In this document: positions 1 through 64,000 of the stretch, one piece after another
Layout of the letters: each line of letters starts with the position of its first letter
Position numbering within the stretch: position 1 is the stretch's first letter
Assembly: GCA_037043455.1 (NCBI GenBank)
Contig: JAWPHD010011459.1
Coordinates: 1-64,000, forward strand
Direction of reading: 5' to 3'
Source: Cyrtodaria siliqua
Lineage: Eukaryota > Mollusca > Bivalvia > Adapedonta > Hiatellidae
Length of the DNA stretch: 64,000 nt
Position numbers and translations under genes: made by a program
The notes under the pieces: model-generated
The model's input: the letters and a program-made list of their open reading frames with translations, nothing else
What the model was told of the DNA's origin: nothing
Databases searched by the model: none

Positions 1-2
1 CT

Positions 3-880
3 ACAGAGAACATTATACTAAAAGCAATATATAAGGATTTGTTATCTAACTGTAATAAGGGCGCGAAGAATTGGCTAACTAATATAAGGTTTATCCTAAA
101 CAGTAACGGTTTTAATAATGTCTGGGATAATCCAATGAGTGTTAGTTTTAAACTATTTCCTTTAATATTTAAACAAAGATTAATAGATAGTTTCATGCAA
201 CAATGGAGATCTGATATAGAAGGCAGTAGAGTTTTAACGCTATATAAGGTGGTGAAAGAGAATTTTGATTTTGAAACATATCTAGAAACATTATGCTCCA
301 AACAATTAAGAAGTTGTATAACAAGAATAAGATTATCCGCTCATTGTTTAAGAATAGAAACAGGGAGATACTCAAGAGGTAGAACAGAGAGAAACGAAAG
401 AGTGTGCGTAATTTGTAACACAAACGCTATTGAAGACGAGTACCATTTTATTTTGATCTGTACTACTTACTCTAACATTAGAAACAAATATATTCCTAAA
501 TATTACACAACTAGACCAAGCATGTTTAAATTTGTAGAATTGTTGCAGTCATTAAACAAAAAGATTATTCTTAGTTTAAGTAAATTCATTTCCGATGCAC
601 TTGTATTACGGCTATCTACATCCATTTTAACAGACTAAAACAAAAAAAACTAAAAACACTAGATATCTTATTTTAGAACATCCTCGTTTATCATTGACAT
701 ACCATAATATATGTATGTTTTTGATTGTTTAAATATGTATGAAACAAAACAAAAACTTAGTGATTATTTTGTTGTATTTGCAATGTTAATATCTGTCACG
801 TGTGTGTATATTATAATTATCATATATTTGTAATGATGAAAAACTGTAATAGTTTAAGTCAATAAAAGTATCTATCTATT
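3..880 (+). mobile_element. 3' end of a non-LTR retrotransposon (LINE), truncated by window edge
   Basis: An open frame runs from base 3 to the stop at 636-638 and is open at the window edge, so this is the C-terminal end of a longer ORF. It contains a Cys-x2-Cys ... EDEYHF ... Cys stretch (CVIC, then EDEYHFILIC) after an RxSxH segment. This is typical of the C-terminus of invertebrate LINE reverse transcriptases, after the RT domain. A short 3' tail follows and ends at about 880 with AATAAAAG and a TATC microsatellite, a usual LINE 3' end. The RT catalytic domain is outside the window, so the clade cannot be named. It is on the same strand as the helicase gene. Confidence 0.75.
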
Positions 881-890
881 ATAAATTCTC

Positions 891-1221
891 TTAAAGGGAC
901 ACATGACAATCTGAATGTTTTAAAATCACAACCTCCCACTAGTTTTTCTGCATCACCTGCATTTGTTCAATCATTAATATTAATAACACTAAAATAAATA
1001 TGAAGTAAATTAATTTACATATAATTAACAGTTGATAATAATGCACCAATAATACATGTTCAACTTATGGTAAAATCAGTGAGAAACATTGAAAACTAAA
1101 TATTTTAATTTATTTATATGCAAGTAGGTTTAAAGTGAATATGATACTGGATATATAAATCGAAACAATGATTTCAATGCTTGATAAACAATTCAAGATT
1201 GCCATAATTATGTCCCTTTAT
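891..1221. mobile_element. MITE with TTAAAGGGACA / TGTCCCTTTA ends, copy 1
   Basis: The stretch starts TTAAAGGGACA and ends TGTCCCTTTATA, a short terminal inverted repeat. The interior (phrases around TTTGTTCAATCATTAAT and GATACTGGATATATAAATCG) recurs at about 3650-3920, which ends GTGTCCCTTTAA. It has no coding potential. It abuts the LINE tail, starting about 10 bp after it. Confidence 0.55.
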
Positions 1222-3148
1222 ATACTATCTTTATACAATTTGCCATTACCACTGTAACAGACTGTCAGATAATGAACTTTGATAAAGTTGGAAATATTTT
1301 TAAAATCTTATAAATGCTTAGTATTTTTATTTTATGTTCTAAAACAGCAACAGAATTACATTAATTTTAATATGAGCTGACATTTTTTGATAAAACATGA
1401 TACATGCAGATTAAAATGTCAGTTCCTGAAACAATACAAGTTGACAAATTGCTGCAATTTTACATCAGATCCACCTCCAAAGTGTAGTTTTTGCAGCAGA
1501 TAGCTGTCTGGTATTAAAGGAAGTACATCAGGCTTTAGGGCCTAATTTGTTTAAAACATAATAAAGTATAAAATTATCAATTTAAAGCGTGAAGTAGTTC
1601 ATAAATATAGATAGAATATTAAAAGTTTCCTATAATACAATGTAACAATTAAAAAAATTAATTTACAACAAATCTTTAAGTCCATAAAGTATGCACTTTG
1701 CATAATGTTCATTATAGACTTGCCTAATCAGTTACGGTAATGATGTTGTCACATTCAGTGTTAAATGTTTGAATCCTGATAATAATGCAAGACCTTTATA
1801 ATAAAACGATGAACTTTTTGTGTTGTTTTAATCCAGGAATTTTATTGCATGCCACAGTGGTGTTTACTGAACTATTAATAGATGCATCAACATTTAAAAT
1901 TTGAGGCATGTTAACATTCAGTTCATTCCCATACACATGTAGATTGTTTTTGGGCAGGATTGCAAATTCAAAATCTGGTCTATGGAATGGTAATGCCTGT
2001 CCATTCAACAATATTTTTTTTGCATTTAACTCCATTGATGGAAAACTAAGAATGATACCCTACTGAATGCTGACAACAGTGCTTGACCTCGTTAACAATT
2101 ACTATAAACCCTCGATTTTGTGAAGATCACTTGAAACATGTATGTTGGACATGTCACTTTAGGTGAGACATCGTGTTGTATGCAACTCTTGTTTCTAGAT
2201 GTAAATGGAGGGGTCATGGAATATTCATTCCTGTTGGTGCCATATACCTTTTTGTGTTGGTGCGCCATACAACTCAATTCTATTCAGTTCAATAATTATT
2301 GTAAAATGCATTACTCCCGGGAGAAATTAACTCGGGGTGTATGGTATATATGATTGTTAGAGTTTTACAATGAAAATCACAATGAATCATATATCTTACT
2401 GAAAAGGCTTGTTATGACCATAAAAGTATAAATCACAAAAACTTGATAGTGATGGCCAAGTAAGACGCATTCCATATTTATAATTGAAATATTCAGTTGA
2501 ATTGACTCAAAAAGTGTGTCGATGTGATTTTGATCTGTTATCTGAATAACTGGTAAACAGTAGATTTTTGTCGAACAGTCATTGGTATTTCTGTAGTAAC
2601 GAACAGCAGAACCAGGCAATGCATAGCGCTTGACAGGACCAACTCTTCATTATACGATCACTCGCTGCCTCGTTCATGCCTCATTCCTTGCTTGCATCCG
2701 ACCTTGTGACTAAAAATTTTAAAAACCCTTAACATCTTTTATTTCTTCATCAGTTTTCATCATATTATTTGTCATTTGACAAAAAGACAGCTCACCTTAC
2801 CTGGTTTGATCAAAGGTCAAGGTCACAGTCAAGAGGTTCAAACCAAAACCTAATGCAAACATGAACCCTAAATATTTTTCAGGTTTTCATATTCTTTCTT
2901 CAAACATTGCATATGTGACAAATGATAACTTATATCTCAAAAGGTCAAGGTCACATTCTGGGTTTGCAATTTAATTTTTTACTAAATACCATTTTATATA
3001 TATTTTCATCAACTTTTGCAGTATTTATTGTCATTCAAAATATTCAACTTTCCTTTTCAGTTTCAAAAGGTCAGGTCTCAATGAAGGTCTAAATTGTCTA
3101 TAAGTCTAATTTTAGCAGAGTTCTTTACAGTCATTATAATGTTTTCAT
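1222..3148. other. Non-coding, AT-rich stretch with AGGTCA-rich paragraphs
   Basis: I see no gene here. A 79-codon minus-strand open frame (1796-2035) has no supporting splice or homology signal. From about 2690 the text becomes the repeat vocabulary seen elsewhere in the window (AAAGGTCAAGGTCACA at about 2813 and 2942), which recurs in a related form at about 4720-5040. Confidence 0.4.
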
Positions 3149-4732
3149 TTTTAGCTCGACTGATCAGAGATCAGCAGAGCTTATGCCGTGGTGCGGAGTC
3201 CGTCATCCGTCTCTCCGTAAACGTTTATTTATGGGACTTCTTCTAAAATGATCAGCATGACATGATGTTGGTCCTTGTCAAAAATCGTTTTGATTCGACA
3301 TTAAACATGGGTGCCAGTGGCCATCTTTGTTTACATAGAGTTATATAGTAAAACTTGTAGCGACTACTCCTCTGAGACTACTTGACGGATTTTCATGAAA
3401 CTTTACAGGAATGTTGCTCTTGATGTGTTATTGATCCTAGCAAAATTTCAGGTCGGCCAGAAATTCAAGATGACCACCACAGCTAAAAATAGATTTTTAA
3501 AAAAATAAGTTTTAGCGACAACTTCTTGAAAACTATAGGTGATATTGATATGGGACTTTTTCTAAAATGATCAGCATGACATGGTGTTGATCCTAGTTGA
3601 ACATTATTTTAATTCGACACATGGCAATCTTGGTTTTTTAAAACTTGTGGTGTCCCGTTAGTCTTTCTACACAATTTGCATTTGTTCAATCATTAATGTT
3701 AATTATAAGAATTGTATCAAACCATTTGTTTTTTGATATTACTATTTTTTGATATTATTGCACCAGTAATATATTAAAACTTGTAGTATAATAAGACGAA
3801 ATAGTGAATACTGAAAATTTGATTTATTTAAATGTAACCAGGGTAAAAGTAAAAATGATACTGGATATATAAATCGAGACACCCATTTAAATACTTCAAG
3901 ATTGCCGTGTGTCCCTTTAAACATGGCTGCCAGTGGCCATCTTTGTTTACATAGAGTTATATAGTAAAAACTTGTAGCGACTACTCCTCTGAAACTACTT
4001 GACGGATGTTCATGAAACTCCACAGGAATGTTGCTCATGATGTCTAATGATCCTAGAAAAAATTTAGGCTGGCCAGAAATTCAAGATGGCCGGCTAAAAA
4101 TAGATTTAAAATAAATAAATTTGTAGCGACTACTTCTTGAAAACTGTAAGTGATATTGATATGGGACGTTTTCTAAAATGAACAGCATGACATGATGTTG
4201 ATCCTTGTCGAAATTATTTTATTTATTTCGATGCGACTTTAAACATGGCCGCTAGCGGCCATCTTTGTTTACATAGATTTATATAGTAAAAACTTGTAGC
4301 GACTACGTCTCTGAAACTACTTGACAATTTTTAATGAAACTTCACAGGAATGTTGCTCTTGATGTCTAATTGATCCCAGATTTTTTTTAGGTCGGCCGGA
4401 AATTCAAGATGGCTGCCATGGCTAAAAACACATTTTTTAAAAAAAGTTTGTAGAGACTACTTCTTGAAAACTGTAAGTGATATTGATATGGGACTTTTTC
4501 TAAAATGATCAGCATGACATGATGTTGATTCTTGTCGAAAATTCTTTTGATTCGACATTAAACATGGCTGCCAGTGGCCATCTTTGTTTACCTAGAGTTA
4601 TATAGTAAAAACTTCAACTTGTAGCGACTACTCCTCTGAAACTACTTGACAGATTTTTATGAAACTTCACAGGAATGCTGATCTAGCTATCAAAATCTAT
4701 CAGTAGAGCTTCAAGGTCATTGACCTCTTGTT
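3149..4732 (+). mobile_element. Dispersed element family A, copy 1 (Helentron-like non-autonomous)
   Basis: It begins TTTTAGCTCGACTGATC and ends with the palindrome AGGTCATTGACCT (4714-4726) followed by CTTGTT (4727-4732). The interior is a tandem of roughly 330-bp paragraphs (TGTAGCGACTACT..., GATATTGATATGGGACTTTT, ACATGGCTGCCAGTGGCC). A second copy lies at 35232-37097. A piece of the AAAGGGACA MITE (about 3650-3920) is nested inside. No protein is encoded. Assignment to Helentron-like elements rests on the 3' hairpin plus TT end and is an inference. Confidence 0.6.
3650..3920. mobile_element. AAAGGGACA MITE, copy 2, nested and 5' eroded
   Basis: The interior matches 891-1221 (TTTGTTCAATCATTAAT, TGCACCA.TAAT, GATACTGGATATATAAATCG) and it ends GTGTCCCTTTAA at 3907-3920, inside family A copy 1. 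The left terminus is not clear. Confidence 0.45.
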
Positions 4733-6034
4733 GTTATTAAACTTTGCATAATTTATGCGTAACATACACAAAAGTCAGCTTAGCAGTTAGTAAATGTTGA
4801 ATGTTGCAGTAAAGGTCAAGGTCACCATCTGGGTATATGTCTGATTTTAACTTTGAACAAATTATTTATAGTTAATATGAAAAAGATCCAAAGTCACAGC
4901 TAAGGTCACTATGTTCATAAGCCAATTATAAACTGAATTTTTTTTTTTATTTCTTCATCATTCCTTGCATATATACAGTCACTGACACTAGCATCAATAT
5001 CAACAGTCGAATTTTCAAGGTCACAGTCAGTTGTCAATTGGATATTACTATTTATGACTGTTCAATATTATTCCACTCTTGAATGAGGACAGTCGTAACA
5101 AACAATCATAAATAACATAAATAAACACTACCACCAATATTAAAGACATTTTAATTTTAAACTGCAATAAAATCATCAATATAAATTCATGAGTCTGTTT
5201 AAAGTAGCTTTCCCGCCAACAATAGCCAAATTTTACAACATATGTACACGGTTTCTAAACCTACTGATGGCGAGGTATATATACAACTTACATATTTTGA
5301 GAATCCAAACTCTATAGACACAATATAAACAGCTTTAACCAGCCAGGCCAAACCCCAAAACTGGAGCGTCGAATTAAGAGTTGCCAACTCATAATTAATT
5401 TTACCCATATTCAGTCATGGGCATTTTAAGAACCTGTGAAAAAACTAGACTTTTAATTGGCATATATACATTATTTTATGACCTGAACACTTAGATAGGG
5501 TTTGGATAAATATTTGTAGTGCAATTTTGCCGTTATTTGGCAGGTTAGTGCCTTTAATAATACTGTCCAGCTTATATGCAAATATGCATAACAATGGTAG
5601 GTGACGCAATGACATACCTTGCACTTTAGAGCTGCAGACATCTGAAATGTATGGGGTCAAACGGTGGTGGGCATGTCTAAAGATGCCCCACCCATCCAAT
5701 TTCTTTTTTAAATAAATATTTTATGAAGTTGTCAAGGTCATAGAAGAAAGAGCGGACAAAATCGAAAAACATCCATGTCAGACTAGAAACAGCAGTTATG
5801 GCCTTTGAATAAGTTAAACATGCTAAACAGTTGAGCTCCTTCAATTTTCATTCAGTCTATACAAACTAAACTTGTTCAAGATATATCGTGACAAAAACTG
5901 ATAAAAATTTACTTTGTCATATTGTTATATCAATGACAGTTGAATAAGTTCAATAACCAGTAAAATTTATGTCGGAAAGCAGAGTTTTGGCCCTTGATTG
6001 AATGAAAAGAGCTATATTTTGCTTAATCAACACA
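4733..6034. other. No gene seen; repeat-derived intergenic or intronic DNA
   Basis: It holds more AGGTCA-type paragraphs to about 5060, then AT-rich sequence with short unsupported minus-strand ORFs (5199-5408, 5445-5699). From about 5740 to 6034 it resembles the sequence at 17370-17515 (GACTAGAAACAGCAG, GAGCTCCTTCA, TTTTCATTCAGTCTATA), so it is the body of the element whose end carries the 58-bp array. Confidence 0.4.
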
Positions 6035-6915
6035 GCCTCCCCAGTCCTCCTAGCCCCTCCGCCACTGCGCACCTGTTATAAGAGCCAGTAGAGCCTCCCC
6101 AGTCCTCCTAGCCCCTCCGCCACTGCGCACCTGTTATAAGAGCCAGTAAAGCCTCCCCAGTCCTCCTAGCCCCTCCGCCACTGCGCACCTGTTATAAGAG
6201 CCAGTAGAGCCTCCCCAGTCCTCCTAGCTCCTCCGCCACTGCGCACCTGTTATAAGAGCCAGTAGAGCCTCCCCAGTCCTCCTAGCCCCTCCGCCACTGC
6301 GCACCTGTTATAAGAGCCAGTAGAGCCTCCCCAGTCCTCCTAGCCCCTCCGCCACTGCGCACCTGTTATAAGAGCCAGTAGAGCATCCACAGTCCTCCTA
6401 GCCCCTCCGGCACTGCGCACCTGTTATAAGAGCCAGTAGAGCCTCCCCAGTCCTCCTAGCCCCTCCGCCACTGCGCACCTGTTATAAGAGCCAGTAGAGC
6501 ATCCACAGTCCTCCTAGCCCCTCCGGCACTGCGCACCTGTTATAAGAGCCAGTAGAGCCTCCACAGTCCTCCTAGCCCCTCCGCCACTGCGCACCTGTTA
6601 TAAGAGCCAGTAGAGCATCCACAGTCCTCCTAGCCCCTCCGGCACTGCGCACCTGTTATAAGAGCCAGTAGAGCCTCCACAGTCCTCCTAGCCCCTCCGC
6701 CACTGAGCACCTGTTATAAGAGCCAGTAGAGCATCCACAGTCCTCCTAGCCCCTCCGGCACTGCGCACCTGTTATAAGAGCCAGTAGAGCATCCACAGTC
6801 CTCCTAGCCCCTCCGGCACTGCGCACCTGTTATAAGAGCCAGTAGAGCATCCACAGTCCTCCTAGCCCCTCCGGCACTGCGCACCTGTTATAAGAGCCAG
6901 TAGAGCATCCACAGG
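6035..6915. repeat. 58-bp GC-rich minisatellite, about 15 units
   Basis: The unit begins GCCTCCCCAGTCCTCCTAGC and ends GTTATAAGAGCCAGTAGA. Starts at 6035, 6093 and 6151 give a 58-bp period. Variants include GCCTCC/GCATCC and CCGCC/CCGGC, with GCATCC/CCGGC types dominating the right half. It is far more GC-rich than its surroundings. The last unit runs into GGCCCTCTTGTT (to 6925), the same type of end as at 17525-17548. Confidence 0.9.
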
Positions 6916-6923
6916 CCCTCTTG

Positions 6924-7046
6924 TTACACTATGGATTATTATGATCCTGCCAATGAAGTTGGAGGAAGGTTCATATAGCATGTTGCACTATGGATTATTA
7001 TGACCCTGCCAATGAAGTTGGAGGAAGGTTCATATAGCATGTTGCA
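6924..7046. repeat. 60-bp direct duplication
   Basis: Two adjacent copies of about 60 bp begin TACACTATGGATTATTATGA and TGCACTATGGATTATTATGA and end AGGTTCATATAGCATGTTG. They differ at a few positions. Confidence 0.8.
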
Positions 7047-9140
7047 TGTCTGTCCCTTGAATACAGTTCTGGGCAGCAGCGAAGGTCAACTAACATATTT
7101 CCTGGTTTCACGTCATAATTCTGCAATGAATGGTTAGATCAAAAAGATATTGGGCAATATGGAGTTTCATACTACTCGTGCCAACCCTAAGGGTCACGAC
7201 AAAGGTCAAATTTCAAAATCTTGTTTGGGCTGTAATTTGGCAATGATTATTTGGATCAGTAATATAATGAGCAGAAAGGATCAACACACGGAGGAAAAGA
7301 GCCCATACAACTCCTGCCAATTTGGGGTTAAGTTTGTGATAAAGCTTAAAGATCAGATCTCAAAATCTTCAATAATGGTAGGGTAGGCTATTAAGCAAAT
7401 TAGGCACAGTAGGAGTGGCTTATCCACTGGTCAGTTTGTGCTGTTTGTAAACACAAACACATGTGGTATGGTAGAGCAATAAACTGCAGTGTGTCAGAGA
7501 TAAACATGAAGAGATAATCATCCTAGGCAATTATCAATTACCTATCAATAAGTGGAATTATAAACTTGGGAGTGTGTCCCTATTTAACTCCAATAAAACA
7601 AATAATCACAATTTTTTTCCCACAAATAACTAAACTTTTATAGAATTTATTTTGTATACATTTATAATGTGTTCACCAAGGTTTCTTCAGGCAATAAACT
7701 ATTAATTAAGTTTCAAAAACTATTTTTGGTATCTGTTTTATTTTTTGTTAATATGTAAGCATTGTTTGCATTGTTGAGGAACAAAAAAAAAACACTTGCT
7801 GTTTCTGAAGAGCAACTTAAGACAATTACCCATTAATTTAAAGGATAACCTCAATCTCAAATACATAATTTATGTAGCTCCTAGAACAAGAAACTGTTGA
7901 TTAAAAACAGAAAAATAGGGCACTGGAATGACAAATGCTTCTGGAGTTATGTATGACATAGAAGGGATATATAATGCCAATGTGTGTTTTAGAAATGATC
8001 AGGCAATGGTTCCCAAATTTACCAAGTGTTCCCAACATGGGTCATTTATGGGAATTTTTTGAGTCAGGACACATGCACATGCGATTTTACAATATCTGTA
8101 CACATAATATTTATGAAAAAAAAATAACTTTCATAATATCTAATGTCATGTCTCTGTAAGTTACTTCATAAGATGTCTGTACTGTACATTTAAACACTGT
8201 AGTATTTGTAGTAGTATTTTATTCCCCCATATGTCAGCTGAATGAAAATCTCCAGCATCTCAACTCTAGTTGGCTGGGAATGAAAATCTCCAGCATCTCA
8301 ACTCTAGTTGGCTGGTAGAGAGGTCATGACCTTTCATCAACTGTCAATCACCAGTGGTGGAAAATTTGAATTTTACGACAGTTTTCAAAAGATATTTTTG
8401 GGATATAACACTCATATTTCAAATTCACAAGGAATATTCAAGAACATTTATGCCAAGTTTCAACAAAATATGTGGGGTAGGTCTATTAACATTTTGAAAA
8501 AATCCCCATTGGTGCTTTGCTTGTAGACAGCTGTGTTCGGTGATAGTAGCCATTTTTCAGTCTACCCAGCTTTTATAGTTTGACTCTGGCTTTTAAAGGT
8601 CAAACTTGTGTCGTGGGCCCTGACACAGCAATGACTGATTGGATTAAAAATGGTGACCTGTGAATCATATTTGGCCCCGCCCCAGGGATCACATTTTACT
8701 AGACTTAGGGAAAAATTAAAAAATCTTTTTCTGAAACACAAGACATAGAGCTCTCAAAATTGCCTGTAGCATAAGCTTATGGTTTAAATAGTTACACTGG
8801 GGTCAAATTTGGCCCTGCCCCAGGGGTCGCAGTTTTGCATAGAGTTATATAGAAAAATCTTTGTAAAATCTTCTGTAAATCTACAAGTCAGACATCTAAT
8901 ATTTTGCATGTATTATGCTTCTCTACCAAGGTTGTTCAAATGTTGGACCCGTCAAAGGGGTCACATGTTTTACATAGTCTTATATCGAGAAACATTTGAA
9001 AAATCTTCTGTAACGGCGCAATGCATCCTTTGACCCTGTAGTTTATTCCATGGGTGACACTTGAGCAAATCGCTTTATAACTGTGTTAGCCTCTTTGCCT
9101 GTAAAGTACCTTTGTCTGTAAGATATCATTTTGAATACAG
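7047..9140. other. No gene seen upstream of first recognised ZGRF1 exon
   Basis: This is probably intron 5' of exon 1. It holds a 39-bp direct duplication (about 8240-8317, ending CTAGTTGGCTG) and three diverged copies of a roughly 150-bp paragraph at 8680-9040 (GGCCC(T/C)GCCCCAGGG, ATAGAGTTATATAG, AAATCTTCTGTAA). I looked for an exon encoding the N-terminal half of DUF2439 and did not recognise one. Confidence 0.35.
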
Positions 9141-9300
9141 GCCGTATTGTTTGATGACAAGGGTGGACGATTGGACAGTATCCACATCAAGGTGGCAGAC
9201 GTAGTGGTTGGGGAACAGTTAGAGAGTGACCGCTACTATATACTGGTCGAGGAGCTAAAGAAACCTGCTGGACATGCCACCATTCAGGCACACAATCCAG
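9141..9300 (+). CDS. ZGRF1: ZGRF1 exon 1 (numbered from first seen): DUF2439 second half
   Basis: The acceptor is TTTGAATACAG and the donor CCAG/GTACAC. It reads AVLFDDKGGRLDSIHIKV..., then LESDRYYILVEEL. This matches the C-terminal half of the DUF2439 domain found at the N-terminus of ZGRF1 and of fungal recombination proteins. In phase 0, out phase 1. The first half of the domain, with the start codon, must lie upstream. Confidence 0.9.
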
Positions 9301-12300
9301 GTACACTGTTATAAACAGGACGTGCAGCAAATTCTGTGATAATTGTGTAATCTTTATATCGTAATCTATTGAAATTGATCTACAATTTATGCCATGCACA
9401 TTGCTTTTCATCCATCTGTTTGTTATCTTTTTATAATTCAAAGACTGCAAGAGAAACAACGCAAAACGTTCCTTTTGCTTCCAAAGGGTTGGCTACATAC
9501 TCCTAGATAGCATATAAAAATTATTTTTATGCCCCCGAAAGGGTTTTTGGGGCATATAGTAATCGCACCGTCCGTCAGTCCGCAGTTCCGTGTCCGGACT
9601 GTACCTTCAAAACCCCTGCATGGATTTTTAATTAACTTGGCACAAGTGATCACCATAACAAGACGATGTGTCGTTCGCAAAACCCAGGTCCGTACCTCAA
9701 AGGTCAAGGTCACACTTGCAGTTCATAGGTCAAAAACAGGTACGCAATTTCGTGTCCGGACCGTAACGTCCCAACCCATCGAGGGATTTTTAAATAACTT
9801 GGCACAACTGATCAAGACAACGTATCGTGCACAAAATCCAGGTCCATGGCTCCAAGGTCAAGGTCACACTTAGAGGTCAAAGGTCACTTCGGGAGCATTT
9901 GTCACTGTAAAGTGACATTTCTTGTTTTCGACTATTGTACTCACCCATTTGTTGGCATCACCATCTCCATCACTGCCCCATTTTGTTAATCTTTTGTTTT
10001 TAAGCTTGTATCTCTTCAACTAGAAGTTGCAATGTTGTGAAACTTCACAGGTATATATGCCACAAAAGGATTACATGAATTACTAAGGTCTCAATTTTCT
10101 AGGTTGTATTTTGCAAAATTATCTGCCCTTTTCTTAGATTAACCTTTTGTTTGTAAGCTCTGGCATCTCTACAAGAATCAGGTTCAGACATGCCATCAAA
10201 GGATTATATGATTTCCAAGGTCTGTTTAATCTGGGTTGTATTTTATCAAAATGTTCTGTCCTTATCTTTTAGTAAATATGTAATGGTTAACCTTTTGTAT
10301 GTAAGCTTATATCTCTACAACTATAAGTCGCAATCTTATAAAACTTCAAAACAAGATTGCATGTTTTAAAAAGGTCCCATCATTCTGGCTTTTAGTCTTA
10401 CAAAATGATTTCCCTTTGGGTCTTATATAAAGATCCATTTAATTGTATTATGTCAGTTTTTTTAAGCTTTTACGAATATTCTAGCGTGCTGTCCTTTTGG
10501 CAGCTCTTGTTTTATAATAAAATTAAAAAAAGAAAATCATCATGGCTTTCTAGGACAAGAAACGTTTTTCAAAGTGGTACATGTTATGACATTTTCAGAG
10601 ATGGTCAAATCACAGACAGAGAGTCAAGAATCATCACAGAGGAGTCTGTCACAAGCACGGTGTGCAGGACTTAAGAGGAAGAAATCGGTAATAACAAACC
10701 ATTCATGTGTTTTAGCCATAGTAATAATAGTTAATTTATATATAGTAATAATAGTTAATTTATATAATAAACCAAGAGTAAATAATGAACCAAGGACTAT
10801 TCTACTAAAACATATCCAGGACCCCAGGAAGGCAATTAAATAAACATCTATGGGTGAACCCTATTTTTCGAAAGTGGGTTCTTTAAACTAAGTTTTGCAT
10901 CTATGGGTATGGTTTAATGGAATAGCCCCAAGACATTTTTCAGCATCATAAAACAGGCCGTTATTGGGTCATATTCCCAATGACAAAACATATCTTTTTT
11001 TCCCAATTTTGAGAAGAAAATTCCCAATTGAAAGAAGAAAAAGAAAGAACACTGAAAAGTAGCAAAAATGTGACAAGTATTGAATATGAAATGCTTTTAA
11101 ATGCCTCTGTTGATCTTGTTGTACTGTAAACAGTATGAAAGATACAATAATGAAATAAATGTTTGACTTTTTTGTTTCCCAATTTTATGAAAAATCGCGC
11201 TAAAATTCCCAATTTTGAGGGTATGGGTTATGTTCCCAAAATGTAGAAAAAAAGCACTGTAAAATGTTTAATCAATGTCAGAAATATGCAATTTTTGTGG
11301 ATAAGACTGAGCTGTTGTTAAACTACCAGTTCTGATGTAATCCTAACTTTACCCTTCTGTCACCAGAAAGTGAATTATTATTATTTTTTTGATTAATCCG
11401 AATTTACAGAAATATTAAGACTTAAGAAGTATGTTTTCACGCCAAATTATTGAACTGATTTCTTCTTTTTTTGTATGATAGTAATGCTAATGCAATAAAC
11501 TTATGTACCAAAATTTCCTGATCAACAGTGTTACAATATTGATCTGAAGTATGTGTTTGTAAATGTATTCCAGGGGTTTATGCCACCAAGGATGTTAAAG
11601 CAACAACACAAGGAAGTGACAAACACCATGCCTCAGTCAGATGATGGCGCTCTGCAGTGGAATACTAATATGGCAAGGCGGTTACACAGTACAGGCACCA
11701 GCCATCATCATGGACATCTTGATGGGAACCAGAAAAACCTTGATCTCAGGAGTCGGTATCAGTCTTGTCCAGACAATCCAGATGAATATCAAAACATTGA
11801 CCATTCAGTTTCAGTAGTTCATAAAAAGACGTTTGAAAAACCAAACCATACAACTTTGACAGATGTTACGGCTTCAACTAAAACAGCTGATCCATTTGTC
11901 GGTAGGATAAACAAAAACATGTTAAACTTGTATTCTAGGTTTGGAAAAGGAGATAGCATTACAAATAAAGATAACTCTAGCCAAGACTCAGATTCTAGTA
12001 ATGACAGTGCTAGAGTTATATCCCCTTGGTCTGTCTATGGTTCTGCAAACAGTAGTCCAGCGTTTGGCCATCCAAAGGCTTTGAACAGAGAAAGTGTTGC
12101 AAGTTTTAACAAATATGAGGATGAAACATCTGTTAGTGCTACAAGAGATCTTGGGGACTTTGAGGAACCAGGTCATATTTCAAAATCTTCCGTGTTTTCC
12201 CCAATTGACCAAAGTAGACATCATCATAGTTCGTCAAACACTCGTATAAAAGGTAATGAAACAAAGGAAAAAGCTGCTGTATCGTGCAAACCATTATCTG

Positions 12301-15300
12301 TAAGTCAAGAGAATGAATATACTGAAACAACTAAAGATGGAAATAAAGATCTTGTAAACAATGTTGCTTCTGAATTAAAACCAAAAAGAAGCATGATTGA
12401 AATCATGAGCTTATTACGAAGAAACCCAACTCTAGAAAATCTAAAACCTTTCCAAGACAAACAGAATAATTCCATTGATAAACAAAGGGAAACTCCTGTA
12501 AATGATAACAATAAGAAGGCTATTGAAGTTTTTGCTAAAACAGCCGAAGATTTGTCTGGAGAAGTCAAAAAGTTTGAAGGTACTAAAACTGTGATTTGTT
12601 CCATTGAAAAAGGTGATACAGTCTTCAGTGATCAGTTAAGAAACAAATATTCAGAAGACCTTGAGGACTATTCCATTTCTTTTAACGAAGAAAGTTTTAG
12701 TGGTAGAAATGAACAAACACATGAAATACTACATGCTGAAGACAAAAATGGGGACGCAGAGTTTGAAAGCATCAATTCTGCCGACAGCTCTCTTGGTGTG
12801 AGAGAAAATGAGGGAAACACATTGAGTGGTGCAAAAAAATTGAAGGTAAAAGAAGATGGTGAGAATGTTTATTATGACAGTCAAAATGAAGAGTTGGTTG
12901 GTTCTTTTGGCATAAGTTTCTCTCCCTTATCACATACTACTGATAGTGACAATAATGAGATTGAATGTGAGGAGGAGAAGATAGCCATAGAAAGCCATGC
13001 ACTTGATCTGTCACTGGAAGGAGATGCAAGAAACAAATCTGAAAATGACCACAGCAGTTTGAAAGCACACATAGTGGATGTCTCCAGTAATACACATAGC
13101 ACACATGATGAATTTAATCATATGGAAAAAGATTCAAAAGTCCATGTTGAGCTTAAAATAAATGGTGAAATGTCTGATTTACATACCAGTCTAAACTTAC
13201 AAGAGTGTGAAACAAATGAAAGTACACCGATATATTGCACACAAGGTAGGGATGAAGAAGCATGTTTGAAATACGAAAGATTGGAAATGAATGGAGATGA
13301 GATACATATGAAAGATACAAATGATGTGTCAGGGGATATAATAAGTGAAATTGATAATGACTATTCACATTTAGAGAAATATAAAGCAAGCACAGAAACT
13401 AATACAGGACACCAAAATGTAAATAGTGCTAATCTTAAAACCAATGAAGAGCTGGAAGCGAATAAGACCAATAGTCAAGATGAAACATTGAATGTTATCA
13501 AAAGAAAAGTAATTGACAGCAGTGAAATTGAACAATTAGTATGTGTTGTTGGGGGAAATGGAATGAAAGAAATAAAACATGCGTCAATTAGAGAACTGGA
13601 AGACAGCAACAACGCTTGTGTTGACAAAGTTAGTGATAGAATAAGCAGTACTGAATGTAGTGATGGGATAAAACAAATTGATGATAAAGGAGGTACATAT
13701 TTTGATAATAGTCAGGGTAGTAGGACAACACAGAGTCAAGATACAATGGAATTTAGTGGTGATACCTTCTACGGGGATAGTCAGTCTATGACAGCACCTT
13801 ATGGTATAAACAAATTCTGTGAGAAAAGTGATCAGTTTCAACTGCCATTGTTGGGGTCCTTTGTAGTTGATGAAACACTAGTGGCTGAAAGAAGTCCACA
13901 TATACAAAAAAGACACCAAAGATGTGGTAATAATCTGTTGGGCAATAGAAAATTTGACCAACTAAGAATGGACAACAGCTCTTCTGGTAAAGTAGATAAA
14001 TTTGCAGGTTCTAATATATTAAATAAACATCAGCTGGAAGATAAAAGTTTTGCTTATCAAGAAACAGATGAAAGTTTGTTTTGTAATAACTTGTCTGAAA
14101 ACAAAACACATGCTTCTGAATGTCACGTCCTGGATAGGAATCAACTGGTTGATAGTTGGGAAATCAAAAACACAGACACTAGATCTGCTGGTTACAAGTT
14201 ACCACCCAGTCATCACACTACAGACATGCTGGATACAATCGCTGTGGATGGTGTTGAGCAAAATAACCATGTAATTGATGACGTTGATAAACATAAAAAT
14301 AGTGATAGGGATCCTATAAATGAGTGGGGAGAAAATGATCAACTTCTTGGATCCAGTTTGAAGGAGTCTCCTCTACATCATTCAGTTAATGGTAAAAACT
14401 ATCAATGCAGTGATCACAAGATGGCAAACCCTAAGAGTGGTCTAAGAACTGAATTATTGCGACCAAGACAGGGTATTGTGGATGACGGCTTCAATTTTCC
14501 CAGTGGCAGTGGTAAACATTTAACGTCCAAATCATTGGACAGGATGAAACTTGGTCTACAACTTGATAATCTGACGTCACAAGGTGAGTAAATAGTTTAT
14601 ACTTGCTTTTTTGGTGTAAAATATAACTAAATGTAATGTAGTCCATAACATTTTCCCCAAAAAGATAAATATAGTCTCTATTCTAATATATCCACCTTGT
14701 TGTAACATTGAAATGAAATTAGTCAGAACTGTTTTTAAAAGTTCAATATCATGTTTTCAAATCCTTAAAAGTATTAAAACACTAATTTTATCTAGCCAGT
14801 GTCTAAAGGTATGCAATTAATATGGTTCTTGTATGTTCTTAATAAAAATGCATAGTTAATATAACATCTGAAGTAAAAAAGAAAGGTGGGATGATCATGT
14901 TTACAGCATACCATACAAACGAGTATGATAATGGACCTTTGGAAACGGCCGAGCACGACACATACGAAATATTGCAGTCTCAGTTTGATTGAGACTGTTC
15001 ATGAGCGGTAGTGAAATTTGATTGAGACTGTTCATGAGCGGTAGTGAAATATGCAAGCTACCGCTCACGCCCTCTAGCCCCGGGTTGAGCAGAACTCAAT
15101 ATTCATAAAATCAATAGTACAAAATTTAGCCATGAGATTAGTTTGAACTTCCACCTTGGATCTTTATGTACGGAACATCGGAGATAGTTTTATAGCATAA
15201 AGAAATAAGTGCCTTTTAGTACTGGATTAATGTTGTTACAAAAATCTAATACAATATTTTTGCTTCAGACATGTCAGAGAATACAGAGGGTGAAGATCCA

Positions 15301-18300
15301 CTGAGTAGATTACAAATGTCCCCTCTAGGTAACCTACCCCACCCATCACAGCTGTTTGGTAGGAGTAGGAACAGGGGCAAGCAGCAGGCAAATGGTAAAC
15401 TGTTTAGTGTTGCGGAACAATCTTACCCATCCTCTTTGTTTTTAGTTTATCTATCCGCTATATCTCACATATAAAATATATAGAAAGTCAGTTACATAGG
15501 TTAAAGACAGAGTAACTTCACTGACAAAATAAATGTTCCTTGATAGGAATTATAAATATAACTAGTAGGAGTGTTCTGGATGTCTAATCTTGTAATTCAT
15601 CCTAAACATTTATACATTAAATTACATTTTAACCTATTGTAAGGGGATCTAAAGTCTTTATGTTACATCCTCTTTATGACTTCTTGTCTTTTTAATGTTG
15701 TCTTTGTGAAAACTTGAGATTTATTTTATATTCTTTTTATGACTTTTTACCTTAAATGTTTACATTGTGAAGACTTAACTTGCAATTATTATAGATTTAG
15801 ACTTGTGGGGAAGAGAAAAGTCAGAGGAAATGCAAGCTCCAATTACTGCTGGGATGAGAAATCTTCCACAATCGGTAAGACGTGCTGATTATAAAAAAAA
15901 GCTCCACAATCTGTATGTAGTGGTGATGGTATTGGAGAAATCTTCCCTGATCTGTAAGCAGAGATGGTTATACAAGAAATCTTCCCCAGTCTGTAAGTAG
16001 AGATGGTTATGGGAGAAATCTTCCCGGATCTGTTTGTAGTGATGGTTATAGGAGAAATCTTCCCGGATCTGTTTGGTTATAGGAGAAATCTTCCCTGATC
16101 TGTAAGTAGTGATGGTTATAGGAGAAATCTTCCCTGATCTGTAAGTAGGGATGGTTATAGGAGAAATCTTTCCTGATCTGTAAGTGGCGATAGTAATAGA
16201 AAGAAATCTTCCAATATCTGTAAGTAGTGATGGTTATAGGAGAAATCTTCCCTGATCTGTTTGTAGTGATGGTTATAGGAGAAATCTTCCCTGATCTCTC
16301 TTTGTAGTGATGGTTATAAGAGAAATCTTCCCAGATCTGTAAGAAGTGATGGTTATAGCAGAAATCTTCCCTGATCTGTAAGTAGTGATGGTTATAGGAG
16401 AAATTTTCCATGATCTCTTTGTAGTGATGGTTATAGCAGAAATCTTCCCTGATCTGTAAGTAGTGATGGTTATAGGAGAAATCTTCCCTGATCTGTAAGT
16501 AGGGATGGTTATAGGAGAAATCTTTCCTGATCTGTAAGTGGCGATAGTTATAGAATAAATCTTCCCCTATCTGTAAGTAGTGATGGTTATAGGAGAAATC
16601 TTCCCTGATCTGTTTGTAGTGATGGTTATAGAAGAAATATTCCCTGATCTGTAAGTAGTGATAGCAGAAATCTTCCCTGATGTGTTTGTAGTGATGGTAT
16701 ATAGGAAAAATCTTTCCTGATCTGTTTGTAGTGATGGTTATAGGAGAACTCTTCCCCTATCTGTAAGTAGTGATGGTATATAGGAAAAATCTTTCCTGAT
16801 CTGTTTGTAGTGATGGTTATAGGAGAAATCTTCCCTGATCTCTTTGTAGTGATGGTTATAGGAGAAATCTTCCCTGATCTGTAAGAAGTGATGGTTATAG
16901 AAATTTTTGCTGATCTGTTTGTATTGATGGTTATAGGAGAAATCTTCCTTGATCTCTTTGTAGTGATGGTTATAGGAGAAATCTTCCCTGATCTGTAAGA
17001 AGTGATGGTTATAGGAGAAATTTTCCCTGATCTGTTTGTAGTGATGGTTATAGGAGATATCTTCCTTGATCTGTTTGTAGTGATGATTATAGGAGAAATC
17101 TTCTCTGATCTCCTTGTAGTGATGGTTATAGGAGAAATCTTTCCTGATCTGTAAGAAGTGATGGTTATAGGAGAAATCTTCCCTGATCTGTTTGTAGTGA
17201 TGGTTATATGACAAATCTTCTCTGATCTGTAAGTAGTGATGGTTATAGGAGAAATCTTCCCCTATCTGTAAGTAGTGATGGTTATAGGAGAAATCTTCCC
17301 ATATCTGTAAGTAGTGATGGTTATAGGAGAAATCTTTCCCGATCTGTAAGAAGTGATGGTTATATAACAAAATCAAAAACTGATCATGTTGGACTAGAAA
17401 CAGCAGAGTTATGGTCCTTGAATTAGGTAAAAAAATACTAAATTTTACTTTGTTAACACTAGCTCCTTCAGTTTTCATTCAGTCTATATCCGTTGTAAGA
17501 GCCATGTTAGCAAGTAGAGCATCAACAGGTCCTCTTGGGCCTCTTGTTTTAGATTTCTTTTAAATTGATTGCAGTTGTTTGGATTTGATACCTGTTATTC
17601 ACTAATAAACACACCACCTGCTTATAAATATGGTAAAGTTTAATAAAGTAGATGAGTTCCATATTTTTAAAACAAAAAACATCTGCCAATGTTATGAATG
17701 TGGTATGCATTGAGTATCCCAGGAAAGAAAGTAAGACTTTGATGATGGAACATTAATAGGCATTGATTTAATTTAATTACTCACATAAATTTGTTAATGT
17801 GCATATCTTTCTTACTCCCAGCAGCAGTTAGGCAAATATATGAGTATCAATTATTTTAAATGATGAAAAATTGGGAAAGGATGTATTGCCAAACCAAAGG
17901 CATGTTGAATAGCTTAGACTCATTAAAATGATAAAACAGTTATTTTGTAAATAAATCCAATTTGTTGACATGAGTGTTTTCCAACCATAGAATCTTTTAC
18001 TGTGTTAGCAGTAGGATAGCATACATTACCTTCACCTGCAGTGCAATAATACAAATGTTTCAGGTGAACTCTAAGTTGAGTGGGTACAGGATCAGTGGTA
18101 GTGTGTGTTCTGTTGCATCTAGGAACACACCTGAGATGATAAAGTCTGGTCCCCATCCCAGTGTACAACGCTCACCAGATATATACTTACCTGTTACATC
18201 AGGGAACCAGTGCAACAGAACACAGTCTGTCAAAGGACACAAGTCTTGGACTGGTCCCCAGAGCAGTTTACAACACTCACCATCCCAGAGACTCTCTGAC

Positions 18301-21300
18301 TCAGGTATGGTGTTATTTGAATTTAAATATTATTCCATGTATGTTTCATATATGTGATGTTCCCCAAATGTTTGTAGACACACATTTTCAGAGTTTCAAA
18401 GATGGAAAGACAACCCTTGCATAATCTTTTAAAATATGTATTATAACTTCCGTTGAGTATCTGTTTATTGTTTACAAACATATATGTCATAATATATAAC
18501 AGTTTACAACCAGAAATTCCAAAAAAACAACGTACTTTTATAAAATAGAGATGGAATGGTTCTCACACTAGATTTATATGATCTATTATCTCTATTTCAT
18601 GTATTGAACAGAACATAACTCATAACTTTAGAAATGTATTTTTGATTGTTTTAAAATGTAAATTTTGCTTACAGCTAAAATATAGGATTATAATTATGGT
18701 TATACCTTTAGATTTGAGCGCTTGCTCGTCTCCAAGTTTCTATGTTGATTGGAATAATGAGAAACCACAGTTGAAGGAAAGAAATAAAAGAAATTTACAT
18801 GTAAGTACATGTTCTGAAATATATTTACCAAAGAGTAATTTTGTGTACCATACTAATAACATAGCTGTTTATTTTACTGACATATTACGTATCCAGCTTA
18901 ATCCAAGATTTAAAGGTGTGCATATATACAACGTTCTGTTCATCAAAATCTGAAAACTTTTCAGAGTTCCAATGCAAATATTTGCACCATACATTGAAAG
19001 CAAATACATACATTGAAAGCAAATGTTTGCACCATACATTGAAAGCAAATGTTTGCACCATACATTGTAAGCAAATGTTTGCACCATACATTGAAAGCAA
19101 ATGTTTGCACCATACATTGAAAGCAGATGTTTGCACCATACATTGAAAGCAAATGTTTGCACCATACATTGAAAGCAGATGTTTGAACCATACATTGAAA
19201 CCAGATGTTTGCACCATACATTGAAAGCAGTTGTTTGCACCATACATTGAAACCAAATGTTTGCACCATACATTGAAAGCAGATGTTTGCGCCATACATT
19301 GAGAGCAGATGTTAGCACCATACATTGAAAGCAGATGTTTGCACCATACATTGAAAGCAGATATTTGCACCATACATAGAAAGCAAATGTTTGCACCATA
19401 CATTGAAAGCAAATGTTTTCACCATACATTGAAAGCAGATGTTTGCACCATACATTGAAAGCAGATATTTGCACCATACATTGAAAGCAAATGTTTGCAC
19501 CATACATTGAAAGCAAATGTTTGCACCATACATTGAAAGCAAATGATAGCACATCATGAAGTATGATTTTAAGATAGTGACCGACTTTTTCAGAAAATGT
19601 TATAATTGAGAAATGAAAAAATCAGCAAGTTATTTTGCATTTGTAAAACTATTTGCCAGGTGGTTGATTCTCCCCTTCTTCGTGTGCCTGAAACTGCCGT
19701 CAATCCATCATGGAAAAGACAGCAGGCACACAATGTGTTCATATCTCAGTCTGGCAGCAGTGATGGTGCTAGTCCAGGAAACCAGCACTCCAGCACTGAC
19801 AGGCTAACCATGAAACCAGGTAAATGGTACTGTTCAAATACACCTCTGTAAAGATGCTGCATCTAAAACTATGTCACCTCTCACTGATGCGGGTTTGCAT
19901 CCCACTGGGAGCTCAGTTGAGTAAATGTTGGGGAGAGGTATACGGTACTGATTCTACCCTAGAAAAATGGGATTGTCTGAGGTACCACAAGTAAATCGAC
20001 CTTCATATATGGCATAACATGCTAAAAGACACAAAACACCATTCAATCTGTTGTTAGATATTGCCCTAGGATAGGAAAAATACTAGCCTGTTGGTGTACA
20101 TCTGTGGTATCAATACATTTATTTGACCATTACCTAAGGTAAATTTGACAATAATTTAATTTAATGCTAATGACTCAGTCAGTTATGTGCTAAATACTTG
20201 TTGAGGAACATATTGTTTGGGGAGCTTGTTTCAGCCAAAGTTTTTTTGGACTTTTCAGGTAAAATACATCTCGTTCCTAAATAAGCTGTATATCAGTGAA
20301 TCAGCCATTTTTAGTGGTAAATAAAAATACCTTACTTTTCAAAATCGGTTGAGAAATAAAAATTGTTTGCCCAAGAGCTGTTTTTGATGGGGCAACTCTG
20401 CTGCTTTTTTTTTTTTTATAGAATTTGTATCCGAAAATGGTTTCAAATTGTTGGATATTCGTAAATTAATACAACCTGAAAGTTTTATAGCAAAATATGA
20501 AGGCTAACTGAAGTTATATGATATTTCTTAATTTTCTGCTGTCCCACCAACAAGGAATTTGCATGGGAAAAGCCCCATCAAAAATCAGTTGGGCTGTAAA
20601 ATATTTATTTCTCCACCGATTTTCAAAACTAAGATGTTTTTATTTACCACTAAAAATACCAGTTCTACTGCTATAAAATTGATGTACGTATTATTTAAAT
20701 TGCTCAAGCTACTGCAGAAAAACCTTTGTCTGAAACAAGCGCCCCAAACAATAGGTAGATGAATTTGTTTAAACAAGGATGTTTAACATTAAACATTTTA
20801 TCACTTGGAAAAAACATTCTTCCATTAAAGTTCAGCTGAAAATGTTGAATAAAAACTTATTTCAGACATTTCAATGTTGCTTTTGTTCAAATTATATTGT
20901 ATAAAGTATCGAGAACTTTTATGTAATATTTAAGCATAAAATATTAAATCATCGCTTATCTATATCAATCAGAGGATGATCATGATGATGATGAGATATA
21001 CACCCAGTTGTACAAACCTAGGATGATGTACAGAACAGAGGTATTAAACAATGCCTCACGCAAACATATTCTTCAACAAGACCATAGTCTTGACCAGGGA
21101 CGTCTTCAAGATGTGCCTCAAGAGGATGACCTTTGTAGTAACCCAGAAAACAGGGACAACATGACTGGAGTACTTCAAAGATGCGATGAGGCTATCAGCT
21201 GTGATCTGCAGGATTGTATTAAACACCGACAGAAAGACGAGTTCAGACAAAATCCATTTGAAAAGAGGAGATATTGCTCAAATGTTGATCAAAACAAAAA

Positions 21301-24300
21301 CCAGTTTTCTCCAGAAACAAGTCAGGAGATCTTTATAAGTCAGGGTTTAGACAGTTCTATCGTTATAAGTCAGGGTTTAGACAGTTCTATCGAGACTGTG
21401 GGTAGTGAGAATTCTGCTTTGGGAAAAACAATCGGAAAGGTTCCTGACATACGAAAAACAAATCAAGATTTATTTCCAGCAGAAAATGATTATGGACAAG
21501 AAATTAGAAATTATAGGCAGAATTGTTCTGCATGGGATTCTCAGTCTTCAGGTGATTGTTTTGTTCCAGTTAGAAATTGTAAAGAGGAGGTAATAGTAAC
21601 AGAAGAATATAATGACCAATCTTGTGATAGTGCAAAAGATATAGAGCAACTTGGCAACACAGCTCTTGATGAAATAGAAGATGAGCCTAGTATAGCTTGT
21701 AAAGGAGTGGATAGTCGACTTGATGAACATGGTGACTCTTTAAAAGATTTGGACAGTGAAATAGAAGCAGCAAAAACTGATCAAAACTCTAAATGGGGAA
21801 GATATATCCCAAGTCAGAACAGTGAAGATAATGATATTGATTTGAATACATTCACACAGAAGATTCCTACCATGAGAAAAGATTTCACTGTCATTGAAAA
21901 ACCTGTAGGTTTCTTCACTCAGTCAACACAATTAACTCAGCTTCAAAGACCAATTCAGCTGAATAGTCTGCAACAGAAAAAGGTTGCAGATATAAACGAG
22001 AAAAAGGCAGGATTTTCTAAAAGTTGTGGTTATTCTCAGAATAAAGGGTGTCATTTTGATGGAATAGACAAGTCTTGCGAAGATAAGAAAGATGATTATT
22101 TTAGAACTACTGAGGAAACTGAAAATCTTATCACCACTTCAAGTTGGCCACAAAGCTCTGTTGAAATAATAAAAAAAGACGGCATTATCAAAACTCCCAA
22201 CTCATTTTCATCAAATGATTCATTTGAAGAACTTCTGGCTAATGATGATTTCGAAATGGATATTTTTCCTAAGCAAACACAGAGTGTTGGATGTGTTGAT
22301 GAAAAATATGGAACATCGGATCATACTGAAAAAGGTGTTGAAATACAGGTTGACAAAAGTAGTGGTCAGTCCAATAAAGATGTAACTTTTGTAAGTAAAG
22401 AAGATGGTCTAGAAAGCAGCCAGTCAAATGCTGAATCTGGAATCAAACCAGAGGAAGAAAATAGAGGACTTGCAGATAAAACTGTACTTCACAAGGATGG
22501 TTCATATACAGTTAAAAATATTAAAACTGAAACATTAAATGGCTGTTCAAGACAATTGCCTAAAGTCGATTCAAATGAAGAAAGAGTAGAAGATGTAGCT
22601 AATATTGATGTATTGGAGACTGAATCAAGTGTAAATGACATTGTCAACAAACTTCCAATTGGAAAAAGAGAAGCAATTGTAAATGATAAGAACGACTTTG
22701 AGCATGTTACCTTAGACATGTCTCAGACATCACAAATAAGTTTTGGTTCTTATGATATTGGTAGTCATTCTGAATATTTAGACAGCAAAAATGGAGACAA
22801 CTGGAATACAAGTAAAGAGAAGTGTCAGGATTTTGGTGACGACCTGGGAAATGCAAATTTGGGAAGAATGGAAAGTTCTGCAAATGCTAACAGCAGAGGA
22901 GCATTTAAGTCTGAATTCAAGCTCAATGAAAATGAATCTCAGGAAAGCTCACATGAAATTGGTTTAAATGATTCTTTAAATTTGTCATTCTCAGTTGAAG
23001 ATTTCGGATCTACAAATTCAATAGTTAAGACATATCAAAAAATTACACATCATTCATTAAGAATTGGTTGGAAGCCACCTGTAAACTCTTCAGAAAAGAA
23101 TCTCACAAGCAGCAATGATAAACCTTACACGTCAAATGATGTGGCACACAAACTGAAACCTACCTTTAAGTGCTTGAGACTTTTGTCAAAGGCAAAACTA
23201 GCTAAGGAGACACCAGATGAAGACAACAAATATTTGAAAGAAAGAATAGACATGAGTGGAACTAGTGACGTACAATCTTCAGATTGTCAGAAAGGAAGAA
23301 CAAGTGAACAAACAAGGTGGACATTCCACTCTTCCCAGAGCCCCAAAGTTCAGCTGCAAAATAAACTCAATCACTCGCCAGTTGTCAACCAGTCTGTAAC
23401 CCAGAATATGTTTCAGTGTGATTTGAAAAACCAGTCCAGTCCTTCAATTTCAAATGGGGGATTATTGGAAAAACATGGACAATTGCTTGATGGACCCAGT
23501 GCAGATAGAAATAAGACTCCAAGTATGGCTCCAGTAAAATCTGTGTGTAGTAGCCCGAATAATGTATCTAGCGCTGTCATTGCCGAATCTACCCGACTTG
23601 GGACCAGGCAGAGTTTAAACGTAACAAATAAAAGGTGAGTTAGGATTTAACCTTTGTATTGGTCAATCATGTTTTGACATGTCTATAGTAAAGTTATAAT
23701 ATGCAGGTCTAAACAGAATTACTCATGTTTCTACAAGTGATAATACAAAGTATGATATATTCACAGTAATCAAGAAAAGGTATTTAAATCTTATGCTTGT
23801 CCACTATTTACCTGGATATTTCAGGGTTTTAGTTTCTTTGTATTATAAATACTTTAGTGGTAATGTATTACATCACATTTTACTTGGGACCAAACGGATG
23901 CAGCTGTAAAACTGTTAATTGGTTTCATAGACAAAACCTTGATTCTGCTTTTAGTATAGTGTATTAGAATATTTATTCAAGCCAAAAAAAATGAACACAA
24001 TTGCTAAACAACTTTGGAATCATCATAGAAGGGATTTATTTGTCGCCTGCGTAGCATGGCAGACACTTAGGGATCACTTTGTCCATCATCCTTCTGTCGT
24101 CGTTGTCGTCCGTCGTCGTTCCGTCACACTTTAATCTGCAACCTAACCTTGGCCTAACTTTAAAAGTATTTGACCTATGTTCATGAAACTTCACACACAT
24201 CTTCATCTTAACCAAAGGAATGTTGTTACACATGTCCAATAACTCTGACTGTCATTTTGGCAGAGTTATGCCCCTTTCCATAAAACTTTAACCGGCCACC

Positions 24301-27300
24301 TAACCAAGCTGAAATAAGCACACTGCAGGCGACACAAGTGTTCCGTGGAACACCCTTCTAGTTGGAAATTGCTTAACCTAAAAGAAGATTGGTAATTCGT
24401 TTGATTCAGTCTGTTTATTAATTCTAAATTATTGTTAATGCAACAGTTTTCTGCTTTATGCAGTATGAAACCTAGCACTTTATAAAGAGAGGATTTTAAA
24501 TGAGTTTATATTTAGTATTAATTTTTGGCACGAGTTTGGTAAGTTGATTCAGAATTAAGAAAGTGAATTATTGGTTCACAATAAGCTCCAAGGGTTCAAA
24601 ACTTTATTTTATAAACGATCGTGATAAAATGATTATAAAAAAAAAAGAGCTTTGATCCTGTTTATTATATGTCTGTCTGCAGCTGTTGCAAAATGCCAAA
24701 TGCACGAGTGCGTTAACTAAGCACCTTTATTAGGCGTTTTAATATTGTAGCTAAATTAATTTAATTAACACGTAAAGCAGATGATAACAGAATATAATGT
24801 TATATCAGTCTTAATCTTTACTTTTCCCACTGTGAAAACCTGCAGATATAATTCTCTTTTCATCCTCAATATTTACTGTTCAGATTCAAACCACCAATGA
24901 TGATGAAGGTAGCCACACCTGCCATGAAGAAGTTTACCACACATACTGACATACAAACTACCAGTGCTGTCACACGTGGACAATCACAGGTAAATGTTTA
25001 ATATGGAAAATACTTAACAAAGTGGACTATAATTGCAGTCACTGGAGCATTAAGATAAAAACAACAGTTTGATTGGTTCAGGGCTAAACACGTGATCATT
25101 TAAGCTATATTCATTCTTGAATAAACTGTACAAAGAAATTCTTGTAGGAATTTTACTCTTCTATAAATAGAAGTTTCAACATTTTGTGTATTCATCCAAC
25201 ATTCTTGGAAAACAACAACAAAACTGAAAAAACTAATTGATTGTAATAATTAGTGTAATATAAATAAAACATTTTTAAAGGATAGTTGGAATTATAAGGA
25301 TTTAATGTACTTTCATCTGCACTCATTTAAAAATATCTGTAATTACCTTCGACTGTGTCTATTAGACTCCAGTACGGCTAACTAGAGAGTGCTATACTTT
25401 TAACTGCACTCATTTGAAAATATCTGCAATTACCTTTGGCTGTGTCTATTAGACTCATGTATGGCTAACTAGAGAGTGCTGTACTTTTATCTGCACTCAT
25501 TTAAAAATATCTGTAATTACCTTTAACTATGTCCATTAGACTCCAGTATGGCTAACTAGAGAGTGCTGCACTTTTATCTGCACTCATTTGAAAATCACTG
25601 CATTTACCTTCGACTGTGTCTATTAGACTCCAGTATAGCTAACTAGAGAGTGCTGTACTTTTATCTGCGCTCATTTGAAAATATCTACAATTACCTTCGA
25701 CTGTGTCTATTAGACTCCAGAATAGCTAACTAGAGAGTGCTGTACTTTTATCTGCACTCATTTGAAATATCTGCAATTACCTTCGACTGTGTCTATTAGA
25801 CTCCAGAATAGCTAACTAGAGAGTGCTGTACTTTTATCTGCACTCATTTGAAATGTCTGCAATTACCTTCGACTGTGTCTATTAGACTCCAGAATAGTTA
25901 ACTAGAGAGTGCTGTACTTTTATCTGCACTCATTTGAAAAGCACTGCAATTACCTTCGACTGTGTCTATTAGACTCCAGTATGGCTAACTAGAGAGTGCT
26001 GTACTTTTATCTGCACTCATTTGAAAAGCACTGCAATTACCTTCGACTGTGTCTATTAGACTCCAGAATAGTTAACTAGAGAGTGCTGTACTTTTATCTG
26101 CACTCATTTGAAAAGCACTGCAATAACCTTCTACTGTGTCTATTAGACTCCAGTATGGCTAACTAGAGAGTGCTGTACTTTTATCTGCACTCATTTGAAA
26201 AGCACTGCAATTACCTTCGACTGTGTCTATTAGACTCCAGAATAGCTAACTAGAGAGTGCTGTACTTTTAACTGCGCTCATTTGAAAAGATCTGCAATTA
26301 CCTTCGACTGTGTCTGTTAGACTCCAGGATGGCTAACTAGAGAGTGCTGTATTTTTATCTTCGCTCATTTGAAAATAACTGCAATTACCTTCGACTGTGT
26401 CTATTAGACTCCAGTATGGCTAACTAGAGAGTGCTGTACTTTTATCTGCACTCATTTGAAAAGCACTGCAATTACCTTCGACTGTGTCTATTAGACTCCA
26501 GAATAGTTAACTAGAGAGTGCTGTACTTTTATCTGCACTCATTTGAAAAGCACTGCAATTACCTTCGACTGTGTCTATTAGACTCCAGTATGGCTAACTA
26601 GAGAGTGCTGTACTTTTATCTGCACTCATTTGAAAAGCACTGCAATTACCTTCGACTGTGTCTATTAGACTCCAGAATAGTTAACTAGAGAGTGCTGTAC
26701 TTTTATCTGCACTCATTTGAAAAGCACTGCAATTATCTTTGACTGTGTCTATTAGACTCCAGGATGGCTAACTAGAGAGTGCTGTACTTTTATCTGCACT
26801 CATTTGAAATATCTGCAATTACCTTCGACTGTGTCTATTAGACTCCAGAATAGCTAACTAGAGAGTGCTGTACTTTTATCTGCACTCATTTGAAATGTCT
26901 GCAATTACCTTCGACTGTGTCTATTAGACTCCAGAATAGTTAACTAGAGAGTGCTGTACTTTTATCTGCACTCATTTGAAAAGCACTGCAATTACCTTCG
27001 ACTGTGTCTATTAGACTCCAGTATGGCTAACTAGAGAGTGCTGTACTTTTATCTGCACTCATTTGAAAAGCACTGCAATTACCTTCGACTGTGTCTATTA
27101 GACTCCAGAATAGTTAACTAGAGAGTGCTGTACTTTTATCTGCACTCATTTGAAAAGCACTGCAATAACCTTCTACTGTGTCTATTAGACTCCAGTATGG
27201 CTAACTAGAGAGTGCTGTACTTTTATCTGCACTCATTTGAAAAGCACTGCAATTACCTTCGACTGTGTCTATTAGACTCCAGAATAGCTAACTAGAGAGT

Positions 27301-30300
27301 GCTGTACTTTTAACTGCGCTCATTTGAAAAGATCTGCAATTACCTTCGACTGTGTCTGTTAGACTCCAGGATGGCTAACTAGAGAGTGCTGTATTTTTAT
27401 CTGCACTCATTTGAAAATAACGGCAATTATCTTTGACTGTGTCTATTACACTCCAGGATGGCTAACTAGAGAGTGCTGTACTTTTATCTGCACTCATTTG
27501 AAAATAACGGCAATTATCTTTGACTGTGTCTATTACACTCCAGTATGGCTAACTAGAGAGTGCTTGCGATTTAGTTATCTGTTGTGCCTAGATTTGAAAA
27601 GGACAGTTTGTAAAGAATTAGTTATCAATCATTTCAACCGTCACAGTTGAAATATTAATCCTTTTCTTTTCTATAAATAATATAAATTAAGGAACTCTGT
27701 AAAATTTGATGGGACCTCACATAAAACACATGTGAGTCACTGCATAGGAACTTGGATCCATCATAATAGAATATTTTAAAGTTCTAGTGTTTAAAATTGC
27801 AAATATTTGTTTTGGAGGTAATTTGCATATCTTCATCTTTCATGAAGTCATTGATACTTCTGGAAAGTTGAAAATATGCAATTGCTTAATTACTTTCAAA
27901 GTGAAATCCACCTCTCATGCTTGAGTTGCTGTTTATGATAATGATGCTATTGTAGCATCAGTGTCCATAGCTGCATGAAATAATGATAAAATCAAATACA
28001 TAAAAGTGTGTCGAGAATGAATATAAATATATCCATGAAATGTAAACAAGAGCATCATTTTGCTTATTACAGGGTTTGAGCAGTTATGAGCTGAGGTTTC
28101 CCAGTAAATCCGATATCGACTGTATACAGTCAGTCGCCAGGCAGGTGTTTATACCAGAGACATTTCCCTCAATAAATGTGTATAAACAGGTCCTTACTTC
28201 TGCCATGACAGGTGAGATTTCGTCTCTTCTGTATTGGTTTGTTGAATTCTAGTGGTTTGTCTGCATTCAAGGGATTTGATTGTATTGTTTTTAATGTAAA
28301 TATAAGTTTGATAGCAAGGAAATTCATTCAAATAATGTAGAAAGAAATCTGATAGCAAGAAAATTTTCAGAGACATAATGTAGAGAGAAGTTTGATAGCA
28401 AGGAAATTTTCAGAGACATAATGTAGATAGAAGTTTGATAGCAGGGAAATTCATGCAAATAATATAGAAAAAAATCAGATAGCAAGGAAAATTACAGAAA
28501 TAATGTAGACAAAAGTTTAATTGCTAGGAAAATCACACAAATAATGTTATAGAAGTTTGATTAAATATATTAACATTTATTTCACCACCAGAGTACATCA
28601 ACACTCAGCTTTACGATGTGGCCAAGAGGTTCCATCATGCTTTGTTGAAGGTGGACACCACAGGATATATGGCATCTAGTACTGGTGAGTGTGTTTACTG
28701 TCATATCACAACCATCACCCATTAACACTCATGGCCATAGAGTGATATAATACAAAATTGACATGGGCAACACACGTTAAAATAATATTGAAAGTTCAAT
28801 CGCTTGACTTCTTAAAAAAAGAAGACATCTTTGAGCATTTTTGGGCTTGAGTGCAAAATTGTTTCTGTAATTTTCAGGTTCCATAAAGTCCACAGGTGAC
28901 AGCAGCAACCCAGCATGTCAGTGTGGGGCTCCATCGAAGATGGTGATGGTCAGAAAGGAGGGCCCAAATAACGGGAGACACTTCTATGCTTGTAGTGCCA
29001 ACAGAAAACAACAGTGCAAGGTAGGTGCTTAACTGAAACAAAGACTTTGGCCTGAAAGAGCCTCAGGTGAAACTTAACTTGTACAATATGTGTACATTGT
29101 ATTTATATAGCTAATTGCAAAGAGAGGAAATCTCCGATTGTAATAAAAGGAAACGTTTGGCTAAACGTAATTCAGGGTTTCCCCCAGAAATTTGTGAAGG
29201 CATGTTGTTCTGACATTACATTTACCAAACTGGGCTTGAAAAAAATAGTGCCTATTAATGGCAAAATGGCAAAATAACATACTTTCATGATTTTGGTGCA
29301 AAAGGAACAAAAATCACCACAGAAATTCTATTTTTCTTCTTTTAAATCTGTTATTCATGAAAATTAAGAAAATCTTAAGGCATGTTGCTCTGATGAAGGC
29401 ATGTTGTTTTTCCTTTCTTTTCCAGGAAGGCATGTTGCATGCGACATGCCTTATGATCCTGTGGGAAACCCTGGTAATTTGTTTCTCAAGACTTACATCA
29501 ATAATTACCCTTTATTGAAATAATTAATTCCTGATATGAATTATTTATTTACCGGTATTAACTTCTAAATTATTTTAGTATTTCCAATGGGCTGATGAGA
29601 AAACTAAAGGGGCATATAACGTGGCGGGTGCCAAGCGTAAGATTGCAGACTCATACAGCCTAAGTTTGTACATGAAGAACCACCGTGTCAACTTGTACGG
29701 GGATTGTCATCTGGCACAGCGTACCAGGGAGAACATTAAACCTTACTTTAAAGCACAGGTAAGGTGGTGGTGGTGGTGTTCAGATGGAATAGAAAGGTGT
29801 CAACCTTTAACTTTAATACTTCAGCAGTGGTATAAAATTAAATAAGATATTCACTTATTTGAAGAACCAATTATTTGATATACTATACAGTTATTTGTAT
29901 GGGGTTGATCTATAGACGTTAGTAAAAGTGAAATTGATATATATCAATACAGTGTGTAACTGACATGGCATATAACACACAGGTTCAGGTAGGGAATTCT
30001 TCACTGAGGTATAACGGTTTTGATCTGAACCCATACTCTGCAGTTGTACAGATCAAACAGTCAAAACAAGCACGCCGACAACTGGAATTTTACCAAACTA
30101 CCTATGTAGTATCATGATGGGTGTTACTCTTCAGGAGTTATCTTACGAAATGAGTATGTGTCCAGCGTACCCTATATAGTGCATGGTTTGTTTTACCCCT
30201 TTGGTGGATATCAGAGAGGGGTAGCATATTATACACAATGACAGGGGACCATGTCAAGTTTTTTATAAAATGAATTGGGAAAAATTAAATCAGAATTGAT

Positions 30301-33300
30301 TGGGCAGGTTGTGGTCACATGTTGCCCGATAAGACAATGTATTAACTTGAGAAACATTTTGACTTTTCATATTGACTTAAAGGCATGGTTAATGTATATG
30401 ATGTTAATTAAACAACAAACGTCATAATTATACTCACACATTGGTGCCTAGTAATAGGTAAATTGACAACCATAAATCAAAACTACCATGTCATATGTAT
30501 GTTATGTGGTAAATAGAATCTGTGAAAAACATTCCCCTGGAGATTTTGTAATAAAACTGTTATTGCCTTTTAGATTCAGACAATACATGGGTTTATCGAT
30601 CCTTTACTCAGGGTGATAAAAACCTGTATTAACCTCATAAAAAAGGCGATAAATGTATTTTATCTGGAAGAAACATGTATACATGTGAGTTTCATGTGTG
30701 TAAAGGTGCTTACTAGTCGTGCCTTTGCTGGTGTACCCTTGACAGTTGATTCTTTGAGCCCACAATGTTTGTTTTACAAGCAATATGTTGAATCCCAGAA
30801 CATTTCTTTTCCAGAAATGGGCGCGTGGGAGAGGAGATGGTGAGACACTTCAGAAGAAACAGATGTTCCTGAAACTACCTCATAAAGGGCGCTCATCCAT
30901 GTATGCAAAAGGTGAGTTGGACATTTGTATGATAGTTTGGAATTACCGAGAGTGTTGGTCAGATTGTTTGTCTCGTTTTCTGACCCATCCCCCAGGAATG
31001 TTAATTAACTGAGAAAAAAGAACGTTCTGTATGATGTCTACTGACTGGATCCCAAATGCTACTATTACTAATGAACGGTTTTGTAATAGAAAATTTTGCA
31101 TCGCTGCACTGCTAGAACTGCTATTGGTGTTCAGGAAGTATTGTGTTTTCTACTGAATTAACATGATGCCAGTTTTCAATCATTTATCCATTTAAGGCAA
31201 TCAAACCAATAAGATACCTCCGACAAACAATAGCACGTGCAACTGTACTATAATGCATGTACAGCTGTGTTCTAATATAACCTATCGTCGGCATACTCTG
31301 ACTTCAATAATAGGTCAGTGATATCTAAGTCCTGATCATCAACTTTTGACTTTAGTAATATATATGACAAATACATTTCCATTTTAATTCTTTATTATAG
31401 ATGACATCTGGATAATCTCCCAGCACATGGATTTTGACCCATCATGTACATTTCTGGCCAGGAGTACTTACTTTGGTCCTACGTCAGCCAACGAGGTCGA
31501 GATAGAACCTCTGGTGGGGTACAGCCCTTCTAACTGGCCCAGTGATGGTGAGTTTACCTCCACCAATCGGATAGATCGAAAATTGTTCTAGCAGCAGCCT
31601 TAGCACCAAGTTATGTTTATACTGATAAATTTTCCAGATGTAATTAGCAAAGATTTAGTGTTCATTCAACTGTCTACTGCGGTTATGCTTTGTTGCAGAA
31701 TACATGATTTAGATTCCACAAGTTTTGGATTTCCTCAGTCTCTAGGTTGATTGCATTATCCATTCATACTCATACGAACCTTAAGGGCTGTGTATTGTTG
31801 ATAGATGCACTAACATTGAGGGCTGTGTATTGTTGATAGATGCACTAAAGCTAGGGCTGTATGATGCACTAAATCTAAGGATATGTATTGTTGATAGATG
31901 CACTAAAGCTATGGCTATGTATTGCTGATAGATACACTAAACTAGGGCAGTGTAGTGTTGATAAATGCACTAAGGCTATGGCTATGTATTGTTGATACAC
32001 TAAAGCTATGGTTATGTATTGGTGATAGATGCACTAAAGCTAGGGATATGTATTGTTGATAGATACACTAAAGCTAGGTATATGTATTGTTGATAGGTAC
32101 ACTAAAGCAAGCGATATATATTGTTGACAGATGCACTAAAGCTAGGGCTATGCATTGTTGATAGATGCACTAAAGTAAGGGCAACATATTGTTGATAAAT
32201 GCACTAAAGCTAGGGCTGTGTATTTTGATACACTAAAGCTAAGGTTATGTATTGTTGATAGATGCATTTAAGCTAGAGATTTGCATTGTTGAAAGCTGCA
32301 GTAAGCTATGGCTATGTATTGTTGATACAATAAAGCTATGGTTATGTATTGTTGATAGATGCACTAAAGCAAGCGATATATATTGTTGACAGATGCACTA
32401 AAGCTAGGGCTATGCATTGTTGATAGATGCACTAAAGTTAGGGCAACATATTGTTGATAAATGCACTAAAGCTAGGGCTATGTATTTTGATACACTAAAG
32501 CTAAGGTTATGTATTGTTGATAGATGCATTTAAGCTAGAGATTTGCATTGTTGAAAGCTGCAGTAAGCTATGGCTATGTATTGTTGATACAATAAAGCTA
32601 TGGTTATGTATTGTTGATAGATGCACTAAAGCTAGGTATATGTATTGTTGATAGATGCACTAAAGCTAGGGTTATGTATTGTTGATAGATGCAATAAAGC
32701 TAGGACTGTGTATTGTTGATAGATGCACTAAAGCTGGGGCTATATATTGTTGATAGATGCACTAAAGCTAGGACTATGTATTGTTGACAGATACACTGCA
32801 CTGGTGAGTGTATTTGCTGTCATGTAACCATTGCTGGCCTTATCTGACAATAGAAAGACCTGCATATATCCTTTCGATAGATACACTAAAGCCAAGGTTA
32901 TGTATTGTTGATAGATGCACTTGTATTGTTGATAGATGCACTAAAGCTATGGCTATGTATTGTTTATAGATGCACGTTTTATTATGTATATATTAGCTGC
33001 AGAAAATCTACATAAGTATTTCGGTGACATGTGTATTACCAATAAAAACATTATGTTATAAATTGCTCTAAATACACTTTAATCGTATCTTTATTTACAG
33101 TAGCGTGTCATGCCATCTTGGCAGGAAATGCCTCGTCTGAGTTGAGTTGTATAGAGAATATCAGGGAACATATCCAGTCGCAGTCACCACCTGTCATACC
33201 CCATCTCCTCAGCAGGTCAGTATCAGGGAACATATCCAGTCACAGTCACCACCTGTCATACCCCATCTCCTCAGCAGGTCATTGTCAGGGTACATATCCA

Positions 33301-36300
33301 GTCACAGTCGCCACCTGTCATTCCCCATCTCCTCAGCAGGTCATTATCAGGGTACATATCCAGTCACAGTCGCCACCTGTCATACCCCATCTCCTCAGCA
33401 GGTCAGTATCAGGGAATATATCCAGTAACAGTCGCCACCTGTCATACCCCATCTCCTCAGCAGGTCATTATCAGGGAACATATCCAGTCACAGTCGTCAC
33501 CTGTCATACCCCATCTCCTCAGCAGGTCAATATCAGGGAACATATCCAGTCACAGTCGCCACCTGTCATACCCCATCTCCTCAGCAGGTCAGTATCAGGG
33601 AACATACCCAGTCACAGTCACCACCTGTCATACCCCATCTCCTCAGCAGGTCATTATCAGGGTACATATCCAGTCACAGTCGCCACCTGTCATACCCCAT
33701 CTCCTCAGCAGGTCATTATCAGGGTACATATCCAGTCACAGTCGCCACCTGTCATACCCCATCTCCTCAGCAGGTCAGTATCAGGGAACATATCCAGTCA
33801 CAGTCGCCAACTGTCTTGCCCCATCTCCTCAGCAGGTCAGTATCAGGGAACATAACATACCCAGTCACAGTCACCACCTGTCATACCCCATCTCCTCAGC
33901 AGGTCAGTATCAGGGAACATATCCAGTCACAGTCACCACCTGTCATACCCCATCTCCTCAGCAGGTCATTATCAGGGAACATATCTAGTCACAGTCGCCA
34001 CCTGTCATACCCCATCTCCTCAGCAGGTCAGTATCAGGGAACATACCCAGTCACAGTCACCACCTGTCATACCCCATCTCCTCAGCAGGTCATTATCAGG
34101 GTACATATCCAGTCACAGTCGCCACCTGTCATACCCCATCTCCTCAGCAGGTCAGTATCAGGGAACATACCCAGTCACAGTCACCACCTGTCATACCCCA
34201 TCTCCTCAGCAGGTCAATATCAGGGAACATATCCAGTCACAGTCGCCACCTGCCATACCCCATCTCCTCAGCAGGTCAGTATCAGGGAACATACCCAGTC
34301 ACAGTCACCACCTGTCATACCCCATCTCCTCAGCAGGTCATTATCAGGGTACATATCCAGTCACAGTCGTCATCTGCCATACCCCATCTCCTCAGCAGGT
34401 TATTATCAGAGAACATATCCAGTCACAGTCGCCACCTGTCATACCCCATCTCCTCAGCAGGTCATTATCAGAGAACATATCCAGTCACAGTCGCCACCTG
34501 TCATACCCCATCTCCTCAGCAGGTCAGTATCAGGGAACATATCCAGTCAAAGTCGCAACCAGTCGTACCCCATCTCCTCAGCAGGTCAGTATCAGGGATC
34601 ATATCCAGTCACTGTCATACCCCATCTCCTCAGCAGGTCAGTATCAGGGAACATACTCAGTCACAGTCGCCAACTGTCTTGCCCCATCTCCTCAGCAGGT
34701 CAGTATCAGGGAACATAACATACCCAGTCACAGTCACCACCTGTCATACCCCATCTCCTCAGCAGGTCAATATCAGGGAACATAACATACCCAGTCACAG
34801 TCACCACCTGTCATACCTCATCTCCTCAGCAGGTCATTATCAGGGAACATATCCAGTCACAGTCGCCACCTGTCATACCCCATCTTCTCAGCAGGTCAAT
34901 ATCAGGGAACATATCCAGTCACAGTAACCACCTGTCATACACCATCTCCTCAGCAGGTCATTATCAGGGAACATACCCAGTCACAGTGGCCACCTGTCAT
35001 GTCCCATCTCCTGAACAGGTCATTATCAGGGAACATATCCAGTCACAGTCACCACCTGTCATACCCCATCTTCTCAGCAGGTCAATATCAGGGAACATAC
35101 CCAGTCACAGTGGCCACCTGTCATGTTCAATCTCCTAAACAGGTCAGTGCTCCAACAATAGGACAACCCATTGCGCGAGGCCCTGATTTTGCAAACAAGA
35201 AGCCATTTAGGCCTGTTCAAAATGTTTTAGATTTTTAGCTCAACTGATCTAGATCAGCAGTTTATGTCTGTCCGTCCGTCCGTCTGTCCGTAAACTTTTA
35301 TTTGTAGCGACTACTCCTCTGAAACTACTGGATGGATATTCATGAAACTTTACAGAAATGTTGCCCATGAAGTCTAGTTGATCCTAGGAAAAAATCATGT
35401 TGATGTGAAATCCAAGATGGCCGCCAAAGCTAAAAATAGATTTTTAAAATACAAGTTTGTAGCGACTACTTCTTGAAAACTATAAGTGATATTGATATGG
35501 GACTTTTTCTAAAATGATCAGCATGACATGATGTTGGTCCTTGTCAAAAAATCGTTTTGATTTGACGTTAAACATGGCTGCAAGCGGCCATCTTTGTTTA
35601 CATAGAGTTATATAGTAAAAACTTGTAGCGACTACTCCTCTGAAACTAATTGGCGGTTTTTATGAAACTATACAGGAATGTTGCTCTTGATGTCTAATTG
35701 ATTCTAGCAAAATTTCAGGTCGGCCAGAAATTCAAGATGGCCGCCACAGCTTAAAATAGATATTTAAAAAATAAGTTTGTAGCGACTACTTCTTGAAAAT
35801 CATAAATGATATTGATATGGGACTTTTTCTAAAATGATCAGCATGACATGATGTTGATCCGATTCGAACATTATATTGATTCGACGTTAAACATGGCTGC
35901 CAGTGGCCATCTTTGTTTACATAGAGTTATATAGTAAAAACTTGTAGCGACTACTTCTCTGAAACTACTTCACGGATGTTCATGAAACTTGACAGGAATG
36001 TTGCTCGTGATCTCTAGTTGATCCTAGAAAATGTTCAGGCTGGCCTGAAATTCAAGATGGCCGCCACGGCTAAAAATAGATTTAAAATAAATAAATTTAT
36101 AGCGACTACTTCTTGAAAACTGTAAGTGATATTGATATGGGACATTTTCTAAAATGATCAGCATGACATGATGTTGATCCTTGTCGAAATTTATTTCGAT
36201 GCGACTTTAAACATGGCCGCTAGCGGCAATCTTTGTTTACATAGATTTATATAGTAAAAACTTGTAGCGACTTCTTCATGAAACTTTACAGAAATGTTGC

Positions 36301-39300
36301 CCATGAAATCTAGTTGATCCTAGCAAAAATTCATGTTGATGCAAAATCCAAGATAGCCGCCAAAGCTAAAAATAGATTTTTAAAATATAAGTTTGTAGCG
36401 ACTACATCTTGAAAACTATAAGTGATATTGATATGGGACTTTTTCTAAAATGATCAGCATGACATGATATTGGTGCTTGTCAAAAATTGTTTTGATTCGA
36501 CGTTAAATATGGCTGTCAGTGGCCATCTTTGTTTACATAGAGTTATATAATGAAAACTTGTAGCGACTACTCCTCTGAAAATGCTTGACGGATTTTCATG
36601 AAACTTCACACGAATGTTGCTCTTGATGTCTAATTGATCCTAGCAAAACTTCAGATCGGCCGGAAATTCAAGATGGCCGCCACAGCTAAAAATAGATTTT
36701 CAAAAAACAAGTTTGTAGCGACTACTTCTTAAAAACTATAAGTGATATTGATATGGAACTTTTTCTAAAATGATCAGCATGACATGATGTTGGTCTTTGT
36801 CAAAAATCGTTTTGATTTGACGTTAAACATGGCTGTCAGCGGCCATCTTTGTTTACATAGAGTTATATAATGAAAACTTGTAGCGACTACTCCTCTGAAA
36901 CTACTTGACGGATTTTCATGAAACTTCACAGGAATGATGCTCTTGATGTCTTGTTAATCCTAGAAAAATTTCAGGCTGGCCGAAAATTCAAGATGGCCAC
37001 CACAGCTAAAAATAAATTTTCAAAAAACAAGTTTGTAGCAACTACTTCCTGAAATCAAAATCAATCAGTAGAGCTTCAAGGTCATTGACCTCTTGTTTAA
37101 TTTCTTTTTTTCTTATTCACTCAACTAATTTGTTATTATGCAGTTTTTTCAAACAAAAATCAATCCTCCTATCCACTTGTCTTACTTTGAAAGCTTGGTC
37201 TCCATTCCCAAGTAACAGTGAAAAAAAGTCTTAATGAAGGGGTTATGAAAATGTGCCTTTTTACTTGTTTAAATTACCGGTCCTATTATGCGTATTACCT
37301 AGGTTATGGTGCAAGAAGAAATTTTCAGGGCCTGTAAATTTTGATTCAGGACCTGTCCATTTTCGGAAGCATTAAGCCCTGCAGGAAGTTCTGTTTACAT
37401 GACCTTTTTGTTCTACTTTAGTGTTTTCTGTGTGCCAAGTCTGGCACAAAGCGATGCTGTTAGTTCCGTTTACACAACCCTCCATGTAGTAGTAGCTTGT
37501 AGTTTTTTCTATCATGTTATTGTCATGTGCTGTCAAATTGTTGTCACTTTTAATTGGGAATAAGCACACATTTGGTTAAAAAATTTCATGTTATTCTGTT
37601 TCTACATTTCCTCTGGGACATATAATAGCTGCCAACCATGAACCACAATTTCATCTTGGATATGTTTTACACTGTAGTGATTGTTTTAATGTCCATATCA
37701 TTTTCTTACTTTATTCATGGGTCTACAGTGATAAACTTAATTGATGGTTGCATCTCGAGGCTTGCACTCAAAAGATTTGGGACAATGACACATTTCTTTA
37801 ATGCTGGCTTTATTTCCAGGCCCAGTGATGTTGAGTTGATAGACAACTCAAGTAAAGGATTTCAGACACCAAGGACTGTACCACAGACATGCAGAAACAT
37901 ACACATACATTCTGAGCAAATGGTAAGTATGATGTGTCTTAAAACTATACTACTACAGTTATTTAGATGTGGGATGTTTAACAAGACCCTAACCCTTTGC
38001 TTGTTATATTTCTGTTCCTTGTACATATGAGATTCCATTTTCTATTCGACACCCGTGAGCAGTTTCATAAAATGGTTTTGATGGGGTTTAACAATGTTTC
38101 TGGGATATACCCCTTCAGATTTGTGTTTTTTCGTCTTTGCATGGCCTCTATTAAGTTTTTGCTTTTCGTTAGCATTCAATACTCAAAATGGCAATCTTAA
38201 ATCATATAGGGAAATGTAAAAAGTAACTTTTTCTCTGAAACCGCTTTCTGTATATTAATGAAACTTGATATCCCTTGTGTTATTTGTATATATATTGTTG
38301 TTGGATTTATAAACGTCCGTTTGAAAAAAGCTACTTACTATGGTATGGGGTAGTCCGTTCGTCCTCCCAAAAACAATTGTGCATTCCACACAATAACTTT
38401 GAATCCGTTACTTTCTCACTCAGGAAACTTGATAGGTGCATTGCTCTTGGTAATTGGAGGAACCATATTGTTTTGGGGATCAAAGGTCAATAATCAAGGT
38501 CATCACGGCCTTATATAGAAGTATTCTGTGCGATAACTTTGAAAGCATAACACTCATGCAACTACAATATTTCAGTGGACCAACCTTAAATGCCACACGT
38601 GCTTGCATAAAACTCACCAAAGAGAATGATATCATGCAGATCTATTCTAGTCATATGGCATTGAGTGATATCAACATCTTAGACTGTGGTGATATTTATC
38701 TGTGTTTTGTAGGATGAGTTAGTGAGGGAGTACATAGAGGAATACAATCTCAATACCGACCAATCAGAGGCCATCAGGCGGGTAGCTAACATGTTCTCCG
38801 TGGAGAAAACAGACATTGTGGATAGTGTTCTACTTATTCATGGTGAATTGCCTTTTATTCCTAGATTCTTACTTTTTTACAAATTGCTTTATGATGTTTA
38901 GTCCAAAAGTTATTTATCGCGGACATAAATGCGCTTCATCACTGATAATTTATATTGTTAGGAACACTGAGTCCCATGGTCTATGGCTATAGAACAGAGG
39001 ACATGTGACACTTGTCAGTTATGGTTAAGTGTAACATCTAAATTTCCCTTACCTTAAATGTTGTTTTGTTTGTTTGAATGGTGTTTTATGGCATTTTTGT
39101 GCCGCCTGCCTAGCATGGTAGACACATAGGGATCTCTTTGTCCGTCATCGCTGTCACACTTTAACCTGCAACCTAACCTTGGCCATAACTAAAAGTGTTT
39201 GACCTATGTTCATAAATCTTCACACACATTTTCATCTTACCTCAACAACACATGTTGTTACACATGTCCAATAACTCTGACTTACATTTTGCAACCTAAC

Positions 39301-42300
39301 CAAGCTCATAACTGGTCATAAGCACATAGCAGGCAACACAAGTGTTCCGTGGAACACACTTCTAGTTAGCACAAGTTAGGCCATATAAGACGTTCAATTT
39401 GTTTGTGGTAGACTGTTTTTTGATGCAGCGTCTTTACTATCCTGGCCATGGAAGCGTGCGTCTCTTGCCTTAGAACATATACTTTTCTTCTGACTATAGA
39501 ATTCGTATTTTTATGTCTCTGATTGTTTGACTTTGTTATTATATCTCAGGTGTGTTTGGAGCTGGTAAGAGTTTCCTACTCTCTGTCATTGTGCTGTTTC
39601 TCATCAAGGCATTCCAGCTGAATGACTCTGCCTCACCTGGTGACCCATTTCCATGGAAACTGCTCATATCGTCAACAACAAATGTGGCGGTGGACAGAAT
39701 CCTTATGGGGTATGTATACTTAGTTTGGAGTAAATCAGTGTACTGGTGAAATTTTAAAATGCCTTTCGAAACAAACTTAACCTCAATGGATATAATAAAT
39801 AAATTTCCAGCTGTGATTTGATTTGATTTTTAGCTCGACTATTCGAAGAATAAGAGAGCTTATGTAATCACCACGGGGTCGGCGTCGGCGTTGGCGTCGG
39901 CGTTGGCGTCGGCGTCCCACATCAAGGTTTGCGTGTAAGCTGTGTTTTTGGTTCCTGTAACATATGGGCTCCCATGGAACCCAAATTATGATAGCCCTTA
40001 AAATATGTCTGTTTCACATCAAATTTTGAGTGTAAGCTGTGTTTACAGGTCTATGTCTCTTACAATTCTTACCCTATCACAACCAAATTTGGCCATAGGC
40101 TTCCTTATAGCATTATCTTAAGGGCTGCATAAGCAATTTTGGTTCCCGTAACCCCTGGGCTCCCATGGAACCCAAATTCTGATAGCCCTTAAAATATGTC
40201 TGTTTCACATAAATCATAAAGGCAGATCTAGGTTTGCATGTAAGCATTTATATATCTATAATTTTGGTTTGGGATTTGTCATAGCATTATGCATCTTATT
40301 ACTTGAAATTTTTTTTTTAACATATTTCTGTGTTGCTTTAGTCAATTCTGACACATATATGTTGCCCCCTCCCCCCCTCCCAACCCACTCCCGTCTCTCA
40401 CCCCCGCTCCCCCAGCCCCCATCCCACCCCAACTTAAAAATCTAATATTTTTTATTTTTTTTTACATATTTCTGTGTTGTTTTAGTCAATTCTTAAACAT
40501 ATATATTGTAACCTTCCCCGCCCCCTCCCCCCAGCCCACCGCCTCTCCCCCCTTCCCCCCACACTTGAAACTATTTTTTTTTTTTTTTTTACATATTTCT
40601 GTGTTGCTCTTGTCAATTCTTACACATATATGTTGCCCCCTCCCAGCCCCCCCCCCCCCCCCCACTTGAATTTTTTTATTTTTTTTACATATTTCTTTGT
40701 TGTTTTAGTCAATTCTTACACATATAGGTTTCTTCATTCACCACCCCCACTCCCCCACCATCCACACCCACCTCACTCCCACACCCACCCCGCACCCCAC
40801 TCAAAACTCGAATTTTTATTATTATTTTTTATTATTTCTGTGTAGTTTTGGTCAATTCTTACACATAGTTATGTTGTGCTCCCAACCCCACCCCACATTG
40901 TTGTAGCCTTGTTTTCTGATGGTATATACTAGCTATAAATTTATTATTCTCTGAAAAATCGAATAGTCGAGCTGCGCTGTTCTCCGACAGCTCTTGTTAG
41001 CTATACTGGCCTCTTTGGCCAGGTGAACTAATGGGACGGCACGTTGTCCAGCGGTATGTTAACTTGTTTCATTATTCATCCAATCTTTACCAAACACAGA
41101 CAGATTGATGATATCATTGAAAGCTCAGACAAGTTAATTCAAAACCCAGTTTGATAAAACCAAGTGTGAAAAATACTGTAGTTTGCTGTGTTAAATCTGT
41201 ATCTACCTCATTTTTCATACGATATTTACCAAAACTTTCTCAGAATTCTGAAAGTATCAAAAAACTCTGACAAGTTTGAAAACCAGTTATATCTGAGATT
41301 GTTAGCGCCTTCATTTTTCATTTCATTTTTACTAAACTTTGTCAAAACATGAATATCTATTAAAGCTTGGATAAGTTTGTAAACCTACCATTTGACTCCT
41401 ACACCATGCCCTTCATTCCCTCAACCCCACCCCCCACTTCCCCACCCCCATGCACTCAATGCCCCACTCCCTCCCCTTGCCAAATAAAACAAACAAAAAG
41501 TTTTCTGATTACCTCAGTTGTGGAAGAAAGCGTGGAACAGTTTTAAAAAGTAGCCTTGTCAACCTAGTTTTATAAGGCAATATCGACTGCACACTGAGCC
41601 AGAAAAGGAGTGTGATGATTCAGCCTTCATTTGCATATTTGTTACACTAGTGTATTATGATATTTAAGTCAATAGGTTTATTACTAGAGTAACGTGTTCT
41701 GGATGTTTGTATCACCTCGAGTAATGACAGCACGAGAGGCGGAGCCTCGAGTGTGATCCCTGATCGGGCATTTACTTACGAGAGGTGATACATAAACTTC
41801 CAGAACACGTTACTCTTATAATGATCCTTTTATTATATACCTCCTACATATGATTAAAAAATAGAATATTTACATTTCTGTTGCATACATATGCAATAAA
41901 GAAGATTTATAAATGTTTCAAGGCTTATTTTCAATAAAGCGCAGAAGGAAAATGGGCGTATCTTAATATATTTGGGGGTGTAGCTACAGCTTACAAGTTA
42001 AAGTTTATTGGTGTGTTGTACTTGTTTCGTTTGTTTGACGTAACGTCGTCTTGACGTCCTCGTGCAAATCGGTGTAAATGCGTGCATTTTTAGGAATTTC
42101 CTGGTCTATTTTAAGTAGGATAGTGATCCGGAATCTATTTTTAGTAGCATACTGATACGGATTCAGAAAACCTCTAGAAGTGATACAGGTTTTTGTATTC
42201 CACTGTAAGAAAATAAAGGTACTGTGTATATAGTTATTGATAGGTATATAATAAATGTCTTTATCACATAACATGTGGTGTGGGAGTGTAATAACACCAT

Positions 42301-45300
42301 TCAATATTTTCGATATTCCACTAGTGGTATAACATAACGTTAATGGCGTCATGGACGTCACGTTAATGTACGTTTTCGGACGTAATGTGACGTTATAAGT
42401 TATGTAATAAATAGAATCTAACATTCGTTCTCATTCATTATTGAATTTATTAAACTCGTTAGCAAAAATGATATAATGCTCGGCAATAGCCTCGCATTAT
42501 ATCATTTTGCCAACTCATTTAATAAATTCAATAATGAATGAGTACTCGTGTAAGATCCTCTATTTATTACACTGCAGGTCATGTGATAAAACATGATCTA
42601 GAACTGAGAGCTAGAATGGACATGATTTGCTGTTGATTATCATAGTCATTGTAACATTGGTATAAAAAAAACACACACTTGTTTGTACTAAGATTCAGTA
42701 ACACTTGTATTTACTGATATATAAGAACACTTGTTTGTACTGAGATATAGGAACACTTGTTTTTACTGATATATAAAAACACTTGTTTTTACTGAATTTT
42801 TCAGGTTGCTGGATCTAGGATTTGAAGATTTTGTACGAGTCGGGAGCATGAAGAAAATTGCCAAGCCTGTTCTGCCTTACAGGTCTGTTACACGTTACTC
42901 TTTGATACCAAAACTAATCCTTCAACACTGAGATTTTGGTACAAAACTTTATAGTTTTAAATCTTTCGGTTTATGCTTCAAGGCATTTTAATTCAGAATG
43001 CCAGATTCAAAATGACGGTACAAAAGAATAACACAAAATACGGACAGTTTGCCAGACTAGTTTTGACGTTTATATTGTTTAAAACATATATAACAACTAC
43101 AGGCTTTCAAGCAGGCCCTGTTTTTCCTACTTTTCCGATGTCGGCCCTATTTCCCCCTATTTTTCTTCAAATAACACTATTATTCCTACTTTAATGAAAA
43201 AATGGGGGGGAAAAAAAAGAAGTTATTCAGTGACAATTAACCACAAAATCTTCAAGATATATTTCCAAATTGTATGCTCTCCAATGCCATGATGTCTGCA
43301 AGATCTGTTTTCATGATCAGGCTATATTCTTACTCAGAAGTATTGTCACCTTCACTGCATACTTGAGATGTTGACAATTACTGCTGAAGAATGCAGATGA
43401 AAACATACTACAGCAGACGTTCCTGGCATGTGAGTACAGGTTTACACATTCCTAATTTACCCTTACTTTTTTTGCGATAAAAGTCCCTATTTTCCCCTAC
43501 TTTCTTGGAATTTGGAGCCCTACTTTATCCCTATTTTTGCTTGAGGGCACTTGAAAGCCTTCATCTACAAACAGACAGTGTAAAACAGCACCATATATCA
43601 TTTGGCACTATTCAGACATTCATTTTCACTTTTTTTCAGTGTACATGCTTCGGGAACTGATAGTCAAGAGCTGAAGGATTTACAAGAAATGTTAAGAAGT
43701 GGCGAACTTACAAACACAGAAAAAAGGTCAGCTTCCCCTCTCGTCTCAGTAACAAATTCTAAATTAAATTGAATTCTTAACAAATAGTTGGTATTGTGGT
43801 TTTCCCCCAAGGTAAAAGGCATATCCATTTTAGGATGTCCTGTGGTCTTGTGGTCTTTCCAAACAAAAAGTCATATCCAGTGGAGGAAGACATTTTCAGC
43901 ATGACATAAATAATATTGAAGGTATTTCTTCTTTATTTGGATAATTATTAGATATGTGAACATAAGCTTTCAAAAAATACCGTATTCCACTGCCCCAGAT
44001 AACGTTTGGACCTACTGGGTAGTTCACACATGAAATTAAAATTGAGTGAATTTCAAATTTTCAAAAATAATGGGGTGATGTAAAACAAGCAAGGTAACTT
44101 ATCCGTCTTTATGTGAGCTTTATTGACTTGTTATTCATGGCAGTGGTTTGTCAATGATTAATCATTATTATCCATAGAAACACTAATCACGTGTGTTAAT
44201 TTCAGAGGTGTTTCTTAACAGTAACTCGCTTGTCAGTTTACGTCCCCGTTTCGACATTTTAATTGTCTGCACAACGCAAACGCTTTCAAAGTAAACAAGA
44301 AAGCGCCCAGACGACTACACACAATAGTATAGACTGGTATAGCGTACATATTCAACTATATAGCGTTCTCTTTTACTGTTCCACTTTATTGATAATTATG
44401 TAACGTCCCAGTCAAGATAAACACCGGAAGTAAAATCTGCTTTTTGTAAATATTAGAATAGGCACGAAAACATCAATCCATCAATCATTTGAACACTGAT
44501 TGCCGATACGCTCGAAAATTAAAATGTTTGAGTGAAAAGGAAATTGCTTGCGTATCTGGTACGCATGTCATGGAAATTAATTGGGTATTTGGCAATTTTA
44601 ATTGAGTGAAATATGCAGATAGCTGCTTATCTGGGGCACTGATATTCTATATGACCTCAGATCAAGGTCACCGAAAAACAGCTGCTTTTTGAGTTAAGTA
44701 GTTACTTACCTTTATGCTATTGAATGGATTTCGTTTTGGTTGTATTCATTTATGATAGTTAGATAGCTGCTGAAAGCTATATTGGGTGCACACTCAGTCA
44801 GTGTTTATCTAAATAAGGGTGTTGAATGGAATTAAAACATTGGAAATTGTTTAAAGTTCATGTTGCTTTTGTTTATTCTAATTTTAATTCTTTCAGCCAA
44901 GTTCGCCAAAGTATAGAAAAACACAGACATGGAGAGAATAAAAAGGTAACACAAAAAAGAAAAAAAAGAAGAAAAAAAAGAAGATTAACAACTAAAATTT
45001 CAATTGAGATCTGACCCAGTATCACTGAATATGACTACAGTGCTTTGAGGTGCTACAGTGCTTTGTAGTGCTACAGTGCTTTGTAGTGCTACAGTGCTTT
45101 GTGTTGTATAGAATAATCGGTAGTAAAGAATATTTTTCTGTTTAAAATCAATTTTCTCAGCTCATGTATTTTAGATTATTTTAAATTTGCCAGGCTTGAA
45201 GATATATCAAATAAGCATATATTTATGCAGCGGTGAAATGATTTGGTGCATTTTTTCATTCAAAATATATCACTAAGTGCAACACCTAGAAAAAATTATT

Positions 45301-48300
45301 CTTTACTACACGAATTAAGCGTGTTTTTAAAATGAAAACTTGGGGGGGGAAAACTTCATACTGTCACAATAAACTGAGATATAAATATTTGCTGTTATAA
45401 CAAGTGTTAAGGACAAAAGTCAAAGTGTAATCATCAAATAATTTAACTTGTTAAAGTTTGGCAATTCTAGGGATACAATAAAGTTATGTAAATATTGGTA
45501 CAAAAACAACTATTAACTATTTTGCAGCTCTAGGACAATCATTTTAGAAATATTGCTATGATACAACTAAAAGGGTAAATCTAAATCAGAAACTAAAAAG
45601 ACATTTTCCTTTCATTTTAAATTTAGACATTTAACCCAAGTGATTCTATACGCACTATCCCACTGTACTCTGATTTTATAAATACATCAGATTCTTCAGT
45701 CTCCACAAAATGCCAGACAAGCCTGCAGATCACCCCAGATGGCAATCATTACTGAAAATACATCAAAATTAAGGACATTCCAAACAACATCTGCTGTGAA
45801 ACTGCTATAATAAAAGTCATAAGCATGCATGTTCCCTGGGATCCTCTCTATCAAATTATGTTTTTGTTATCAAATATTCAAGATTGCTCCTTCCCCAAAT
45901 TTTGGAAATTTAAAATATCTTTTCTAAAACCACTGTTAATGCATTTTTACCAGTAAATAAGTAGAGCGTCTTTAGGCCCCTCTTGAGTATTAATAATAAG
46001 AATATACATTATTAAACTGTATTGCTTAACAATATTGGTCTGACATTGTGCTGCTGTTTTTGAAGAATTAATTAAATAGTAATGAGTATGAAAATGAATC
46101 CTGTATGACATTTACAGAAACTTGGTCGTGTGCGTGTGGTTGGTGCTACCTGTGCCTCGTGTTCCCTGGTCTGCCTCAACAATATGCAGTTTCCTGTAAG
46201 TTACATGAACACTCTTCTTTTCAGTCCATGAATTTGAGTTTGTTGTAGGTTAGGTAGGATTATAATATCCCAGCACACTTTTCAAATTGATGTCCTGTCG
46301 TGTGGCGTAACACACTTTTGTCGCATCTAGTCGCATATCATGTTGTCCGTAATGTCCCGTAGCATCACGTCGCGTAACACATTTTTGTAACGTCGCGTCC
46401 TGTAAGACATTTTTTGTGTCACCTTTTTGAAGAAAAATGCGATACATAGGGATCACTTTGTCATCTGTTAGTCCCTCCGTCCGTCCATCAGTCCGTCCAT
46501 CAGTCCGTCCGTCCGTCAGTCTGTCACAAAAACTTTACGTTGGCTATAATTTTATCATTTCTTTATGTTTCTTCATCAAACTTTCAATATATACTCATCA
46601 TGACAACATCGACATGACCATACTAAAATATAAAGGTCAAGGTCACACTGAAGGTCATTATATGGGTTAAATACTAGTTTTCTTCTTCACGAAAACTTAA
46701 TGTTGGCTATAACTTTCTCATTTCTTCATCAAACTTTCAATATATACTCATCATGACAACATTGCCATGACCATACTAAAATATAAAGGTCAAGGTCACA
46801 CTGAAGGTCATTATATGGGTTAAATACTCTTTTTTTTCTTCACGAAAACTAAGTCAGGCCAGTTTGTCAAGGTCATTTATCTGGATCCAAAAAACCTTGT
46901 TATACTGACAAAGCGCTGACAGGCGACACACGTGTTCTGTGGAACACCCGTCTAGTGATACCCCCGCTTCAAAGAAGTTGGGGCTATATAGGAATCACTT
47001 TGTCTGCCACGTCCCGTCCCGTCCCATTTCATTATTTAACAGATAATAGTTTCATGGTTGCATATTATTCTTTTCATTTTGGTATGATGTGAAAATACAT
47101 TATGAAAACCGCATAAAGTTGCATTCCACTAATTATACAGGCTTCATAAGTTTACACTCCAATCATTTTTACACACGATTCCACTAAGTTTTTAATTATT
47201 TGTCCTGTTATTTAACAGATAATTGTTGCATATGTTCTTTTTCTTCTTTTATTTGAAAATACATAATAATAACCTCATAACGTTATACACTACTAATTTT
47301 AAGACCTTGTAAGGTTACACTCCACTAATTTACGTTGTGTCGCGTTGCGTCATGTCACGTTGCATTATTTAACAACTAATGGTTGCATAGTTGCTTTTCC
47401 TTTTTGGTATTTTGTAAAAATAAATTATGAAAAGCACATAAGGTTACATTCCACTAATTATACAGATTTCATAATGTTCACTTATTTTTACATAAGATTC
47501 CACTAAGTTTTTAATTATTCGTCCTGTTATTTTACAGATAATGGTTGCATACTGGTATGTTCTTTTTCGTTATTTTATGACATGAAAATACGCAATAATA
47601 ACCTCGTAAAGTTATACACTACTGATTTTAAGACTTCACAAGGTTACACTCCATTAATTTACGTTGTGTTGTATCTCATCTCGTCGCGTTCCGCTTCATT
47701 ATTTAACAAACAATGGTTGCATATTTGCTTTTCGTATTTGGTATTTTGTGAAAATACATTATGAAAGCCGCATAAGGTTACATTCCACTAATTATACCGA
47801 CTTCATAAGGTTACACTCCACTAACTTTTACACACGAAGTTTTTAATTATGTCCTGTTATTTAACAGATAATTGTTTCAAATTTGCTTTTTCTGTGATTT
47901 GAAAATTCATAATAAAAACTTCATAAAGTTCCACACTATGAATTTTAATACCTCATAAGGTTACACTCCACTAATTTACGTTGTGTCCCGTCCTGTTGCG
48001 TCCCGTTGCATTATTACATTATAAAAAACACATAAGGTTACATTCGACTAATTATACAGACTTCATAAGGTTACACACCACTAATTTTTATGTAAGACTC
48101 CACATATTTATACCCCTGCCAAACAAGCTTTATTGGGGGCTATATAATAATTGCTTTCGAGTTATTTAGCAGATAATGGTTGCGTATTTGCTTTTCCATT
48201 TTGGTATGATGTGAACATACTTAATGAAGACCACTCCACTAATTATATAATTATAAGACTTCATATGGTTACACTCCACTTATTTTTACTTTAGACTCCA

Positions 48301-51300
48301 CATATTTTAATTATTTGTCGCATTATTTAAGAGATAATTGTTGCATATTTTCTTTTGCTTTTTCTTTAATATTTAATATGTGACACTCCACATATTTTTC
48401 AATTATTTGTAATTGAGACTCTGCTCAGCACAAACTTCAGAGTATTCCCACGCATCCATATTAAGGCAATGATACCTATTCTGACTGGACACCAATATGA
48501 GAGTATTAATCACCTTCATTAAATTTGATTTTTAGTTAAGTTATATGAAAATACAGGATCAGTACCTTTTTTGAGGATACACACATGGTCACCAAGCAGG
48601 GGTATTAATCACCTTTAGTGATAGCTCTAGTTACTACTTGCATTCCAATACATGTATTCCTGAAACTGTATACATGATCAACATGAAGTGTAGATGTGTG
48701 TGACACCCTTTGGTGCGGCTCAGTCATTTCCATGCAGAGTTATTGCCCTTGCATGTAGTAAACATTGCTATATTCAGCATATGCAATCTTGTGGAGTGAA
48801 CTACTTTTACAGTTTTCAAGATATTGAATTGAAACTTTGTAAACATGATCAACATGAAGTGTAGATGTGCATGACACACTTTTGATGTGGCTCGCTCAAT
48901 TTCATGCGGAGTTATTGCCCTTGAACTTAGTCAAAATTGCTATATTCAGCATATGCAATCTTGTGGAGCAAACTACTTTTACAGTTTTCAAGATAATGAA
49001 TTGAAACTTTGTATAAAGGATCAACATGAAGGTCTCACAACACACTTCGATTTTACTGTGTTGGCCATAGGCAGTAAAGTCCAATTTTCCATTCTGAATC
49101 AAGCATTTACAGTCTAAAAGTATTTTTTTGGGAAAATACAGTTACTGCTGCTCATAAAAATCCACAAAATCTGGTACATAGCCCAGTTTTTTTTTTTTTT
49201 AATGTGAGTGGTGGCAGTCAAGGTACTCTTTTCGGCTTTCACTAAACAGTTTGCACCTAAATTCATACGCATTTTGAGCACCCACAAATGTGTCACATTT
49301 TGCTGTCAGTGTCGTCTAATTGCTGTTCATCCAATTTCACGCTATTGTTTTCTCACCTGCAACAAGAAAAGAAAATATCCATGGGCAATTATTAAAATAT
49401 CTCAAATCGAAGAATACACCCCTACTTTTTATGGTGTAAGAATCATCCTACAGTCACAAGCAAGGGAGCTAAGTGCATAGTGAGATCTGAAGTGTAGATG
49501 TGCATGACACAATTTTGGTGTGGCTCGCTCAATTCCATTCAGAGTTATTGCCCTTGCATTTAGTCAAAATTGCTATATTCAGCATATGCAATATTGTGGA
49601 GCGAACTTCTTCTACAGTTTTCAAGATATTGAATTGAAACTTTGTATACCTGATTAAAATGAAGTGAGTTTTGGTTCAGCTCGGTCAATTCCATGCAGCA
49701 TTATTGCCCTTGCACGTAGTAACCATTGCTTTATTCAGCATATGCAATCTTGTGAAGTGAACTACTTTTACAGTTTGGAAGATACTGAATTAAAACTGTG
49801 TGTACATGATAAACATGAAGTGTACATGTACGTGACACTATTTTGGTGTGGCTCAGTCAATGCCATGTAAAGTTATAAGCCTTGATCTTACTAAAAAATT
49901 GTTTGAGGGGGTATTTATCACCTTCAGTGATAGTTCTAGTTTACACCGAGTAGTTATAGATTGCCTAGATGTTTATAAAATAGTTTGGTTAGGATAAACT
50001 CAAATCCTGGATCCGTACTTGTATCCAGCCATGTGGAGTGGTGAGATAGAACTTTAACAGCACTTCTCTTGATGTCTTACTGTAGACTATGCCAGAAAAT
50101 AAGAACAAGACATGTCACAAATGCCCCCAGAAAAAGGTTTTCCTAAAGTAATGTTAACGTTATGGCAAAGACACTTTTGACGACTTTGATCTTTGACCGA
50201 CCTCTAAGTTTGACCTAGAGCTTTGAGGTATGGACCTGATTCTTGCAGGTGACACACCTACTCATCATGCTAAACATTGATATAATTATATCAAAATGCC
50301 TTCATTAGTTCAGGATGTGTTGCCGCAGAATGATTTCATTCATTTGACCTTTGACCTCTAAGTGTGAAATTGACCCTTGTGGTGCGCATGACACACCTTT
50401 TCATCATGCATGAGGTAAGGAACTGACTCTTGCGCGCAACACACATTCTTGTTATGATTAACATTTGTGAAGTGCCTTCAGAGTTATGGCTGAGATATGA
50501 TTTTGCCTCCTTTGACCTCGAATTGTGATCATGACCTTTGTGGTACTGACCTAATTCTTGAGCAATAACCACCTTCTTGTTGAACTTAATGGAGGTTTTT
50601 TTCGGAAATAGGGGAAGAGGTCCAGGCCCTTCAATAGGGGGGGAAAAAGTGTGATTTTCGAGGAAAAGGGGAAAAAATAATGCGATTTCATGATATATAG
50701 GAGGAACAGTGTAGTAGGCAGAAATTGAAGATTTGGGTGTGCAAAAAAAATCTCAGCCAAAGTGGGGAAAATAGTAGTCTGTTTCGCTAGAGGAAGGGAC
50801 CTGTTTTTGAAGGAAAAAAAGCTCTGTAACGTTTGTTTAAAGTTTCATAAATTCCATTTAGTATAATGTCCGAGACATGATCTTAACTCACTTGATTTTT
50901 TTACCTCTAAGTGTGACCTTGACCTTAGAGGTACAGACCTGGTTCTTGTGCAAGACAGTCCCTCTCATTGTGAATTGTCAGTACTTTCACAGTTATGGCT
51001 GAGAGACAAACGAATGAAAGGACGGACGGTGAAATTACTATATTTCCCCTCTCTTCGAGGGCCATATTTAGTGTTTAAGTCTTAGGCTAGATAAACTGTG
51101 ATATTTGACGCATTGATTTCTAGAATATATGCCTTTTTTTTTATGTTCCTTGAACTGAAACTTACTTCACCCATGATTTAAAAGTTGAATGTTTTGTAAG
51201 GATTTCAAATTCACATAGCAGTTGATTTGCCAGTCATTGAGTTCATTTACACAAAATGTCAGGGCATTACAGGTGCAGATTGATCAAATGTCTGTTGCTG

Positions 51301-54300
51301 AGAAATGCAGTGGTATACCAGAAACTTCCTTTAATTAGTGTTTACTCCACTTTTTAAACCAATCTGAAGGCTCAGAATTTCAAATACTTGCACCATTTAT
51401 TCATGAAGATTTTACTACCAGTGCTCTTCATGATTTAGAGTGTGATCTATACAGAGACTATCGATAAAACCTATTGTAAACACTAAGCCGGTTAAAGTCT
51501 ATGAAGAGACATCTTCACCATGAGAAACCACGGTCGGTCACTACGCTCCCTCCCTTTCGGTTTCTTTAATGGTAAAGATTTCTCTTCATAGCCTCTATCC
51601 TATACAGTTAAATTCTTATCAGTTAATCTATATGCTTATAGAACAGATTGTGGATAATAGCGAGCTCTGATAGCATACTGCAGTCGACAGATAATGTAAA
51701 CACCACTGTTCGTGAACACCACGCTTAGTGCATATCTATTTATAGAACGATACCATAGAGTTGTCTGGATTGATTTATGTTTAGTTCAATAAATACACAT
51801 AAAACAAGGAAATCTGAAACAGAATAGATTTAACACAAATAGTGAAAACAAATAAAGGTAGTTGGTTTAAATATGGTTTTAGTTTGTGTAAGACTGCCTA
51901 CGAAGAGTAAATATATGAATTGTAATTAATGAAAAGATTAATTCTCTTGTATGCTTAGATTTAAACACCTTTTCTTTGTCAGTGACGGCCTGTATATAAA
52001 CCTTTTAAAGCCACCTGGTTGTTATCGCTTCTCGGCCTTTTGGCTAAGATCAAAGTGTAGTATCTGTTCTTATCAGCTTAATATCTGATACGTCCCCCAT
52101 TGGGGGACTTCGATATTAAACTGATTTTTGGACTTAGGTGAGATGTCAGGGGCTTGCTCCGCTCTCGCCACGGGTTGGCCCGGTATTGCAGTACCTCCGG
52201 GATTGGCCCACTTCCCCCTCGGGGGATAAAAACAATAAATGGTAGAAAATTCAGCCTAAGGACTAATATCCAGATTTGGTCTGGCTTCAGTTTATGGGAT
52301 AGCTGTACATAGAAGTAAATGTTTTTGTTTTTAGCTCTGCTGTTTCATGGTTGCATATTTTCTTTTCATTTTTGGTATGATGTGAAAATATGAAAACCAC
52401 GTAAAGTTGCTTTCCACTAATTATACAGGCTTCATAAGTTTACACTCCACTAATTTTTACACAAGATTCCACAAAGTTTTTAATTATTTGTCCTGTTATT
52501 TAACAGATAATTGTTGCATATGTTTTATGACCTGAAAATACATAATAATAACCTCATAAAGTTATACACTACTAATTTTAAGACCTTGTAAGGTTACACT
52601 ACACTAATTTACGTTGTGTCGCGTTGCGTCATGTCCCATTTAACAACTAATGGTTGCATAATTGCTTTTCCTTTTTGGTATTTTGTAAAAATAAATTTAT
52701 TTAAAGCACATAAGGTTACATTCCACTAATTATACAGACTTCATAATGTTCACTCCGCTCATTTTACATAAGATTCCACTAAGTTTTTAATTATTTGTCC
52801 CGTTTATTTAACAGATAATGAATGCATATGTTCTTTTTCCTTATTTTATGACATGAAAATACGCAATAATAACCTCATAAAGTTATACACTACTGATTTT
52901 AAGACTTCACAAGGTTACACTCCATTAATTTACGTTGTGTCGTGTCTCGTCTCGTCGCGTCCCGTTTCATTATTTAACAAAGAATGGTTGGATGGTTGCA
53001 TATTTGCTTTTCCTTTTTGGTATTTTGTGAAAATACATTATGAAAACCACATACGGTTACATTCCACTAATTATACAGACTTCATAAGGTTACACTCCAC
53101 TAATTTTTACCATAGATCTAAATACACTGGATTTGAAACATGTCGTAAATCCAATTTATCCGCCAAATAATAATTTACCCATGAATACATGCGCATTATG
53201 CTAAGTTTCGCACCGTCTTACGAATTGATCAGATGTAAGAAAATCTAGTATACATATCATTGTTAATTTATTTGTTTTGGGAAAAGTATTTACAATAGCC
53301 GGCTATTTCAAAGACGAGTTGAAAGATAATTCTTTATTCTATACAGTGATGTTGGGTTTAGCTTTACTAAAAACGAAATAAATGACAAAAATTACGTTCG
53401 TTTGACCGTATGTGAAACTGCGACAGTGACGTGACTGGGCAAATTTAAAAAATATATATATATACATATCGTTGCTGATTTGTTTATTGGGAAAAGTATT
53501 TAAGCTAACTGGCTAATTCAAATACGAGCTGAAGGATAATTCTTTATTCTATACAGTGATATCTGTTTTAGCTTTACTAAAAACGAACTTAATAAGAACA
53601 ATTACGTTCGTTTGGCCGTATGTGAAACTGCGACAGTGATGTGACTCAGCAAATTTAAAATATATATATACATATTGTTGCTGATTTGTTTATTTTGGGA
53701 AAAGTATTTAAGCTAGCTGGCTAATCAAATACGAGTTGAAAGGTAATTTTTTATTCTATACAATGATGTCTGTTTAAGCTTTACTAAAAACGAACTAAAT
53801 AAGAACAATTACGTTCGTTTGACCGTATGTGAAACTGCGACAGTGACGTGACTCGACAAATTAATATATATATATATATACACATATCGTTGCTGTATTA
53901 TTTCTTTTGGGAAAAGTATTTAAACTAGCTGGCTAATTCAAATACAAGCTAAGAGAATATTCTTCATTCTATAAAGTGACTTCTGTTTTAACTTTAATAA
54001 ACGAAATAAATAATATGGCCGTAGGTGAAACTGTGACAATGATCATGTGACTCTGCAAATTGTACATATACATGCATAATGATACATGTAAGTACATAAG
54101 TTAGCTGGCTCATTAGGTAATTCGACTTGATTTTGGCTTCAGTTAAACTATGATGGATTTAATGATCTATTGTTCCATGTTGCACGTCTGGCGCTTTCTA
54201 ATTAACACCGTTCGATACTGAATATACAGTGTGGTCAACGTGTCTGTGTCGGCATTTTGTATTTTCATACAATTCAGTTTTGTCACCATGTGTGCCAATA

Positions 54301-57300
54301 AACAGGATGTAATAATCCGTGGAATGCTTTCCGTTTGGTTTTATTACACCCTTCCAAATCAGAGGTGTCATACCGAATGTACAAGGTGGTCATGCGCGAT
54401 ATTTCGGTATATTGTCCCCTGAGAAGGGCTGTAACAGATATAATTCAAAGGGTTGTTTTGTGTTCCAAATAACAGGATGTTGGTGATCGATATAATATTT
54501 CTGTTTTATTACACGCAAGTATCCCAAAAGTCAAACGTGTCATACCAAATACACAGGTATCGCATCGTATTACTATTTTTCAACCAACTTAAACAGCAAA
54601 ATTTGAGACGAAAACAAAGGCTATACAGAAATCGAAGGCCGTCATTCAAATCTACACAATAATGGCAATACAAAGGAATAATTATTTTGAATATCAAACC
54701 ATAGATAAAACAGGAGTTTCACTTAGAATGTGTATACATTTTTATGAAAAATAAAGGCGGTTTTATTTATGAATTTTCAACCAATTTCCACCAAATTCAA
54801 CTGCGTAATTTGAAAACAAAACAAAGGCTATACAGAAATCCAAGGCCGTCATTCAAATCTTCACAATAATGGCAAAACAAAGGAATAATTATTTTGAATA
54901 TCGAACCATAAATAAAACAGGAGTTTCACTTAGAATGTACTAAATAAAAAATATATGAAAAATAAAGGCGGTTTTATTTATGAATTTTCAACCAATTTCC
55001 ACCAAATTCAACATTCGTAATTTGAAAACAAAACAAAGGCTATACAGAAATCCAAGGCTGTCATTCAAATCTAAACAATAATGGCAATACAAAGAAATAA
55101 TTATTTTGAATATCGAACGATAAATAAAACAGGAGTTTCACTTAGAATGTGTATACATTTTTATGAAAAATAAAGGCGCTGACTGGTTGGTACCCTGTTG
55201 TTTACTGCAGAATAATCAGGGAACCAGCTTATTGGCCATTCGGCGGATAAATCGGGAATTAACAAGGAGCATATAGGGAGTTTCAAATCCAGGGTACCTG
55301 TATATCCATGTTTTTACACACGATTCCACTTAGTTTTTAATTATTAATTTTCTTTTTCTATGATTTGAAAATGCATAATGAAAACTTCATAAAGTTCCAC
55401 ACTATGAATTTTAATACCTCATAAGGTTACACTCCACTAATTTACATTGTGTCCCGTCCTGTTGCGTCCCGTTGCATTATTACATTATAAAAAAAACATA
55501 AGGTTACATTCCACTAATTATACAGACTTCATAAGGTTACACTCCACTAATTTTTATGTAAGACTCCACATATTTATACCCCTGCCAAACAAGCTTTATT
55601 GGGGGCTATATAATAATCGCTTTCGAGTTATTTAGCAGATAATGATTGCGTATTTGCTTTTCCATTTTGGTATGATGTGAACATACTTAATGAAGACCAC
55701 TCAACTAATTATATAATTATAAGACTTCATAAGGTTACACACCACTTATTTTTACTTTAGACTCCACATATTTTAATTATTTGTAAATTGTTGCGTTATT
55801 TAACAGATAATTGTTGCATATTTTCTTTTGCTTTTTCTTTAATATTTAATATGTGAGACTCCACATATTTTTCAATTATTTGTAATTGAGACTGCTCAGT
55901 ACAAACTTCAGAGTATTCCCACGCATCCATATTAAAGCAATGATACCTATTATGACTGGACACCAATATGGGAATATTAATCACCTTCATTAAATTTGAG
56001 TTTTAATTTATATGAAAATACAGAATCAGTACCTTTTTTGAGGATACACACATGGTCACCAAGCAGGGGTATTAATCACCTTTAGTGATAGCTCTAGTTA
56101 CTACTTGCGTTCCTCAAAGTTTTGAATGGGTTGTTCTCAAACTTCATATACACATAAAACTGATGACTTTATGTCCCTAGACAGTACCCATTGTTGACGG
56201 CCTAATTTATTACAGAATTATGGCCCTCTGTTTGACTTAGAATTTAAGCGAGGGTATTCATCACCTTCAGTAAAAGTTCTAGTTTTACTTATAAGCATAC
56301 ATATGATATTTTCAGGACCTCTATCTGGGAGTTTAGTGATTTTTTTAAGGGAGATTCATGCAAAAATCTGGGAGGTTTTTTCGCAGGCTATTTTATACTC
56401 TGGAGCAGTATTATTTACCAAATACTAAAAAATACACTTTTAAACATGTTTTTTCATTGATTTCAGGGGAAATAACAAGAATGATAAAAAATAAAGTCTA
56501 AATAATATTTTATTTTCATGCTTTTTTCATTTTCTATTTTATTTTTAATTATTAATTTTAATAATTATTAACATTAATAACCAAAAATTAACATGCAAGA
56601 TCATCTAACACTATATATATTTGAGCTTTATATTATGGTCTTAACTCTGACTCTCTCAAATAAGAATCATGCATGCGTCATCTCTTGAACACAGCCCTGT
56701 ACACTTTAACACAGTGAACTTTCACTAACTGTCCTAAACTTAGTTGAGGGCTGGCATGGCGCAGTCAGTAGCGCGGCGGATTTGTAACCGGAGGCCCCGG
56801 GTTCAATCCTCCGCGGTGCCACTGAGTTCCGCCGGTGTGTTCTTGGGCAAGACACTTTCCCTTAGCCTTGTCTCCGATGTGGATGTAAACCTGGCGGTCC
56901 CGTGTATCAATTTATCCTCCGAGCACGTTAAAGAACCATAGGAATCTATTCGATAACAAGAGTAAGGCCCGGATTCCTATGTATCCTTCGCCTCTCTCTG
57001 GGGCGGCTCTAAATAACATAAACTTAGTTGCATACACCCTTACACAGAACAAAAGCAACCAACATCAATCAAGGAATCCCCTTTTTTTTTGAAGCAAAAT
57101 CTTGAATCAAACATACATACAAACATCGAACAAAAGCAATGTATGTCAATCATGAAACTCCTTTTGAAGTAAATCTTTATAAAATTCATTGATTAAATCA
57201 AACATACACACCAAATTCATGCCGACAAAGTATACTTCCGTTTTCGCTATCCGATAATAACTGTGTCACCTTATTCCACTTCTAATTAAATGATACCGGC

Positions 57301-60300
57301 AATTAGTTTAAAGTCATATGGAACCTGTTTAATTACACACATCATTAAAGACTTCATAAGTGTTCTGCTAATCCTTTGATAAGATTAATTAAGCCAATAA
57401 ACTGTTTGCAAATAACACTTCCCCCAGGCATCATCCAAATCCAGGTATACATCTTGTCACATGACGTTCTTGCGAGTCGCGAGACAATACAATCAAGTTG
57501 GCTTTTAGGCAAACATATACTAAACAAAGAAAATAGACCGATGATTTTCAAAAAATTGATTTTAGCAAGTGTAGATGTGTGTGACACACCTTTGGTGCGC
57601 CTCAGTCAGTTCCATGTAGAGTTATTGCCCTTGCACGTAGTAAACGTTGCTATATTCAGCATATGCAATCTTGTGGAGTGAACTACTTTTACAGTTTTCA
57701 AGATATTGACTTGAAACTTTGTAAACGTGATCAACATGAAGTGTAGATGTGCATGAGACAATTTTGGTGTGGCTCGCTCAATTGCATGCAGAGTTATTGC
57801 CCTTGCATTTAGTCAAAATTGCTATATTCAGCATATGCAATCTTGTGGAGCAAACATCTTCTACAGTTTTCAAGATATTGAATTGAAACTTTGTATACCC
57901 GATTCAAATGAAGTGAAGATGTGCATGCATGACACAGTTTTTGTTCAGCTCGGTCTATTCCATGCAGCGTTAATTGCCTTTGCACGTAGTAACCATTGCT
58001 TTATTCAGCAAATGCAATCTTGTGGAGTGAACTACTTTTACAGTTTGGAAGATATTGAATTAAAACTTTGTGTACATGATAAACATGAAGTGTACATGTA
58101 CGTGACACTATTTTGGTGTGGCTCAGTCAATGCCATGTAAAGTTATTAGCCTTGATCTTACTAAAAGATTGTTTGCGGGGGTATTTATCACCTTCAGTGA
58201 TAGTTCTAGTTTACACCGAGTAGTTATAGATTGCCTAGATGTTTATAAAATAGTTTGGTTAGGATAAACTCAGATCCTGCATCCGTACTTGTATCCAGAC
58301 ATGTGGAGTGATGAGATTGAATTTTAACAGCACTTATTTTGATGTCTTATTATAGACTATGCAAGAAAATAAGAACAAGACTTGACACAAATGCCCCCAG
58401 AAAAAGGTTTTCCTGAGATAATGTTAACGTTATGGCAATGACACTTTTGATGCATTTGATCTTTGCAGGGACACACCTTCTCATCATAATGCTAAACATT
58501 GATATAATTATATCAAAATGCCTTCATAAGTTCAGGATGTGTTGCCGCGGAATGATTTCATTCATTTGACCTTTTGACCTCTAAGTGTGAAATTGACCCT
58601 TGTGGTGCGCATGACACACCTTTTCATCATGCATGAGGTAAGGAACTGACGCTTGCGCGCAACACACATTCTTGTTATGATTAACATTTGTGAAGTGCCT
58701 TCAAAGTTATGGCTGAGATATGATTTTGCCTCCTTTGACCTCGAATTGTGATCTTGACCTTTGTGTTACTGACCTAATTCTTGACTAACAACCTTCTCGT
58801 TGAACTTAATGCAGGCTTTTTTTTCGGAAATAGGGGAGGAGGTCCAGGCCCTTCAATAAGGGGGGAAAAAGCGTGATTTTTGAGGAAAAGGGGAAAAAAT
58901 AATGCGATTTCGTGATATATAGGAGGAACAGTGTAGTAGGCAGAAATTGAAGATTTGGGTGTGCAAAAAAAATCTCGAAAAGGGGAAAAAAGTAGTCTGT
59001 TTTGCCAGGGGAAGGGGCCTGTTTTTGAAGGGAAAAAAGCTCTAACGTTTGTGTAAAGTTTCATAAATTCCATTTAGTATAATGTCCGAGACATGATCTT
59101 AACTCACTTGATTTTTTTTACCTCCAAGTGTGACCTTGACCTTAGAGGTACAGACCTGCTTCTTGTGCAAGACAGTCCCTCTCATTGTGAATTGTTAAAT
59201 TTCCTTCAGTACTTTCACAGTTATGGCTGATAGACGAATGAATGAAAGGACGGATGGTGAAATAACTATATTTCCCCTCACTTCGAGGGCCATAGAAATT
59301 TCATATATTTAGTGTTTAAGTTTAGGCTAGATAAACTGTGATATTTTACACATTGATTTCTAGAATATATGCCAGTTTTTTTTGATGTTCCTCGAACTGG
59401 AACTACTCAATTCACCCATGATTTAGAAGTTGAATGTTGTGTTAGGATATCAAATTCACATAGCAGTTGATTTGCCAGTCATTGAGTTCATTTACACAAA
59501 ATGTCAGGGCATAACAGGTGCAGATTGATCAAATGCCTCTTGCTGAAAAATGCAGTGGTATACCAGCAACTTCCTTTATTTAGTGTTTACTCTACTTTTT
59601 AAACCAATCAGAAGGCTCAGAATTTCAAATACTTGCACCATTTATTCATGAAGATTTTACTACCAGTGCTCTTCATGATTTAGAGTGTGACCTATACAGA
59701 GACTATTGATAAAACCTATTCATAACTTTCACATCTGGTCAACTTCCGCTAGGTTGAGATATTCAGTAGGTGAAAATAAAGGGGTTTACTTCGACTTTAT
59801 CCTCAATCTCCATGATTTAAATTAAATGTATCCATATTGGTGTTTTAAAATCAGACAACACCAAAAGAAGATAGATGTACTAAAATAAAGCTTTTAATAT
59901 AATTATCCCTACAAACTAGTTTTATAAAGGGCTAAAGTCAGTTGAGCACCAACGATAAACACCGAGTTTACCCCCTACCAGAATGTGGAGGTCTTTTATT
60001 TGATTGATTACTGATTGGTCAAATTATTTTGATGATGTCATTTGAAAGTTATGAATTGTAAACGAGAAATCTTCACCATTAAGAAACCACGGTCGGTCAC
60101 TACGCTCCCTCCCTTTCGGTTTCTTTAATGGTAAAGATTTCTCTAAAGATAGCCTCTATCCAGTTAATCTATATGCTTATAGAACAGATTGTGGATAATA
60201 GCCAGCTCTGATAGCATACTGCAGTCGACAGATAATGTAAACACCACTGTTAGTGAACATCACGCTTAGTGAATATCTATTTATAGAACGATACCCTAGA

Positions 60301-63300
60301 GTTGTCTGGATTGATTTATGTTTAGTTCAATAAATACACATAAAACAAGGATATCTGAAACAGAATAGATTTAACACAAATAGTGAAAACAAATAAAGGT
60401 AGTTGGTTTAAATATGGTTTTAGTTTGTGTAAGACTGCCTACGAAGAGTAAATGTATGAATTGTAATTAATGAAAAGATTAATTCTCTTGTATGCTTAGA
60501 TTTAAACACCTTTTCTTTGTCAGTGACGGCCTTTATATAAACCTTTTAAAGCCAGCAGGTTGTTATCGCTTCTCGGCCTTTTGGCTAAGATCAAAGTGTA
60601 GTATCTGTTCTTATCAGCTTAATATCTGATACGTCCCCCATTGGGGGACTTCGATATTAAACTGATTTTTGGACTTAGGTGAGATGTCAGGGGCTTGCTC
60701 CGCTCTCGCCACGGGTTGGCCCGGTATTGCAGTACCTCCGGGATTGGCCCACTTCCCCCTTGGGGGATAAAAAACAATAAATGGTAGAAAATTCAGCCTA
60801 AGGACTAATACTATTTTCAGTATGGCTTCAATTTTTTTATGGGATAGTTGTACTCAGAAATGTTTTTGTTTGTTTAATTTGAACTCAAATACTCCTGTTC
60901 TCTTGGAATTACTTTCCAATACATGCTAGAGTTCGTGATCACCTGTGACCTTTGCTGTGAGAGCATGTGTCCCTACATGAGTGCATAGGTGCATCCAGAT
61001 TAGGTACAGGTTCTGTTTATGCTGACTTTTAAGCACAGAATATTAACCAGACTGCATCAGTATGTATGTTCCCTTTTGTTAAAACTAACACTTGTTCGAC
61101 ATTGACAGCTGGTCCTGCTAGATGAATGCAGTCAGATGACGGAGCCCGCCTCACTGCTGCCTGTTGCCAGATTTGCCTGTCATAAACTCATCCTTGTGGG
61201 AGACCCAAAGGTAACAACCAAGTTTCAGTGGAATCTAATCACCTGGCCAAACAGTATGCTTTATATGCTGAACGACAAGCAAGGGAGCTACTAGTGTGAC
61301 CATGCCTAGGATTGATCCCACAACCTCCTGCATTTGTTGTGGATGCTCTACCACTAAAGTACTGCAGCTGTTGATATACTAGCAGACTCTAGAAGTACTT
61401 GTTGATAGTCTAACCACTATTATCACATAACTTATGGTGTGGGAATGGAATAACACCATTCTATATTTTCGATATATATATATACCACTAGTTCTATAAG
61501 TATGCAAATGAACCTAGTATGCGCTGTCAAAAAAAAATCGATAATGACTATGATCCAAATCCCGCGGTTTATGTCGGTTTCGCGTGTAAAAGAGACAGGC
61601 AAAATGCAATAAAAGTCAATCATTCATTATTGAATTTTATTAAACTCGTTAGCATTTTGCCAACTCGTTTAATAAATTCAATAATGAATGAGTACCCATG
61701 TAATATCCTCTATTTATCTCACTTGACTTACATAAAGAGAATCTATACCTTTAATGTGTGTGTGAGAATGCCTCGTTCTTTCCAAATGTCCTATGGTTGG
61801 AAATCCCTTTCTTACACTTTAAGTAGGTGGCTTCCCATCCCGTTAAACTACCGTCAGCATGTACCTATATCAGGATCTACTGCACATATTTACATCTCTT
61901 TATTGATGTCAAAGTTGTTATCCATATTCTATAATTGTATAACCTTTTTCTATGCCTTTTACACTGATCTTAGCCTCAAATTATCTATATATCTATAAAT
62001 ACTGCATCACCCTCTTGAAGACTATGTGCAGACTAGCAATGTTTTATATATTAGACTATATACTCCATGTTAAAAAACATTCTTAGCATTCACATAATTA
62101 TGATACAATATCAGGATGAAAAAGTTACTTCCAGCTTTCCTAAATTTGCCCTTATATGACTCGACTTGTAAGTGAGGAAGTGTTGATTCTTACGGATGGC
62201 GGGAGGTGTACAGTACACCCCGGAATAGTGGGTGGTCTGCCTCTCACCACAAAAAATTGACCATCATATATAACCTTACACGTGTTAAAAATGACGTAAA
62301 AACCCATACAAGACTGAATGAACACTATCTTCTAATTAAATAAAAGTCATATATCAGGCTATTATCTAATTTGTGTGTTGGTATGATTTTCAGCAACTTG
62401 ACCCTACCATCCATGGTGCAGAGGTGGCCCACTCCAGTGGTCTGGAACAGACACTGTTTGACAGACTTATTAAGATGGTAAGATGTTTCTGCTGTGTGTC
62501 AATACTAGTAATCATATTGACAAGTATTTGGACATAATCATAACCATATACTGATTGTGATTTGTTTGTGTTAAGTAATTTAGAGATATGTCAAAGAGCA
62601 ATAAAAACACCTTTGATGTTGTAGTAATAGATATTCAGGTTTGTCTACAACCGTTTGTCTTTTTGTACCTACAGAAAAAGTATCTTAAACTTCTTTGAAT
62701 AGCATAAACAATAATTTCCTTTTATTTCATGGAAAATCATTGATATCACAATACATTTTAATTTTAATACCTATAACCATACAATTTCATTATTGCATAT
62801 GCATTTACAAGCTCCGTTTACTTTGTAACAGGAAAAGTCAATATTCGCTCATATTGAGGTGTAGTGAAGTCATATTGGGTGTGTAATGAATACTCTTTGT
62901 GATTCAGGTTAATTTTCTGTTCATGTCAAAGAAAAATTCCCACAATGTAATGACAATAATTATGTTGTTTCAAATGAATGTTTTTGGTGAAAATTAAATG
63001 TTACAATCTATTTTATTGTTCTAATTTAAAAATGCATATGCAATAAAAAAGGTTATTAGATTTATATTGGGGTATATGTACTCGTTCTTTCGCACATACA
63101 TATTGCGCTCCTAAAGTCGCACAATATTAATATGTGAAATAACTTGTGCATATATCCCAATACAAATCTAATAACCTGTGATCATTCCTACCTTGGTCAG
63201 CCATTACTTCTCGGAATATTACACAAATGACCAGGACAATATATTGGAGTGGTTCATTGGGTTGTTACTTCAACAATATTGCCTGGAGAAGGTTAGTATT

Positions 63301-63513
63301 TATAATATGAGTTGTTACTAGTAAAGACATACAAATAATACCTTACTATATCACTCAAAATCCAAGCTTATTTATGTTGTATAGGGCTGTCTACCTACCA
63401 TACTGAGGACCCAGTACAGATGTCACCCCTGTATCAGTGGGGTGGCCAACACACTCTTCTATGGTGGCATGTTGGTGGATGGAGTGTCGGAGAAAGACAG
63501 GCAGCCACTTCTG
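9141..63513 (+). CDS. ZGRF1: ZGRF1-like DNA repair helicase, 27 exons, partial at both ends
   Basis: The exons below join into one 2,879-codon frame (8,637 nt) with no stop and every junction in matching phase. Domain order by residue in this partial product: DUF2439 second half 1-55; low-complexity Ser/Asn/Asp/Glu-rich region about 84-2200; conserved linker 2206-2330; GRF zinc finger about 2330-2370; helicase core from about 2580 (Q motif) through motifs I, Ia, Ic, II, III and IV by 2879. Human ZGRF1 is a 5'-to-3' DNA helicase of the Upf1-like SF1 group that supports RAD51-dependent recombination and crosslink repair in the nucleus. The same role is inferred here. The human protein is about 2,100 residues, so this one is longer, because of exons 3 and 9. 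The start codon and helicase motifs V and VI are not in view. Confidence 0.93.
9524..9926 (+). mobile_element. Dispersed element family C (Helentron-like) in intron 1
   Basis: TTTTTATGCCCCCGAAAGGG at the start and CTTCGGGAGCAT near the end form a subterminal inverted repeat. The hairpin GTCACT-GTAA-AGTGAC (9901-9916) is followed by ATTTCTTGTT. The interior is two paragraphs of TTTTTAA.TAACTTGGCACAA and CTCAAAGGTCAAGGTCACAC. Non-coding. Confidence 0.7.
9927..10511 (+). mobile_element. Dispersed element family F (Helentron-like), abutting family C
   Basis: It begins at the TT where family C ends (TTTTCGACTATTGTACTC), has three AAGCTT.TATCTCT.CAACTA paragraphs, and ends with CGAATATTCTAGC, the hairpin GCTG-TCCTTTTGG-CAGC and TCTTGTT. 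The ends resemble family B (CGACTATT..., GCTGT...ACAGCTCTTGTT). Confidence 0.6.
10599..10687 (+). CDS. ZGRF1: ZGRF1 exon 2
   Basis: The acceptor is GACATTTTCAG and the donor ATCG/GTAATA. It reads EMVKSQTESQESS... and ends with the basic GLKRKKS motif, which joins to GFMPPR in exon 3. The LKRK-x-GF junction is conserved in ZGRF1. In phase 1, out phase 0. Its phases are what make exon 1 and exon 3 compatible. Confidence 0.85.
10688..11573. other. Intron 2
   Basis: A short tandem (TATAGTAATAATAGTTAATT twice at about 10738-10770), then repeated TTCCCAATTTTGAG phrases at 10965-11240. No gene. Confidence 0.45.
11574..14583 (+). CDS. ZGRF1: ZGRF1 exon 3, giant low-complexity exon
   Basis: The acceptor is AATGTATTCCAG and the donor is the strong AAG/GTGAGT. 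It is 3,010 nt long (about 1,003 codons), all open. Apart from the first residues (GFMPPRMLKQ) the protein is rich in Ser, Asn, Asp, Glu, Lys and His with no recognisable fold, and is expected to be disordered. Phase 0 in, 1 out. The open frame extends 21 nt 5' of the acceptor but without an ATG. That extension is intron. Confidence 0.92.
14584..15268. other. Intron 3; 33-bp direct duplication
   Basis: No gene. At about 14980-15050 the phrase TTTGATTGAGACTGTTCATG...GCGGTAGTGAAA occurs twice in tandem, and a reverse-complement fragment (TACCGCTCA) follows, so the region can fold. Confidence 0.5.
15269..15394 (+). CDS. ZGRF1: ZGRF1 exon 4
   Basis: The acceptor is TTTTTGCTTCAG and the donor AATG/GTAAAC. 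It reads DMSENTEGEDPLSRLQM, then NLPHPSQLFGRSRNRG. Phase 1 in and out. No domain is recognised. Confidence 0.82.
15795..15874 (+). CDS. ZGRF1: ZGRF1 exon 5, whose 3' end seeded the adjacent minisatellite
   Basis: The acceptor is ATTATTATAG and the donor ATCG/GTAAGA. It reads DLDLWGREKSEEM, then TAGMRNLPQS. Phase 1 in, 0 out, matching exon 6. The last 21 nt (GAGAAATCTTCC..ATC) plus the first intron bases (GTAAG....TG.TGATTATA) are recognisably the founder unit of the 39-bp array that follows. Confidence 0.83.
15854..17365. repeat. 39-bp minisatellite derived from exon 5 end plus its 5' splice site
   Basis: The unit is GAGAAATCTTCCCTGATCT followed by GTAAGTAGTGATGGTTATAG, with about 38 copies. 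It aligns without gaps to the exon 5/intron 5 boundary (exon part AGAAATCTTCC...ATC, intron part GTAAG....TG.TGATTATA). Many copies read CTGTAAGTAG or CTGTAAGAAG, so they keep a donor-like GTAAG. Others have TTTGTAGTG there. Because 39 is a multiple of three, the minus strand shows long but meaningless repeat ORFs. Confidence 0.9.
17368..17548 (+). mobile_element. Element fragment ending GGGCCTCTTGTT
   Basis: GACTAGAAACAGCAGAG and CTCCTTCA.TTTTCATTCAGTCTATA match 5780-5880, and the end AGTAGAGCATCAACAGGTCC..GGGCCTCTTGTT matches the end of the 58-bp array element (6905-6925). The 3' end can fold (AGGTCC/GGGCCT) just before CTTGTT. Confidence 0.5.
17549..18063. other. Rest of intron 5; nothing recognised
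   Basis: AT-rich intron sequence up to the exon 6 acceptor. No repeat, RNA or coding signal was recognised. Confidence 0.4.
18064..18304 (+). CDS. ZGRF1: ZGRF1 exon 6
   Basis: The acceptor is ACAAATGTTTCAG and the donor CTCAG/GTATGG. It reads VNSKLSGYRISGSVCSVASR, then SVQRSPDIYLPV, then SLQHSPSQRLSDS. Ser-Pro-containing linker without a known domain. Phase 0 in, 1 out. Confidence 0.83.
18712..18800 (+). CDS. ZGRF1: ZGRF1 exon 7
   Basis: The acceptor is TATACCTTTAG and the donor is ACAT/GTAAGT. It reads DLSACSSPSFYVDWNN, then EKPQLKERNKRNLH. Phase 1 in, 0 out. This short exon is needed to join exon 6 (phase 1) to exon 8 (phase 0), which supports it. An alternative acceptor (TTGCTTACAG at 18674) would leave an in-frame stop. 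Confidence 0.8.
18971..19548. repeat. 26-bp satellite in intron 7, about 22 units
   Basis: The unit is GCACCATACATTGAAAGCAA followed by ATGTTT. The copies vary mainly at GCAAATG/GCAGATG/CCAGATG. Since 26 is not a multiple of three and the unit lacks stops, the minus strand shows a 227-codon pseudo-ORF cycling through MYGANICFQ-type phrases. This is not a gene. Confidence 0.92.
19660..19819 (+). CDS. ZGRF1: ZGRF1 exon 8
   Basis: The acceptor is CTATTTGCCAG and the donor AACCAG/GTAAAT. It reads VVDSPLLRVPETAVNPSWKR, then QQAHNVFISQSGS. Phase 0 in, 1 out. No domain is recognised. Confidence 0.82.
19848..20000 (+). mobile_element. tRNA-derived SINE-like copy
   Basis: TCTCACTGATGCGGGTTTGC followed by ATCCCACTGGGAGCTC resembles a tRNA B box and is nearly repeated at 63600-63640. 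The downstream phrase GAGAGGTATACGGTACTG..TTCTACCCT also matches 63680-63710 (GGGAGGTATACAATACTG..TTCTACCCT). Confidence 0.55.
20211..20753. mobile_element. Foldback MITE with long inverted arms in intron 8
   Basis: The left end TATTGTTTGGGG..C..GTTTCAG mirrors the right end CTGAAACAAGCGCCCCAAAC..AATA. Internally GCCC..GAGCTG.TTTTTGATGGGGC mirrors GCCCCATCAAAAATCAG..TTGGGC, and AAATCGGTTGAGAAATAAA mirrors TTTATTTCTCCACCGATTTT. Short ORFs on both strands come from the palindrome. Confidence 0.8.
20973..23634 (+). CDS. ZGRF1: ZGRF1 exon 9, second giant exon
   Basis: The acceptor is TATATCAATCAG and the donor AAAAG/GTGAGT. It is 2,662 nt long and starts EDDHDDDEIYTQLYKPRMMY, an acidic run followed by a short ordered-looking patch. 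The remainder is Ser/Asp/Asn/Glu/Lys-rich and probably disordered, with a basic segment (THHSLRIGWKPP, later FKCLRLLSKAKLAKETPDED) near the end. An in-frame 30-bp tandem duplication (21335-21364 and 21365-21394) repeats ISQGLDSSI. Phase 1 in, 2 out. Confidence 0.92.
23635..24883. other. Intron 9 with one Helentron-like insertion
   Basis: No gene. The only element recognised is the one at 24036-24363. The rest is AT-rich intron without a recognised repeat. Confidence 0.4.
24036..24363 (+). mobile_element. Dispersed element family D, copy 1 (Helentron-like)
   Basis: Near the 5' end TGTCGCCTGC mirrors GCAGGCGACA near the 3' end. Then comes the hairpin GTGTTCC-GT-GGAACAC, then CCTTCTAG/TT. TAGCATGGCAGACAC.TAGGGATC is shared with 39100-39367. 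Non-coding. Confidence 0.65.
24884..24989 (+). CDS. ZGRF1: ZGRF1 exon 10
   Basis: The acceptor is TTTACTGTTCAG and the donor CACAG/GTAAAT. It reads RFKPPMMMKVATPAMKKF, then TDIQTTSAVTRGQSQ. Phase 2 in, 0 out. Confidence 0.83.
25317..27575. repeat. 87-bp satellite in intron 10, about 26 units, with a duplicated block
   Basis: The unit begins CTGCACTCATTTGAAAA..C and includes CCTTCGACTGTGTCTATTAG and GGCTAACTAGAGAGTGCTGT. The period (25317, 25404) is 87 bp. Unit types GTATGGC, GAATAGC, GAATAGT and GGATGGC alternate. Marker variants such as GAAATGTCTGC recur at 25851 and 26893, and ACTGCGCTCATT at 26271 and 27313, a constant 1,042-bp offset. A block of about 12 units has therefore been duplicated. 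Confidence 0.93.
27576..28072. other. Rest of intron 10; nothing recognised
   Basis: AT-rich intron up to the exon 11 acceptor with no recognised feature. Confidence 0.4.
28073..28211 (+). CDS. ZGRF1: ZGRF1 exon 11, conserved region begins
   Basis: The acceptor is GCTTATTACAG and the donor GACAG/GTGAGA. It reads GLSSYELRFPSKSDIDCIQS, then VARQVFIPETFPS, then YKQVLTSAMT. The conserved FPS...RQVFIPETFPS..Y segment precedes the GRF finger in ZGRF1. Phase 0 in, 1 out. Confidence 0.9.
28302..28562. repeat. Short diverged tandem repeat in intron 11
   Basis: About six diverged units of roughly 45 bp (GTTTGATAGCAAGGAAATT...ATAATGTAGA) lie between exons 11 and 12. Confidence 0.75.
28592..28684 (+). 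CDS. ZGRF1: ZGRF1 exon 12
   Basis: The acceptor is TTTCACCACCAG and the donor ACTG/GTGAGT. It reads EYINTQLYDVAKRFHHALLK, then VDTTGYMASST. Predicted helical and conserved directly N-terminal to the zinc finger. Phase 1 in and out. Confidence 0.9.
28878..29020 (+). CDS. ZGRF1: ZGRF1 exon 13: GRF zinc finger, first part
   Basis: The acceptor is TAATTTTCAG and the donor CAAG/GTAGGT. It holds PACQCGAPSKMVMVRKEG, then PNNGRHFYACSANRKQQC. All four Cys ligands expected of a GRF finger (CxC, YAC, QQC) and the name-giving GR-x-F are present. GRF fingers bind single-stranded or structured DNA in repair enzymes such as APE2, NEIL3 and TOP3A. Phase 1 in, 0 out. Confidence 0.95.
29173..29473. mobile_element. 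hAT-like MITE with terminal inverted repeats in intron 13
   Basis: It starts CAGGGTTTCCCCCAG and ends CTGTGGGAAACCCTG. It is flanked on both sides by GTAATT (29167-29172 and 29474-29479), a likely target duplication. The interior repeats GAAGGCATGTTG three or four times. CAGGG...CCCTG ends suggest hAT, although hAT duplications are normally 8 bp. Confidence 0.75.
29579..29758 (+). CDS. ZGRF1: ZGRF1 exon 14: end of GRF finger and conserved linker
   Basis: The acceptor is AAATTATTTTAG and the donor CACAG/GTAAGG. It starts YFQWADE, the invariant FxWAD that closes a GRF finger. Then come AKRKIADSYSLSLYMKNHRV and NLYGDCHLAQRTRENIKPYF. Phase 0 both sides. Confidence 0.93.
29759..30814. other. Intron 14; nothing recognised
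   Basis: No gene, tandem repeat or element end was recognised in this roughly 1-kb intron. Confidence 0.35.
30815..30911 (+). CDS. ZGRF1: ZGRF1 exon 15
   Basis: The acceptor is TTCTTTTCCAG and the donor AAAG/GTGAGT. It reads KWARGRGDGETLQKKQMFLK, then LPHKGRSSMYAK. Conserved linker between the GRF finger and the helicase. Phase 0 in, 1 out. Confidence 0.9.
31401..31547 (+). CDS. ZGRF1: ZGRF1 exon 16
   Basis: The acceptor is TCTTTATTATAG and the donor GATG/GTGAGT. It reads DDIWIISQHMDFDPSCTFLA, then RSTYFGPTSANEVEIEPL and GYSPSNWPSD. The FGP.S.NE.EI.PL and SNWP motifs are a ZGRF1 signature ahead of the helicase. Phase 1 both sides. Confidence 0.93.
31781..32975. repeat. About 34-bp minisatellite in intron 16
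   Basis: The unit is TATGTATTGTTGATAGATGC followed by ACTAAAGCTAGGGC, roughly 34 copies with indels. A block beginning AGCAAGCGATATATATTGTT occurs at about 32104 and again at about 32368, so part of the array was duplicated with an offset of about 264 bp. Confidence 0.88.
33101..33215 (+). CDS. ZGRF1: ZGRF1 exon 17, whose 3' half seeded the 62-bp array
   Basis: The acceptor is TTTATTTACAG and the donor is CAGCAG/GTCAGT. It reads VACHAILAGNASSELSCIEN, then IREHIQSQSPPVIPHLLS. The HA.L..N.S.EL..I.NI motif is conserved in ZGRF1. Phase 1 in, 2 out, which fits exon 18. The donor at 33216 is chosen because it is the first of the array and gives a product of conserved length. Donors at 33402, 33588 and 33774 would also keep the frame, adding 62, 124 or 186 residues. 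Confidence 0.85.
33154..35142 (+). repeat. 62-bp minisatellite made of exon 17 end plus 5' splice site
   Basis: The unit runs GTCAGTATCAGGGAACATAT, then CCAGTCACAGTCACCACCTG, then TCATACCCCATCTCCTCAGC, AG, so each unit ends in CAGCAG and the next begins with GT. There are about 32 units. The first lies wholly within exon 17. No unit has a stop in any forward frame, so reading on gives a 62-residue super-repeat. The exon frame is closed at 33853-33855 by a TAA created by a 5-bp insertion (CATAACATA). The last unit ends AACAG/GTCAGT at 35143. Confidence 0.93.
35232..37097 (+). mobile_element. Dispersed element family A, copy 2 (Helentron-like)
   Basis: It starts TTTTAGCTCAACTGATC, has a run of TCCG repeats, then about five paragraphs of roughly 330 bp as in 3149-4732, and ends with AGGTCATTGACCT (37079-37091) and CTTGTT (37092-37097). 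It inserts just beyond the 62-bp array. Non-coding. Confidence 0.7.
37098..37819. other. Rest of intron 17; nothing recognised
   Basis: AT-rich intron; no gene or element recognised. Confidence 0.35.
37820..37922 (+). CDS. ZGRF1: ZGRF1 exon 18
   Basis: The acceptor is TTTATTTCCAG and the donor AATG/GTAAGT. It reads PSDVELIDNSSKGFQTPRTV, then PQTCRNIHIHSEQM. Variable linker. Phase 2 in, 0 out. It requires a phase-2 exon upstream. Confidence 0.82.
37923..38712. other. Intron 18; nothing recognised
   Basis: Short ORFs here have no supporting signal. No element ends seen. Confidence 0.35.
38713..38842 (+). CDS. ZGRF1: ZGRF1 exon 19: helicase Q motif
   Basis: The acceptor is GTTTTGTAG and the donor CATG/GTGAAT. 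It reads DELVREYIEEYNLNTDQSEA, then IRRVANMF and VDSVLLIH. LNTDQ is the Q motif that contacts the adenine in SF1 helicases, and LLIHG leads into motif I. Phase 0 in, 1 out. Confidence 0.94.
38843..39549. other. Intron 19 with family D copy 2
   Basis: Apart from the element at 39096-39367 nothing was recognised. Confidence 0.4.
39096..39367 (+). mobile_element. Dispersed element family D, copy 2 (Helentron-like)
   Basis: It begins TTTTGTGCCGCCTGCCTAGC and ends GCAGGCAACACAAGTGTTCC, GTGGAACACACTTCTAG/TT. It has the same subterminal inverted repeat, hairpin and CTAG end as 24036-24363. Confidence 0.65.
39550..39709 (+). CDS. ZGRF1: ZGRF1 exon 20: helicase motifs I and Ia
   Basis: The acceptor is TATATCTCAG and the donor ATGG/GTATGT. 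It reads GVFGAGKSFLLSVIVLFLIK, then WKLLISSTTNVAVDRILMG. GVFGAGKS is Walker A (motif I) and SSTTNVAVDRIL is motif Ia, typical of Upf1-like SF1 helicases. The first Gly is completed from exon 19. Phase 1 in, 2 out. Confidence 0.96.
39827..40998 (+). mobile_element. Dispersed element family B (Helentron-like) with C-rich tandem interior
   Basis: GCTCGACTATTCGA near the 5' end mirrors TCGAATAGTCGAGC near the 3' end. Then comes the hairpin GCTGT-TCTCCG-ACAGC and TCTTGTT (to 40998). The interior from about 40320 to 40900 is a tandem of ATTTCTGTGTTG(C/T)TTTAGTC paragraphs separated by long C-rich and T-rich runs. Non-coding. Confidence 0.72.
40999..42244. other. Intron 20 repeats, incl. palindromic element at 41690-41826
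   Basis: About 41040-41510 is a diverged paragraph repeat (TTTTCAT..GATATTTACC.AAACTTT). At 41690-41826 AGTAACGTGTTCTGGA.GTTT, then GTATCACCTCGAG mirror CGAGAGGTGATAC and TCCAGAACACGTTACT, a foldback MITE of about 137 bp with AT-rich flanks (TTACTAGAGTAACG / CGTTACTCTTATAA). Confidence 0.6.
42245..42592. mobile_element. Foldback MITE, copy 1 (second at 61420-61735)
   Basis: TTATCACATAAC.TGTGGTGTGGG, TAATAACACCATTC.ATATTTTCGATAT and TTCATTATTGAATTTATTAA / TTTAATAAATTCAATAATGA are shared with 61420-61735. The last two form an internal inverted repeat around a central ATGATATAATGC/GCATTATATCAT palindrome. A minus-strand ORF here (42005-42424) is not gene-like. Confidence 0.6.
42659..42800. repeat. 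32-bp tandem repeat abutting the exon 21 acceptor
   Basis: About four units of AACACTTGTTTTTACTGATA followed by TATAAG run into the polypyrimidine tract. The last unit supplies the acceptor tract of exon 21 (AACACTTGTTTTTACTGA, then ATTTTTCAG). Confidence 0.8.
42805..42882 (+). CDS. ZGRF1: ZGRF1 exon 21
   Basis: The acceptor is CTGAATTTTTCAG and the donor TACAG/GTCTGT. It reads LLDLGFEDFVRVGSMKKIAK, then PVLPY. The LGF..F.RVGS..KIAKP.LPY signature follows motif Ia in ZGRF1. Phase 2 both sides. Confidence 0.94.
43101..43560. mobile_element. MITE with AGGCTTTCAAG / CTTGAAAGCCT ends in intron 21
   Basis: The terminal inverted repeats are visible at both limits. The interior is T/C-rich with repeated CCCTATTT phrases near both ends. 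No convincing target duplication. Non-coding. Confidence 0.6.
43640..43726 (+). CDS. ZGRF1: ZGRF1 exon 22
   Basis: The acceptor is CACTTTTTTTCAG and the donor AAAAG/GTCAGC. It reads VHASGTDSQELKDLQEMLRS, then GELTNTEK. Matches the HA.......LK.L..M......T..E segment of ZGRF1. Phase 2 both sides. Confidence 0.92.
43727..44896. other. Intron 22; nothing recognised
   Basis: No gene or clear element end in this stretch of about 1.2 kb. Confidence 0.35.
44897..44945 (+). CDS. ZGRF1: ZGRF1 exon 23, 49-nt micro-exon
   Basis: The acceptor is AATTCTTTCAG and the donor AAAAG/GTAACA, followed by a purine-only run. It reads QVRQSIEKHRHGENKK, matching the VR.SIE.H..G.NK segment of ZGRF1. Phase 2 in, 0 out. 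Confidence 0.92.
44946..46117. other. Intron 23 with a 19-bp tandem at 45039-45106
   Basis: A purine-rich run (to 44985) is followed by four or five copies of GTGCTACAGTGCTTTGTA. At 45955-45990 AGTAGAGCGTCTTTAGGCCC followed by CTCTTG resembles the ends at 6905-6925 and 17520-17548. Nothing coding. Confidence 0.45.
46118..46195 (+). CDS. ZGRF1: ZGRF1 exon 24: helicase motif Ic region
   Basis: The acceptor is ACATTTACAG and the donor TCCT/GTAAGT. It reads KLGRVRVVGATCASCSLVCL, then NNMQFP. RVVG.TC..C is the motif Ic-type strand with a conserved Cys pair in ZGRF1. Phase 0 both sides. Confidence 0.93.
46410..46957 (+). mobile_element. Dispersed element family D, copy 3 (Helentron-like, diverged)
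   Basis: It starts TTTTTTGTGTCACCTTTTTG and ends CAGGCGACACACGTGTTCTG, TGGAACACCCGTCTAG. It contains TACATAGGGATCACTTTGTC with a TCCG run and two tandem paragraphs of about 160 bp, each with AAAGGTCAAGGTCACACTGA. Confidence 0.6.
48107..48632 (+). mobile_element. Dispersed element family E (Helentron-like), unit 1
   Basis: TATACCCCTGCCAAACAAGC near the 5' end and GCAGGGGTATTAATCACC near the 3' end give the inverted pair TACCCCTGC/GCAGGGGTA. Then come the hairpin ATCAC-CTTTA-GTGAT and AGCTCTAG/TT. The matching copy in unit 2 is 55573-56099. Confidence 0.6.
50040..51960. other. Duplicated spacer upstream of U2 copy 1; no gene
   Basis: It contains TGACCTTTGACCT (50345-50357), a stretch of G-rich/A-rich phrases (GGAAATAGGGG.., 50590-50800) and a foldback around 51505-51600 (ATCTTCACCAT..GAAACC versus GGTTTCTTTAATGGTAAAGA). 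Matched in unit 2 at 58330-60500. Confidence 0.5.
51964..52003 (+). promoter_or_regulatory. Putative U2 promoter, copy 1 (PSE-like region and TATA)
   Basis: TATATAAA lies at 51993-52000, 31 to 24 bp before the first U2 base. AAACACCTTTTCTTTGTCAG at about -60 to -40 sits where a proximal sequence element is expected. Both are conserved in copy 2. The PSE assignment is by position only. Confidence 0.5.
52024..52218 (+). ncRNA. U2: U2 spliceosomal snRNA, copy 1
   Basis: It starts ATCGCTTCTCGGCCTTTTGG. The branch-point recognition segment GTGTAGTATCTGTTCTTATC is intact, stem-loop IIa follows, the Sm site GATTTTTGG is at about 52122-52130, and the 3' stem-loops include GGGCTTGCTCC and the stem IV loop CCGGTATTGCAGTACCTCCG. 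The length of about 195 nt is normal. The mature 3' end is uncertain by about 10 nt because a further CCCCC/GGGGG hairpin follows to 52225. No damage is visible, so it is probably functional. U2 pairs with the intron branch site in the spliceosome. Confidence 0.96.
53111..55310. mobile_element. 2.2-kb TIR element with two internal satellites
   Basis: The left arm ACACTGGATTTGAAAC and AATTTATCCGCCAAAT mirrors the right arm ATTCGGCGGATAAATCGGGA and GTTTCAAATCCAGGGT. Inside are four units of about 210 bp (GGGAAAAGTATTTAA.CTA.C, ACGTTCGTTTG.CCGTATGTG) at about 53275-54060, then three of about 208 bp (ACAAAGGCTATACAGAAATC) at about 54610-55190. No transposase was recognised. Unit 1 lacks it at the matching point (near 47830), so it is an insertion into unit 2 or its progenitor. 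Confidence 0.75.
55573..56099 (+). mobile_element. Dispersed element family E, unit 2
   Basis: This is the duplicate of 48107-48632. It has the same TACCCCTGC/GCAGGGGTA pair, the hairpin ATCACCTTTAGTGAT and the CTAG/TT end (56094-56099). Confidence 0.6.
56747..57018 (+). mobile_element. tRNA-derived SINE with 12-bp target-site duplication
   Basis: The head GGCTGGCATGGCGCAGTCAG, TAGCGCGG carries an A box and GGGTTCAATCC a B box. The body holds GTGTTCTTGGGCAAGACACT, a conserved-looking SINE body motif. The flanks TAAACTTAGTTG at 56735-56746 and 57019-57030 are identical. It is not a tRNA gene because the body continues well past the B box and TSDs are present. Confidence 0.88.
59721..60054. 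mobile_element. 334-bp MITE present only in duplication unit 2
   Basis: The ends CATAACTTTCA and TGAAAGTTATG are inverted, flanked by ATT on both sides. Unit 1 shows the uninterrupted site CCTATTGTAAAC at about 51470, so the empty site is visible directly. Confidence 0.8.
60505..60544 (+). promoter_or_regulatory. Putative U2 promoter, copy 2
   Basis: TATATAAA at 60534-60541 is again 31 to 24 bp upstream of U2, with the same AAACACCTTTTCTTTGTCAG block before it. Confidence 0.5.
60565..60759 (+). ncRNA. U2: U2 spliceosomal snRNA, copy 2
   Basis: By eye it is identical to copy 1 throughout the mature RNA. The first difference is C to T just beyond, at 60761, in the loop of the CCCCC/GGGGG hairpin. 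The branch-pairing GTAGTA, Sm site and stem IV are intact. The identity, while flanks have diverged and gained insertions, points to selection or gene conversion. Confidence 0.96.
61109..61210 (+). CDS. ZGRF1: ZGRF1 exon 25: helicase motifs II and III
   Basis: The acceptor is GACATTGACAG and the donor AAAG/GTAACA. It reads LVLLDECSQMTEPASLLPVA, then RFACHKLILVGDPK. LLDECSQ is Walker B (DExxQ type) and LVGDPKQL (completed in exon 26) is motif III. Both catalytic acids are present. Phase 0 both sides. Confidence 0.97.
61250..61400 (-). mobile_element. tRNA-derived SINE-like sequence, minus strand
   Basis: Read on the minus strand it has CTTTAGTGGTAGAGCATCC (A-box-like, 61341-61359) and GGGATCAATCC (B box, 61309-61319) at tRNA spacing. 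No anticodon-stem integrity could be confirmed. Confidence 0.55.
61420..61735. mobile_element. Foldback MITE, copy 2
   Basis: It matches 42245-42592 (TTATCACATAACTTATGGTG, AACACCATTCTATATTTTCG, TTCATTATTGAATTTTATTA / TTTAATAAATTCAATAATGA). The centre is shorter than in copy 1. Confidence 0.6.
61736..62393. other. Rest of intron 25
   Basis: No gene. GGATGGCGGGAGGTGTACAG at about 62195 is a diverged piece of the SINE-like sequence at 63590-63740. Confidence 0.4.
62394..62477 (+). CDS. ZGRF1: ZGRF1 exon 26
   Basis: The acceptor is TATGATTTTCAG and the donor GATG/GTAAGA. It reads QLDPTIHGAEVAHSSGLEQT, then LFDRLIKM. It completes motif III (GDPKQLDPT; the usual residue is PPT) and carries the motif IIIa-type GLEQTLFDRL. 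Phase 0 both sides. Confidence 0.96.
62478..63384. other. Intron 26 with a palindromic element
   Basis: At 63049-63177 AGGTTATTAGATTTATATTG, GGGTATATG mirrors CATATATCCCAATACAAATC, TAATAACCT, a foldback of about 129 bp. Otherwise nothing recognised. Confidence 0.6.
63385..63513 (+). CDS. ZGRF1: ZGRF1 exon 27: helicase motif IV; gene continues
   Basis: The acceptor is ATGTTGTATAG and the donor CTG/GTAAGT. It reads GCLPTILRTQYRCHPCISGV, then ANTLFYGGMLVDGVSEKDRQ and PLL. LRTQYRCHP is motif IV of Upf1-like helicases. Phase 0 both sides. Motifs V and VI and the stop codon lie beyond the window. Confidence 0.96.
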
Positions 63514-63559
63514 GTAAGTTTATATACTTATGTTTATTCTCCTTTCTCAAAAGTAAGTG

Positions 63560-63745
63560 TGGCCAGGATAGTAAAACTGCTGCATATAAAACCTTCTCGC
63601 CTCTCGTCACTGCGGGTTTGAATCCCACTGGGAGCTTGACTTGGCAAGTGAGAAATTGTCAATTTTTATTGATGGCGGGAGGTATACAATACTGGTTCTA
63701 CCCTGGAAAAATGGGGTAGTAACAATCGACCATCATGTAAAATAT
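63560..63745 (+). mobile_element. tRNA-derived SINE-like copy in intron 27
   Basis: CTCTCGTCACTGCGGGTTTG, AATCCCACTGGGAGCT has a B-box sequence (63614-63625). The body GGCGGGAGGTATACAATACT, GGTTCTACCCTGGAAAAATG matches 19848-20000. Confidence 0.55.
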
Positions 63746-64000
63746 GATAAAAATCATTCAAACAAAAAAACTCTCAGATTGTATGATTGTCTTGGTTGAC
63801 AACAGTTGACGAACATAATGTTATGCCAATCAGCATGAAATTGTGTCATTCCAGATGTCTCAAAATGGTACAGTTAAAACAATCCCTTGCATCAAAGCCT
63901 TGGTTTGGTGAAATCTTTATTGACAACAATGTTTTAATAGATTGACTTGTAAAAAGACATTTGCTCATTAAGTTAGAATGGACCTGACAGATAAGTTAGT

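Follow-up and report, generated by a model that had tools for sequence, protein, structure and literature searches.

The window, by which we mean the whole 64 kb stretch analysed (36% G+C, without N), carries on its plus strand a gene that is, judging by its sequence, a ZGRF1-like helicase gene, in agreement with the ZGRF1 assignment of the initial annotation. Five bivalve ZGRF1-like proteins matched its exons in order from 28073 to 63510 (tblastn), with the exons of the GRF zinc finger and of the SF1 helicase motifs following one another in the expected sequence. Pfam AAA_11 was found in a scan covering the joined window exons, and the relatives' proteins are the ones that carry the GRF domain annotation. 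A protein search with the 54-residue helicase exon (39 hits) gave bivalves as the closest relatives: Mercenaria with 85% identity, and Mactra and Ruditapes with 83%. Two full-length matches to U2 spliceosomal RNA (52024–52216 and 60565–60757, 190.3 bits each, plus strand) both fall between the helicase exons at 46115 and 61109.

The exon of interest, exon 17 in the numbering of the initial annotation, matched all five bivalve relatives with 61.5–81% identity over 37–39 residues (tblastn starts at 33100 or 33106) and has the acceptor TTTACAG/. The reading frame stays open between 33046 and 33852. At its 3' end lies a tandem array (Table 1) which TRF called at 33159–35148 with a period of 62. 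The initial annotation had described the 62-bp unit as the end of exon 17 plus its 5' splice site, and the alignment of the units confirms this composition (57 bp of exon and GTCAG); the eleven donors that it listed are all present, but the array continues beyond unit 11, where that list stopped, to 32 units. Twenty-eight units are 62 bp long, units 12, 26 and 27 are 67 bp long owing to a 5-bp insert, and unit 24 has 52 bp; the mean pairwise identity is 0.91. The unit boundary coincides with the exon end, and AG/GT is retained, in 32 of 32 units. The most variable column is donor position +5 (G in 14 units, T in 13, A in 5; 18/32 not G). Because mirages (see below) are expected to homogenise within the array while sparing the outer units, differences from the consensus were counted: unit 1 differs at two positions and unit 32 at eight; among the interior units, the largest numbers of differences are found in unit 24 (11, of which 10 come from one deletion), unit 30 (6), and units 20 and 25 (5 each). 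The exon-like 57 bp show 11, 10 and 11 variant types at codon positions 1, 2 and 3, with 15, 27 and 26 variant cells, respectively; with no third-position bias among the unit variants, no coding selection on the units was seen.

Tandem copies are confined to one splice boundary. Of the 17 donors and 17 acceptors compared in this region (34 boundaries, positions approximate), only 33216 is accompanied by them (31 copies); none was found at the other 33, where 31548 gave one short dispersed match. Downstream of the donor array, the same intron also contains a 320-bp repeat of about 5.6 copies (35302–37054).

Table 1. Features of the exon 17–exon 18 region of the ZGRF1-like gene (positions in the window).
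Feature	Coordinates	Strand	Remarks
Exon 17, ZGRF1-like	33101..33215	+	115 bp; phase 2 end, ..CTC CTC AGC AG
Tandem array, 32 units of 62 bp (last 57 bp of exon 17 + GTCAG)	33159..35147	+	TRF, unit alignment
First donor GTCAGT, presumed authentic 5' splice site	33216..33221	+	joins exon 18 in frame
In-phase strong copy GTCAGT, unit 4	33402..33407	+	
In-phase strong copy GTCAGT, unit 7	33588..33593	+	
In-phase strong copy GTCAGT, unit 10	33774..33779	+	last in-phase strong copy before the in-frame stop
First strong out-of-phase copy GTCAGT, unit 11	33836..33841	+	7 more up to 35143
First in-frame stop TAA	33853..33855	+	arises from the 5-bp insert in unit 12
Unit 32 donor	35143..35148	+	runs into GTCAGTGCTCC
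Exon 18, RPSDVELIDNSSKGFQTPRTVPQTCRNIHIHSEQM	37820..37922	+	tblastn match in 3/5 relatives (P0088, P0089, P0090); splice sites read
Next exon, helicase core start (DELVREYIEEYNLNTDQ..)	38713..38842	+	tblastn of relatives

The position of exon 18 was obtained from three of the five relatives searched; the other two, the Mya and Dreissena proteins, gave no tblastn match to it. Its acceptor is TTTATTTCCAG/GCCCAGT and its donor ATG/GTAAGT, and it begins with R-PSDVELIDNSSKGF, to which R-QNVDTEQVRNSSRGF corresponds in Mercenaria. Joined to exon 17 at 33216, this exon would read HLLSRPSDVELIDNSSKGFQTPR, the Mercenaria protein having HLLNRQNVDTEQVRNSSRGFQAPK at the junction. In the relatives' proteins the alignment covers unit 1 and continues directly with exon 18, and an insertion of 62 residues at this junction is absent from 16 of 16 bivalve proteins compared. 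Since the phase 2 end of exon 17 and the position of exon 18 fit the relatives, the argument of the initial annotation that only every third donor restores the phase needed by exon 18 is correct. In two predicted proteins duplications were observed nearby: the exon 17-equivalent segment (VMVHGLHVGNASNELTCISNIQEHINTRTLPIIPYILNG) occurs twice in tandem in P0118 (Amphiura filiformis), possibly an independent duplication of the same exon, and P0104 (Mytilus edulis) has a duplication of the segment immediately preceding the Walker A motif (STALIRVARMFTDQQKDILLIH).

Past the array, an open frame (APTIGQPIARGPDFANKKPFRPV) continues that of the exon, over 663 codons with two stops, as might be expected if the array were a whole intron gained according to the Rogers model, with the exon resuming directly at 35148. 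However, the true continuation in the relatives matches exon 18 at 37820–37922, and joining the first donor to the last AG of the array (35142) is out of frame; we therefore reject this reading, to which we attach a negligible probability.

All eleven donor positions and hexamers given in the initial annotation proved accurate: the in-phase donors 33216, 33402, 33588 and 33774 read GTCAGT, the six donors between them are out of phase (GTCATT at 33278, 33340, 33464, 33650 and 33712; GTCAAT at 33526), and 33836, likewise GTCAGT, lies out of phase. GTCAGT is indeed the better donor, with a calculated U1 duplex energy of −9.9 kcal/mol for the +5 G class (−9.1 kcal/mol in unit 32) against −5.6 kcal/mol for the other units. 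On a scoring matrix derived from 15 further donors in the gene, GTCAGT reaches 11.6, GTCAAT 7.6 and GTCATT 5.5, and only 0.33% of the GTs elsewhere in the window score as high as a GTCAGT unit. It should be noted that the weak copies are reduced, not dead, since GTCATT still outscores 3 of the 15 gene donors (leave-one-out); they also pair with U1 like some genuine donors of the gene (−5.4 kcal/mol at 38843 and 43727).

Could the distal in-phase copies serve as alternative 5' splice sites? Use of 33402, 33588 or 33774 would add 186, 372 or 558 nt, which agrees with the 62, 124 or 186 residues before the helicase core given in the initial annotation. The open frame up to the stop and the high score of GTCAGT are compatible with this, but none of the 16 bivalve relatives has such an insertion, no coding constraint is seen in the units, and the exon would become 301, 487 or 673 nt long, so that we regard such use as very improbable. 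The units were also considered as recursive-splicing or cassette acceptors; this was rejected, with CAGCAG/GT scoring from −3.6 to 0.4 as an acceptor and 13 of 16 gene acceptors scoring above 0.4 (leave-one-out; a small matrix, in which one acceptor is perhaps misplaced).

According to the initial annotation, the strong donors recur in reading-frame register. In units 1–10 this holds without exception, with 4/4 in-phase donors strong and 6/6 out-of-phase donors weak; as a general rule it is not supported, with strong donors in all phases beyond unit 10. Units 11–32 contain eight strong donors out of phase and four weak ones in phase, so that over the whole array the 14 strong (+5 G) donors are distributed as 6/10, 4/10 and 4/12 among phases 0, 1 and 2. 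The one-sided Fisher p is 0.005 for units 1–10 (0.012 without unit 1), 0.015 for units 1–11, 0.008 for 12 units, 0.025 for 18 units, and 0.19 for all 32. When prefixes of all lengths were scanned, unit 1 being held constant, the permutation p values were 0.013 (phase 0) and 0.042 (any phase), and shuffling in blocks of 2, 3 and 4 units gave p = 0.009, 0.022 and 0.018; two of 31 rotations reached the observed register value, one of them being the observed order itself. In simulations of neutral copying, the scan value was attained in 0.37–0.77% of runs with single units, 1.6–2.4% with blocks of 1–3, and 1.3–2.2% with blocks of 1–6, rising to 2.9–18% with blocks of 3 and 2.8–12.5% with blocks of 3 or 6. 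These statistics concern one array, and the p values are optimistic because the pattern was picked by eye, after the fact, from 64 kb. Nominally, the prefix pattern is an unusual one. The register exists in units 1–10 and is absent afterwards, and the results do not permit dismissing it there as a trivial repeat effect.

The alternative offered in the initial annotation, a plain 186-bp higher-order repeat, is not supported. The periodicity at phase-neutral positions of the unit, which it named as a sign of such a repeat, was looked for and not found: at lag 3 the similarity of the other variable columns in units 1–11 is 0.84 versus 0.84 expected (p = 0.71), and in all 32 units 0.72 versus 0.75 expected. 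At lag 6 it reaches 0.91 in units 1–11 (p = 0.026), an excess explained by the resemblance of units 2–4 to units 8–10. The autocorrelation of the +5 base in units 1–11 is 0.62 at lag 3 (p = 0.11) and 0.80 at lag 6 (p = 0.064).

Copying in blocks is visible in the alignment, pairing units 2–4 with 8–10, 11–12 with 25–26, and 15–16 with 19–20; in units 15–20 two unit types alternate every 124 bp. Copying of two-unit blocks makes strong donors step through the three phases, whereas three-unit blocks hold the phase. Several units identical outside +5 differ at that base (17 versus 8, 15 and 19; 12 versus 26; 21 versus 22; and 9 versus 4, 10 and 16), which means that the +5 base does not simply track block history. 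Lying at the seam between units, this base may have been uncoupled from that history by copying breakpoints or by frequent mutation.

A selective origin of the prefix register can be proposed on these data: out-of-phase copies near the exon, whose use would break the protein, would have lost the +5 G, and in-phase copies would have been tolerated, so that purifying selection on splicing would have sorted the nearest donors by phase, keeping strong ones only where errors stay in frame. The perfect sorting of units 1–10, the scan p of 0.013 together with the frequencies of 0.004–0.024 under general neutral copying, the in-frame stop that closes the stretch where phase could matter, and the variability of +5 are in line with such selection. 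Against it stand the eight strong out-of-phase donors in units 11–32, the U1 pairing of the weak copies, which is like that of genuine donors, the probable origin of units 8–10 as a copy of units 2–4, which leaves few independent cases, the simulations in which three-unit block copying alone attains the pattern (2.8–18%), and the post hoc choice of the pattern. We consider this selection unlikely, though less so than the use of distal donors.

The anatomy of the array corresponds to a kind of repeat that is already known. Mirages were described in the lancelet globin genes BflGb6 and BflGb9, with Adh3 cited (PMC3087553), and in lancelet PGBD5, with Adh and TnC cited (PMC3902484); the available text of both papers presents them as minisatellite-like tandem duplications of an exon–intron boundary with AG/GT signals in the units and the adjacent exon intact, and reports regular splicing as undisturbed. 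In the clam array, the consensus unit likewise spans the boundary (57 bp of exon and 5 bp of intron), and its 62 bp lie within the 10–72 bp given for lancelet Adh3 in the available part of PMC3087553. It differs from BflGb6, as far as that gene is described there, in having 32 units instead of 3–6 and a bivalve host. Among the literature matches listed, none names a molluscan mirage, which does not imply absence from print. The potato RdRp case (PMC4974935, available in part) is similar in that the duplicated stretch includes AG/GT or the exon–intron boundary; in the clam, however, the intron pre-existed, no new intron arose, and the next exon lies 2.7 kb past the array.

Ordinary intronic minisatellites, one of which is reported from an abalone gene in the available text of PMC6905558, share tandem units and block copying with the array but differ from it in that each of its units includes a splice site as well as coding sequence. 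Several others occur in the same gene, among them a 39-bp array of about 37 units (15919–17364) in an earlier intron, and the window has further large ones at 6034–6914 (58 bp), 19007–19552 (26 bp), 25306–27564 (87 bp) and 31863–32797 (34 bp). In the region 15855–17400, exact GTAAGT occurs 15 times on the sense strand and 0 times on the opposite one; the 39-bp array was rejected as a second exon-derived array, as none of 13 relatives' proteins has an exon there.

The array is thus best read as a large mirage in a bivalve ZGRF1-like gene: probably a boundary-spanning minisatellite, with copies 2–32 intronic and 33216 the donor most likely to be used. This reading is supported by the unit boundaries at the exon end, the copies found at 33216 only, the relatives without an insertion, the even distribution of variant types over codon positions, the visible block copies, and the lancelet arrays of the same anatomy. 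Counted against it are the donor core (−5 to +4), with 3/288 variant cells as against 68/1664 for positions 1–52 of the unit, a difference that might point to constraint, though the cells share ancestry and we draw no conclusion; the rarity of the prefix pattern under neutral copying without a three-unit preference (0.4–2.4% of simulations); and the differences at +5 between units alike elsewhere, such as unit 9 and units 4, 10 and 16.

We infer the following order of events for such a mirage. The minisatellite would have been born when the 62-bp piece TATCAGG...CAGCAGGTCAG (57 bp of exon end and GTCAG), which spans the 5' splice site of exon 17, was duplicated in tandem, new copies being inserted between the exon and the old intron; the donor of unit 32, running into GTCAGTGCTCC, would then probably be the original intron start before the expansion. 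Single-unit and block copying would have brought the array to 32 copies, of which copy 1 would remain the coding exon end and the others would become intronic and free of coding constraint. The spliceosome probably uses 33216, the sole donor that keeps the ancestral protein, the remaining 31 being cryptic. Whatever the number of copies, splicing at the first donor would leave the protein intact, so that the array would be free to grow, and the prefix register would result mostly from block copying and mutation at +5.

Taken together, our results extend mirages, named only in lancelet papers among the literature found, to a bivalve, and the array provides a natural experiment in 5' splice-site competition, with 32 near-identical exon ends of two donor classes in one transcript. 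If the nearest donors were after all sorted by selection, the 640 bp of array closest to the exon would be a fossil record of the costs of mis-splicing, and confirmation of the register in other haplotypes would let selection against cryptic splicing be seen directly, which is rarely possible.
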